This document shows positions 1 through 64,000 of a stretch of 64,000 nucleotides of DNA, one piece after another. Source of the stretch: Siphonodentalium dalli (Eukaryota; Mollusca; Scaphopoda; Gadilida; Siphonodentaliidae); the NCBI GenBank assembly GCA_032622095.1, contig CP136061.1:263780077-263844076 (forward strand), given 5' to 3'. The number at the start of each line of letters is the position of its first letter. Within the stretch, counting starts at the first letter, position 1. A program made the translations under genes and the position numbers. The notes below the pieces were generated by a model. That model had not been told where the DNA came from, made no database searches, and was given only the letters and a program-made list of their open reading frames with translations.

Positions 1-19
1 TACAATGTTTTTTCTGCAT

Positions 20-346
20 CTTTTAAACGGGTACTGTACACTAACTTTGGCCATTTATGGGACCATTTCCTTTATACTCAACAGAATATATGCAAAAAAT
101 GAATGAATTTGAGCTATGTGCTCTATCAACGATGCAAACAACATGGAAATTATAACGAACATGATTTTATGGCTCCAGCCATAAATTCATTTTCGTTATA
201 ATTACCATGTTGTTTGCATCGTTCAGAGAGCACATGCGTGGATTTTGCACTAACCCATGGCTCAAATTCATTCATTTGTTGCATATATTCTATTGAGTAT
301 AAAAGTAGATCTATGGCCGGATTTGGGATACAGTACCCTTTAAGGA
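20..346. mobile_element. Foldback MITE, about 327 bp
   Basis: The two halves are inverted copies of each other. The left end reads 'tttaaacgggtactgta' and the right end its imperfect complement 'tacagtaccctttaa'. The inner arms around 73-97 and 278-301 match over 'tatactcaacagaatatatg' and its complement, and a second inner pair surrounds 'gatgcaaacaacatgg'. No reading frame of note lies inside, so this is a non-autonomous palindromic element. I could not assign a superfamily because no clean target duplication is visible. Confidence 0.7.
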
Positions 347-472
347 TTGGTCAACTTGTGTGCAATTAATTGTAAATTTTAAATGGACACAAATTTTTTT
401 CCAGTTTGATACCAGTTGAAGTCCCCTGACCCTTAACAGAACATTGTAACTTCTTGTGTTTTTTTATTTCAG

Positions 473-585
473 TTCAGGAAATGGTTGACTGCCCGTACGA
501 AACAAAATCAGATAGTTTTTACTTCGTCGAGGATAAGCTGATAATGCACAATAAGGCTGACTATGCTTATAATGGTGGATGCTAA
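473..585 (+). CDS. Possible 3'-terminal coding exon, unknown protein
   Basis: A pyrimidine-rich tract ends in a splice-acceptor-like 'ttatttcag' at 464-472. After two leftover bases the frame reads about 36 codons to a TAA at 583-585. The peptide is acidic and aromatic, with cysteines near both ends, starting near [12 protein letters not shown] and ending [11 protein letters not shown]. The upstream exons would lie before the window. A second AG five bases downstream (476-477) is an alternative acceptor. I recognise no domain. The acceptor quality, the protein-like composition and a possible polyadenylation signal at 1298 are the only support, so this could be chance. Confidence 0.3.
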
Positions 586-744
586 CACATGTAGAGTTAG
601 TATGTCATTATGGACCTTTTGAAGACTACTATAAGGTAGAAACGGACGTACTTCGGTCGGCATGGAAATGGTGCATTATTTCTCTTATTGATGTGATGTG
701 CAATCTACGGCCCGGGGATATTGAATCAGATGGAGAACCTACTC

Positions 745-850
745 TGGGATTGACGACGTGTCAATTGTGGATTGAAGGTGTCTCGTTCTTGGATTGATGA
801 CATGTCATTCTTGGATTGAGGGTGTGCTGATCTTGGATTGATGATGGGCA
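745..850. repeat. Short imperfect tandem repeats, about 33-bp unit
   Basis: Units beginning with 'ttggattgatga' or 'ttggattgaggg' follow one another after the candidate terminal exon. More units resume at about 1207-1270 on the far side of the palindromic element, which therefore appears inserted into the repeat. Confidence 0.6.
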
Positions 851-1209
851 AGCCTTGAAATAGCGTGTCTGTCATTTGCAGAATGAGGTCCCCAGAGGGT
901 GAATTTAGTGATGCTACCCCGCATAGCGGGCTAGCATCACCAAATTCACCCTCTGGGAACCTCATTCAGCTGAGGTGTAAGCAGAATGAGGTCCACAGAG
1001 GGTGAATTTGGTGATGCTAGCCTGCTATAATTTGCCCTAAGTAATCGACTCCATAACCACAGCAGAATTATGGGTAACTTTTCAGGAGTTAGTCGAAATA
1101 TGGCTTGTTGCCATTCATCGGAAAGCTCTCTATATGCGGGGTAGCATCACTAAATTCACCCTCTGGGGACCTCATTCTGCAAATGACAGACACGCTATTT
1201 CAAGGCTTG
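849..1209. mobile_element. Palindromic MITE with nested hairpins
   Basis: The outer arms 'caagccttgaaatagcgtgt' and its complement lie at 849-868 and about 1190-1209. Inside is a GC-rich hairpin module ('gaatgaggtccc' to 'gggtgaatttagtgatgcta') present three times in alternating orientation. The same hairpin module recurs at 10146-10232 and 10456-10530 inside a hAT-like element, so the two families share parts. The centre holds a half copy of the TA-flanked MITE family (1028-1130). Confidence 0.7.
1028..1130. mobile_element. Half copy of the mariner-like MITE family, nested
   Basis: This carries the family signature 'ccctaagtaatcgactcc', 'accacagcagaattatgg' and 'gccattcatcggaaagctc' in one orientation only. 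The full inverted elements are at 4430, 9607, 9823 and 11342. It lies within the palindromic element at 849-1209. Confidence 0.65.
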
Positions 1210-1297
1210 ATGATGGGTTATTCTTTGAAGGTGTTAATTCTGGGTTGATGATGGGCGACTCTCGGATTGTGGATATATGATGAACATTTTCCCAATG

Positions 1298-1303
1298 AAT
1301 AAA
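1298..1303 (+). promoter_or_regulatory. Possible polyadenylation signal AATAAA
   Basis: A canonical AATAAA lies about 710 bp after the stop of the candidate terminal exon. It is the first convincing one downstream. The motif is common by chance in AT-rich DNA, so this is only consistent with a transcript end. Confidence 0.2.
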
Positions 1304-1950
1304 AACTGACTAAAGATCAGAGCAATTAACTTCTGTGGATCCTGCCGATCTAAACCGTATGGCATGGCCATGGGATGGTGGATTCAAGATCGTGGGAAAG
1401 AGTCTTCTCTCTGATATGTATCTTGAATGTCTCAGAAATTTTTTTAATTCCACAATTTGTTATGATTCAAAGCATGAAGATGGTATGGATGTTTAGATTG
1501 TAAAAATGACAACTTCAGACTTGGGTTGCTAGTAGTTTCCAGACGTCAGCCTATTCACGTGAGAGCTAGACATTCCCGTTTTGTAGAAACTGGTATAGAT
1601 CATTCAGAGTTCATAACTTAACTTCAAACTTAGGGCAAGCATGATAACCTGATTCATGCACACAGCAGTATAAAGTGACATCGTTAAACGGCAGAATATC
1701 AAGTTTTCTCAGCAATTTAATAATGTTGGAATTCGATGATCTTATTCTCTCCATTGACGATGATCACACAAAATACCACAGCTTGAGTTGATTATGATAA
1801 GCATTAATTTGTTAGTGAACCGAGTGGGTGGTTAGACCACAGTCAAACTGATTTTATCGCATAATTATGATTTCCGTGAAGGCACCTCGTCATTCAACTT
1901 ATCGGCATAAGCTGAGCGTTTGTGCGGGTATCACATGGTGCATTTGCGCC

Positions 1951-2701
1951 AAGAATATTTCTATAGCAAACCAAGTTGGAAGTTTCTCAGTTTTACAACC
2001 TAAACCTCCAAATTATATGTTAAATGATTATACTGAGCAATCTTAAAGTTGTGTCCCCTCTACTGCAGTATTTTATCCATTGTCAAAACATTGAAAGAAG
2101 GCTAGTTTCAACCTAATTTCCTCTGGTGACAATATGATCTACAACAGTATCACTACAGGTACGAAATTCTAACCTCATGAAGATAGTACGTAAAGCTTTT
2201 GTGGATCACGCGTTGCTTTCAAGAATATTTCTACAGCAATACAAGTTAGAAGTTTCTCGGATTTACAATCTAAACATCCTCATTATATGTGAAATGATTG
2301 TACCAAACAATCTTTATGATGAGAGCTGCGCTGGTGCAGCATTAAGGATCCTGTGCCAGTGCATTCTGTTATATATGCGAGCCTCACATATATAAGAGTA
2401 TCCACTTACAAGGTCAAGATAAATATTGTTAGGTCAATGTATTCTATTATATATGCGAGGCTCCCTATGGGAGACTTGCATATCTATATAAGAGATTGCA
2501 TTGGCACAGGGTTTTCGCAAAATTTCACGTCACAGATGGGTTAAATTTGTGTCCCCTCTACCGCAGTATTTTTTCCATTGTCAAAACATTTGAATTGTGC
2601 ATGTCACAGTGAAAGAAGGCTTCCAAGTTTCAATCTAACTTCCTCTGGTGACAATATGATCTATAACAATATCAATGCAGGTACAAAATTTGAACCCCAT
2701 G
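1951..2701. repeat. Direct duplication, second copy split by a MITE
   Basis: Copy A runs from 'aagaatatttctatagc' at 1951 to about 2179. Copy B starts at 2221 and continues to about 2312, then resumes at about 2541 ('ttaaatttgtgtcccctc') and runs to about 2701. Shared phrases include 'gtgtcccctctac' and 'cctctggtgacaatatgatc'. The intact copy A serves as an empty-site control for the insertion at 2315-2540. Confidence 0.65.
2315..2544. mobile_element. piggyBac-like MITE with hairpin ends (diverged)
   Basis: It interrupts copy B of a direct duplication at a site that reads TTAA in the uninterrupted copy. TTAA is kept on the right side at 2541-2544, and the left is altered. Each terminus contains its own hairpin built on 'gcattct(c/g)ttatatatgcgag' and its complement, and the right side closes with 'ttggcacaggg'. 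The same modules occur at 6768-6850, 36967-37197 and 41800-41880. TTAA targeting is a hallmark of the piggyBac superfamily; assignment beyond that is inference. Confidence 0.6.
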
Positions 2702-3655
2702 TTATTTGACAGTTTTATGTGTCTATTGTTACGATTTCCCAAACTATGTCACTGTCATATTCTTTCATATGCTTCAAAAAGCACAACAAGTCATTTTATG
2801 ATAGACACAATAATATTAGCTTCAAATATGAACCAAAAATATTGACTGGATGCAAAAGCGATGGAGGTAGTGTCATTATTGGTGTTCACTGCACTTGGAA
2901 ATAAATAGATAAATGGGTGGCTGTAAATTTGAGCATAATTAAATATTTTTCAAATGCAGTTGAACACTACAGTACATATGTACTGAGGTGGCAGGGGACA
3001 AAATTTTAAGGTTGATTGGTAACTTCAGTCTGTACCATGTCTTCAAACCAGTTGTTGGAAATTTGTTATCAAAATATGCCGATTAAAAGACATACATGTA
3101 CCATTACTTTAATAATAATATAGACAAGCATGGAAAGCTCCTGTGTGAGATTGACGAGTTGCCATCCAAGATTGTAACATCATAACCAATCCATGCTTCT
3201 AATTATAGCCTGTGACTCAGATGGTGACTCATCAGATTTTCAGATTTGTTGTTGTTGGGAATTCAAAGCAATTAAAGTTGAAAATCATTTCGGATTTTCG
3301 GTGTTAATTTCAAGAGATATATCTAATTGATTAGGAAGAAGAAATATCTTTACAATCGGTACATTTTTTATGCTGAAATAGGACTTGAAACAAGTGGTGG
3401 TAGTAGTCCAGTTGACTCTGAATTGGCCGGCTTCCATACTTGTCTGTATTATTATTATTAAAGTGATCATATGTGTATTTATCTATGGATTTTGATCATT
3501 TCCAACAACTGTTCATCAAACACAGAAAATCGGTGTTTGCTGGTCCAAGTTCACTCAATCTGACTAATGCACAGTATACCGGTAGTTAGCCTCATACATT
3601 TAGTGATCAATATACCATGAATTTATATGATGCATATCACACGAATTGTAAGAAA

Positions 3656-3867
3656 TTAACCCTTTCTGTTCTGAACAGATTCTCCCACTCAGTTATAATA
3701 GTATACATTGGAATGGAAAAATAAGCAGATGACAGATAATAAAAGTGAGGGAACTGTTCACATTATAAGCTCAATAAATGACCTATGATCATTTGTTGAA
3801 CTTATAATCTGAACATTTCCTAAGCAACATCTGCTTATCAATGAATATGTAGTACAGAAAGGGTTAA
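3656..3867. mobile_element. piggyBac-like MITE, TTAA-flanked
   Basis: TTAA at 3656-3659 and 3864-3867 brackets a 204-bp element. Its ends are 'ccctttctgt' and the complementary 'acagaaaggg'. Inside is a hairpin around 'tgttgaacttataatctgaa'. The TTAA duplication and CCC-starting inverted ends fit piggyBac-type insertion. There is no coding capacity. Confidence 0.8.
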
Positions 3868-4167
3868 AGGAGGTACATCCAGGTTGAATGTCGGTTATGG
3901 ATCAAAATTAGTAATAGACAGCATAGATTGTTGAAAAGTTATTGCAGCTAGATTTCTTGTGACCAAGCATTGGTTGGTTGGATTTTGGTGTTATGGCAAA
4001 ATGATAACAGTTTAGTATTTTAATGACCACTCAAAGTGTGGATGGTGCTTGAATTGCTGTGGAGGGGAAGGGGGGTGGTGGAGGTTTGCATAGCCTGAAC
4101 ATCCAACAAGTTATTGAGGGTGGCTTGTCAAACAGAAATATAAACTGTTCAAATGGCAGTTTGTATA

Positions 4168-4396
4168 TTACCCCTTTCTTTACTAAATGTATTCTCCCAT
4201 TCAGTTATAAAATTATATATTTAAAGAATGGTCTATTATTCGTCTGGTGGGATGTTTAGGTAATAAAAGCAGACGACAGACAGATAATACAAATGCAGAA
4301 GAATTTCTATTAATTGGTGATAGTCATTTGTTGAAGTTATTATCTGAACATTTCCTAAACTGTTTGTCATTGAGTATTTAGTAAAGAAAGGGTTAA
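4168..4396. mobile_element. piggyBac-like MITE, same family, diverged
   Basis: The left end is 'ccctttctttactaaat' and the right end its complement 'atttagtaaagaaaggg', followed by TTAA at 4393-4396. The left target has drifted to TTAC. The inner sequence 'gttattatctgaacatttcc' matches the elements at 3656 and 7246. Confidence 0.75.
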
Positions 4397-4427
4397 CCTC
4401 TGTGTGGTTGGAGATAAAATATTGATG

Positions 4428-4884
4428 TACAGTAATGCTCTAAATAATCGACTCCTTAACCACAGCGGAATTATGGGTAACTTTATGGGTAACGCATATT
4501 ATGGGTAACACTGTAATTTAGACCCACCCTGACACAAAACAAAATTCTTGCCTACATGCAAATTGAGCTTGGATCTGGATAGTATATATATACTAGTACA
4601 TATATGTATATATGTAACTTTTCCTGTGGTTAGACCACAATAATAATAGACATTAGGATTTAGAAATTTCCAGTTTCAGATCTCAAACTTTTCTCATGCT
4701 GGGTCGAACCATGGTCGGCCCAGTATATTCTGTTACTTCCCAAGACAATTGGTCCATTCAGAATAGCTATGCTCCCCGAGAGCTTTCCGATGAATGGCAA
4801 CAAGCCATATTTCTGACTAAATCCTGAAAAGTTACCCATAATTCCGCTGTGGTTAAGGAGTCGATTATTTAGAGCATTACTGTA
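4428..4884. mobile_element. mariner-like MITE, TA-flanked, 453 bp
   Basis: The inverted ends start CAGTAATGCTC and carry 'aataatcgactccttaacc' on the left with the complement on the right. TA dinucleotides flank the element at 4428-4429 and 4883-4884. CAGT-starting ends and a TA target are typical of Tc1/mariner-derived elements. This copy has an unrelated or expanded interior of about 270 bp including a TA-rich stretch; the other copies are near-perfect hairpins. Confidence 0.75.
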
Positions 4885-6721
4885 TAAAGCATAACCTGCC
4901 TTTGGTCACATAACCAACTGCCTACTGCGGGAGAGGAGGTACTCATAAGTGAATCAGCACTTGTCCTCCAATCCCATTGTCTGTATACAAGTATATGTGT
5001 TATTTCCTCTGTATTATTCAATTTAGACAAATAAATATGTTTAAACTAACTGCCTACTGACACAGAACATGCGCTCTATGGTATCAATTAATAGTTTGGT
5101 CAATATCCGACATTCAAACTGGTCCTACCCTTTAAAATTTTACTCACGATTTAACTTTAATGAAATATTTTGTAAATTTTGACTCATCAGTTACAAATAG
5201 AATATCTTCTGCCAGGTTCTCCTACTCACATTGCTGCAGAGTGTAATGAATAATTGACTCATATATTTAGTTCATTTAAACCAATGATGTAGCATGATTT
5301 TACATGTATATAGTGATTATTTATTTCAATGTTAATAACTAGTCTGTCTTAATCACCTCTGCTGGTACTCACTCTGTTGAAAGATCATTTCATGTTCATT
5401 AAAGGCCCTTTCAGACGGCATAGCGAATGGCACATCATCTGCAATTCATGTGCTGAATTGGAAGAAAGTAAAATCGTCGAGGAATATACATGCTACACGG
5501 TACTAGCATTGCAAGCCACAGGGGCTTGTCATTAAAAAAACAAGTAAAAATATAAATTTAAAAAATGGTAAATAAAAACGAGTACAACACTTTAACAAAT
5601 GCATCACTATTGACATAATGCTTCACATCAATTTAGCGTTGCTTTTGTTGGCACACTCATTTTTAATTTTTTTTCTTTCTATTTTTACCTCTTTTTTTTT
5701 TTTACGCCAATCCTCTGTGTTGCAAGCAGCACATTAAATGAGTCAGATGTAAGAATAACGCAGTGCTATAAATTAGCATCATGTGAGGTGTGTTTACCTC
5801 ACAGTTTCTGTCCTTTCCGTCTATGCAGACTGACTAAATCAGTGACGTTTTTTACATCATTGACACTGAAAAGTTGCAGATTATGCGGCCGTTCGCGATG
5901 CTGTCTTTAAGGACCTTGAGAGCCTGTTTATATATCACACAAACCATGAGACACACTTCACTTTTTAGAGGGTTAAAGATTCCCTGTCCGATTTGACACA
6001 ATAAAACTAAATCTATGTGTTTGTTTTCTATACCAGATAATAGATTGGACCCATGAGATCGTTGATAGGCAGTTTTTATAGCCAGATATCGACTTTCAAA
6101 AGAGGAAGTTTCAACACATTTTGAATTTTTGTCAGCCTAGCAAAAAACCCAAGGATCACCTCTTATAAAGAGCACCCATGCTTCCTTCACCAAAAAGCGG
6201 AAGATAATATAGAGCGTTCCAAATTGTGAGCTTTTGTGAGAATTTTTTACATATTATGTATCGATGATATTGTGGATTTCCATGATGCCTGTGTGATACA
6301 AATGTTGGTGGTTGCAAGTAATTTTCATTTCCTTTTTCCTGGTAAGCAAAAATTTGGCTTAGGAAATCCAGAATTACTTAGTGTCAAATTGGACCGTGGA
6401 TCTTTTAAGTTTGCCAACTCAAGCCCGCTACATAAAACTGGCCATACCGTCGAGCCAGGGTTATCATGGGGGCAACACATGCTACATGTTCCAGCATGAT
6501 TGTGTATCATACAATTCAAATTTCCACTGCACTAATATATAAAGTACATAGTTATATGATATATTGTTCCACTGTTAAATAGTACACCATGTACATGGTC
6601 ACCAAAACCTGAATTCAAACAGAACTTTTCAGCTTATTTGCTGCATTCAGCACAAGTTCCTACCAACTGGATCATAACACATCCTGAAAAAAAAAACGAT
6701 CATATTATGGACTCAAAGCTT
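4885..6721. other. Intergenic DNA, no gene seen
   Basis: I see no exon, RNA gene or clear element here. It contains two copies of 'ctaactgcctactg' (about 4914 and 5045), poly-T and poly-A tracts near 5527 and 5690, and short AT-rich stretches. An 87-codon frame at 6236-6499 has no recognisable domain. Confidence 0.5.
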
Positions 6722-7210
6722 TTAACCCTTTGAGTGCCAGGTCCGATTTTTGTATCAACCCATATACCCTGTGCCAATGCATTCTCTTATATATGCGAGT
6801 CGACCATAGGTCGCCTCGCATATATAAGAGAATGCATTGGCCTAACAATTTTTCATCTTTTGTTATTATTTTTTACAATTTTTTACAATTTTAATAATTT
6901 TTTCTTATATTCATTAACAGACTTATTTAGTAGGTTTAGTGCCAGGGAATCTTATGTTTTTTTATGGGCATCAAAATTATTACTATGAATACTTGGTGAT
7001 AGTTTTGAGTTATAACATGCCCCTAAGGTGTTATCCAGTTTGTTTTTAAATTCGCTATAGCATGCTTAAGCATACCAAAAAAAATTCAACCCAAAAAAAA
7101 AAAAATTCAACCAAAAAAAAAATTTAAATTATTTTTTATTTTTTTAGGGCCGATTTTACACACCGTAAATTAGGGCCGATGAGATCAGCCCGTGGCACTC
7201 AAAGGGTTAA
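6722..7210. mobile_element. piggyBac-like MITE, 481 bp, with hairpin module
   Basis: TTAA at 6722-6725 and 7207-7210 encloses ends 'ccctttgagtgcca' and 'tggcactcaaaggg'. Within the left part is the hairpin of 6768-6850: 'tgccaatgcattctctta', 'tatgcgag', a short loop around 'accataggt', and the complement. The rest is A/T-rich. This links the hairpin module to TTAA-inserted elements. Confidence 0.8.
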
Positions 7211-7241
7211 TCACATTTCTAGATTTATATAGTCGTTTTCC

Positions 7242-7457
7242 ACTAACCCTGTCTTTAAAAGTCTATTATTCACCTGGAGGGATGCTGGGAATTAAATCAG
7301 GTAAACAAATAATATAAGTACAGAAGGATTCCTAATCATTGGTGGGAAATGTTCAGATAATAAATTCAACAAAAGTGCCTATTATATACATAGATTGTTG
7401 AACTTATTATCTGAACATTTCCTAAGGGAACTACTCATTTAGTAAAGAAAGTGTTAA
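7242..7457. mobile_element. Diverged piggyBac-like MITE
   Basis: This is related to 4168-4396: it shares 'gtctattattc', 'aaatgttcagataataa', 'gttgaacttattatctgaac' and an end reading 'atttagtaaagaaagtgttaa'. The left end is degraded ('ctaaccctgtcttt'). Confidence 0.6.
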
Positions 7458-7576
7458 CAATCGACATCAACATACTGTATGAACCAGGCCTACCATTTAA
7501 AGGGACTCAAAAGAAAGTGTTAACAATCGACATCAACATACTGTATGAACCAGGCCTACCCTTTAAAGGGACTCAA
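7445..7576. repeat. 66-bp tandem duplication, two copies
   Basis: The phrase 'aagaaagtgttaacaatcga' occurs at 7445 and again at 7511, and the 66-bp unit between is nearly identical in both copies. It joins the end of one element to the start of the next palindrome. Confidence 0.8.
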
Positions 7577-8105
7577 TGCCTTTGAAGTGGGTTTATGTGA
7601 AATAAAATTTATTTGATAATTTTTTTTAAAACAACGATCATCAACAAGTACATGTTAAAATAGATGGACTTTGTATTAATTTTATTATTAATAAATCTTC
7701 AATAATGAGATTCGCATATCAAAACCAGTGTTATGTAAACATTACTGTTACAGTAGCATTACTTATCAAAGTCCAATTAGCCCAGTAAGATACCAAAGTA
7801 ATCAAAACTTTACATTAAACATTGGAGAATTTTCTGAAAATAATATTTAGGCTAAACTACTTTAACTTACTTCTGGTATGCGATTAACAATGTTTGTTGA
7901 CAAATCACTGAAACACTTTTGTTTTCATAACAATGATTTCAACATGTGAAATTTCATTATTGGACAACTATCCATAATCAATATAAATACAAAGTTGATC
8001 TATTTATCAATGCTATTATAAAGTGGTGATGTTTTTGCATACTTTTAGAATATTTTTTTTTTTTTACACATTTACCCACTGTGAGTGCCTTGGGTCCCTT
8101 TAAAT
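7560..8105. mobile_element. Full-length palindromic element, about 546 bp
   Basis: The ends 'ctttaaagggactcaatgcc' and the complementary 'ggcact...tgggtccctttaaa' face each other. Inner blocks also match in inverted order: 'agtgggtttatgtg' against 'cccactgtgag', and 'tagatggactttgtatt' against 'aatacaaagttgatcta'. It is a long imperfect hairpin with no coding potential. Superfamily unknown. Confidence 0.65.
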
Positions 8106-8919
8106 GATATTTGAAAAATTAACATTTTATATAATTTGTCTTTTTTTGTCAGGGTTTCTCTGAGTGTTACTGTTTTTGTGTCAGCTCACAATCCATGCAC
8201 AATCAAATTATCACTTAACTCATTCATTGCATGTGTGAAATTATTAGTATATCTCATTCACAATTTTATAATTACTTATCTCAAACTCAGTTTGCAACTG
8301 GTAATGTTGCCTGCTGCTGTTAAGAACCCTCTAGATGGCTTGAAATTGAAAAGTGATTTCACTGGCAAATCCGACATCTTGTTGACAATTGATGTCATTG
8401 TTAGCCTTTCAAACAGCAAAAGTTGCACCTCCCTAATTGAGCAGACTTAAAATTAATTTTCTTCTGGCAGGTAACATTAGTTGCACATTGAAAACTCATT
8501 CCATCCATCCAATTATTAAAACATTCCAGATTTATTGTTTACAAGAAATCTATTTTTAGCTACAATTATTCCACTCCAGCATACTGCAAGATGATCCTTA
8601 ATAAATTATATTTTGTATATTTTACATGTATATTTTTTGTACATTCAATAAAAGTTCTGTTTGTGGCCTTCAACATTTATTGTTGGCCAGTATTCGTGCC
8701 TCTGTGTCTTGATTGTTTGCCTGTTTCATTTATGCCAAGACTATCACAAGTTGGCATTTCTTTCAGATACCCATTGTTACATGCTTTCAGTATTCCATCA
8801 ACACATGATATGAATGTTCTATGGTTCCATAATGATTATACCTGTGGTCAAGCATTTTTTGGCTTTTATCTGGCTGTCAAATTGATCATGAACCTCTTTT
8901 TAAATGTTTTATTATTGAA

Positions 8920-9195
8920 TGAAGTTAATTCCAAAAGTATACATTGGAATAGTCCATTGTTCATTTGTAGGGATGTTCATATACTGTAATCTTACAAAAG
9001 GCTGTGAAACACTGAGGATTCATTTGTAAGGATGGTCAGCTAATATGTTCAACAGTCGAATGATGTTTGTTGAACTTATTAGCTGAACATACCTACAAAT
9101 GAATCAATTACTTTTAAGCTGTTTGTTGGACTTTTCAGCTGAAAGTACCTACAAATGAATCAATTGGAATCAAATAACTACTCCCCAGCAATATT
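8920..9195. mobile_element. Degenerate hairpin element related to the TTAA MITEs
   Basis: The core 'cagctaatatgttcaaca' faces 'tgttgaacttattagctg' (about 9038-9087). The flanks repeat 'acctacaaatgaatcaatt' at about 9100 and 9149. The core resembles the internal hairpin of the elements at 3656, 4168 and 7242. Confidence 0.45.
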
Positions 9196-9604
9196 CAGTT
9201 ACAAATGAATTAAATGTACCTGCCTGATTGTAAAATTACGAATTCACGGGAGTATATATGAAACTCAGGTGATCCATATCAAGAGCACCTCAAACAAACA
9301 TACAATTTATTGATAGCATAAATCCTACCAATGCTATCCTAATGTAGTTAGGCTGCCCTTGCTAATTTATTACTTGTTGTTAATGTATAATTCTGGTTGT
9401 AACACATTCAGACATTAAAACAAAAGCCTGTAGTTTTAAAATCCGTTGGAATTTCTGCCACATTACTGTCAGTCATTTTGCTATGAATTTTAAATTACAT
9501 AAATTTAATTTAAATTCAATTAACTGAATAAATTCAAAAAAGGGGTTCATGAACATAGTTTTATCCAAGTTGCAAAAAACAGAAATACAAGATGTTATGA
9601 GTGA

Positions 9605-9748
9605 TACAGTAATGCTCTAAATAATCGACTCCTTAACCACAGCAGAATTATGGGTAATTTTCAGGAAGCCATATTTCTGACTAAATCCTGAAAAATTACC
9701 CATAATTCTGCTGTGGTTAAGGAGTCGATTATTTAGAGCATAACTATT
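9605..9748. mobile_element. mariner-like MITE, short hairpin copy
   Basis: This starts with TA then CAGTAATGCTC (9607) and is an almost perfect hairpin of 'aataatcgactccttaacc' and 'acagcagaattatgggtaa' with their complements. The right end is slightly mutated ('gagcataacta'). Confidence 0.75.
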
Positions 9749-9822
9749 TAAAAATGCACTGTCATGAATCATAAAGCTAATGAAAGCAGTGATATCTTGC
9801 CTGAATTATCATATGGTATTCA

Positions 9823-10038
9823 AGTATATTGCCCTAAATAATAAACTCCTTAACCACAGCAGAATAATGGGTAATTTTTCAGGATTTAGTCGGAAATATG
9901 GCTTGTTGCCATTCATCGGAAAGCTCTCACTGAGAGCTTTCCGATGAATGGCAACAAGCCATATTTCTGACTAAACCCTGAAAAATTACCCATAATTCTG
10001 ATGTGGTTAAGAAGTTGATTATTTAGGGCATTACTGTA
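9823..10038. mobile_element. mariner-like MITE, hairpin copy
   Basis: The arms meet at the perfect centre 'gaaagctctcactgagagctttc' region, and the right end is CATTACTG followed by TA at 10037-10038. The left end has lost the exact CAGTAATG. Same family as 4428, 9605 and 11340. Confidence 0.75.
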
Positions 10039-10107
10039 TATTGCCTCACCTATACATCCGTCCACTTCTCGTCTTAGTTAGAAACCCATTCATCAAATTT
10101 GTCTCAA

Positions 10108-10561
10108 TTCACAACCAGGCCTGAGAATATGGTGTTGGACATTTCAGAATGAGGTCCCCAAAGGGTGAATTTAGTGATGCTACCCCACATAGCAGGCTAG
10201 CATCACCAAATGCGTCCCCTGTGGACCTCATTATCCATGGCCTCATCTGCTATGGGAGACCTCATATATTAGTTCCCAGATGGTGAATATTGTGACATTG
10301 ACCCATTGGGCACCTTGACTATGCAATATGTTGTCTGCCAATTTGGGGATATAGAGAACTAAACTAAAAAAAGGAAAAGAAAAAGAAATTTTCTGAAGAA
10401 ACTTACACACTTGTTAATTTGATAATTCAGACACTTTCCAGAGAAGATGAGGGCTAAGCAGAATGAGGCCCCCAGAAGGTGAATTTAGTGATGCTAGCTC
10501 TCTGCCTCATGATCTCATTCTGAAAATGTCTGGCACCATAATGCTCAGGCCTGTTCACAAC
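10108..10561. mobile_element. hAT-like non-autonomous element with 8-bp TSD
   Basis: The element at 10116-10553 starts CAGGCCTGAG and ends CTCAGGCCTG. It is flanked by identical 8-bp copies of TTCACAAC at 10108-10115 and 10554-10561. An 8-bp duplication and CAG-starting ends are characteristic of the hAT superfamily. The interior contains the 'gaatgaggtcccc' hairpin module also found at 885-1180, and a unique A-rich segment. No coding sequence is present. Confidence 0.85.
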
Positions 10562-11339
10562 CAATATTCATTTTATTTGTTGTACTGTTTTCTGCCTGTT
10601 CTTGTTTGTATGCTTGTCCGTGTGTTTGTATTATTTAGTTAAAAAACCTGTTTCACAATAAAAGTCAGCAATGCTGATGTACTGATAAAACCACTCATTA
10701 TCAGAATATAAAGATTAATTAGTTAATTGTAAGCCACTTGAATTTAGGATCAGAGCCTCCAGCATTTTATTTTCAAATTGTTTGCATACAAAGTTATCTC
10801 TCCTCAGCTGACATTCAGCACTAATATCGTTCGCCTGAGAAAAACCTAGATGTATTTTGTAATTGTTTTTTTGTGATTATTAAACTCCCAGGTCAAAATG
10901 AAATCGTGAAAAATATGGTTAAAATAACCTCCACTGGATTTTAATGTAGCCAATAGATTGGTCAAAAACTATTAGTAATGATTGAACGAAATTCTGTATT
11001 CAGTTGATGCTAAATTTTGTCAAAATTGTATTCAAATTTTAGTTCGTATTTTTTTTCTGACAAAGTACTCTATTTACTCTATTATAAACATAAATTTTGG
11101 ATCTAATTGTTCGCCTCTTATTTTAACTCAATAGAAGTGCCTATTATGTTCAGTTAATAACGTAATACACATGGAAAAGCTTGTATATCTCACTTGCTTT
11201 AACATTGTTGTAGCAAAATTCAATAAAACTGTGAATTGTTTCAAGCATCTTCATTTGACTGTCCCGTTGTAGAAGAGTAAAGTAATTCATGTTCCCCAAT
11301 CATTTCTTTATATAATAAATAGATCAAGGATATTCATGG

Positions 11340-11556
11340 TACTGTAATGCCCTAAATAATCGACTCCTTAACCACAGCAGAATTATATTTAACTTTTCAG
11401 GATTTAGTTGGAAATATGGCTTGTTGCCATTCATCGGAAAGCTCTCAGTGAGAGCTTTCCGATGAATGGCAACAAGCCATATTTCCGACTAAACCCTGAA
11501 AAGTTATCCATAATTCTGCTGTGGTTAAGGAGCCAATTATTTAGGGCATTAAAGTA
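11340..11556. mobile_element. mariner-like MITE, hairpin copy
   Basis: TA is present on both sides (11340-11341 and 11555-11556). The arms carry 'taatgccctaaataatcgac' and its near-complement and meet at a centre reading 'aagctctcagtgagagctt'. Its right half, together with the following 170 bp, is duplicated at 12772-13040. Confidence 0.75.
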
Positions 11557-12600
11557 CTTAACCCCTTGAATGGATTATTATACCCCCATGACCCAGGGGG
11601 GAGGGGGTTTTCCGACACGTATGTTTTTTTTTCCGACACGTATGCTGGGGGTGATGGGTGTCAAATAAGCCCACAGCAATTTTTTCCGTGACAAAATTAT
11701 TTTTTTCCTTGGCACTAAAACAGTGACTATTAATTATGATTAACCGTGCGCGCTGTGTCAGTGACCGGTTACCCACTCAGGCATAGCTGCTATTCACAAT
11801 AGCAATAAAGCTGCTTAATAGGTTTTGTGACGAGAAGGAAATTGAATGCAACCTGGACACAATACAATGACTTCAGTTTTAATAGAAATAAAATTTTCGA
11901 TGGTATATATAAGGATTAACTGTCATGTGGACTGTTTTTATGGAGATGTAACGGTGAGGTAAGTGGACATAACTTGGGTTTTACATACAAGTTATGACCA
12001 CTTACCTCACCGTTACATCTCCATAAAAATAGTCCACATGATAGTTAATCCTTATATTTATATACATTTAGCGAAAAAGCTACTTTTGTAAATATATTTA
12101 AATCGAAAAGTGTATCGTGACAAAATCAGCCCAAAATACCCAATAGCACCCTTGGCAAAAGTTAATAGGAACAATTTCTCTTCATATTGAAACCCGATGA
12201 TGTATTAAGTCAATCATGCGCGAGTCCAAATGCGCCCAACACATTACGCGTTCGTCTTTCCAAACCTAATGACGTATCGATTGTGTTATTAGCTTGGTGT
12301 TATGAGGCATTGCGCATTCACCGAGAAATAACTGCAACTAGCCACGTGGGCGCCGACCAATCAGAATGGTGGATTTAGTGATGACAACACTTTGATGTTC
12401 TAATATTTATCTATAAATGTTCGATATAATATAATGATTAGAGCATATCTTGTCGTTGACTACGCGAATGTAGTGGCCAGTGGGAATGGTGTAGTTCACT
12501 CGCCTTTGGCTCATGAACTACACATTTCCCACTGGCCACTACATTCGCGTAGTCAACTCAAAGTCATGCTCTATTCTTATACTAAGCTTTAAAATAAATT
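11557..12600. mobile_element. Dispersed composite repeat, copy 1
   Basis: Pieces of this segment recur at 12772-13046, 13879-14283 and 17224-17645. It contains two long palindromes: 11904-12056 (arms around 'gatgtaacggtgaggtaagt') and about 12436-12593 (arms around 'gaatgtagtggccagtggga'). Between them is a GC-richer stretch with CACGTG and CCAATCAG boxes. It starts 'ttaaccccttgaatgg', which is again TTAA followed by CCCC, but no matching right end was found. I infer a medium-sized non-autonomous transposon or the remains of a larger one. Confidence 0.6.
12343..12364 (-). promoter_or_regulatory. E-box and CCAAT box inside the dispersed repeat
   Basis: CACGTG at 12343-12348 and CCAATCAG at 12357-12364 are seven bases apart. 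The neighbourhood is conserved in the copy at about 17600-17645 (CACGTG at 17627-17632), which breaks off inside the CCAAT box. A promoter role for the transposon is inference only. Confidence 0.25.
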
Positions 12601-12720
12601 GACTGCAGAGCTGTGGAAATATAATATTTAACAAAAACGATTAAAAATCCACTGCAGTCAAGAATATACTGCTAGAGACCAGTCCTGCTGTTCATTACTA
12701 GTCCTGCTGTTCATTACTAG

Positions 12721-13097
12721 ATTTTTACTAGTTTGTACTGGTTTGTAACACTAAGAAATCAATAATAAGAACTGAGAGCTTTCCGATGAATGGCAACAAG
12801 CCATATTTCCAACTAAACCCTGAAAAGTGATCCATAATTCTGCTGTGGTTAAGGAGCCAATTATTTAGGGCATTAAAGTACTTAACCCCTTGAATGGATT
12901 ATTATACCCCCATGACCCAGGGGGGAGGAGTTTTCCGACACGTATGTTTTTTTTCCGACACGTATGCTGGGGGTGGTGGGTGTCAAATAAGCCCACAGCA
13001 ATTTTTTCCGTGACAAAATTATTTTTTTTCCTTCACACCTTTTATTGGATTTTTACTAGTTTGTACTGGTTTGTAACACTAAGAAATCAATAATAAG
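12721..13097. repeat. 49-bp direct repeat flanking an inserted fragment
   Basis: The sequence starting 'atttttactagtttgtactg' and running to 'aatcaataataag' occurs at 12721-12769 and again at 13049-13097. Between them (12772-13048) lies a copy of 11443-11712: half of a mariner-like MITE plus the start of the dispersed repeat. The long direct repeat could be a duplicated target, a gene-conversion tract or an assembly artefact. Confidence 0.6.
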
Positions 13098-13699
13098 GAA
13101 CTGCAGCAACACTAAACACACTAGGGCCATTGGATGTTGGTTTGTGCCTATTTAGGACAAGGGAAAGTATTCTTAATGCAGCTGAATCACCCATGCAGTA
13201 TTCTATGTAATTAACATCAAATAAGGATAACTTTAAAGAAATAAATTTAATGCCAAATCTGGTAAAACATGGACATTAAACACTGATGTATACAGAAAAA
13301 AACATGTAACATACCTAGACTTGTGAGTGGATAACACAATTATCTCATATGTGACAAAAGAAATAGAAAATGGTAATAATTCACAATCTCATTTAGTCAT
13401 GAATGAGTTAATACAGGTTTCTACTAAAAGTGTAGGTTTGTTTTTTATTATATGCTTTACTCTCACATGCTACACTTGAGCAGTCCAATAGAAATAATGC
13501 CTTTTCTGAACTCATACAAGATAAACTGTGAACGTTATAAAATTCCTAACCAATCCTGACCAATCTGAATCAATTGGAATCAATCGTAACATTAACTTTC
13601 TTTGATTTCCCATTGGTGCTCCTGGGTGCTATATCTGCGATAAACATGTTTTAGTAATGTCTAATGAGTCTGGGTGCCACGTAGCATATAATAATTTAA

Positions 13700-13806
13700 C
13701 CTATCTGTTATAATACAATCACCTATCTGGTGTAAAACAATATCACCTATCTGGTGTAAAAAAAATCACCTATCTAGTGTAGAGCAATATCACCTACCTG
13801 GTGTAT
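13700..13806. repeat. Minisatellite, about 25-30-bp unit, 4 copies
   Basis: The unit is 'tatcacctatctggtgtaaa' with variable A-rich spacers. Each unit contains a small CACC...GGTG stem. Confidence 0.7.
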
Positions 13807-13878
13807 AGACATAATACCTTTATAAATTTCCATGACAAAGTAACAAAACACAAAAACTAAAAATGACTACCACCCACA

Positions 13879-14283
13879 TTTTGGCACTAAAACAGTGACT
13901 ATTAATTATGATTAACCGTGCACGCTGTGTCAGTGACCGGTTACCCACTCAGGCGTAGCTGCTATTCACAATAGCAATAAAGCTGCTTAATAGGTTTTGT
14001 GACGAGAAGGAAATTGAATGCAACCTGGACACAATACAATGACTTCAGTTTTAATAGAAATAAAATTTTCGATGGTATATAAATATTAGAACATCAGTTT
14101 GTCTATAAATGTTCGATATAATATAATGATTAGAGCATATCTTGTCGTTGACTACGCGAATGTAGTGGCCAGTGGGAATGGTGTAGTTCACTCGCCTTTG
14201 GCTCATGAACTACACCTTTCCCACTGGCCACTACATTCGCGTAGTCAACTCAAAGCCATGCTCTATTCATATACTAAGCTTTA
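13879..14283. mobile_element. Dispersed composite repeat, copy 2 (internal deletion)
   Basis: It matches 11709-11903 and then jumps to about 12401-12597, so it lacks the first palindrome and the E-box section of copy 1. The second palindrome is intact (arms at about 14136-14190 and 14208-14262). Confidence 0.65.
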
Positions 14284-14287
14284 AAAA

Positions 14288-14830
14288 CGATTGTCAGATC
14301 TCAATGAAATTTGGTATGGATATTCACCGCTGTGAGTACATTCAATGGAGTGTTCAATCGTTTTGTTAGAGCTTTCTGCTAGAGTTATTCATCTTTGATT
14401 ATCTGGAAATGTTGGGGTTTTTTTTTTCTGTCCATGCAGATATCTCCACCGCCGGTTGTCGGATATCAATGAAATTTGATGTGGATGTTCGCTACTATCA
14501 GGACCTATTCAGTGGCGTGTTCAGACGTTATATTTGGGTTTCCGTTCTAGAGTTATTCATCTTTGATTCTATGGAAATGTTGTTTTATTGCCCATCCGAG
14601 TAGATATCTCAACCATAGGTTGTTGGATCATAATGAAATTTAGTATGGATGTTCACCACTATGAGGACAATTAATAGTGTTCAATCATTTTGTTCACGTT
14701 TTCTGTTATAGAGTTATTAATTTTTGTTCTTCTGAGAATGTTGATTTTTGGGTCTGTCTGCCAGAGTATCTCAGTAGGCGGTATGCACCGCCCAACAGCC
14801 CAGCTCTTGTTTATGCTGCTTCTTGATGGC
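14288..14830. repeat. Degenerate tandem array, unit about 150-170 bp
   Basis: Three to four units each contain 'caatgaaatttggtatgga' or a variant, 'ttctagagttattcatcttt' and 'gagtagatatctc'. It ends at a GC-rich hairpin around 'ggcggtatgcaccgcc' (14777). Confidence 0.6.
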
Positions 14831-15589
14831 GTGAGGCCATTTTCACATTTGGACTTGCGCGTGACTGTTATGCTTTAGCATATTTCAGTTGCGCTTAAGT
14901 GTACATCAATTGCATTTAAGTGTACTTGAACAATTATTTCCAGCCCCACCCCCTGAACCATGAATACCTGGTGCAGTTAACAGAGAGGGGTGAATCATGC
15001 ATACTAATTTAGAAAATATGGAATGCAAGACAGTTCTCTCACACTAATATAGTTTTCATGCACGCATTTGCTGAAGTAATGTCCACCGGCCCCTGGGGAA
15101 ATTACTAAAATACCAATATAGACTATACCAGTGTAAAGGTTCCAATGATCGATTCTGGCTAAAACTACACCAACTATCATAACCCTACTAAATTCGAGAA
15201 ATCCATTAATTGCAGCTAAAATGTGTGTCTTATGGGCAATAAAATTCCCTTTCATTTGACATATAACTCGGCGAAATTGAATGAATCGAAGTCGAGACAT
15301 CCTATCGCAAACTAGCAAAATCTGCCAAAGAAATCGGGTCGCCAGTCTCCCTGTCCGCTTAGAGGCCTTTGACCTAGTTATAAAATAAATATTTTCGAGC
15401 AATTATTTGTCGAGAACGTATACTTAAACGCAATGAAATAACCTATAAATGCTCATATATGTTCCGCAAGTCATTCCGAAGCCACCCATAACTTTTTAGC
15501 TCAACTTTACTTGTAAAGTTTGAGCTATTGCCATGGCTTGTTATCCGTGTGTGTGCATGTGTGGAGATGTCAGTCAACAATTTATATTA
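14831..15589. other. Intergenic, no convincing gene
   Basis: A minus-strand 132-codon frame at 15004-15402 has one hydrophobic stretch but no recognisable domain or splice signals. Nothing else stands out apart from short duplicated phrases such as 'catcaattgcatttaagtgt', which recurs at about 17364. Confidence 0.4.
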
Positions 15590-17085
15590 GCATGGGCTAC
15601 AGGTCTTACCATTGGTCAGATCATTAGGAAATTTGTCATGGCTGTTGACATGTAGACGAGTCATTTTGGGGTCAGTTGGCAAAAAAACATGCCACTGACA
15701 GCCATCTTGGTTTTTACTCTTTGTATGACTAAATCCTTTGGCACAGGCTACAGGTCGTACCTATTGTCGGATCATTATGAAATTTGTTGTGGCTGTTGAC
15801 ATTGACATGTAGATGGGAAATAGGTATTTTGGGGTCATTCTGCAAAAAAAATAATTTGTCTGATCATCATGAAATTTGCCGTGGTTGTTAATATTGACAC
15901 GTGGATGGGAATGAGTCATTTGGAGTCTTTCGGCCATAAAACATGGCTGCCAACATCCATCTTGGATTTCACCTGTTGCATGACTAAATCTTTGGCATGG
16001 GCTACAAGTTGTATCTTTGCTCGGATCATTATGAAATTTGCAATAGCTGTTGACATTGACATGTAAGTAGGAACGAGTCATTTTGAGGTCATTCGGCATA
16101 AACTACGGCAGCTGGCAGCCATCTTGGATTTTATTATTTGCATGACTAAATCCTTTAGCACAGACTACAGGTCGTAACTATGGTCAGATCATTATGAAAT
16201 TTGCCATAGCTGTTGACATGTAGATGGGAACAATTCATTTTGGGGTCATTCTGCAAAGAAACTTGGCCGCCAGCAGCCATCTTGGATCTCAAAATTCAAT
16301 TCTATTCAACTATTCTACTCTATTCTAAGAAATTTACCCCTACTGATCATTAGAAACTGTGATGTGTAACATTAGCACACCCAACAGGTCACATTCCTCA
16401 CCCGATTGTCACCGATCTTCATACGGATCATCAGGGTGACCTCTAGATGGGAGCTTACCAATTTTTCTGATTTTTTTTCAATGTAAGACATGACCGCTGG
16501 CAGCCATCTTGGATTTTACTCTTTGCGTCATTTGAAGGCATGTTTAGGATCACATCTAGATGGGAGCCATCGAATTTGCACAATTTTCTATGAAAAATAT
16601 GGCCGCTGGCAGCCATCTTGGACTTTACTCTTTGCATGACTAAATCCTTGGCATAACATACAGACCACATCCCTTATCCGATTATCAACAACCTTCATAT
16701 GGATCTTCAAGGTGACTTCTAGATGGGAGTCATCGATTGTTTCAGAAATTTGTAGAAAAACATGGCTGCCAGTGGCCATCTTGGATTTTACTCTTCGCAT
16801 GACTAAATCCTTTTGCACACCTACATGCCACATTCCTTATCCGATTGTCACTAAACTTCATATGGATCTTATTGGTGACATCTAGATGGGATCGAGCCAT
16901 CGATTGTTTCCAAAATTTATAGAAAAACATGGCTGCCTGTGTCGTACCTTTGTTCGGATCATTATCAAATTTGTCATGGCTGTTGACATTGACGTGTAGA
17001 TGGGAACAAGTGATTTTGGGGTCATTCGGCATTATAAACGCGGCATCTTGGATTTCAAAGTCCAATAAATAAGCACGGGCTACAG
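15590..17085. repeat. Degenerate tandem array with 'ccatcttgga' units
   Basis: About ten units of roughly 120-160 bp are present. A typical unit runs 'gggctacaggtcgtacc', 'ggatcattatgaaatttg', 'gctgttgacattgacatgta', 'gatgggaacgagtcatttt', 'cagccatcttggatttta' and 'gcatgactaaatcctttgg'. The later units (from about 16350) belong to a second subtype with 'cgattgtcac' and 'catatggatctt'. Minus-strand open frames across it are products of the repeat. Confidence 0.75.
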
Positions 17086-17223
17086 GCCTGACTGACCATC
17101 ACAAACTTTGTTAAGGATGTTAAAGACATATTATGTACTAGTTTGGGTGCGTGAAACTGATTAGTTAGTATTCAGGTGCTATGCCAACTGGAGGACTGTA
17201 ACATTCTACTAACATCATCGAAG

Positions 17224-17645
17224 GGTTTTACATACAAGTTATGACCACTTACCTCACGGTTACATCTCCATAAAAACAGTCCACATGACAGTTAATCCTT
17301 ATATTTTATATACATTTAGCGAAAAAGCCACTTTTGTAAATGTATTTAAATCAAAAAGTGTACATCAATTGCATTTAAGTGTACTTGAACAATTATCAGA
17401 CAAAACCAGCCTAAAATATCCCATAGCACCCTTGGCAAAAGTTAACAGGAACAATTTCTCTTTATATTGAAACCCGATGATTTATTAAGTCAATCCTGCG
17501 CGAGTCCAAATGCGCCCAAAACATTACGCGCTCGTCTTTCCAAAACCTGTGACGCGTCGATGTAATTATGAGGCTGCATGCAGTTATGAGCTCTTGCGCG
17601 TTCACCGAGAAATAATTGCAACTAGCCACGTGGGCGCCGACCAAG
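17224..17645. mobile_element. Dispersed composite repeat, copy 3 (fragment)
   Basis: It matches 11973-12362: 'gttttacatacaagttatga', the right palindrome arm, 'tacatttagcgaaaaagc', 'cccttggcaaaagtta' and the CACGTG region. A 46-bp piece near 17360 ('catttaagtgtacttgaac') is shared with 14902. It stops abruptly inside the CCAAT box. Confidence 0.65.
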
Positions 17646-17649
17646 TGTG

Positions 17650-18770
17650 TAAATATATAATAGACTAGCAGGTTAGCCCGCCACTGGCGGCATTCGTACC
17701 ATGGCTTTGTTTCAGAAACATGACATTTTTGTAATTATTTTGTTTTTATTTATTTTTGTTTTTTATTTTTGAATATGAATTTAATGTTTTTTAAATTTAA
17801 TATATTTTGTTTCTGAATTGTTTTTTTATTGTTAATTTTTTTTAATTTTAAATTGTTTTAATTAAATTGTAAATTGTTTTAATTAATTTTTTTGTTTCTG
17901 GCGGAAAAATTTACCCGTAGAAATCCCCCCTTCCTAGGAACGACAGACAACGCATTCTTGGTTTCGTGAAATCTCTCTACGATAACATTGCATTGAATTT
18001 AAAACAAACGCTTCCCGTCGGGAAATCTGTCTTCGGGTCGTTGTTGTTGGCATCACGGCTCCCCGAAAACTCTCACATTGCCGAAAACGTGTATTTAGTA
18101 ATATCGTTGTTGTTGATATTTACGGCTTGGGGGCTATTTTCTTATTTAGCAAGTTTGAGCTCAATCGGTTAGAGTCTATAAAGGACACACTCATATATAT
18201 GACACTTCCCGTAGGTAGCAAGTTTGAGCTCAATCGGTATTCCCTGGAATTTCCCGTAGATTGGCAGATTCCAGTAGCTTTATAACGGTATATCTGGGGA
18301 GAAATCTGATGCTATATTCGTGATTATCTGGGATGATTTCGGTATATACCCTGTAAAAACAAAGCGCGCCATCCGTGCTCGCAGGGAATAAATTTCGAGC
18401 GATAACGTTTGCGTTCCCGTATAACTCTGCAGATGCGAATAACGTTGAATGGGAAACAGACGGTCTTTATAGAGATGCGTCAAAAACAAACGCTCAAACC
18501 CGATAAAATTCGTATCCGGGGCAAGATACATTCACATACCAAATTTCAAGTCGATAGCTCACCCGTTTCCGAGATCTCGTCTGCGCATGCGCGAAGCGGG
18601 CGCCGCACGGGCTCGCCAATACGACAACGTCCACCGCCTGGTCAAACTACACACACGTACCAAGTTTCGTCCCGATCGGTCGAGAATCGTAGATTTGTAT
18701 AATGACATACAGACAAACATACATACAGACAAACAGACAGAGGTCTTCAAAATATATATGAGATAGATGA
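17650..18770. mobile_element. Retroposon-like repeat, unclassified
   Basis: After 'gcaggttagcccgccactgg' and a T-rich stretch come repeated 'agcaagtttgagctcaatcg' phrases (about 18148 and 18219), a GC-rich 'ctgcgcatgcgcgaagcggg' segment, and a tail of 'catacagacaaacagacag' repeats. Tails of this type often end non-LTR retroposons or microsatellite-tailed repeats in invertebrates. No reverse transcriptase frame is visible. Confidence 0.35.
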
Positions 18771-18789
18771 CGGTGTGTATTGTCAATTT

Positions 18790-19190
18790 GGATATCTATT
18801 TATTGTCCGCCGACCCAACGGGTTCGGAGGACTATATATTGTATCAGCACGTCCGTGCGTCCGAGGTTTCCGGATGATAACTTTAGTTAGAGTGAACCAA
18901 ATTAAATTAAATTTGGTATGTGGGTTTACTAGCAGCAAAAAGACAGGTCAAGTTCGAATTCTGGTTCGTCCGCCAATTTTCACCAGAGTTATGCCCCTTT
19001 TTTTACTTAGAAAACCCCTGAAAGTTGGGTTTCCGGATGATAACTTTAGTAGAGTTAATCGGATGGGTTCCTCGACTCGAATCAAATATTTTTTACCCCC
19101 AAAGCCAAAGAAATAGTAATATAGGACCCTCTGATCGGATTGTTGTTGTTGGAATCTGTTGAGATGGGGACCCTCTGATCGGATTAAGTA
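18790..19190. repeat. 'Gttatggccc'-type degenerate repeat
   Basis: This contains 'gacccaacgggttcggagg', 'tttccggatgataacttta' twice (about 18867 and 19029) and 'ccagagttatgcccctttt'. It belongs to the same general class as 20500-20960 and 21360-22031. 'gggaccctctgatcggatt' is repeated at the end. Confidence 0.5.
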
Positions 19191-19691
19191 CCTTTAAGTA
19201 ATGCGATTATAAGTCAAATTATTAATAAATGATCATAAATGTATGAAATTGCCTCCCATATAATATCAGCATGATCAATAAAACTCATATTGAAATTTAT
19301 TGTGGCTGAGATATGAAATTTATATGAACGATTTTGAGAATCTAGATGAGGAATATATATATTTATATATTTTTTTCTCCCAGGAGCCTGTGCTTGCATT
19401 TACATTCGTCAATGAACTTCAGGCTTTCAATATAAGTTGTTGGTTGCATGGGCTGATGACATGGACCCATGTGAGATAACTCTAAAATAATAAATATAAT
19501 ACACAGTAATAGTTTTGCTTTGTTTAGAGGGTTTCCCGCGGAATGTCGTAAGTTCCTGTTCACGTGATGTATCATCTCAATTTTCATTGGCTAAGATGCA
19601 CGTGGGTAGTATTTTTGTTTTGATTTTCGGTTTCTTCCTTGTTTTTTTTATCTTCAATGAAATGGAAAATTGGCAGCTAAAATCTTTATGA

Positions 19692-19929
19692 CGGGTATCA
19701 CTCTTATGTAATGAGTCAAGATTAGAATCTGACAGTCATACTCGCGTCAATGACGAGGAATGCTGCGATTTGAAGAGAACAAGAACAGGGTCGAAAAAGC
19801 AATGTATTTTTAACAAAAACAATGATGTAGCTGATAGTGATAGTGATAAACATCTCCAGCTGGAAGATGTCATCCGGATGCTGAAACATTGCAGTGATTA
19901 CGATGGTGGTATAAACTGCACAGTTTGTG
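19692..19929 (+). CDS. Candidate coding exon with cysteine-rich end, unknown
   Basis: A frame free of stops runs 79 codons from 19692 and meets a strong donor-like site (G|GTGAGT) at 19930. The peptide is acidic and hydrophilic (for example NNDVADSDSDKHLQLEDVIR) and ends with HCSDYDGGINCTVC, where the cysteine pair could begin a zinc-binding unit continued in the next exon. No in-frame methionine occurs before the last third, so it would be internal or the acceptor is unresolved; 'tctgacag' ending at about 19728 is possible. The next exon was not found. Confidence 0.3.
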
Positions 19930-20500
19930 GTGAGTGTTCACTCTAATCAGGTCTGGTATTCGACAGCAGGACTTGCCCTTTTACTGGAGACAGAAAAGCT
20001 TTTTGTGTGTTTAATCTCATGTTTTTATAGCAAAATGTGACTTTTTTGGTCCAAATTTCACAAGGAATATTATTTTTTTGTCAATTTTATCACAAAACGG
20101 CCATAAAAACCGACAAATACCTTTAAAATAGGGATTTTTGCCACAATGAATTTATGGTTATTTTCCCGAGTTTGCGGAGAAAATGCCTTTTTTTTGCGGA
20201 AAAAGTGCCCTTTTTGTAGGCTCTGCCCCGCCCTGCCCTTGGATGCTTCCGGCGCCCCTGCTTAGGAATTGCCGATTGCGGAATATATCGCCAAACATGC
20301 ATTATGAATTTATGTGAGGGGAAGTTGGTCTCGTGCTCGTGGACAGGAGATCGCAATAGATACTGCATGAATTTGATGAAACCGGTACATTTTTCCACCA
20401 CTACGGCACTAGGCATTTGGTCAGGGTATTATTACAGAAATCGGTCAGACTGAAAAGTCTCATTCGAGATCACTGAATAAAGATCTAAATTCAAAATGCC
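19930..20500. other. Non-coding, no clear element
   Basis: If the donor at 19930 is real this is intron. A 97-codon minus-strand frame at 20123-20416 has no recognisable domain. It includes 'gcccttttac'- and 'cggaaaaagtgccctttttg'-like simple stretches. Confidence 0.3.
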
Positions 20501-20990
20501 CTGTCGACACATAGTGTCGTCATCCAGGTTGACCACTCGTCGTTCGTCCGTCCGCCTAATTGTCTGTCCGTCCATCTGTAGATCACCACTTTACACATAA
20601 TGTCATAAATCATAATGCAATAACTCAAACATTTTCTATCCGATCAGAACGAAATTTTGTACATTAGTTTCGCAGTCCAAAATACAGATCAAGTTCGAAT
20701 ATGGGTTTTATCCATGTTTTTTTATGGAGTTATGGCCCTTTTTCGAAAAGGAAATTTTTTTTTAGACAAAAAAATAATAAATATAACTACATTTTTTTTA
20801 AATATTAAAATTGTTTTTTTTTATTATGATTAAATTACCTTCTTTCTTTTTTTTAAGTTAATAAAATTAAAAAAATTAATACCATTTATAACTCCGTCAT
20901 GGTACCCCGAGTCACCACACCAAATTTGGTTTAAATCGGTCCAAAATCTTGTGGTTTTTTTTTTAATCTAAAAAAAAAAAATTCTGGCCA
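20500..20990. repeat. 'Gttatggccc' repeat with poly-T/A tracts
   Basis: 'cgtccgtccgcctaattgtc', 'gatcagaacgaaattttgta' and 'gagttatggccctttttcg' mark the unit. Long A/T runs follow. Confidence 0.5.
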
Positions 20991-21040
20991 TTTTAGAACC
21001 AAACGATATCATGAGTGAAATTATTTTTTAGTCGTACATG

Positions 21041-21041
<1 letters not shown>

Positions 21042-21072
<31 letters not shown>
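21042..21072. repeat. Homopolymer of 31 G
   Basis: An uninterrupted G run of 31 is followed by 'gatatccaggg' and a further run of 12 G. It could form G-quadruplex structure and is also a place where sequencing and assembly commonly fail. Confidence 0.9.
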
Positions 21073-21073
<1 letters not shown>

Positions 21074-21359
21074 TATCCAGGGTGGGGGGGGGGGAAGATA
21101 TCCTAGGACATTTCATCCCATGCCTTTGGACTAGAAAGCTACGTAAGCTAGGATCACTCTAAGGCTCATTCATAGCACAATTGAAACCAATTGAATGTTA
21201 GTTGACGTCCTTATCATTCGTCATCATGACTATTTTTTCGCATGGATCGAGACATGTTATTTCATCGCATTAATATGTACCAGTGGCAGTGTGTGTATAC
21301 ATGGTACCTGTACCGATTTAATATGACAGTTTTTGACACTGTAATTAATAATTTTTTAG

Positions 21360-22031
21360 TTGAGTTTTTTTCCAAAACTCGACTTATAGTTTGATGAGGG
21401 ACGGTGGACGGGCGGGGCGGGCGACGTGTTTTGCTTATAAGTTATAACTCAACCGTTTATTGACGGATTAAATACAATTTTGGTGTGTGAGTACATATCC
21501 ATGCACGTAAGCTGCAGACAAAAAATCGGGTTCGTCCGCACATTTATTACAGAGTTATGGCCCTTTGAATTTTCAGCTCGTTAGCACGATAACTTCAACA
21601 AACGTTATCCGATTTGATTGAAGTTTGGTATATAGGTGTCTCCCAAGAATACCTCGGACGAGTTAGAAAACCGGCCCGGTCTGATAAAATTTGATAGAGT
21701 TATGGTCCTTAAGTAGTCATTTTGTACGAATTTTGAGCTCGTTAGCGCGATAACTTCAACAAACGTCATCCGATTCAACTAACATTTGGTATATAAGTGT
21801 CTTCCAATAATATCCTGGACGAGTTCGAAAACCAGCCTGGCCCAATAAAATTTGATAGAGTTATGGCCCTTAATTAGTCATTTTTCGTGAATTTTTAGCT
21901 TGTTAGTGCGATAACTTCAACATAACATACGTCCTCCGATTTGTTTAAAATTTGGAATAGACATACTTGCCAAGAATATTTCGAACGAGTTCGAAAACCA
22001 GCCTGGCCCGATAAAATTTGATGGAGTTATG
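21360..22031. repeat. Tandem repeat, unit about 160 bp, 3-4 units, cut by gap
   Basis: Each unit has 'gctcgttagcgcgataactt', 'caacaaacgtcatccgatt', 'tttggtatataagtgtctt', 'gacgagttcgaaaacc' and 'aatttgatagagttatggcc'. The last unit runs into the N gap at 'gagttatg'. Confidence 0.75.
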
Positions 22032-22131
22032 NNNNNNNNNNNNNNNNNNNNNNNNNNNNNNNNNNNNNNNNNNNNNNNNNNNNNNNNNNNNNNNNNNNNN
22101 NNNNNNNNNNNNNNNNNNNNNNNNNNNNNNN
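22032..22131. other. Assembly gap, 100 N
   Basis: Exactly 100 Ns, the usual placeholder for a gap of unknown size. It separates one tandem array from a different satellite, so the join is not proven by sequence. Confidence 0.98.
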
Positions 22132-22720
22132 ATAGCCATGTTCTCGTGAAAATAAGCACTAGTATTTGAATGAGCGAAATACGCTTATATTGGAACTATT
22201 TAACCTTAATACACGCTGTATACTTATGGAATAAAACGCGCCTTTTAAAACAATTCATTATGGGATTAGTTTCATACGAAATACGACCATATTGGCTTTA
22301 TTTAACCTCAATATAGCCTGTTCTCGTGAAAATAAGCATACGTATCTGAATGAGCGATATACTCTTATAGTGGCACTGTTTAACCTCAATACACGCTGTA
22401 TATGGAATAAAACGCACTTTTAAAACAGTCCAATATTGGACTGTTTTCATAAGAAATACGACCATATAGGCATTATTTAACCTCAATGTAGCCATGTTCT
22501 CGTTAAAAGAAGCACACGCATTTGAATGAGCGAAATACGCTTATATTGGCATTATTTAACCTCAGTACACGCTGTATATGGAATAAAACGCGCTTTTTAA
22601 AACAGTTCTATATGGGATTTTATTTTCATACGAAATACGACCACATTGGCATTATTTAACCTCAATATAGCATGTTCTCGTGAAAATAAGCACACGTATT
22701 TGTATGAGAGAAATGCGCTT

Positions 22721-22810
22721 GACGGATTTCCTTTCTCATCGTTTACGCATCAGAGGCCAAAATGTCAATTTTTACCACAATCGGGCGATTTTCCTTCCCC
22801 GACGTTAATG
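22721..22810. repeat. 90-bp foreign insert in the satellite, copy 1
   Basis: Between 'gagaaatgcgctt' and 'ggcgctagttaac' lies a stretch starting 'gacggatttcctttctcatc' that resembles no other satellite unit and is more GC-rich. The block at 24218 has the uninterrupted junction, which shows the insert is an addition. Confidence 0.7.
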
Positions 22811-25800
22811 GCGCTAGTTAACATCAATACACGCTGTATATGAAATAAAACGCACTTTTTAAAACATTTCAATATGGGACTATTTTCATACGAAATACGA
22901 TCATATTGGCATTATTTAACCTCAATATAGCCTGTTCTCGTTAAAAGAAGCACACGTATTTGAATGAACGAAATACGCTTATATTGGCATTATTTAACCT
23001 CAGTACACGCTGTATATGGAATAAAACGACAGTTCAATATGGCATTTTATTTTCATACGAAATACGACCATATTGGCATTATTTAACCTCAGTACAGCCT
23101 GTTCTCGTGAAAATAAGCACACGTATTTGTATGAGAGAAATGCGCATACTTTGGTGCTAGTTAACCTCAATACACGCTGTATATGGAATAAAACTTTTAA
23201 AAATATTTCAATATGTGACTTTTTTCATACGAAATACGACCATATTGGCAGCTTGGCACTATTTAACCTCAATATAGCCATTTTCTCGTGAAAATAAGCA
23301 CTAGTATTTGAATGAGCGAAATACTCTTATATTGGCATTATTTAACCTGAGTACACGCTGTATATGGAATAAAACGACAGTTCAATATGGCATTTTATTT
23401 TCATACGAAATACGACCATATTGGCATTATTTAACCTCAGTACAGCCTGTTCTCGTGAAAATAAGCACACGTATTTGTATGAGAGAAATGCGCATACATT
23501 GGTGCGAGTTAACCTCAATACACGCTGTATATGGAATAAAACTTTAAAAAATATTTCAATATGTGACGTTTTTCGTACGAAATACGACCATATTGGCAGC
23601 TTGGCACTATTTAACCTCAATATAGCCATTTTCTCGTGAAAATAAGCACTAGTATTTGAATGAGCGAAATACTCTTATATTGGCATTATTTAACCTCGAT
23701 AAAGCCATGTTCTCGTGAAAATAAGCACTAGTATTTGAATGAGCGAAATACGCTTATATTGGAACTATTTAACCTTAATACACGCTGTATACTTATGGAA
23801 TAAAACGCGCCTTTTAAAACAATTCAATATGGGACTATTTTCATACGAAATACGACCATATTGGCTTTATTTAACCTCAATATTGCCTGTTCTCGTGAAA
23901 ATAAGCACACGTATCTGAATGAGCGATATACTCTTATAGTGGCACTGTTTAACCTCAATACATGCTGTATATGGAATAAAACGCACTTTTAAAAACATTT
24001 CAATATGGGACGGTTTTCATAAGAAATACGACCATATTGGCATTTTTTAATCTCAATATAGATTCTTCTCGTGAAAATAAGCACTCGTATTTGAATGAGC
24101 GAAATACGCTTATATTGGCATTATTTAACCTCAATGTAGCCAATTTCTCGTGAAAATAAGCACTAGTATTTGAATGAGCGAAATACTCTTATATTGGCAT
24201 TATTTAACCTCGATATAGCCATGTTCTCGTGAAAATAAGCACTAGTATTTGAATGAGCGAAATACGCTTATATTGGAACTATTTAACCTTAATACACGCT
24301 GTATACTTATGGAATAAAACGCGCCTTTTAAAACAATTCATTATGGGATTAGTTTCATACGAAATACGACCATATTGGCTTTATTTAACCTCAATATAGC
24401 CTGTTCTCGTGAAAATAAGCACTCGTATTTGAATGAGCGAAATACGCTTATATTGGCACTATTAAACCTCAATACACGCTGTATATGGAATAAAACGCAC
24501 TTTTAAAACAGTCCAATATTGGACTGTTTTCATAAGAAATACGACCATATAGGCATTATTTAACCTCAATGTAGCCATGTTCTCGTTAAAAGAAGCACAC
24601 GCATTTGAATGAGCGAAATACGCTTATATTGGCATTATTTATCCTCAGTACACGCTGTATATGGAATAAAACGCGCTTTTTAAAACAGTTCTATATGGGA
24701 TTTTATTTTAATACGAAATACGACCACATTGGCATTATTTAACCTCAATATAGCATGTTCTCGTGAAAATAAGCACACGTATTTGTATGAGAGAAATGCG
24801 CTTACATTGGCGCTAGTTAACCTCAATACATGCTGTATATGAAATAAAACGCACTTTTTAAAACATTTCAATATGGGACTATTTTCATACGAAATACGAT
24901 CATATTGGCATTATTTAACCTCAATATAGCCTGTTGTCGTTAAAAGAAGCACACGTATTTGAATGAACGAAATACGCTTATATTGGCATTATTTAACCTC
25001 AGTACACGCTGTATATGGAATAAAACGACAGTTCAATATGGCATTTTATTTTCATACGAAATACGACCATATTGGCATTATTTAACCTCAGTAGAGCCTG
25101 TTCTCGTGAAAATAAGCACACGTATTTGTATGAGAGAAATGCGCATACATTGGTGCGAGTTAACCTCAATACACGCTGTATATGGAATAAAACTTTTAAA
25201 AATATTTCAATATGTGACGTTTTTCATACGAAATACGACCATATTGGCAGCTTGGCACTATTTAACCTCAATATAGCCATTTTCTCGTGAAAATAAGCAC
25301 TAGTATTTGAATGAGCGAAATACTCTTATATTGGCATTATTTAACCTCGATAAAGCCATGTTCTCGTGAAAATAAGCACTAGTATTTGAATGAGCGAAAT
25401 ACGCTTATATTGGAACTATTTAACCTTAATACACGCTGTATACTTATGGAATAAAACGCGCCTTTTAAAACAATTCAATATGGGACTATTTTCATACGAA
25501 ATACGACCATATTGGCTTTATTTAACCTCAATATTGCCTGTTCTCGTGAAAATAAGCACACGTATCTGAATGAGCGATATACTCTTATAGTGGCACTGTT
25601 TAACCTCAATACATGCTGTATATGGAATAAAACGCACTTTTAAAAACATTTCAATATGGGACGGTTTTCATAAGAAATACGACCATATTGGCATTTTTTA
25701 ATCTCAATATAGATTCTTCTCGTGAAAATAAGCACTCGTATTTGAATGAGCGAAATACGCTTATATTGGCATTATTTAACCTCAATGTAGCCAATTTCTC

Positions 25801-26454
25801 GTGAAAATAAGCACTAGTATTTGAATGAGCGAAATACTCTTATATTGGCATTATTTAACCTCGATATAGCCATGTTCTCGTGAAAATAAGCACTAGTATT
25901 TGAATGAGCGAAATACGCTTATATTGGAACTATTTAACCTTAATACACGCTGTATACTTATGGAATAAAACGCGCCTTTTAAAACAATTCATTATGGGAT
26001 TAGTTTCATACGAAATACGACCATATTGGCTTTATTTAACCTCAATATAGCCTGTTCTCGTGAAAATAAGCATACGTATCTGAATGAGCGATATACTCTT
26101 ATAGTGGCACTGTTTAACCTCAATACACGCTGTATATGGAATAAAACGCACTTTTAAAACAGTCCAATATTGGACTGTTTTCATAAGAAATACGACCATA
26201 TAGGCATTATTTAACCTCAATGTAGCCATGTTCTCGTTAAAAGAAGCACACGCATTTGAATGAGCGAAATACGCTTATATTGGCATTATTTAACCTCAGT
26301 ACACGCTGTATATGGAATAAAACGCGCTTTTTAAAACAGTTCTATATGGGATTTTATTTTCATACGAAATACGACCACATTGGCATTATTTAACCTCAAT
26401 ATAGCATGTTCTCGTGAAAATAAGCACACGTATTTGTATGAGAGAAATGCGCTT

Positions 26455-26544
26455 GACGGATTTCCTTTCTCATCGTTTACGCATCAGAGGCCAAAATGTC
26501 AATTTTTACCACAATCGGGCGATTTTCCTTCCCCGACGTTAATG
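26455..26544. repeat. 90-bp foreign insert in the satellite, copy 2
   Basis: Same insert as at 22721, at the same position of the higher-order block 3734 bp later. It was copied along with its block by array amplification. Confidence 0.7.
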
Positions 26545-28625
26545 GCGCTAGTTAACATCAATACACGCTGTATATGAAATAAAACGCACTTTTTAAAACA
26601 TTTCAATATGGGACTATTTTCATACGAAATACGATCATATTGGCATTATTTAACCTCAATATAGCCTGTTCTCGTTAAAAGAAGCACACGTATTTGAATG
26701 AACGAAATACGCTTATATTGGCATTATTTAACCTCAGTACACGCTGTATATGGAATAAAACGACAGTTCAATATGGCATTTTATTTTCATACGAAATACG
26801 ACCATATTGGCATTATTTAACCTCAGTACAGCCTGTTCTCGTGAAAATAAGCACACGTATTTGTATGAGAGAAATGCGCATACTTTGGTGCTAGTTAACC
26901 TCAATACACGCTGTATATGGAATAAAACTTTTAAAAATATTTCAATATGTGACTTTTTTCATACGAAATACGACCATATTGGCAGCTTGGCACTATTTAA
27001 CCTCAATATAGCCATTTTCTCGTGAAAATAAGCACTAGTATTTGAATGAGCGAAATACTCTTATATTGGCATTATTTAACCTGAGTACACGCTGTATATG
27101 GAATAAAACGACAGTTCAATATGGCATTTTATTTTCATACGAAATACGACCATATTGGCATTATTTAACCTCAGTACAGCCTGTTCTCGTGAAAATAAGC
27201 ACACGTATTTGTATGAGAGAAATGCGCATACATTGGTGCGAGTTAACCTTAATACACGATGTATATGGAATAAAACTTTTTTAAATATTTCAATATGTGA
27301 CTTTTTTCATACGAAATACGACCATATTGGCAGCTTGGCACTATTTAACCTCAATATAGCCATTTCTCGTGAAAATAAGCACTAGTATTTGAATGAGCGA
27401 AATACTCTTATATTGGCATTATTTAACCTCGATATAGTCATGTTCTCGTGAAAATAAGCACTAGTATTTGAATGAGCGAAATACGCTTATATTGGAACTA
27501 TTTAACCTTAATACACGCTGTATACTTATGGAATAAAACGCGCTTTTTAAAACAATTCAATATGGGACTATTTTCATACGAAATACGACTATATTGGCTT
27601 TATTTAACCTCAATATAGCCTGTTCTCGTGAAAATAAGCACACGTATCTGAATGAGCGATATACTCTTATAGTGGCACTGTTTAACCTCAATACATGCTG
27701 TATATGGAATAAAACGCACTTTTAAAAACATTTCAATATGGGACGGTTTTCATAAGAAATACGACCATATTGGCATTTTTTAATCTCAATATAGATTCTT
27801 CTCGTGAAAATAAGCACTCGTATTTGAATGAGCGAAATACGCTTATATTGGCACTATTTAACCTCAATACGCGTGGGATATGGAATAAAACGAAATAAGA
27901 CCATATTGGCATTATTTAACCTCAATGTAGCCATGTTCTCGTTAAGATAAGCACTAGTATTTGAATGAGCGAAATACACTTATATTGGCACCATTTAACC
28001 TTAATACACACTGTATATGCAATAAAATGCAATTTTTAAAATAGTTCAATATGGGACTATTTTTATACGAAATACGACCATATTGGCATTATTTAACCTC
28101 AATATAGCCTGTTTTCGTTAAAAGAAGAACACGTATTTGAATGAGCGTAATACGCTTATATTGGCATTATTTAACCTCAGTACACGCTGTATATGGAATA
28201 AAACGCGCTTTTTAAAACAGTTCAATATAGGATTTTATTTTCACACGAAATACGACCATGTTGGCATTATTTAACCTCAATATAGCCTGTTCTCATTAAA
28301 AGAAGCACACGTATTTGAATGAGCGACATATGCTTATATTTGCATTATTTAACCTCAGTACACGCTGTATATGGAATAAAACGCGCTTTTTAAAACAGTT
28401 CTATATGGGACTATTTTCATACGAAATACGACGATATTGGCATTATTTAACCTCAGTACAGCCTGTTCTCGTGAAAATAAGCGCACGTATTTGTATGAGC
28501 GAAATACGCTTATATTGGCGCTAGTTAACATCAATACACGCTTTATATGGAATATAACGCACTGTTTAAATCAGTTTAACATGGGACTATTTTCATACGA
28601 AATACGACCATATTGGCATTATTAA

Positions 28626-29682
28626 TCTAACGTTTTCCATCGACACGACTTGCCAGATTCACACTTCTTTATATTGTTTTATCACTGCGGCCCGTGCCGT
28701 TCAACGGAATAACGAGTACATGTATACGCTCACGATGGACTTATTTGCGAATGAAATCCGTCCAATATGAACCTATTTGCTTGAAGATATGGTCAATATG
28801 GTGATGTAATAGTGAAACTCTACTGAGTCTGCTAGGTGTTCAGATAACCGAGTGCTGTTAGATATCGGTCGACTTCCGTTCACGTACACCCAAGTACTCG
28901 GTTTCGAAAACGTCAATATATATATATATATTTCGTCCTATAGAAGAAGCGATGCCATTAAGCCAGGCTAAATTATCAATACAACAGTTAGTACACTTTA
29001 ATACGGTTTAACAAGCAACAGGGTGTTCACATTCATTTTAAAAACTCAATATTTCAAGCTCTAAATCTTGTTTACCGTGTGTGTCCTGTCGAGTTCCCTT
29101 TTTAATATAGGGAACAAACAAACTGGCCCAGTCGGGGGTTATTATCTGGTAAATGTGTCCACAAATTTACATGTAGGCTTCCACATGATATAAGGAATCT
29201 AATGGTTTAGTTTGAATTTTCCGAAGAGGCACCTGACGCATAATGCCGGTGTATATATTTTATCCGATTGTTAGCAACATATGTTATAACAAGACAAATG
29301 TTATCATCTCACAATGTGAGAATAAACCGCATGCTAGATTTGTCGGTGTTATTTGGAAAATAACCAAAGTTTAATCGACTACATCAAGAGACATACGCGG
29401 CCATATCGTCTTTTTCAATTATGTCGGCTTTAACATTGGAGAGAGACTGCTCAATAACACTTTCTTTGTTCAGCCTGTTCTAGACCATAGTCCCAATTTG
29501 ACTTATTTGGAGGTAGATAGGTTCACCATTGAGCTATTGGTGCTATAGAAGCCTTTTACCGTGATAACGTGTTTTTCTGTGGCCAGCGCCATACAACGGC
29601 ATAACATGTATAAGTTCACTATGAGCTTATGTCCGAATCACATAAGTGCAACATAAACCTATGCGAATACCCATATAAAAAT
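28626..29682. other. Spacer between satellite and minisatellite
   Basis: No gene is seen. It begins and ends with a diverged direct repeat: 28684-28800 ('cggcccgtgccgttcaacgg' to 'caatatgaacctatttgct') and 29573-29665 ('ccagcgccatacaacggc' to 'aacataaacctatgcg'). A short (TA)n run is at 28916-28932. Confidence 0.5.
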
Positions 29683-30570
29683 ACACCCTGGTAAGTCCAC
29701 TAGGGTTTTTGGGGCAAAACCCGAGTGTCCGTCTATCTACCAAGACATCCAACAACCATCAAGACTCCATGAAACCCGGGTTTTACCAGGATTAAACAAG
29801 GTGAAACAAGACAAAAACCCTGGTGTGGATAAACATGGGTGTACCCTGGTGTTTACTACCTGAATGTTTCCCACCCAAGTGTACCTTGGTGGGATTCACC
29901 CAGGTGTACTTTGATTCTTCGTACCTAGGTGTATATTGATGTTTCCCACCAGGTGTACCTTGGTGTTTTCTTACCCCGGTGTACCTGGGTGTGTCCTCGC
30001 CTGGGTTTACCTTGGTGTTTTCTTAACCAAGTGCGTCTCCCAGTTTTTCCACCCAGGTGTACTTTGATGTTTTGACGGGGTTTCCCCGGGTGTTTATACC
30101 AAGCTATACCCCGGGTGTTTTAAGCAGGTACCACCCGACTATTTTACCCTTGTGTACCCCACTATTTTACACAGGTGTATCCCGGTGCACCACCCTGATA
30201 TACCCAGGTGTTGGAACACCAGGGTTTATCAGAGTGGTTGCACTCGGGTTACACCTGGGTAAGAATACTGTGGTACACCAGGGTAAAAGCATCGAGTTGA
30301 GCAAGAACACCCGGGGTATACCTTGGTATAAATACCCGGGAACACTTGAGTCGAAACACCAAGGTACACCTGGGTGGAAACACTAAGATGTACAAGGGGC
30401 AAGAAAACCCCAAGATACACTCATGTAAGGAAACACCAAGGTACACCGGAGTAGGAATACACCAAGGTACATCTGAGTGGAAAACACAAAGATACACATG
30501 AGTAGGAAACAACAAGGAACACCTGTGTGTATAACACCAAAGTACACATGGTGGGGGATACAAGAGTACA
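29683..30570. repeat. Inverted CCAGGTG minisatellite array
   Basis: The degenerate unit is about 30 bp, 'cccacccaggtgtaccttgg' plus 'tgtttt'. It runs forward to about 30200 and then as its reverse complement ('ccaaggtacacctgggtgga') from about 30230. One segment is matched in order on both sides ('gggtgttta taccaagctatacccc' region at about 30090 and its complement at about 30310), so this is a real inverted duplication able to fold into a long hairpin. Frames on both strands are products of the repeat. Confidence 0.8.
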
Positions 30571-33539
30571 ATGGTGGTGAGGATATGTGTAAACAAACAA
30601 CGATGTGAATGGCAAGGGAGTAGATTTTGATGGGATGTTTGGGTACTGTTAACAATGGCGTCACACAGCATGGGACATATTCACTTGAAAGAATTAGTTA
30701 TCACAAACTGATTGTTGAGCCCTATATGTTTATTCAAGATAAGCTAACTAAAGATCAAATAGTGAAACACATGTAATAAATATAAAAACTGCATGGGTTA
30801 TAAACTACTGTTAAAGAGTTGGGTTAAAATATTGATTTAAAAATTTAAAATAGCCTCTTCCTGTATGGTATCATTAAACAGGCAAGTTGCATATAGTTGC
30901 AATATTTACCGGTGCATGACATAAGTCCTAAAATCATTTTTTGTTAGTTCCAATGTCATGTACCAGTATACCTTGCAATCATATTCCCAATGATGTAATT
31001 TTGTCTAAGTTTAAACATTCTAACTGGCTTTCTCCATTTGAATGACATAAACTAAGATAAGCAGGAGCTCTGATGTGAAATACATACTGTAACTGAATCT
31101 ATACCTGTATATACTGCTGAGTTATTGATGCTTTATATCTTCCCAGCATCATTTCCAAACAACGCAATGTTCGCGGAACTGATTTTCAATGCCGTTTCAA
31201 CAACAATATTACAGAAAACAGCAACATCTGGAGTTGGTACATTGTTTCACTTAAAACTGGTTAAAATTTTTGATTTGTTTTAATATGCTGTAATGCTCTA
31301 CAAATAGCCACATGTTCTGTCCTGGTTCATATAAAATAATTGGAGAAAAGCATTATATCTTAGTCTGAGGACATGTTGTCTGTTATCAAACTGCTTCAAT
31401 ATATAGATTTGTAATAGAATCCTGTAATGCTCTAGAAATAGCCACATTCTCTGTCCTGGTTCATACACAATGATTGGAGAAAAATATTATTTCTTCAGTG
31501 TTAGAAGGACATGTTGCCTGTTTTATCTTACTTATAAAACCTCAAATATACATGTAAACAGAACATTTGTGAAAGAGACAAACCATATTTAACCTTTTTG
31601 ACAACAGTAGCAATTTATCAGATAGCAGTATATATTAAAATAGTATTCAGATTTTAGTAATTAAATAAACACATCAATTGCACCACCTCGAAACAGTTAA
31701 AAATAGAATTCAGACTATGATCCAGGAGGGTGTCACCCGCCTGGTTTGGTAAACACCATTCAGGTCATGACCAGGTTGTACGCTGTATACATACATGTAC
31801 CCAATATTATATGGTACTAGGAATTCATATGGCAATATAACCGGCATTTAGGAATGAGCAAAAAGTATGGTATGCAGCAAAAATTACTCAATTTTTTTAC
31901 TGTACAATTACTAAGTATGTAATCCGTATTTTCTTAACTCATACACTAAGTTTACCCCTAACTGTTAACTGGTGTTCAGTATTCATGGGTGGTAGGGGTC
32001 AACACCCTCATACAGGCGGACCGACCCTTCAATTACAATGGAATAGACCATTCTGGATGGTGTCGCCCCTTCTGAATACAAGTTAATACAGAATATATTT
32101 TAAACAACACGGCGGTAGTTTACTTGGTTACAACGTCAACACAATACTACCGCACCGCTGTACGATTTAATACCGGCGGATATCGCGTATCAGCTAGGAC
32201 TGTAACGATTCATCGTGAATCCATGAACTGTATCGTCATACACTATTCAACGACACGCACATCGTGTCACGTGTAATGCTATACAGGGACTCATGTAATA
32301 TCCGAAGATGGGCATGTGCGACAGAGCAAAACCTGCATATTTTCTCTCAAATATTATGTGTATTTGACTCATCTAGTTAATTATTAAACTGTGTTAAAAT
32401 GAATTGTATCCAGTTATAAACATGGTAATTCTAATAATTTATTTATTTAGCTATACTCTATACTTAACCGACCCCTTTAATGTGGTTATAGGCTGGCAAT
32501 GAACGTGGTCGTACCGCAGTCAAGTGGTATGACACGAATGCTAGCGGTTGACATGCAGTATCTGCTGGTAATCTTATCATGGTATTTTTATTCGACCGCA
32601 AAAATGGTGAGTTCAATCTAGATGTTTGGAAACACATGAGCGATTGACTCCTGGCGATATTTCTAATCAGCAAGTTGTCAATTGATAAATACCATATCTA
32701 CATCAGGGGTAGCTTTAAGTTTATTTTCAAATTATCCACAAAGCAATAGTTAAATTAACCATAACAATGAGAGTTTTATACAGCGATTAACAAATTACTT
32801 GCTCCAACACGCTTTTTAATCATTACAATATTATCCCAGTCATCTGTACAAGCCACCCATTAACCGACTGCAGCCATTGTAGGTACTGTTCTAGTTTGAC
32901 CAGAACATGATCTCATACTCAACGGTATGACAAGCTAACTGGCACTCATTTAACACATGAGTGGTGCGAAGCCGACACAGTACGAGCGACCTTGCCCAAG
33001 GGTCACAACTTTGCGCGGTTTGAAACAACGAACAATCCGACAATTGCACGTCGCTCAAAGCGATGAAGCCACTGATGTGTGAAGACTCACACTAGACCAA
33101 CGACGGGTGCAAACTATCAACGCAGCGAATACAAGTCCGACATGCCAACCACTGGATCACGAAGCACCATACATAACAAGAAAACCATAGTCAAAAATTG
33201 TAACGCCCTCAATATCATATTATTAACTTTAATGTGGTGATTATGAAAAACGTGTATATAGGCCATGCCTATGTAGTTGATTATATATATGTGATATGTT
33301 GTGTATGTGAGTATACGATACACTTGGCGAGAAAGGATGTGAGACAATTTAAAAAATCGGACGTGCCAACTAAAGTTTATTTTGAAATATTTACACACCA
33401 CATTATATGTATATATATAAGTTCTGAAATGTTCATCGCCGAACATGCAAGGTCCATTGCATTGATATATCAATAACACACACACATTGCCAAAGAAGTG
33501 ACAAACGCCTTGACGATTGACACGTTATTGAGTTACCCG
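30571..33539. other. Intergenic, no gene recognised
   Basis: Apart from the 31289-31521 duplication I see only ordinary AT-rich sequence. 'ggactgtaacgattcatcgt' at 32200 resembles the subterminal DNA of some hAT elements, but no partner end was found. Confidence 0.4.
31289..31521. repeat. Two-copy tandem duplication, about 131 bp
   Basis: 'gtaatgctctacaaatagcc', 'tctgtcctggttcata', 'attggagaaaa' and 'aggacatgttg' recur in the same order in 31289-31385 and 31420-31521. Confidence 0.7.
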
Positions 33540-34260
33540 CACACATGACCACTCATACCTTCCATACTTGCAAATATATCTCACACATGATAATTCAGCA
33601 ACTCACTGTATACCCACACACGCCATCCATGATCATACAGCTACTCCCTATACACCAACCAATGATAACACATCAACGACATATATAGATATGCACCCCA
33701 CCGTTACCACAAGGGCACTGCCTATATACCGACATGCTCGCCACTGACCATCCAACTTACTCCAGGAATGCATATACACTTCAATCATGACCGTACAGTC
33801 ATTCCATGTACCCCCTATACACATTACCCTTAACAATAAAATCACTCCTTATTTATCCACCCCATCCATGATCATTCAAATAGCATATGCATACATATAC
33901 ACCCACATGTCACAATACTGCCACACATGGTACACCTGTACATCAAATCCTTGACCTCATTCACTCCATATATACATAAACAACAAACAGGTGACCATGT
34001 AGCTAATCTCGTTATAGCCATACACCACATCAATGCCAATACATTCCCAACGGATACACCCTTACTGGGTACACACAACCATACCTCATACAGTAACTCC
34101 ACATATACAGCCACTCATTGTATACATATATATATATCAACATGGACACCCCACTCATAACCATATAGTCACCCCTTGTATACCTATTCACATCGTTCAT
34201 CCCTGTATAACTATTCACCTCACCTATGATCATATAGTATCTCCCTGGCTGTCATATTGG
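33540..34260. repeat. Degenerate minisatellite, unit about 50-60 bp
   Basis: Repeated phrases such as 'ccatgatcatacagctactc', 'cctatacacc' and 'tattcacctcacctatgatc' recur with heavy drift. The same sequence appears in both orientations at 37740-37890. Confidence 0.55.
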
Positions 34261-34599
34261 CATCCAGACTGTATCCAGTCGATAAATTGTAATCCTAATG
34301 GGCCAGAATAGCCACATGTTATGGTTCATCTCAGTAATAGAACATACCATAATATAACATATAGTTGCAAGTTAATAAACTAACACGTATAATAACCACA
34401 TGAGTCGCAATTTGCTTCCTTTTCCGAAAACGAAGAAAATAATGTTCGGGATATATGTTCACAATCAACATTTTATCAAATTTGGTTGCCATTTTGGAAG
34501 CCATCTTGAGCAATTTGGTCTACAACACAGTAGTTTGATACAGTTAAGATAGACCAAAACAATAGACGCCTTTCTTACACCTATATATTTACATTATAC

Positions 34600-36941
34600 T
34601 TGAAAAATGGTCCAAACCTGAAAAGTAAATTATGCCGATATTTATGTCAAGTATGTGAGAGAAAAATCCAATAATTCTGGAAATGGTGGTGGTGACAATA
34701 GTAACAATTAACCATGGTGCTTCAGACATGTTAATTTTCAAGGTATAGAAGGAAGAATAGCCAATGTTATACATCAACCACAACTTGTAAGCGATTGCCG
34801 TTCACGCTGGGGCAATATCGACCATTTCCATTATTTTGGCGGCCATTTTGGCAGCCATTTTGATCCAAAGTAACAATTTTGGTTCCAATGAGTTGGAATA
34901 TGCATAAGTAATGATATACCTCCATTAAATTACAAAGTTATGTTTATTTCTTTTTGAAATATGACTAGAATCCCAATTAATTGCATATTTCATTGCTCCA
35001 GTGTTCAGTTAATATAAAAATTACAAAATAAAGTCACATTTCTCAACCAGTTCCAATCAGCATAAACTGATCTAGAAGATATTAGTGAAACAACGTCATA
35101 TGGCCATTTTGGCGGCCATCTTGGATGAGGAGTTTCAATTTTTCCCTATAACAGTGGAAATATGTTTTAGCTTCAAGAAAATACATACATTTGTATGCAT
35201 TTTACTAGATTTTCCCGCTACAATTTGCATCAAACTGACTTAGGGCTAGTCTGAAAAGCGGCGTCCATGATGGACGCCATCTTCTCTGGAGTCTACACGG
35301 CCATTTTGTATACGTGTTAAAGATGTACTGTACGCCATTTTGAATAAATTCCCGGTGATAACAACAATCTAATATAGCTAATATATAGAAAACTATGTAA
35401 TTTGAGTCGAAGATGTATTCTGTAAACGTTCAGGTAAATAGGTTATTTTAAAATCAAAGTTAATAATTTGATATAAATTTAATTTATGGCAGGAGTCATA
35501 AATTAAATTACGAATTTCCGTGTACAAGACGTAATCAAAATAATTCACCTCTAGTGGATTGGGTAAAGCGTGGCTCACATCGTTTAAAAATTATGTTGAT
35601 ACGGGGCGTAAACTCAAGCTACTCACTGCCTAGTAACTATACAAAGACTTAGTGAGTATATGGGACTATTATGCATATAACATAACATTTATTTGATACA
35701 TTTGCTTGAAAACTGTCCAAAAATTACTCGACAACGACAACTGGTATTTTCGCATTCCGGCTAATATGCTATCATCAACAGACTTTCAAATAATGGACAT
35801 CTTGTTACCTTGTTCTACAACTCAGAAACTAAAGAAATCAACAACAACATTTGGGTACGGTATCCCTTTAACATTGCATAAAAGTTGAAGGACATACTAA
35901 GGAACAAAATGAGTGGGATAAAGTTAAGTCCCAGTGGGGTGCAAGGGACCGCTATCAGCTCCGGGACTAACTGTAATTGGTTTGTTTCGTTTGCTCGTCC
36001 GCAAATTAGAAGTTAATTTTTTACATGATTCAGCGTGTCTTTTTCGATAACTGTGAACATCACTGCGAATAACATCGCTGAATCTTGCATTTAGATGAAC
36101 AATGTATCCAATGTTTGCTAGTCAATCATTTTCTGTTATCGATCCATTTTAATTTGCGACCACAATTACCAATAACAGACAAAATGGTGTCCAACATGAC
36201 CGCCGTTTTTTTCCAGACGAGTCACTAAGTCAGTTTGATGCAAGTTACACTGAGAAACTCTAGTCAACTGTATACAAGTATATATATTTTTGTGAACCTA
36301 AGATAAAATTCCACTTTTTAAAGGCAAAATGGAACTCCCTGCACAAAGATGGCCACCAAAATGGCAGCCGAAAAAAAATTGACGTTATTCACTAATATTT
36401 TCTAGATCAGTTTCTACTGTATGGAATTAGCTCAGAATTGGGGCGTTGATTTTTTATTTTCATGTGAACTGATCATTGGAGCAATGAAATATGACAGTCA
36501 TGTGGTCTCAGTCTTCTGATCCCTCAACAATTCGATTTACAGAACGCGGTATAAAATTTTACAAAAAATCACCAGTGGGATTCTAGTCATATTTCAAAAA
36601 GAAATGAGCAAAACTGTGCCATGTATGTGAGGCGTAGCACGACTTATAAATAGTTCAACTCAATTGAACAAAATTTGTCATTTTGTCTAATTATGGCGGC
36701 CAAAATATTAAAAATGGTAAATATTACTCTGGCATGCCATGTACTCGCTTACAAAGTGTGGTTGTTGAATAACATTGGCTATTCGGTCTTATATACATTG
36801 AATACTGACATTTCTGATGCATCGTGATTAATTTGACTACTGTAACTACTAACATTACCAGAAAAATAATGGATTTTTCTGTTACAAACTTGACATCTAC
36901 GTCGGCCAAAGTTAACTTTTCAGGTTTGGACCATTGTTCAA
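34600..36941. mobile_element. Large foldback element, about 2.3 kb, arms ~0.7 kb
   Basis: The left arm (about 34600-35300) and right arm (about 36170-36941) match in inverted order at many points: 'ccaaacctgaaaagt' against 'cttttcaggtttgg', 'tagccaatgttat' against 'ataacattggcta', 'gggattctagtcatatttc' against its complement, and 'gcatcaaactgacttag' against 'ctaagtcagtttgatgc'. The spacer 35300-36170 is unique, with a small palindrome at 35473-35507. No transposase frame is present. The right terminus was hit by a TTAA element at 36942. Confidence 0.75.
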
Positions 36942-37340
36942 TTAACCCTTTACCCAACAGAACGGCCCTGTGCCAATGCATTCTCTTATATATGCGAGTC
37001 GACCATAGGTCGCCTCGCATATATATAAGAGAATGCATTGGCTTAACACATTAAAAATTATAAAATTGTTAAAGAATGTAAGAAAAAATGGTAAAAGTTT
37101 AAAAAAAGATTTATTTTAGGCCAATGCATTCTCTTATATATGCGAGGCGACATATGGTCGACTCGCATATATAAGAGAATGCACTGGCACAGGGCATAAC
37201 TGTAACCATCACCATGTGGTCAATGAGCCGGTTCAAATGATATCCATATTTGTATGGTTTTATTGAGACAGACCAAGATAATTTAGGCTGTTGCAGCTTT
37301 ATTAGGCCATTTTTGGCCGGTTTGTTGGGTAAAGGGTTAA
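36942..37340. mobile_element. piggyBac-like MITE with hairpin at each end
   Basis: TTAA at 36942-36945 and 37337-37340 encloses ends 'ccctttacccaacaga' and the complement 'tttgttgggtaaaggg'. Two hairpin modules (36967-37046 and 37121-37197), each of 'tgccaatgcattctctta' and 'tatgcgag' type, sit in opposite orientation. It is inserted at the end of the 2.3-kb foldback. Confidence 0.82.
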
Positions 37341-37739
37341 AATAGAATTATCTTCGGAATCAAAGGTGTTTATTGTTTTGTTCTGTCACACGGATGTGCT
37401 TTCAGTCAAAATCACTCAAAATGGCTCGCAAACTTTTCTAAAAAAGTTGATTGTTCACATCGTGAACATTATTGTTCTCAGCTGTTCCGAATAAGGTAGC
37501 GAATTGTAACTCACTTGGTTATTGAACACGTTTCTCAATCCACTGACTAATAATTGTTTTGCTTCTGAGGCATGACAAATTCATTTTATAGGATGCAGTA
37601 TGGAATTTTGGAATTCTGTCCACATTTTTGAACGGAATGGCCAAACACATTGAAAGAGAACCAAGAGAGAACACACATTATTTGGCTATTCTTGCCCATT
37701 AGCACCAAAATGAATCAACTTTAAATATGTTGTATGTCA

Positions 37740-37895
37740 CAACGACAGCCAGGGGTGAATATGTGTTTTTATGTGAGGTGAATAGGTAAACATGCATGGA
37801 GTTACTATATGATCACATCATGACCAAATATCCACTCCATTTCGTTATCATACAGTAACTCCCTATATACCTATTCACCTTACATATGCCCACCC
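37740..37895. repeat. Inverted pieces of the 33.5-34.2 kb minisatellite
   Basis: 'aggtgaataggtaaacatg' and 'tatatgatca' face 'catacagtaactccctatat' and 'cctattcacctt'. This is the minisatellite at 33540-34260 in both orientations. Confidence 0.5.
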
Positions 37896-38560
37896 AGAAA
37901 TGGTAGTGTTCAGTGTGTGTAAGATAGACTATCCCATTTTATTCAACAACCACAACTTGTTAGCGATTACATGACATTATGGGGCAATATTTGCCTTTTT
38001 CCGTATTTTGTTTTGCGGCCATTTTGGCAGCAGTTTGAGACAAAGTGACAATTTTGGCCCCATTGAGTTGGAATATTCATACGTAGTTAATGGTATGCCC
38101 CACTTACATTGCACAGTTCTTCTCATTTCTTGTTGAAAAGTGATTAGAATCACAATGATGATTTTTGTGTGTGAAATGTTACACCACGTTCTGTAAAATC
38201 GTATTTTTGAGGGATCGGAAGGGGCTGGAACCCCAAGGATGTCATATTTCATTGGTCAATAATCAGTTAACATGCAAATACAAAACAAAGTCCCAATACT
38301 GAACCAATTCCATAAAGCAGAAACTTTTCTAGAAGATATTAGTGCAAACATGTCAAATTTTCCTCTTCCGGCTGCCATGTTTGCGGTCATCTTGGACGGG
38401 AAGTACAATTTTGCCATACAAATGTGGCATTGTAGCTTCACAAAAATATATGCATTTGTATACACATCACAAAATGTTCTCAATATAATTTGCATCAAAC
38501 TGATTTGGTGCCTCGTCTGAAAAAACGGCGGCCGTGTCGGACGCCATCCATAATCCTGGG
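37896..38560 (+). mobile_element. Partial third copy of the 2.3-kb foldback arm
   Basis: It runs in the same order as the left arm: 'caaccacaacttgttagcga', 'cggccattttggcagc', 'gagttggaatattcata', 'tagaagatattagtg' and 'ttgcatcaaactgattt', ending near 'gacgccatc'. A minus-strand 169-codon frame across it (38256-38765) is a chance frame. Confidence 0.7.
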
Positions 38561-39062
38561 TGGGTGGGTGCCGTGGTACCCTATCAGATGATATCCTGGG
38601 GTGGGTGCCTTGGTACCCTATCAGATGAAATATGGTATTACTGCATATAGCCGGGTAGTGTATTGTCATACTATGATAAAACATCAAATTATCAAGTATT
38701 ACAGTTTGTACCCAGGTGATACCCGGGTGTATATATACCTTGTTTTTTAACCCGGGACAATACATTTTATAGAGTTTAACAAATATATCCGGTTTTCAAC
38801 CGGTTGTTCACAGGCGATACCAGGGTTTATCTGCACCCGGTTTAAGCCATATGTATATATTTTACCCAGACAACATGGTGTGGCCGCGGCTTTCTAACTT
38901 GTATCCGTTAACACCCAGGTGAGCTAGTGTGATATCCATACAAGATGGACAAAACACCAGGGTAAATCTATATATTTTTGTTTTACATGGGGTGTACTAG
39001 GGTATACCAGTGTGTGTCAGGGTTTTACCATGACAAACCCAGAGGTTTAACAGGGTGGAATT
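38561..39062. repeat. Degenerate CCAGGTG-type array, second locus
   Basis: 'tgggtgccttggtaccctat' twice, 'cccaggtgatacccgggtg', 'accagggtttatc', 'acacccaggtgagc' and 'accagggtaaatc' are spread through the segment. It ends in 'cagggtggaattttatatgg', which is the reverse complement of the left boundary of the array at 29683. Confidence 0.6.
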
Positions 39063-40239
39063 TTATATGGGCATTTCGGTTCAATATGAAGCTATTTGCT
39101 CGAGAATGTTTCTTTATTTGTATAGACAACTAATAAGTAAAATCGAATTTTCCCCATTGACAGACGAGCACCAACACTACGTGCAAACGGTTCCCGGTAA
39201 ACACAGCCCATTAACACAGAATACCCGCAGTCCCGCAATCCGTGTATCAGCGAGATCTAATAGACATAAGTCACCCAACCGACAGCAATCAATGAACGCT
39301 TTTAGTATTCTTAGTTAGTTGCTGCGAAGGTATAGTGTAGTATAGGTATTTTACAAAAATGATCCATTTCTCACATTGAGAGTTACAATTCTCTCAAGGT
39401 TGACGCGACTTGGCAACTGGGCAACAGAAGGAGCTATTGCCACACATGAATTTAAAGTTATGGTATCGTAACAGCAGAAATATCAAAATCTATGTACCAC
39501 ATTATGTTAAATAATGCGGGGCTATTTTCCAAAAAAATGAGTATGATATACTGGTACGAGAGAGCAATCGGATTCGTCCATTCTTATCAGAAGAACATGT
39601 TATTATACGCTCAACAGTGAATTATAGAAAAAACGCGTTTAGATAAACATCGATATCACCCAGAAGTGATATAGAAGAATACACTTCCACCCTGGCTCGC
39701 GTGTGCGACCGATTCACTTGCATCGATTGAAGACGACTGTGAGATCATTTAACGTCGTCAATTGAAAATGTCTTTGAAATGGATATAATAAAAAGAATGT
39801 CTAGTGTTTTTTGAGTGGATACCGAACAATATGCCATTCGTGACCGAGATAAATGTTTATTTTCGCTCGCGAAACATTTGTCTCGCTCACTCATGACATA
39901 TTTTTCGGTATCTACTCAAAAACACTAGATATCCTCTATTTATCTTACCGATAAGAAAAGATAATTCATTTAACTAACAAGGTGACTCGGTGTGTACCAG
40001 GTTAAAGATATGCTACTAACAGGGTCACTCGGCGTGTCCCAGGTTAAAGTGATGAGGATGAAACACACAGATGGGAAACTTTAATGGGAATAGAGACGGG
40101 GTGCTCTTGCTGAAAGTAGTTAATATAAGTTATAAATTATTATTATAATTTCACATTCTTATACTTGCATAGATTATTTTCAGAAGCTCACATTGGCAGA
40201 AATGATTGTCGTTTGTTTATCGTCCAACATAAAAATAGG
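39063..40239. other. Spacer of the second composite locus
   Basis: No gene is seen. It contains a hairpin element (39793-39936) and two 'gtgactcggtgtgtaccagg'-like phrases at about 39981 and 40024. Confidence 0.4.
39793..39936. repeat. Hairpin element, about 140 bp
   Basis: The left arm 'ctagtgttttttgagtggat' and 'accgagataaatgttt' are mirrored by 'aaacatttgtctcgctc' and 'ggtatctactcaaaaacact' with few mismatches. It is a compact MITE-like palindrome. Confidence 0.7.
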
Positions 40240-40327
40240 TTCATATTGAACATATTTCAAAAACCAAATACGCCCATATTGGCGTTTTTTTTAATCTGAA
40301 TTACGCTCTATATGTATTTAAATGGGG
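40240..40327 (+). repeat. Single monomer related to the 22-28 kb satellite
   Basis: 'ggttcatattgaacatattt', 'ccaaatacgcccatattgg', 'aatctgaattacgctctata' align with the satellite half-unit ('gttcaatatggg', 'gaaatacgaccatattgg', 'aacctcaatacacgctg'). Two more copies are at 62790-62885 and, reversed, 63085-63180. Confidence 0.65.
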
Positions 40328-40968
40328 AACGTTTCGACTCGTTACAGATTGCTGACTATATGCCATGATACATGTACGTGCATATCACGTAACGTTTCGA
40401 CTCGTTACAGATTGCTGAATATATGCCATGATAAGCTCATGTCACATAACGTTTCTACTCGTTACAGATTGCTGAATATATGCCATGATAAGCGCATGTT
40501 ACATAACGTTTCGACTCGTTACAGATTGCTGAATATATGCCATGATAAGCGCATGTCACATAACGTTACAGATTGCTGAATATATGCCATGCTAAGTGCA
40601 TATCACACAACGTTTCGACTCGTTACAGATTGCTGACTATATGCCATGCTAAGCGCATATCACATAACGTTTCGACTCGTTACAGATTACTGACTATATG
40701 CCATGCTAAGCGCATATCACATAACGTTTCGACTCGTTACAGCTTTCTAACTATATGCCATGCTAAGCGCATATCACATAACGTTTCGACTCGTTACAGA
40801 TTGCTGACTATATGCCATGCTAAGCGCATATCACATAACGTTTCGAATCGTTACAGATTGCTGACTATATGCCATGCTAAGCACATATCACATAACGTTT
40901 CGACTCGTTACATATTGCTGACTATATGCCATGCTAAGCGCATATCACATAACGTTTCGACTCGTTAC
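40328..40968 (+). repeat. 57-bp tandem repeat, about 11 units
   Basis: The unit reads 'aacgtttcgactcgttacag', 'attgctgactatatgcc' and 'atgctaagcgcatatcac'. Starts are at about 40328, 40390, 40448, 40506, then (after one shortened unit) 40609, 40666, 40723, 40780, 40837, 40894 and 40951. Because 57 is divisible by three and the unit lacks stops in one frame, an open frame spans it; I do not read it as coding. Confidence 0.9.
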
Positions 40969-41795
40969 CTGCAAATGTTTGTTCTTTTATATTTGTCTAA
41001 GTCTTGAAATTATGTTTTTTGTTGTTTTCTTCATTTCGGATAAGTCCTAGTTATGTGTTGCTTGTTTCACTATTGGTTGTAAGGTGGTAAGGTTGTGGAA
41101 GTAGCCAACAATTGTTTTTTGTTTAAGACTTTAAATGTTCATATATAAGACATGTAGCAGTTGTAACCACATATTCGTGACTACAAGCACGACTTACCAA
41201 ATCTCCTGATATTTCAAAAAGATTGACTTTATCATATTATGTCTGAAATTTTGTTTTTATAAAAATAATGCATGTCATTAATGTGACCCAGGATTAACAA
41301 AAATGTCACCAATATATTGGCAATTATCACAGTTATGACGTGTGAACACTTTAAAAGTTCAGTTGGTGGTTATCAAGAATGTCCGTAAGAAAGGCGTCCT
41401 ATACACTGGCTGCCTTATATACAGTATTTGCGCTGCCGTTAATCAATTTAGCCAAATGAGAAAAATAGATAGAAATGGCTAATCTAACTTGTCAAATGGC
41501 GAACAAAAATGGCTAAAGGCATTTCCCCCGGCATACAGCGTAAATAGAAGACAGGGGCGGTGGGTTGACGCTGTCTTTGTCAATGATCTAATTACCACTA
41601 ATACAGCTATCTGCAGTTGCACGAAAGACAGTCACCTCACTTCACTGTGACATGAAGGCCTATGTGCTTAAGTCGTTGTGTATACTCTGGGTGTCCATTC
41701 AGTATTATTCTCACCCATCATTACCATAGCTCGACGACAATAAAATATGGGTGCGAAATACGCCATGTATCAAATCCAGTCGTAAGTCGGGATTT

Positions 41796-41885
41796 TTGTT
41801 ACCCTGTGCCAATGCATTCTCTTATATATGCGAGTCGACCATAGGTCGCCTCGCATATATAAGATAATGCATTGGCCTAACAATT
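41796..41885. mobile_element. Hairpin module of the TTAA MITE family
   Basis: 'ccctgtgccaatgcattctc', 'tatatgcgagtcgaccat', and the complement, followed by 'ggcctaacaatttttta', match 6768-6860. The outer inverted ends were not found, so this is a fragment. Confidence 0.65.
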
Positions 41886-42590
41886 TTTTACAATTTTAAT
41901 AACTTTTTCTTGTATTTTTTAACAATTTTAAAATTTCACCCATACATAGCCCCAGACAAACATGAGCAGACGACACTCTTCTATATGCTTCTATATATGT
42001 GTAGGGCTCCCCGCAGGGTCGTTGTCGTTTGAGGGAAGTGTCAAATCTATTGTTGTCAATTATTCAAGCTTGCTGACTTTATTTTACAAGAATGATTGTG
42101 CAAAAGCCAGCGGTATCTACAAACAATTACACCGTATACGTTTCTGTATGTTGCAAACTATATGCGCGATATCCGAAATGAATGCGTAATATTGTTCAAA
42201 TTATTTCAATGCTATAGTATCGATTTTACTTATATTTAACTACTTATAGTAACAGCGACAATGTTGAAAATAATCTGTGTTATTAAATGTCGATTATACC
42301 ATGAGGAAAAGTGGCTTAAATGTTTTCTTTTGGCTAATCAAAAATCTGGAAATGGCCAAAGATTTTATTGTTCAGCGCGAACATTGTTATATACTGAACC
42401 ACATGGGGCACAGGCACTATTAGCAATATCATGCAGGTTTCTTCCATGTTCAACCACACCTGTTAAAATTGAGTGGTTGCATTGACAACGTCCACATCTA
42501 TTGGACAAATGGGTCGCAGTGGGCCTGTCGATACAACACATCCGTAGCGTGTAAGTCCATCATAAATTATATCCCACCTTAAGAATACCC

Positions 42591-43713
42591 CACACAAGTT
42601 GTGTTGGTTGGGTTGGGGCGATTACATGCCAATGTAATCGATTACGATTACAATTACTTGTGATTTACATGATTACAATTACGATTACTGATTACATTTT
42701 TTCCCCAATGTAATCGATTACGATTACAATTACTTTAGTAAATGTAATTGATTACTTTTCGATTACATCTGATTACAATTCCCAACCATGATGTTCGCAT
42801 ATGAATAAATAATGAATAATTAAAATATCAAATTTGATTAAATAACAACATCACTACATAACACGGAAACAAGAAACGATTTGAAACAACAGAAAGAAGC
42901 AAGCAATAAACACATAAACGTTTTACTTTTACATGTATTTACATGTATTTATTTATGTAAATATATTTTAAAGATATTTTTAATTTCTTACATGCATTGC
43001 AACTAACGCATAATACTAGAAACAATAATAAATTATGTGCATGTTCTGTTAGATTCAATACCAAACACAATGAAAATAACAACTAAGGTTTATTTTATGA
43101 TCATCCATTGATATTCTGATGAGGATTAAATGCGGCTTAACTCCTCCATGAATGCAGTAAATGGCAAACCAGCTAATTATGTCTACCGATGTACATCACA
43201 CCTGCTTTGTTCAGTTAATTAACCCTATTGTAGCAGTGTGACTCTACGGCATTGTCTGCAGCGGTCCACGTAATATTTAATCCTAAGTGGCTAGCCTAAG
43301 TATTCATATTAGAACATTTCACTGTCTGTATCACCAGTTTATTGCCATGTATACTGAATTCAAGCAATTGTGTGTTGTTATCTGTGTCCACTGCCAGAAT
43401 TAACACAGTGTACACTAACACAACACATGACAACATTGTACTAACTTTCTGATATGTTGTTTGTATCTGTGCACACTCCACAGTACTACAGTATGAGACT
43501 ATGAGTATCCAATGGCCATCCAGATGGATATTTCAGTAAAAGTAATCAAAAAGTAATCAAAATGTAATCACGATTACAGGTATTTGAAAGTAATTGATAC
43601 GACTACGATTACTTGTAATAAAAAATGTCACGATTACTGCTTTCAGGCGATTACTCCAAATTTTGTAATCGATTACTTTTACTGATTACGATTAACCCAA
43701 CCCTGCACACAAC
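42591..43713. mobile_element. hAT-like element with GATTAC-rich ends, about 1.1 kb
   Basis: Both ends carry 'gttgggtt' followed by clusters of 'gattacgattacaattac' motifs in inverted orientation (42600-42785 and 43540-43700). The right end reads 'attaacccaaccctg', complementary to a CAGGGTTGGG-type hAT end. Flanks CACACAAG (42591-42598) and CACACAAC (43706-43713) agree at 7 of 8 bases, fitting an 8-bp target duplication. Subterminal repeats are typical transposase-binding arrays of hAT elements. The interior has no transposase. Confidence 0.65.
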
Positions 43714-44060
43714 ATATCCAAATCTATGCCATAGAAAAAGCTACTCGAACCTTTCAGAAACAGGCTGGCAGTGTATCGAGTTAATTGGCCTTTTTTCCAA
43801 TATTTTAATGAACGTTCCGTGAATGGGTGGAGCCACACAACTACAACCTCGCTCTGCGAAATACTCTTGTTGCATTGGATCACCGGCTTTCGTTGTGGTG
43901 TTTGCCGATGAGAGCTCTCTTACAGTACCGACAAACAGTGTGTTTACCAAATCGGGAACATTCGTTGAAGAGATTCTCGAGACTGTAGGCTATATTTTTG
44001 AAAAAAAGTACTGTGGCACTTGCAATTTGTATGTGTACTATTGCTAGGTGAGAATCAAAC

Positions 44061-44307
44061 ATGGTTAGTTTCTTCATCTTTATTATTTGCATCGGCCTGT
44101 CAGCAGCGACCAACCGAAAGTTTATGAGTGCCAACTTTCTCAAAGGTAGTGGCTTACTGAATAAGGACAATATATTGTCAACTACCAAGTCCAGATCAGA
44201 AATGGATTGTGGTGCACAATGTTTGAAAAGAGTGGGATGCAAATCTTTCGCCGTCGATGGCCCCGCGTGTGTCCAGTTCCGTGACGATAGTGGTGTTCTA
44301 CAAAGAG
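44061..44307 (+). CDS. First exon of a secreted PAN/apple-like protein
   Basis: ATG at 44061 has a good context (CAAACATGG) and an in-frame stop lies just upstream. Residues 1-16 form a signal peptide (MVSFFIFIICIGLSAA). Residues about 40-75 look like a PAN/apple-type module: a 'KSRSEMDCGAQCLKRVGCKS' segment, then an aromatic, then 'CVQF', matching the usual DC...C...C..F...C pattern. PAN modules bind protein or carbohydrate outside the cell. The frame ends at a donor (GAG|GTTAGT) after 82 codons plus one base, so the intron phase is 1. The domain call is by pattern only. The protein is incomplete in this exon. Confidence 0.55.
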
Positions 44308-46102
44308 GTTAGTATTTTACTCTCACGATCGCTGATTCTTGTCAATTATAAAAGTGTATTCGTCACTTATTGGCAGTCGATAACGGTTGGTAGCTACATA
44401 TCAGTTAAGATAGTATCATGTCCAGACTGAATTTATTAACCCTTTATCTAACCATTGTGTAACTTTACGATATGCCAATGTATAAGATTTTGGCCTTACA
44501 CCACTAACCACACCACATTCTAGCGTCCGCGTTGAATCTTCATAAATTGTTCGGACAATATTTAGATAATACATGATAATTGAGTAATATGATTTTAGAC
44601 AAGGACATTGTGTAGCTATCAATAGAATAATTAAAATTTTCAAAAATTGTTACCCCTTGAAAATGTAATTGTTTTTAGAATAACATTTTCATTCTCCCAT
44701 TATATCGATGACATTGATATAGTCTTCGCAATATACTAAGGTTTGTAGATACGGAAGGTGCCCTAATTATTTAAATATTATGACTATTTGCAAGCAAAGA
44801 TTTAAATGTGATATCCCTTCTCATGAGTTTCAAGGGGTATCCATAGTCAAGAATTTTGTCAAACGTTATTTTTTAGACTCATTCGTGTTCCTTCAATACA
44901 TGTGTTAGCTGTACAAATTAAGAACGAAACTTGAAACATAAACATTTCTCTTGGAAAAACATGTAGACAAATTTGGTTTAGTAGATTTTGCAATTGTATG
45001 AAAGATCAAATAAGAAAACATTTCTTATACAAATTACAATTCTAATTTTGTTAATATTAATCATTCTATTTTCTAAAACAAATTTTTTTTATTTTTCTCA
45101 CGATTTCGAAACTGATAAAACAAATTCTTACATTCTAAAAAGTCACTTTATTTTTATCTAGAGAACAGTAAGAAAACATTCTGAAATAATAATAAATAAT
45201 TTTCTTGTCTCAAAAAAGTGATTAGCCATTTGGAGGTATACTTTAAAAAGTTTGTTTTATAATATCTACGAAACTTTATTTCTTATTGCAAGAACTTATG
45301 AAAGGTGCTTACTTTGTAGATATAAGTAAGAAAAAGATTCGCAATTTTCTCAGAATGAGAACATTATTCCCATTTGTATTCTAGAGTGGTAAATTCAGTT
45401 TCTCACTAATCGATCTATGAATATTATAGAAATGTTTTCTTAACTGAAAAGAAATGCCTTGAAATGAGAATATTCCTTCTCGTAGTAAATTACATATCTA
45501 TATGCTATTGTTAGAAGATTAACCATATCTATAAGTAGTCATTATTCATTAATCATAATCGTCATCATCATCAATGTTTGGGGAGTAAGTGGCCATGACT
45601 TTTACCCCTTTCACATAATAACATACATGTATAGAATACAATAAATGAATTCATGCAGTTTTAAAGTTATCCCTGACGATTAATCCTACATATTCCAAGT
45701 TGTTATCGAATAGCTCCTTGAACAGTTGAACCGATTGAGTGGAAACAATACATTATGGTAAACGTTTCCACTCTCTGATAACAGAAATATTTTCGCACAG
45801 CTTTGACAATTGTATTCTGTTGTATATTATGCTTATGCCCATGTGTTCCATTATGGGATGCGTCTTCAAAAATAGACACATGTCTATGTTGGTACAATCC
45901 GTTTGTTAGCATGTACACTGCAATCATTTCTCCAGATTTCGCCATTTCTGATAGACATGATGCCACATTTTACAAGGCGATTATGATATGACAGATTCCA
46001 GTATTTTGCTATCGTTTTGGTAGCTTGACTTTCGACAGATTCTAATGATCGAAAATATTTCTATAGATGTATACTGCTATACGAAGTTTCCGTTTTACAA
46101 AA

Positions 46103-46268
46103 TGGACCGTATTCAGCAGTGTTTCTCAGTGTTAAGGAGTATAATGGACCGTATTCATCAGTGTTTCTCAGTGTTAAGGAGTATAATGGACCGTATTCAT
46201 CAGTGTTTCTCAGTGTTAAGGAGTATAATGGACCGTATTCATCAGTTTTTCTCAGTGTTAAGGATTTA
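46103..46268 (+). repeat. 42-bp tandem repeat, 4 copies
   Basis: The unit 'atggaccgtattcatcagtg' plus 'tttctcagtgttaaggagtata' is repeated four times with one or two changes. The unit length is divisible by three, which produces open frames on both strands; it is probably not coding. It lies within the presumed intron of the PAN-like gene. Confidence 0.9.
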
Positions 46269-46586
46269 TGTGTTGGCTTGTTGAAGAGGTAACACAACAT
46301 TCGGGACATTAATTGGTTTCGTTAAAAAAAGAAAACAAATGCAAACAAATATAACCCATATGTGGAAACTAGTCAAAATTTATTATGTGCTTGTATATAA
46401 AATTACCGAAATTACCGAAACGTAGATATTGGTATGTATCTCTTTGAAGCCAAAGTGAAATAAGATTTCGTTATTTCACTGTAGATTTTGATATATTTCA
46501 CAGTAGCCTGCCGGTGACTTACGTGAGCGAAAAATTATGAAGACAAATTATATTACCGCGCTATAGTAAATTGACTGCTAACTTAT

Positions 46587-47200
46587 CAGTATAACCCATT
46601 AACACTACTGCACACACAACCCATTACAATCTCATTAAAATCCCATTAAATATCATAAATCCATTACTTTAAGCCATTAATTCTCGTAACAAAAAAAATA
46701 ATGGGTTTCCCAGAACCCATTAAAACCATTACATTTTGTCATTTTAATGACCAATACTGCCCTATTTCCCATTAATCATCAACCATGTATTGTTAATGCC
46801 CATTAGATGCCTTAAAATTTGTAAAGACCACAATTTAATGGCCATAGTCTCTAATATTTTAATGGCTATTATCCATCTATTATATGTATTTGAGTGTTTA
46901 ATGGCCATTAATTAAGTATTTTGAGAAATTGATACCCACCACTGCCCATAACTGTTGTACCCATGATGGTTAATGGCCATTAAAGTATGATTTGAAAACT
47001 TGTTGCTCATTAATTATATGTTAATGACCATTACGTATATGCATTTGGGTGTTTACTGGCCATTATCTAATCATTTTGAAAAAATAATGGCTATCACCTC
47101 AATAGTGCTGGTGTTTAATGCCCATTAACTTAGTAATTAAGGGCCCTAAATGATGGTTAATGGCCATTAACATATAATTTGAAAAATGAATGCCCATCAA
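46587..47200. repeat. Left inverted terminal array, AATGGCCATTAA type
   Basis: Dozens of 'cccatta', 'aatggccatta' and 'taatgcccatta' motifs spaced at 15-40 bp. The array is the mirror partner of 52865-53431. Confidence 0.65.
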
Positions 47201-48379
47201 AATCATTAAGAACTGAAAGTTTGCTTCCTGTATTTCTAGATATGATCGATGTATGAAAGCAGGTTTCATAACGCATGGAAATACAGGAAGCATTATTTAT
47301 ATTTACACACCAAAAAGAACATTCAATGGAAATTGGTTTCGAATATTGAACAAAATGAATGATTTGCATAGCTGATTTGCACCGATTTCTAGTGAAAAAT
47401 AGAATGTTGAAATCGACAGGCGCGTTGTTAACGTAATTCATACGTTACACATGTGAAGCAGGTGTCACTTCCTTCATACTTTATGCATTACGGTTGCTCC
47501 ATCAGCTGATCAGTTCCTGACCAAACAGAAGACTTGATTCAGTCTCGGTACAGAAGTGGAGGTAGAAGTGTAAATATTATTAATTGACACCCCCATCTTA
47601 TTGGAATGGGAAAATTGATGTTCATCACTTTCCAAATGTGGTTTCTTTTAGATTCTAATGAAATAAATTGGAATGTGCCTGTGCAACTTAAGCTTGTTAA
47701 GTTGCTTTCATATATAAAACACCAATACAACCCAAATGCAAAACAGTTTTCATGGATAGAAATGGAATCATGTCTGATGATCAGTGTGTTTTATTAATTA
47801 GATAATTTGATATATATGATATACACTATAGCTATATTATGTGATGTCACCAATAGTATTTTCAAACTAAAGCCGCCTGGGCGACTGGGACGCTCACCTG
47901 ACATGCGTCAGTGCTATATGCTTGTTTTCAAGAGGAGAAACTAATTCGAGCCTTAGTAACTTTACGATATATAATATATAGACTATACGATAAAATGTGA
48001 TATATTGTCACTTGATTTATCGAGCAAGCACTTTCATAACGATATTAGTCACGGGCTTGTCACCAGAGGTTCTGGCGCACACTAAGTTACCAAACCACTC
48101 ATTTTCAACAAATATCAGTTCCACAATGACACACAATATTTTCAAAAGTTGCGTCAGCAAATGGGTTTAAATGTTATGGCCTTGGGTCTAATTAATGTTG
48201 AGGTGGTTTCAACAGAAGTTCTACTCCCCCATATATATTGCAGATCAAATGTGAGCCCACTTGAATACTGTGGCGTTGAAGAAAAAAAATATTTTTTATC
48301 AAGGGGTCATTTTTTTTTTTCGAGAAATGATCTGAAAAGCCAAGATATAAAACAAAATTAATTAAATTAAATTTGTTTA

Positions 48380-48830
48380 TTTTTTAGAAATGAGCTGAGC
48401 AAGCACCAGAAAAAAATAATGGTAAACAAATCTGATACTAGTTGTCCCATTAATGTTCCAAACCAAATTTGGAAGAATTCCACCATGTATTTCTTGAGAA
48501 AACAGATTTTTCCAAGTCAAACCCAAAAACCCTATTTTCAGAGAGCCCTGTTGCCCTTTAAGATCAGTCAAGCATGACACCTTGGACAAATCTGAAACTA
48601 TGGGTTGCAATAATCAAGCTACAGACCAAGTTTGAAAGAATTTCTCCCAGTGGTTTGTGAAAAAAAAGATTTTTTAAAGTTGTATCGAAATACACCCCTT
48701 TATGGGGCCTCTTATCGACATATTGACCTAATTTTAACAAATCCGAATACCAGTCACCCAAGGCACTATGTATATGTTGAGAAAACAGAAAAGTCGAACC
48801 CAGAAATCCTACATTCACAGAACCCCATGC
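48380..48830 (+). repeat. 'Aagtttgaaag...cccagtggtt' dispersed repeat
   Basis: Two tandem units contain 'ccaaatttggaagaattcc' or 'ccaagtttgaaagaatttct', 'cccagtggtttgtgaaaa' and 'acagatttttcc'. An inverted copy is at 51690-51830. Repeats with this wording are frequent in bivalve intergenic DNA, as far as I recall. Confidence 0.55.
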
Positions 48831-49393
48831 ACATTACACTTGTACGTGTGAAGGCTTTTATGGTTATGGCACGAGTCTATAATGTCATGAAACACTGGAG
48901 GTCGTGTCGTCGTCAAATTGAGTGCCATACTACACCAAAGCCTTCCCACAAGTGTGTGATTTTGTGTTTATTACACACTGACGTCAAAACAGTAACAATT
49001 TACGTTGCTTAATATATATGGACACATGTCTGCCATACTAATTTGAAATTAAGGCATTATGTGGTTTTCTATCCTTTATTGGGAATATGTGTTCAATAAA
49101 GCTATATACCTTTAAGAGGCCATTACAAATTAAAGTCTGTGTTCATGGGCTCCGCCCGCATCACTAAAAGTCCGCCGCATCAAAACTATTTATCGCAATT
49201 TAAAAAAAAAGAAAGAAGTCCCCTCCATACGCTAGTGATAGGGACTTATTTTTGGATCACCAGTCACATTTTTAAGAGCACCGGTCACATATTTAAGAGC
49301 ACCGTTTATATTTACTTCTGGTGTCAAAAGCACGTGCTCCAATATTATCGTTTGTCTATTTTTAATCAATTTTGGACTGATTAAAATGGGAAA

Positions 49394-49770
49394 ATGAGTT
49401 TGTTTTCTGTGTGCATTACGACAGGGATCACAGTTATCCCGCAGTGGAGTGTATATGGAGGATTAACCGAAGGAACATCTGTTGGTGAACTTTATGAGAC
49501 AATAAAATGCAATAAATCTGATGATTTTGGCGAAATCCCGAAAATTCCAAACGATTTGAAAGACATTAAACCGAAATTTTATATCGGAAATTCGAGTAGT
49601 TTCAATGGGCAAAAGTGTTTCCTGATGCCAAAGTAGGTGATCTAATAGAAGTAGGTGATCTAATAGAAGTTATTCACAAATACTTTTTTCTTCTTGAAGT
49701 TCCTCCCAATGAATTCAACCAATTTATCAGAACTGTCACTTTAACACCACATGCACAGATCTTCTCAAAA
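49394..49770 (+). pseudogene. Frameshifted coding remnant, unknown protein
   Basis: A frame from ATG 49394 reads about 75 protein-like residues, including 'GGLTEGTSVGELYETIK' and 'EIPKIPNDLKDIKPKFYIG'. It loses sense near 49615. A frame shifted by two bases takes over at about the same point and continues about 50 codons ('VFPDAKVGDLIEV', then 'FFLLEVPPNEFNQF'), stopping at 49770 inside the terminal repeat of the nested MITE at 49756. An 18-bp tandem copy of 'gtaggtgatctaatagaa' lies at the shift. It may be a relic of a protein of the surrounding 6.8-kb element. I do not recognise the family. Confidence 0.35.
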
Positions 49771-50792
49771 TAAGTGTCCCTTTTAACGCGGTCCTCAGGC
49801 GTTAACAACGCGGTCGTAACGTCAACGCAACGTGTTTACGTCAAATGCGTTGTGTTAATGAACAATGCAACACGCGAATATTACAACCACCGCGCCGAAA
49901 AGTATATAGACGATGAGTCGCATAAAGTAGATTTTGTACTATTCAATTTGTTGTTTTATTTACGATCACATATGACCAATTTAGTGTCATTTCCCTACTC
50001 TCCGAAAACCGAAAATCACATATCTGCGCGTTCGTTCGTTCCAAATCAGGCAATTTATTTTCAGCTTTTGACTGGTGTTATGATTTTTATGATATATATA
50101 CATGTCAAGTAGGTACAATGAACACGTGAATCGCACGGAGCGGTCGTGTGGTTGTATTTACCAATGTATGGAGTAAAACACTACGCACGAATATATTGCC
50201 ATAAATGTCTGCTACAGAACTGTTGGAATATATGTACATGTCCATCATTGCAAACAGAACGATGAATACATGTACATTTAATAGGCTTAGTAGCAGTAAA
50301 TAAACCACAATTGACTAAAATTCTGGTTTCGTAGTTGACGAAACCAGAATAACGTCGTCATCTATAATAAATGCGCAGTATAAGCATGACGTATATCCCT
50401 GCACCAGTACATGTATGTCAGTCTCCGTTCAGGGTGTGAATCTGACCAATTAGAACATAAATTGTCAAATATGGGAGGAGTTACAGAATATTATGTGGTG
50501 GTAGTGTGTGTGTGTGGGTTTTTTAAACTCTCTATTATTTTATATAATTATTTATATTGATCTCAAACAGCGTGATGGTATTATTAAAATTCATAAAAGT
50601 TTCAGATTTGATAAAATATTATGTTGATATGAATTATGTTGCATTGACGGTTACCTCGACCTCGTTGAGAAAAATCACAACCGCGTTGGAGTAACGTTAC
50701 GGTCACGTTGCGTTAACACGAGAACCGCGTTGATGGTCACTTCCCAACGCGGTTCCAACGGTCGAGAGGGCCACTTATTTTGAGAAGGTCTG
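49756..50792. mobile_element. Nested non-autonomous element, about 1.04 kb
   Basis: The left end 'cagatcttctcaaaataagt' and the complement of the right end 'cagaccttctcaaaataagt' are near-identical over 21 bases. Both are followed by 'aacgcggt'-rich subterminal motifs ('caacgcg' repeated). This sits inside the 6.8-kb element and interrupts the coding remnant. No clear target duplication was seen. Confidence 0.65.
50320..50350. repeat. Perfect short hairpin
   Basis: 'attctggtttcgt' at 50320-50332, then a five-base loop 'agttg', then the complement 'acgaaaccagaat' to 50350. It lies near the middle of the nested element. Confidence 0.75.
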
Positions 50793-51689
50793 TACTCACA
50801 TCAGCAGCCATCAGTACAAACGTATAATGGTATAAAACGGTATATAGGATTATTGTGGAACACTAGAAAAATAACTTCAGTGTCACTGAGAATTGTTCCT
50901 GATAGTGGATAGTCATGGCCATTGCAGTAAATAAATATATGTAGAGCAATATGTGGCACTGCTACATTTGAATCAGCTTTCTCAGAATTATTAATACAAT
51001 TGTCAGAAGTTTTTGTAATTTGAGTGGTGTGTGTTTCTCTACATGTGTGATTACATTGTACAGTTCTGATATTTGGTGGGAGTCATTGAGCGGTTCTGAC
51101 TCAAAAAACGAGCTTAGTCGCGATCAAATGTCAAATTTCAAATGAATTGTCAAGAACAAATATACCCTAATTAACCTATTTTTACGACTGTCAAACTCTG
51201 AACCAATGGGAAGCGTCCTACTAGTGATTGCGCAATGCCTGTGTTGCCGCGATTGGATAACACGGTGGTCAAGGAACCAATCGAATTGGAGGTTCTCAAA
51301 GGCCTTAGGAAACTTCTTCAAAATATCGGAAACCAAAACAAATCGTTCCTAAATTCCAGTAAGATTAAGTATTTTGAGATTGTAATTCCCAAAATAACCC
51401 GAAAAAGCTCATGCTATGCCTTTCCTCAATAGCCATTTAGAGCCATGCTTTGGGAATTGGGACAACAGAGGTGTCAGAATATTCCCAAGTATTGAGCTAT
51501 ACATGTGATTACACAGAGACAAGTTGTATTACCTGGAATCATGAAAACAGATTATTCGATTTTGAGGTATGTTTTGAAGAATTTAAAATAAGTAATAAAT
51601 ATAAAAAGCCTCTCTCCCTCATCAAACATTTAGACATAATTGCCTGTGAGCCCGGACTTTAATTTTTAATGGCCTTAGGTCAATATGTT

Positions 51690-51830
51690 AATTATGGGCA
51701 ATTTAGAGGCTTAATTTGGTGCAACACTTAACAATCTTCACAAGAACCACTGGGTGGATTACTTTCAAACTTGGTCTTGAGCATTATTGGAACCCATAGT
51801 TTCATATTTGTCTTCAGCAACGCTGGTGTA
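51690..51830 (-). repeat. Inverted copy of the 48.4-kb dispersed repeat
   Basis: Read on the minus strand it gives 'gaaactatgggttccaataa', 'gaccaagtttgaaagtaatc' and 'cacccagtggttcttgtg', matching 48590-48660. Confidence 0.6.
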
Positions 51831-52739
51831 AAATGGCTATTTGTCTAGTTTGGTGCGATTGATTTATAAACTCTGTATTCATGTCGTTTCTTGTTGGTTT
51901 CATGAACACCCCTCCAGACTATTCATATGTATACATTTATAACTATGAGTGGGAGTGTACAATAGTACATATCCCACCTCCCCATTGATAAGAATAAAGC
52001 TCATTCATAATTGAAACAGGCAATGCCGAGACAATAGGAATAATATAGTGTGTGCTTTGAATATGAAACACTGATATCATTCGAGTGGAAGGCTAAACTA
52101 CTAATATATTAGGTAACGGATATCCTAGAATATTGTGATCAGGTGATCACGCTATTAAGGCTCCTCAACCAAAAAATATAAAAATTGCATTAAACAGCAT
52201 ACCAGACCTGTTGAATGAAAATAATATATTCGGAAGATTGGTCCCGATTTTCCGTCAGATTGTTATACATTTGTATCAATATTGTCCGCGGAAAGTCCAC
52301 AAATTTCAACTCATTTTGCATTTTCTAAATTCAATAACAAATTCTTCAGAAATTGTTTAATATGAGACGTACGACACTGAATCAACTATGTGTTATACAA
52401 ATCGACAAAGTATTCCTGCGGAAAACATTGACTTTCTAGTTATAAAATTTATTGATTTCATTTACACATAATTTTTTTATTTGTTTACAGTTAACGAGAA
52501 TGAACAACTTTCGATTCCATTGAGGTATCGCAAAATTTCAAGTATGGTGTTAAAAATGACAACTCCGGAACAGACTAGCGTTCAACTTCAACACATAAAA
52601 GTGACGTGCGGGATCGCACGTGGTCATCCGTCGACAATAAACGCGAATTAGTCTTTGTTTCAGCGACGGAACTTCGAATAAACCGACAGTCTCTTTGGTG
52701 TTTCGTCGGCGGCGTCGGCCTTTAAAGTTTTGTTCTGAA

Positions 52740-52864
52740 AAACTTCGCGACTTTGCCAGTCAAACTGAGGGGAAGTTAGGCGGGCTATCAATCGCCCGCC
52801 TAAAATAATTTTGCGTGGGTTGTAGCATATATATAGGCGGGCAGCCCGCCTGCAAAATGGCAGC
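52740..52864. repeat. GC-rich nested palindromes (ggcgggc)
   Basis: 'ggcgggctatcaatcgcccgcc' region at 52780 and 'ggcgggcagcccgcc' at 52837 are separate stems. The segment ends 'caaaatggcagccctgg', complementary to a CAGGGCTGCCA-type hAT end, but no partner was found. It lies just inside the right terminal array. Confidence 0.5.
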
Positions 52865-53431
52865 CCTGGTTAATGGTTGCTATGGTATATTTCATGGCCA
52901 TTATTTCAAACCATTCGAAATCTCATTAATGGTCATTAAAGTAAAATTATGTTCAACCCATTAAAATGTGGAATGTCATTAATGGCCATACAATTAATGG
53001 CTATGCAAGTAAAAAGTGTTTTTAATGGGAAATTAATGCCCATTAATAGCAATGAAAAAGCTTCTGCAAAAATTAATGGCCATGGCAATTACAAAGTATT
53101 TAATGGCATGATTTTAACGGCCATTATTCGTTGTCCTTTAAGTGTTTTTATGGGAAATTAATGCCCATTAACAGATGTCATCACCCATTAATTTGTTTTA
53201 ATGGCCTTTACTCGATACTTAATGCCCATTAACACATATTGTGTACGTGCCATTAAATATTTTTGAATTTAATGCCCATTAATGGTCCGTATTAATGGCA
53301 ATTTAATGGCACTTAAAGGACAACGAATAAGAGTTTTTTTAATGGGATTTTAATTGGTTTTTAATGGTGTTTTAATGACTTCTGATTAATGGTGACTTAA
53401 TGGTCATTTAATGGGTTGATGTGCAGTAGTG
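52865..53431. repeat. Right inverted terminal array, AATGGCCATTAA type
   Basis: 'ttaatggtcattaaag', 'ttaatgcccattaa' and 'aatggccatt' recur every 15-40 bp up to 'aatgggttgatgtgcagtag'. It is the mirror partner of 46587-47200. Confidence 0.65.
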
Positions 53432-53484
53432 TAACTTATTCGAAGCAAGAGGTATTTCTTATAAGCTAATCCGTCGTTTCACAG

Positions 53485-53735
53485 GAGAACCACCAAAAGT
53501 AGAAAGCAGAAGTAAAACAAGCGAAAAACATTCCGAAGAAAGTCACACACGCTTAAAGTTCAAACAGACACTCATGACGCTCAAGTTTGTCAGCGTTTTT
53601 GGCGTTTCTTATTGGCTAGCCGGTACTTATCACGCACCATGCAGCCTTGATGCGTGCACATGGGATATATATATTTCGACTGTTGTAACACGGAGGCTTG
53701 TTAGTTTCGATTCCGTGCTTCATTTATTTGCATGA
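53485..53735 (+). CDS. Possible second exon of the PAN-like gene
   Basis: An acceptor-like 'cgtcgtttcacag' ends at 53484, with a 'gctaat' branch-point-like motif 15-20 bases upstream. The frame that fits the phase-1 donor at 44308 stays open for 82 codons to TGA at 53733-53735. It begins with a charged linker (EPPKVESRSKTSEKHSEES). The exon starts only 46 bp beyond the 3' target repeat of the 6.8-kb element, so that element would lie wholly in the intron. The link to exon 1 is inference from phase. The later part may be read-through past an unseen donor. Confidence 0.3.
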
Positions 53736-53739
53736 GTCT

Positions 53740-56700
53740 TGTTGCTTTATATGGGTAATTATACACTTGTGATTGGTATGAACTATTATCCCGAGTATTG
53801 TTAACATTGCTGTACTATTAAGTCATAGTTTACGAATGTCCAGTCGCGAATTCATGAACTGACTTAAAACACAGGTTTGACATACATGTATATATCGATA
53901 AATGCGACATATAAGAACGTGTTATGTACACAGAATAGACCCCGGCTGAGAACAAATCCACGCCCATTGACACGCATCGTATGGGAGGTGATTGCACGTG
54001 GATATATGCCGTGACAACAATTGCATAGGTATTGCACAGCTTCCCTGGAAAAGCATTGTTTGAAATTATACAAACATATAATACAATATTTGTTTTCGCT
54101 GTAAATATAACGTAGTATATATGCGTAATATATACTGTCGACGCAATTGTCTGTATGTTTGACAAGAATGCATTTTAGGATATTTGTTATTCGCGAATTA
54201 TCAACGTAATATCGTTCTGTACAGAACAGTAACTCTATTATTAGTGAGCAGTGTACGTTTTAGTGTGATTGATACAACTGGTATCCAAATTAACGTGCTG
54301 CCTTTTCTGAAGAAGCGAACTATATATCGAATAGTGGTCCCGTTGGGAATGTTGTGGGAGACATGACCCTTCGAAATTACGAATGTCGATTTGTGTTATA
54401 AAGCATAATATAAAGTGCCATTTCTGAGAAATAGAAGGTCGTGTGAGAACAAAGCATCTGGGGTTTATAAGTAAAAATGTCTCATAACATTGAGCTTTAA
54501 GGCGCATATAATAAAAATAATACCTTCGTTTGTTTGTTTGAATACCCGATGCATATCATATCATAATGCTGATTTCTCTTGAAGGATATCTTAAAGTGAA
54601 GGTGGCGGATTATTTGTTCTATTTAATCGCACATGATTTCCTAGACTTAGTGTAGCAATTAGAGTTTTAGATGGGTCAAGGCATCCGTCGCATTTGTAGC
54701 CATCTTTTCAAATTGATCGCAACTGTAGCCAGCTTTTCATATTCAGGTGGGTCTAATGCACGAGACTAATTGTTTGGCTGATCACATGAGTAGATGAATG
54801 AAAAACAACTTACATTTATAAGGGAGGAAATAAACTATATATTCGTTAATAATTTATATACCTAATGTCATGAAATCGAGTTACATACTTATAATTTAAT
54901 TTGGAAGTCGCCATTTTGGTCGCGTGATCACGCGACGAAGTATATTGCGTCATTCAATGATATATAATTTTAAAAGCTAGATGCAACAGATTACTGTTGT
55001 CGCCTGTGATAGTTTAAACATATTTTATTGTATCATTAATGTATAATTGGGGCACAAATTATACAACTCAGATAGCTCCTCTCCCCATAAAGTTACAACA
55101 CGTTATTTTGATAACAAGATGGTATATAATATGTTTAAATTGTTTTTTTGTGTTACCAGATCCAGGTTAGATATGTGAGTTATTTTGGTTTGATTACTGA
55201 TTGTTGACATTGGAGAGATGCGTTACTTAGTTTAGTAGCTTTGGGGTAGCTATGTGATAAGCTGGCTATGAATATGATCGATGCCTTGTGACAATGACCC
55301 CATCGGCGGCAATTAGTGTGTTCATCCGGTCTTTAATGTATCGAAACATTAACGTGAGGAGTGAACAGACTAATTATCACGCAAAACAGTCATACCACGT
55401 TGATTCTTAGCAAGCCACTGTGTATCCACTCCCCGTGCATTAGTACAGCTACGAGGAACTGGTGAATGTGTTACAATTTATCGTCGGTGATAATTGTGTA
55501 ATTGCAATGGACTCATCACTGGCTTTTTCTAGGTGGGTGAACAACCCTCCATCCATGTGATTATGTCCGCGTAGTTTATGTTAGAGTAAATGACTTTACA
55601 TCGTATTAAAATAGTTCATTGTCAACGCAACACAGTACAGTAAAGTACAGTACCGTCCCGTCGATATATTGGAAGTCTTGTGTGTCATATAGGTTGGGTG
55701 TCCAAACCGTGATCCCAGTACTACAGAGGGTTGGCTAATGGCCACCAATTGAATGGCACTGTTAACGCCATGTATATGTGTTCACTATACATTAACATGT
55801 ACAAAACATATTTGATTTTAAAAAGCGATAACTTATGGGATAAACATGCCATTTAGTGTGTCTATCACCATTCTAATTGACACCGGCCAATGGTGTTCTG
55901 TCTGTATTTGAATGACCTCGAAATGTATTGTGTGACGAACAACAGCAATAGTGGAAATACTGAAATTTGTGATTTTTACACAAAAAAGACGGTTTTTATT
56001 ACGCGACAATTCAGCTTTTATATATGGTTGGATAATTTTTTAAATACCAACATCCCATCAGAACTATGGACGGGGAATTCTATGTAGCACTCAATTCAGC
56101 AAACAAATTTGGTTACCCGTTTACCCCAGCCTTATGTTGGAATGACCCCTCTATCCGCTGGCACACGTTTTATTCGGGGCCTCGACCATGCAGAGTATCT
56201 AAACAAACTAGAGATGTTATGTGAAATCGGATAGTTTACTTCAATTATATCCATTATGTGGGATGTTATACTCTATTACGGCAGCTAGAGCAGGCCCGTG
56301 TCATACTGTCATTGGCATGCCGTAATTATATCCAACATTCAACCAACATCGACATAATGGAAAACACAAGACGCCGAGTGCCGAAATCTGCAAGCCGGTA
56401 CCATTTCACTAATTTTATTTCAGTGGTATATATTGACAATGTGACATGCATATTTAACAGTATATTATACAATCTTGAATATATTACACTGAATAAACTA
56501 TATTTATGTATTGTCTGCAATGTAAACATATGGATTACAGATTCTGTATTGCTGTTCTGATTGCATGTGTGTAATATGGGAACAACACGATAAATAATCA
56601 ACAGCACAATGGTGCAAACAAATAAAGTGGTAAGTGCATCAGTATGTCAGGATCGAAGGCTAAAGGACACAGCGGTGATCAGAATGGATATGGCATAGTA

Positions 56701-56783
56701 TATAAAATTTAATTGCTGCACAGTCAATTCCCATGAGGTATAACCCCAACGAGGAGTGAGCCGTGCAACGTTTTGGGCGTATC
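53740..56783. other. Intergenic, no gene recognised
   Basis: I see only short unconnected frames (up to 111 codons) with no domain and no clear element ends. AATAAA at about 54511 could end a transcript from the PAN-like gene, but this is weak. Confidence 0.4.
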
Positions 56784-56914
56784 TTAAAATCCACACAACT
56801 TATTCATGTTTATACTATCGGTTGTTTTTAGAATTGAGCAGAAGTTATAAACGTCTGAATGCTCTGTAACGTTTCTGGGTAGAAATATGTTTCTTAATCA
56901 GCTAACACTGGGAC
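56784..56914 (-). pseudogene. LINE ORF2 C-terminus, distal fragment
   Basis: On the minus strand the frame reads 'LRNIFLPRNVTEHSDVYNF' and ends 'NKLCGF' before a stop at 56784-56786. This resembles the extreme C-terminus that follows the cysteine-rich motif in many animal LINE reverse-transcriptase proteins. One in-frame stop lies near 56898. The proximal part of the same frame is at 62032-62337, on the other side of the gypsy-type element. No poly-A or microsatellite tail was pinned down. Confidence 0.55.
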
Positions 56915-57042
56915 TGTCATGTTTATAGATATAGAGTTATGTTTCTTGTATCTACTATGAGAATAATCAAGTTGTATTTTATTCAACATTATACAATCAA
57001 TCTAATCAGTCCTGATGGATATGTAAGGCCATAAACACATAA
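56915..57042 (+). repeat. 5' LTR, 128 bp
   Basis: It begins TGTCATGTTTATAG and ends ACACATAA directly before the primer-binding site. The last A pair is CA in the 3' copy, the usual LTR end. It is short for a gypsy LTR. Confidence 0.8.
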
Positions 57043-57060
57043 TTTGGCGACGAGGATAAC
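57043..57060 (+). other. Primer-binding site
   Basis: 'tttggcgacgaggataac' immediately follows the 5' LTR. The wording 'TGGCGACGAGGAT' occurs at this position in many animal gypsy elements; the tRNA primer is not determined here. Confidence 0.6.
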
Positions 57061-57121
57061 CAACGAGTCCCTCCATCGATTCATTGAATAGACAATACGA
57101 TCAATAGACATCAAAAACGTC

Positions 57122-57827
57122 ATGGCAGAATTACATATGTTCCCTAATGTCAACGTACTGGAAGAGTCTCCCATAGCAACACGATGGCCCACATATATCG
57201 ATCGGTTCGACAATTTTATTGTAGTATGAAATATAAACAATGATGCTAGAAAGGGGCGCTGTTGCTCCATTATTCAGGCTCTGCTGTGTATGACATATTA
57301 GAAACTATCAAAGATGAACCGGCCCCGCAGCCGCCGCAGGTGATGGTCAACAGCCTGTACAAGGAAATGTATATGAGGCGTGTGTTCAAAAACTCAATAT
57401 GTACTTCAATCCGAATACTAATTTGACACATGAACATTATACATTCCGCCAATGTCGACATAAGCCTGGACAGTCAATGGATGCATTCAACACGCGACTA
57501 CAACAAATGACCAAGATATGTGAATTCCCCGATTCTGATGAAGAAATCAAGTCTCAAATATTCTTTGTTACCGAGTCATCGAAAATATGTCGGCAGGCAT
57601 TGCGACCCGACTTAACATTACAACAAATTCTTATTCTTGCTCGTACAAAGGAAGTTTCGGAGGTACTTGCTTCGGACATTGAATATACATGTACATCGCA
57701 GATAAATCCACATCAAGTGCATTCTAATGTGGAGGACACGGACACAGACATTGCTCATAAAATAAACTATCAGCGAAAGCCACGTCATTTCAACAAAGTC
57801 AAAACGCAAACACATAGAGGTCAGTAA
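57122..57827 (+). pseudogene. gag: gag remnant (gypsy type)
   Basis: ATG at 57122 opens a frame with 'PTYIDRFDNFIV', similar to the start of gypsy gag domains, and hits a stop after about 35 codons. The matrix/capsid-like region resumes in another frame from about 57265 ('YDILETIKDEP') and again, open from 57399 to 57827, with 'GQSMDAFNTRLQQMTKICEF'. The zinc-knuckle region cannot be recognised. Gag would form the particle that packages the element RNA. At least two frame changes make it non-functional. Confidence 0.75.
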
Positions 57828-57959
57828 CGTTGAAAACAATCAACACACACTTATATACATGCAGCTTCAGTAGGTGGCTACGAAGATTTCGACTATGATG
57901 AATATTGAATTTGAATCCGAAGGAAAGCTCCGAAGGTTATAGTAGGCCGCATAAAACCA

Positions 57960-60825
57960 TAACATAATCTGAGACATCAATCAACGTATTGTTGGATTCT
58001 GGCGCATCAGTTAACAATATGCCATCAGAAACTTTCAAATCTTCAAAAGAAACTCCAAAGCTCGAACATGTTCGGTCGTCAGATCATAAAATCTTTGCAA
58101 ACAATTCCAACGAACCATTACCTATTAAATGAAAATTCACTACACTTGTATCTGTGCAAGATGAATCATATGTCGCAACATTCTACATGTATGTGATTGA
58201 TGGGAAAAGCGAGTCATTGCTATGTTTCAGAACATGTCAAAATGTGTGTCTTCTCCATGTTATGTATTATGTGACCAACAACGATTCATGCAAAAGTATT
58301 CTTTACCAATACAAAAAGCGGTTTTCTGGAATTGGAAAATTGAAAGATTATGAGGTCAAATTGGACATGGATCCGAACATTCCATCAGTTGCACAACCGC
58401 CACGTTGCGTACCATTTCACATAAATCAGACATATCGAACGTGTTACAGATTGTGTGGTGTCTCTAAATGATCCAGATAAGATCTGACTTTGTGTCGACA
58501 TGAGATGAGCTAACAAGGCCATAATCCGAGAGCGTCATATATATCCAACTATCGATGATATTATCACAAGTGAATGGATCAACATTGTTTTCGAAGGAAG
58601 ATCTGAACTGAGGTTTTAGTCAACTCCTCCTGCACCCAGATAGCCGTTACATTACAACAACGCACATGGTTGTACCGATATATACGATAAAATTTTGGTA
58701 ACAGCTCAGGTCCAGAGAAATTCAATCAGCTCATCAGGGACACACTTTCTGGCATCCGAACGTAATAAACATAGCCGATGATAGTTTAGTTCATGCGTAA
58801 ACGGATCACGAACATGGTGATACACTGAAGAAAGTGCTTCAGCGTCTCGACGATAATAATCTAACCTTAAATCAAGACAAATGTGATTGGAAGAAGTCGG
58901 AGGTAAAATGTTTTTGAATGATTTTCTCAGAGGAGGGAATAAGGATGGATCCATACAAAATAAAGTCAATCTCAAATATCGAGAGCCGCAATCAGTTGCT
59001 GAATTACGTTCTTGGAATGGTAACGTATGCTTTCCGGTATATACCAAACTTTGCTAGACTTAGTAAGCCGCTCAGAAAGTTAACTCATACAAATACCAAA
59101 TTTGTTTGGGAATCGCAACAAAATCAAGCATTCGTGGCAATTCAGAAGTACATAACAGATGATAATTGCTCAGCGTACTTCAATGCTGATGCCGAAACGG
59201 AGCTTATAGCTGATGGATCGCTGAATGGACTTGGCTTGATTTTGGGTCAGAAACAGAAATCTGGACTGATGAAACAAGTTGCGTATGTAAGTAAAATTCT
59301 GACGCCGACTGAAAAGCGATAGATTCAGTCAGAAATTGAAGCTTTAGCGATTACATTGGGTCTTCAACATTATCGACAAGCAGTGAACAGTGGTTAGTGA
59401 TCATCAGCCCCTGGTAACTATACACAATAGTTCGAGATCATATATGTCACCTCTGGTGGAGCGTTGGTGTTGAAAGTGCAAGAGTACAATTTCACGGTGG
59501 TGTGTCAACCGGGAAAATCCAATCTGGCTGACTTTGTTTCTAGATATTCCTCCAAAATCATATATAATACTCCGCCAATCGCATCGACTTGGATGCAATG
59601 TGCCGAGGAATATATTTCGCATCTCTCAATGGAAGTTGTACCTAAAGCAATGACTTTTGCCAACATAAAAATTGCATCGAAGGAGAACCCTACGATCCAG
59701 GAGGTGATTATACATATTCATGGTAATTTATGGTCTGAGGCCGAGAATCTCAATATATCTGATTTGCACGTGATCAGAAGTGTTGTTGACGAGTTCGCTA
59801 TTGTTAAAGAGTATGTACTTCTTCGTGGAACATGACTCTTGATTCAAGAAAAACTGCATCCAAAAGTTATCGCGATTGCCCATGAATGACATCTTGGAAT
59901 TGTTAAAACCAAACAATGTCTCCGAGAGAAAGTTTGGTTTCCTGCAATCGACAGAAAAGTGGAATCAGTTATAAAAAATCTGTAGACTAAAATCTAAATC
60001 GGAACCAATTCATATGAATGAACTTCCGGCAAATGCATGGGAGAGTGTATCGGAGGATGTCTGTGGACAACTATGAGCTGGGGGTACTTAATTGTTGTCG
60101 TGGATGAGTATTCGAGTAAACAGACAATGGGAGCCCCTTCAATTCAGAGAACATTTAGGAGTTCTCTGAGTACCTGGGATTTAAGCACCATAGGATAGCA
60201 TCAGTTTGGCCACAAGCGAACGGTAAAGTGGAAAAGTTTATGTTTAACATTAAATAGGTACTGCAGACTGCAAGTGTGGAAGGCAAACCATTTCAGCAAA
60301 TTCTACATCAATATTTAAGAAACTATCTGGCAACACAACAATCAACAACTGGAGCTACACCGTATTCACTGATACTCAACTACAGAATTGGAACAAAACC
60401 CCCCTTTGTTTCTAAACCGTTGGACGATAAGAATATTAGAGACGCTGACACAAGAAACAAAGCTAAGACAAAAGCATACACCAACAAAAGACGGTCTGCG
60501 AAACATAGAGACATTTACATTGGCGATGCAATTTTAGTAAAACAAGGCGGTAAAGGGAAGCTGGTCACAAAATATAAAGCGAAGCCATACAAAGTCTTGA
60601 AGGTAAAGTTTCCAGATTACAGTGGAAAGTAAAGAGGATCATCGAATAACAAGGAACATTTCATATTTCAAGAACATTTCAAACAATCTCTATAATCAAC
60701 ATGATTCAGATTCAGACGAGGAGTATGGAGATGATAGTCGAAATCAGCCACCTGACATGATTGAACCGGGGGTTCCTCCACAGTGTGACATAACGCCATA
60801 TACAATTGCCCATACCCCTTTATAA
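57960..60825 (+). pseudogene. pol: pol remnant: protease, RT, RNase H, integrase
   Basis: Protease: 'LLDSGAS' at about 57987-58009. RT start: 'GIGKLKDYEVKLDMDP' at 58330, then 'CVDMR' and 'HIYPTIDDI' near 58500-58555. The RT catalytic box is 'NIADDSLVHA' at about 58770, the YxDD position with I for Y. RNase H: 'ELIADGSLNGLGLILGQ' at 59200 and 'VAYVSKILTPTEKR' at 59280, followed by 'CQPGKSNLADFVSRY' at about 59505. Integrase: an HH-type start near 59855-59900, 'GFKHHRIASVWPQANGKVEK' at about 60180-60235, and a C-terminal segment open at 60276-60632. The acidic tail (DSDSDEEYGDDSR) ends at 60825. There are many stops and shifts. The RT palm is poorly kept between 58560 and 58760. Not functional. 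Confidence 0.85.
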
Positions 60826-61661
60826 TCTCACAACTTGATTCACACTATACGAATGTCCCAATATATAGAACCCCAAACTCAAATATTCGTGTTCGGTTTC
60901 TTAACGAAACCTCACACATCTTACTCCCAGCGAAGACATACACACAATGAAGATGGCTCCCAAATATGGTCAAGGGAAATTACCATAACGGCGGAACCAA
61001 TCCCGATGTGTATTGCCAAACGCCTCATATAATATGCATCCCAAATAGTATATAAGAAACAGCCACATCCCATCACATCATGCTTTCACTAGACTCATCT
61101 CATCTCGAGGTTCGTACACCTATCCAGGCATAGCCACACCAGGCATCACCCATTCGGGGACATATGTGACATAACGCCATATACAATTGCCCATACCCCA
61201 TTATAATCTCACAACTTGATTCAAACTATACGAATGTCCCAATATATAGAACCCCAAACTCAAATATTCGTGTTCGGTTTCTTAACGAAACCTCACACGT
61301 CTTACTCCCAGCGAAGACATACACACAATGAAGATGGCTCCCAAATATGGTCAAGGGAAATGACCATAACGGCGGAACCAATCCCGATGTGTATTGCCGA
61401 ACGCCTCATCTAATATGCATCCCAAATAGTATATAAGAAACAGCCACATCCCATCACATCATGCTTTCACTAGACTCATCTCATCTCGAGGTTCGAATAC
61501 CTCTCCAGGCATCACCCACACCAGGCATCACACATTCGGGGACCTTACTTCGCGGCGACTTGATTGTCACATTTGTATACACTGCTTGTATCTTATTCAC
61601 GACGTAATAAAGACGTGTACCTATATATATATATATATGTGTTCATTACCTCACAACAGGT
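60784..61661 (+). mobile_element. LTR-like insert with 381-bp tandem duplication
   Basis: Units starting TGTGACATAACG at 60784 and 61165 are 381 bp apart and nearly identical. The second unit continues to 'cattacctcacaaca' at about 61661. The segment has TG...CA ends, a TATA-like 'tagtatataagaaa' (twice), AATAAA at about 61605 and a (TA)n run, so it looks like an LTR (U3-R-U5) with a duplicated U3. It sits between the pol end and the purine tract. It could be a solo LTR of another family or an untranslated region of this element; no matching target duplication was seen. Confidence 0.5.
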
Positions 61662-61888
61662 ACGGGGTTCACACCCGGTGATAAATAGGAGACCACCACG
61701 TCGGTTGATTGAATAGATGCAGTACTACCAGCATGTTTGGATTCAGAAAGAAATTTGATTAATAACGTTTAAAACGTTTGATTAATATTGTTTATGGAAA
61801 ATATATCGACAATTATTCATTTTTATCACAATTTTTAAAGCTTAAAGCAGTGCTTCGGTTTTGGTAAAAAAAGTCTTTTTACAATTTT

Positions 61889-61903
61889 AAAGAAAGGGAG
61901 ATA
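61889..61903 (+). other. Polypurine tract
   Basis: 'aaagaaagggagata' directly precedes the TGTCTTG start of the 3' LTR. Its position and composition match the plus-strand primer of LTR retrotransposons and confirm the LTR boundary. Confidence 0.75.
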
Positions 61904-62031
61904 TGTCTTGTTTATAGATATAGAGTTATGTATCTTGTATCTAATATGATAATAATCACGTTGTATTTTATTCAACTTTATACAATCGAGCTAATCAGTC
62001 CTGATGGTTATATAAGGCAATAAGCACATCA
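61904..62031 (+). repeat. 3' LTR, 128 bp
   Basis: It begins TGTCTTGTTTATAG and ends GCACATCA. It aligns without gaps to the 5' LTR with about 13 differences by eye. 'tatataaggc' near its end may be a TATA box. Confidence 0.8.
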
Positions 62032-62337
62032 GGGGCATTCCATGATCAAATAGTATACATCCCCTATTGAATAGCGATTGCAATATGTGCACATTCGCTC
62101 TTCAGTTGGTTTCTTATACCCAGAACACGACCCAGTTGCTATGGGAAGATGATGGTTAGTGCACCTAAATTTTGACAGGAATGTCAGATTTCTACAATTC
62201 AGCACTGAACGATTTTTTTCAATTCCAAAATCGTGCTTAATAATGTGATGTGTTCTACATTGTTCCATCATTAGTACTTCACTTCTCCATTCGCTTAAAT
62301 TTACTCTGATGATTAGTTCTAATGATGTCCTTAGCAC
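62032..62337 (-). pseudogene. LINE ORF2 C-terminal region, proximal fragment
   Basis: On the minus strand about 100 codons are open. They include 'RTHHIIKHDFGIEKNRS', 'FRCTNHHLPIATGS' and 'CTYCNRYSIGDVYYLIMECP'. The last is the CxxC...(H)...C cysteine motif found near the C-terminus of reverse transcriptases of several animal LINE clades; the histidine position reads Y. The frame is cut by the gypsy 3' LTR right after the final CP. Upstream (62338 onward) I cannot follow it further. LINE clade not determined. Confidence 0.65.
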
Positions 62338-62789
62338 ACTGCATTTATAATATCTGTATATACACTATGTTATACCACATACAATGTATGTTATACATAG
62401 ACTTCGTGACACAGGTCCCCAATATATTGGATCGATGGATGGCTATATAACCCATGTATATACTCCAATAACATGCCCTGGTATATAATTATTTTATGGT
62501 TTGTGCATCCGATGAAATAACTTTGGTCCAGTAGTTGAGCATTCTACTTTTACTATTGAAACTCAGTGGATGTACGCCAATTTCCCCATACACCATGACA
62601 TTTAATGTACTCCAAGAACATACTTGAGGAATTACAATTATTGTACACTCTCTAATTTTTCAATATAATGCGTTTGATATATCTGTATATCAACGGATAT
62701 ATAAATGTTCTTGCCTTGTGCAACAGACCAAACATTGATTGATTAGCTTTCGATTGCATTCAAGATGGGCGAACATATCCTCATGGAAA
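62338..62789. other. Intergenic, no feature recognised
   Basis: AT-rich with several short 'tatatac' stretches. Any 5' continuation of the LINE is too degraded to read. Confidence 0.4.
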
Positions 62790-63335
62790 TAGGTTCATAT
62801 TTTCAAAAACACAAATACATGTACGCCTATATTGGCGTTACTTGAATCTGAACTACGCTATATATGAACTTAAATGGGGCATGTAAATAGTAGATTCTGA
62901 AATAAATCCAAATGAACGTATACCTGTTATTCGGTTGAATGGCATGGACTGTAGTGAAACCACATTATATAAAGACAATGAAATTGGTAAGTCGTGTCGA
63001 TGAAAAAAATGGATTAAATAATGCCCGATACGGACGTATTTGTAATATAAACACATTCATATACGACTGTTCTCGTGTCCCAGTTACGTTCATACAGAGC
63101 GTAATTCATATTCCAATAATGACGATATGGCGTATTTGGGCTTTTGAAATTCGTTCAATATGGACTTATTTTCAAAAGAACAGGCTGCGCTGCTGGCATC
63201 GGCATGTTGTGTTGTTTTGATAGCAGTCGGTCGATGTTTTTATGTGTAACCAATCAGGTAAGTGGGTGTCAGACCAGGTAACACGAGTTCCAGGGTAAGC
63301 AACACCAAACCTAGCACACCAGAATGACAGAAAAC
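62790..63335. mobile_element. Third locus of the satellite-related family
   Basis: A plus-oriented satellite-like monomer (62790-62885: 'acgcctatattggcg', 'aatctgaactacgctata', 'cttaaatggggca') faces a reversed one (63085-63180: 'agcgtaattcatattccaat', 'tatggcgtatttggg', 'gttcaatatggacttatttt'). After it comes a short CCAGG-type run (63258-63330: 'agaccaggtaacacg', 'ccagggtaagcaacaccaa'). These are the same parts as at 22.1-30.6 kb and 38.5-41 kb, without array expansion. Confidence 0.55.
63197..63236 (+). repeat. 40-bp direct repeat, copy 1
   Basis: It starts 'catcggcatgttgtgttgtt' and ends 'gcagtcggtcgatg'. It is identical to 63841-63880. The 604 bp between the copies hold the CCAGG run and unremarkable AG-rich DNA. 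Confidence 0.85.
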
Positions 63336-63840
63336 AAGTCAAAGTGAAGCACTGGCAGGTAGACCATAAATGACCTATTTGTTAGTCAACATAGGTTTTA
63401 GTAAGAAAGAAAAACGCCTCAAACATATTCGTCATTTTACCCACATAATATTGGCGGAGCAAAAATGTAATGGATGTCAAGAACAAGAGGAGAGTGTCTG
63501 CAAAGTATATGAAAGAAAGGGGATATATTAGGGTCAGGGTCCCAATCACATGCAGATACTGTGTTCCTCGTGTTCTTGGCATACATTTTGAGTCGGAGAG
63601 CAAAGTCACGGAGCGGCTGGAAATATTTTGAAAAGTAATTAAGAACGTACAGATCGAAAGAGGGTAATTAAAATCAAAGATGCCTAAGAATTTGTAATTT
63701 AAGGAAAAAGGTAAAACTTTAAAATTTTACAAGACCAAAGAGGTAAAGTTTTGAAAAGTCAAAAGAAAGTTACAACCAATAGGATCTTCCTCAGTTGCAA
63801 GTCGCTAACCTGTGCCATATTAAGCATATGAACACAAACT

Positions 63841-63880
63841 CATCGGCATGTTGTGTTGTTTTGATAGCAGTCGGTCGATG
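63841..63880 (+). repeat. 40-bp direct repeat, copy 2
   Basis: Identical to 63197-63236. The exact match beside otherwise diverged flanks suggests a recent duplication or a conserved terminal module of the composite family. Confidence 0.85.
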
Positions 63881-64000
63881 CGCACCGAACTCGGGTCGTG
63901 TATAGGTAACGGGTGGGTGTGCGTTCGTGTGACGTCACAACACTTTACAGTATACACATGTCGATGAAATATTCGAGAACAAAATCATGTGGCTTCCGGC

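Follow-up and report, generated by a model that had tools for sequence, protein, structure and literature searches.

Nested transposon insertions beside a TIR-derived satellite in the scaphopod Siphonodentalium dalli

Helitrons are not known to carry terminal inverted repeats (TIRs) or target duplications, and they end in 5'-TC and 3'-CTRR or in Helentron ends. Judged from portions of the published descriptions, the Cg_HINE Helentrons of the Pacific oyster are dispersed mobile elements with satellite-like repeats (PMC7492417), TIR sequence of the non-autonomous element Tetris has given rise to kilobase arrays of the TIR-220 satellite in Drosophila virilis (PMC4079207), and some TIRs of Galileo, a member of the P superfamily, are extended by internal tandem repeats (PMC4168063). 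Within the CACTA/EnSpm superfamily, 2-bp direct repeats are reported for 7 of 14 in the part of the account of the Schistosoma TRC element SmTRC1 that we draw on (PMC1636069).

We analysed a window of 64,000 nucleotides from Siphonodentalium dalli (contig CP136061.1, positions 263,780,077 to 263,844,076), in which a preliminary description had seen three loci sharing a satellite or its monomers, spacers and CCAGGTG arrays, and had proposed a single modular non-autonomous family, possibly Helitron-like, with an internal module expanding into various arrays. Although the parts themselves exist, satellite and CCAGGTG array are linked at this site only by accident, as joined flanks and a cross-test of the two sets of loci indicate, and loci 1 and 2 are the opposite sides of a single insertion. 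We consider it very probable that nested insertions, with S and T as separate families, explain the window, which one modular family does not. In the genome DNA searches about 40 best candidates were scored, and the copies fetched are best matches and not a random sample. In the literature searched we recognised nothing as this T or S, which does not prove that neither has been described.

The S family and its satellite

S is a MITE-like transposon, non-autonomous, bounded by TIRs and only about 458 bp long. Its ends read CA...TG, and the monomer described earlier is its TIR. The two TIRs are identical to each other at 112 of 123 positions in the majority sequence, and the borders of the element recur across the genome: 34 of the 39 other best matches begin at query positions 25-38, and 27 of the 39 other best-scored matches stop at 436-450 (63175-63189 of the window), the longest reaching 497 (63236). 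Flanks of 7 bp matched at six or more positions in 9 of 16 copies, against a cross-pairing expectation of 0.07, after 5 of 21 rows had been dropped as not full-length (L073, L074) or as near-duplicates (L059, L060, L071). TIRs together with 7-bp duplications tell against the Helitron-like idea for S. No P transposase could be linked to S in the loci inspected: S TIRs lay within about 1.5 kb in none of 10 taken from its 97 genome matches.

Locus 3 is one S copy (62772-63187, + strand), and BLAST within the window placed the facing monomers, which are its two TIRs, at 62787-62879 and 63079-63172. This copy has no 7-bp duplication (1 of 7 positions matching), and the CCAGG run that had been counted as part of the locus (about 63255-63300) lies outside the monomer-bearing repeat. 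The single monomer of locus 2 (40232-40330, + strand; 40232-40327 by BLAST within the window) represents an incomplete S 5' TIR; it aligns to the majority sequence of S with 94 of 105 identical positions and a score of 160 (shuffle maximum 39). TRF also confirmed the adjoining 57-bp array (40328-40968, + strand), which is a satellite of an unrelated family and no module of S: in a genome search it adjoined the monomer only in this window, among the matches listed. A motif that the preliminary description did not mention, motif A, occurs at 28685-28776 and 29577-29662 (locus 1) and at 62894-63041 (locus 3), the last matching 28600-28752.

The large satellite of locus 1 (22132-28625, + strand; 22132-28623 by TRF) has units of about 79, 97 and 176 bp and is an expanded S 3' TIR, with which it is identical at 84 of 125 positions (score 75; 500 shuffles gave a mean of 21.5, sd 3.8 and maximum 39). 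Adjoining it (28626-28795, - strand) are the core (A), which aligns to S with 140 of 196 positions identical (score 158, shuffle maximum 41), and, we infer, the 5' terminus of that S copy. The preliminary description was right to place satellite, single monomer and facing monomers in a single non-autonomous mobile family (S), and the notion of an internal module expanding into a tandem array holds for its TIR; the 3' TIR was amplified here, perhaps through unequal exchange. Among the matches scored, a long satellite array was found only at this locus.

A gap of 100 N, read directly at 22032-22131, abuts the satellite, whose start on the left is therefore no natural boundary, and a 1.5-kb block starting exactly at the gap recurs 3734 bp on with 99.5% identity. 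Both observations would suit an assembly artefact of misjoined or mis-sized contigs, above all in the satellite, but we find this very improbable as an account of the arrangement: of the 12 loci L007-L018, 11 have A next to a satellite-type TIR (L009 has only A', a related stretch described below), and the T junctions match T termini found genome-wide. Assembly doubt concerns only the left side of the array and its true length.

The T insertion and its empty site

An empty-site comparison and genome-wide end probes delimited T as a 9.4-kb insertion (29670-39071, + strand) with TIRs beginning CCCATATAAAA. The reverse-complement boundary pointed out in the preliminary description is this inverted terminus: CCCATATAAAA starts at 29670 and, on the opposite strand, at 39071, the left terminus covering 29670-29695 (+ strand) and the right 39046-39071 (- strand). 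Among the best-scored matches, 38 of 39 others to the left-end probe start at query positions 11-20 (29665-29674), and 20 of 40 others to the right-end probe start at 12-19 (39067-39074). With up to two mismatches, the 26-base terminus occurs at 84 genomic sites and its reversed pattern at none.

The bases beside 31 T termini varied, and the repeats flanking a sister subfamily, T2, include tg and ac, so TA-specific (Tc1/mariner) insertion of T, a reading drawn from the TA/CA pair beside the window copy, was rejected. The flanks of T in the window, TA and CA, form an imperfect duplication, so that its reading rests on the comparison with H, the older repeat around T, and is compatible also with 0 bp. 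The pair L019/L020 shows a GA/GA duplication only when its right terminus is read as CACATAT. Two further candidate pairs, L035/L036 and L037/L038, had no flanking duplication and were rejected as full T copies, their flanks giving no support.

The first CCAGGTG array is the left subterminal region of T. TRF does find CCAGGTG-like repeats there (within 29867-30550), but they make up an imperfect, self-complementary CCAGGTG/CACCTGG palindrome of about 700 bp (29865-30562), whose identity to its reverse complement is 76%. We rejected a mere tandem array because the repeats align end to end with other T copies and form this palindrome, which all seven left-end copies (L019+L020, L021-L026) retain and which has a folding energy of -210 kcal/mol versus a shuffle mean of -100 (sd 4.6, 20 shuffles). 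Where a second array had been described (38561-39062), TRF reports none and CCAGG-like motifs are diffuse.

Alignment of copies showed that conservation extends inward from both ends, over 29670-32093 on the left and 37736-39071 on the right (both + strand); the latter includes a repeat at 37895-38548 and the second CCAGG-rich stretch, and L027 aligns with its positions 1336-2616 to 37736-39074 of the window. The segment 30563-31500 travels with six of seven left ends. Similarly, 3 of the 4 right-end loci L027-L030 contain 37895-38548, though it is missing at the right end of L020. These travelling segments count against the view that two short MITE-like CCAGGTG palindromes arrived independently beside S-related DNA and enclose 8 kb of host DNA, as do the finding that the outer flanks together make up a single unbroken sequence and the failure to see the CCCATATAAAA terminus at the inner edges. 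That view draws on the left array being palindromic by itself, on an interior without conservation between copies and on a second end found in just one of five T stretches searched (L019+L020, diverged), and we judge it highly improbable beside a single 9.4-kb T insertion.

No transposase was found in the ORFs of L019-L034. Pfam assigned no family to eight ORFs of T copies, and one of two L007 ORFs matched DUF4444 at E=0.22. Transposase_21 had 78 genome matches, and as a partner of T it was rejected for lack of a T-type end in four loci cut and in one 9.4-kb stretch.

T is flanked on both sides by H. To its left, spacer sp1 (28796-29559, + strand), a part of H common to L007, L008 and partly L009, leads to A' (29560-29669, - strand), which belongs to a second S-related copy (60 of 77 positions identical to S, score 83, shuffle maximum 36). 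To its right, the presumed rest of that copy (39072-39108, - strand) has an end placed by the H and joined-flank comparisons, because the alignment of A' with S stops before the T junction; H then continues as spacer sp2 (39109-40231, + strand), broken by repeat M at about 39600-39968. When the flanks of T were joined, the sequence was continuous in 10 of 12 S/H genomic loci examined, and with a wrong right flank as control in 0 of 12. No extra base stood at the junction in 9 of the 10 continuous loci, L016 having 4, and L012 and L014 did not span it. The joined flank sequence retains both presumed duplication copies and so exceeds an unoccupied site by 2 bases, and the flanks of the T-free site are predicted to meet as ...GCGAATATTTCGG... 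Three H loci (L007-L009) have the T-free order sp1-A'-sp2, and two of them also carry satellite-A.

The two families also keep apart elsewhere. Satellite, monomer or spacer parts were found in 0 of 45 T-type loci (0 of 11 in a first run), and CCAGGTG or other T segments in 0 of 32 loci with satellite, monomer or spacer parts (0 of 12 in a first run). Some of the 45 are short end pieces or neighbouring parts of one copy, which puts the number of T copies below 45. The termini differ as well, being CAACATATCC/CAGCCTGTTC in S and CCCATATAAAA in T. A single modular family thus appears very improbable, although its parts stand together at loci 1 and 2 and S does contain a satellite-forming part: S and T have different termini and do not occur together in the loci examined, and the sequence becomes continuous once the flanks are joined. 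For the CCAGGTG arrays, which are subterminal regions of T, the proposed link is already refuted, the parts occurring independently and with different ends. The Helitron version is contradicted by the TIRs and 7-bp duplications of S, and T has CCC-ended TIRs, so neither has the features of Helitrons or Helentrons.

T lies within S-related material, which itself lies in H. The older H harbours S-family material, and the 3' TIR of the locus-1 S copy was amplified in tandem into a satellite no shorter than 6.5 kb. T landed in the second S-related stretch, about 0.8 kb beyond the first and some 37 bp from its inferred end. Its 9.4 kb separated the halves of H into loci 1 and 2. The 57-bp satellite and repeat M are additional arrivals unrelated to S and T.

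The T2 subfamily and comparison with known systems

T2, the sister subfamily of T, is represented by seven facing pairs with identical 22-base termini, and two of its copies are at least 99.2% identical across aligned element blocks in different flanks. Exact 2-bp direct repeats flank 5 of 7 T2 copies versus 7 of 42 cross-pairs; those seen at L086 and L087 are 5 and 6 bp long. A TIR starting with CCC is common to both T ends in the window, the 84 genomic terminus sites and the T2 termini, and subterminal repeats, a feature of plant CACTA elements, are present in T and T2. The T2 ORFs contained no transposase; in five of them Pfam found RVT_1 (reverse transcriptase) in L089 and otherwise matches below curated cut-offs (Jun, E=0.0013; ToxT_N, E=0.0078; DUF4703, Glyco_hydro_32N and Zn-C2H2_12, E about 0.1). 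A Transposase_21 coding region was not found in T or T2.

By its CCC ends, T most resembles a non-autonomous TRC-type CACTA element, a putative assignment that the 2-bp repeats of T2 support only moderately; with no Transposase_21 found, T fits a non-autonomous element, and we do not count it as an established TRC element. The subterminal arrays may bind transposition proteins. A more speculative and rather doubtful extension is that one TRC-like CACTA lineage has kept its outermost CCCATATAAAAATCC fixed while swapping the whole subterminal array (T carrying the CCAGGTG palindrome, T2 carrying CCATGGTGG/CCAAGGTGG), that these arrays are putative binding sites of a fast-evolving accessory protein, and that their turnover yields new, mutually incompatible subfamilies. 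The locus also displays the birth of a satellite from the TIR of one S copy.

An apparent new type of modular element is replaced by two definable transposon families with testable termini, copies and empty sites. The locus is a clean example of a TIR becoming a satellite, being the only one of the scored matches where the array is long, and it exemplifies CACTA-like elements with palindromic, subfamily-specific subterminal arrays. Nested layouts of this kind can mislead satellite surveys that equate co-occurrence with common origin.

The comparisons that follow rest on portions of the published accounts. Like Cg_HINE, the elements described here are dispersed and bear satellite-like repeats, but Cg_HINE are Helentrons, and ours are TIR elements, S with target duplications (PMC7492417). 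S resembles Tetris in being non-autonomous with TIR sequence that formed a kilobase array; the duplications of Tetris are 8-10 bp long and its TIRs contain repeats, whereas S is short, makes 7-bp duplications and has only one long array among the matches scored (PMC4079207). Galileo shares the 7-bp duplications and the lengthening of TIRs by tandem repeats in some copies, but the duplications of S, by eye, do not follow Galileo's GTANTAC, and S had no linked P transposase at the 10 loci inspected of 97 matches (PMC4168063). T and T2 share CCC TIRs and kilobase size with SmTRC1 (PMC1636069) and the Hydra element Spongebob_HMa (EnSpm-4N1_HM; PMC4298943), and T2 further shares exact 2-bp direct repeats with SmTRC1, in 5 of 7 copies (PMC1636069). 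They differ from TRC elements in that no Transposase_21 was found, in the large palindromic subterminal array of T and in the 5- and 6-bp direct repeats of two T2 copies. As in soybean Tgmt*, one of the plant CACTA elements with asymmetric subterminal repeats, the subterminal motifs of T are direct and inverted, capable of stem-loops and subfamily-specific; Tgmt* has CACTA termini and a 3-bp duplication, whereas T has CCC termini and its left array is one palindrome of about 700 bp (PMC2613891).

Parts of the window and the S family

The association of satellite, monomer and CCAGGTG repeats in the window is explained by nesting: material of S, a family of short non-autonomous terminal inverted repeat (TIR) transposons, in which one TIR has expanded, was interrupted by a TRC/CACTA-like element that we call T. 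We verified the parts of the window (C1:263780077-263844076), gathered their copies from the 2.23-Gb genome of nine contigs, and compared which parts travel together. Several of the parts that the preliminary description placed at three loci were found again: TRF placed the satellite at 22132-28623, the 57-bp array at 40328-40968, and repeats of CCAGGTG type between 29867 and 30550, and BLAST within the window detected the monomer (40232-40327) and its two facing relatives at locus 3 (62787-62879 and 63079-63172); an assembly gap and a palindrome had been overlooked. BLAST also revealed a further motif, A, twice at locus 1 (28685-28776 and 29577-29662) and once at locus 3 (62894-63041). The 57-bp repeat builds arrays at other genomic places, none of which, among the matches listed, lies beside the monomer. 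Additionally, TRF found three short arrays of 161-163 bp units (15855-16219, 16552-16941, and 21567-22031) and two copies of a 381-bp unit (60784-61543, 96% matches). Further short inverted-repeat families lie at 41761-41790 and at 41800-41936, the latter with 2350-2512, 6765-6900, and 36966-37194; the 30-base stretch 41761-41790 has inverted pairs in L016, L017, and L018, near A in the first two.

Locus 3 as a query gave matches starting at positions 25-38 in 34 of 39 other matches and ending at 436-450 in 27 of 39 (best 40 of 3942 candidates scored). Twenty loci were fetched. Two of them, L073 and L074, contain no full-length S; the other 18 align with the window copy between CAACATATCCTCATG and AACAGGCTG, with a majority sequence of 458 bp whose TIRs are identical at 112/123 positions. 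Flanks of 7 bp with at least 6/7 identical bases were present in 9/16 non-redundant copies, compared with 0.07 expected from cross-pairing; the flanks of the locus-3 copy match at only 1/7 bases, so that it is without the 7-bp duplication. Given the fixed ends, TIRs, and 7-bp flanks of S copies, we identify the facing monomers as the TIR pair of one S copy; the single monomer (40232-40330) is a fragment of an S TIR (94/105 identical). No S TIR lay within ~1.5 kb of a P transposase at the 10 loci inspected of 97 matches.

Loci 1 and 2 as one interrupted sequence

Genome searches with the locus-1 spacer (sp1, 28796-29559) and the locus-2 spacer (sp2, 39109-40231), both belonging to an older, larger repeat (H) with S material, led to the same place, where the two matches meet at C2:42346046. 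Three loci (L007, L008, and L009) contain sp1, the S-related motif A', and sp2 without any CCAGGTG, and L007 and L008 additionally carry satellite and A. The join in these loci reads GYGAATATTTMG, where the window has GCGAATA, 9.4 kb, and then CATTTCGG. Joined flanks (29600-29669 plus 39072-39120) aligned to 12 loci (L007-L018) were continuous over the junction in ten, with no extra bases in nine and four in L016; the junction was not spanned in L012 and L014, and a control with the wrong right flank was continuous in 0/12. Loci 1 and 2 are a single sequence interrupted by T (29670-39071). The simplest target duplication would be TA, its right-hand copy having since become CA, though 0 bp is also compatible.

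Near 29403-29406 in sp1, the window is short of ~1.5 kb relative to L007, so either the window lost this sequence or the other loci gained it; L008 also has extra sequence around there. An abundant short repeat, M (~39600-39968), is inserted in sp2 and missing from the same place in L009; one half of it is palindromic (39788-39943). Repeated matches to part of sp2b at L007:537-1158 form an apparent minisatellite from sequence with few window copies.

The CCAGGTG array had been proposed as a module of the satellite and monomer family. The first run covered 11 T subjects (L019 with L020, and L021-L030), none of which had a match to the satellite, A, sp1, A', sp2, the monomer, the 57-bp array, or parts of locus 3; T parts likewise had no match in L007-L018. 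In a wider run, S, H, or 57-bp parts were matched by 0/45 T-type loci (L019-L054 and L085-L093, including adjoining pieces and short end pieces), and five T parts by 0/32 S/H loci (L007-L018 and L055-L074). At the loci examined, the two sets of parts therefore occur independently, which refutes the proposed link to the CCAGGTG array.

Element T and its sister subfamily

Insertion T is a transposon, and its inverted boundary was borne out, reading CCCATATAAAAATACACCCTGG from 29670 and CCCATATAAAATTCCACCCTGT on the other strand from 39071. With a left-end query (211 bases), 38/39 other matches start at query positions 11-20, centred on 29670 (best 40 of 674 candidates); with the reversed right-end query (226 bases), 20/40 start at positions 12-19, centred on 39071, and the remaining 20 further in (best 40 of 223). 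The terminus CCCATATAAAAWTCCACCCTGGTAAA occurs at 84 genomic sites with at most two mismatches, compared with none for the reversed pattern, and the bases outside varied among 31 termini inspected. Other copies share with T its left 2.4 kb (29670-32093) and its right 1.3 kb (37736-39074), but its middle is mostly not shared. The first CCAGGTG array forms a palindrome at 29865-30562 (76% against its own reverse complement). This palindrome is kept in 7/7 left-end copies and has a single-strand folding energy of -210 kcal/mol, whereas 20 shuffles average -100 (sd 4.6). Two stretches that look like flank accompany the ends of T and are therefore part of it: 30563-31500 travels with 6/7 left ends, and 37895-38548 with 3/4 right-end fetches (L027-L030), though it is absent at the right end in L020.

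One locus with a T-type left end (L026 with L032, C8:129861600-129874500) contains repeated open frames over 7 kb inward of that end, several ~530 bp apart, apparently another tandem array. Reverse-transcriptase-like frames in or beside T-type copies (L089:603-2990, RVT_1 by Pfam; L093:3024-4319 and L034 with L030, 1898-2914, both called from translation alone) are nested retroelements.

With three mismatches allowed, the first 22 bases of the T terminus matched 690 sites, and the reversed control matched nine. Seven facing pairs on C1, drawn from the sites that were listed, have CCCATATAAAAATCCCCCTTGG in common; they make up the sister subfamily T2, and all seven were fetched. These copies span 2.8 to 9.2 kb, with CCATGGTGG/CCAAGGTGG-type repeats directly inside the ends (TRF on L085). 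Their flanking 2 bp are identical in 5/7 (tt, tt, tg, tt, and ac); the exceptions are atatg in L086 and agtgca in L087, lengths that no cross-pair attains. Because 7/42 cross-pairs of different copies also match at 2 bp and these two repeats are longer, a 2-bp duplication is only moderately supported. In the aligned element blocks, L088 and the 9.2-kb copy reach 99.2 to 100% identity, yet their flanks differ, a sign of recent mobility; the larger copy has extra inserted stretches.

The open reading frames of T and T2 yielded no transposase. The genome has 78 Transposase_21 matches, ten of them listed at 96.9 bits each with a 909-codon frame, and no T-type end was present in the four such loci cut or in one 9.4-kb stretch. 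For these two reasons we call T TRC/CACTA-like, short of proven membership, and apparently non-autonomous. Two Transposase_21 loci on C6, L096 and L097, are 99.94% identical over 3570 bases; together with the ten equal-score places, this suggests very recent CACTA activity.

The satellite and comparison with known elements

The satellite unit aligned to the S 3' TIR at 84/125 identical positions with a score of 75, compared with a maximum of 39 over 500 shuffles; scores were 37 for the satellite reversed and 18 for a control stretch taken from the window. Among the best 40 of 943 candidates, 16 matches cover at least 351 of 353 query bases, all of them inside this array, and matches elsewhere cover at most 191 bases, about TIR size. 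Blocks of 1.5 kb within the satellite are 99.5% identical at offset 3734 and 98.9% at offset 1651, the pattern expected from recent segmental amplification, although one such block begins at the assembly gap. This gap of 100 N (22032-22131) directly adjoins the satellite on the left, so its biological left edge and length are not fixed by the assembly; because the block at the gap edge recurs 3734 bp further on, the array may be mis-sized.

A TIR-derived satellite has a precedent in Tetris of Drosophila as described in PMC4079207, which the satellite here resembles in its derivation. The 7-bp length in S is reminiscent of Galileo, of the P superfamily, in the account of PMC4168063. Plant CACTA elements are described as having diverging subterminal repeats capable of forming stem-loops (PMC2613891). 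In animals, TRC elements (CACTA superfamily) are reported with CCC termini and 2-bp duplications (PMC1636069, PMC4298943). T and T2 are like them in their CCC termini, and the exact 2-bp repeats at 5/7 T2 copies support the resemblance only moderately.
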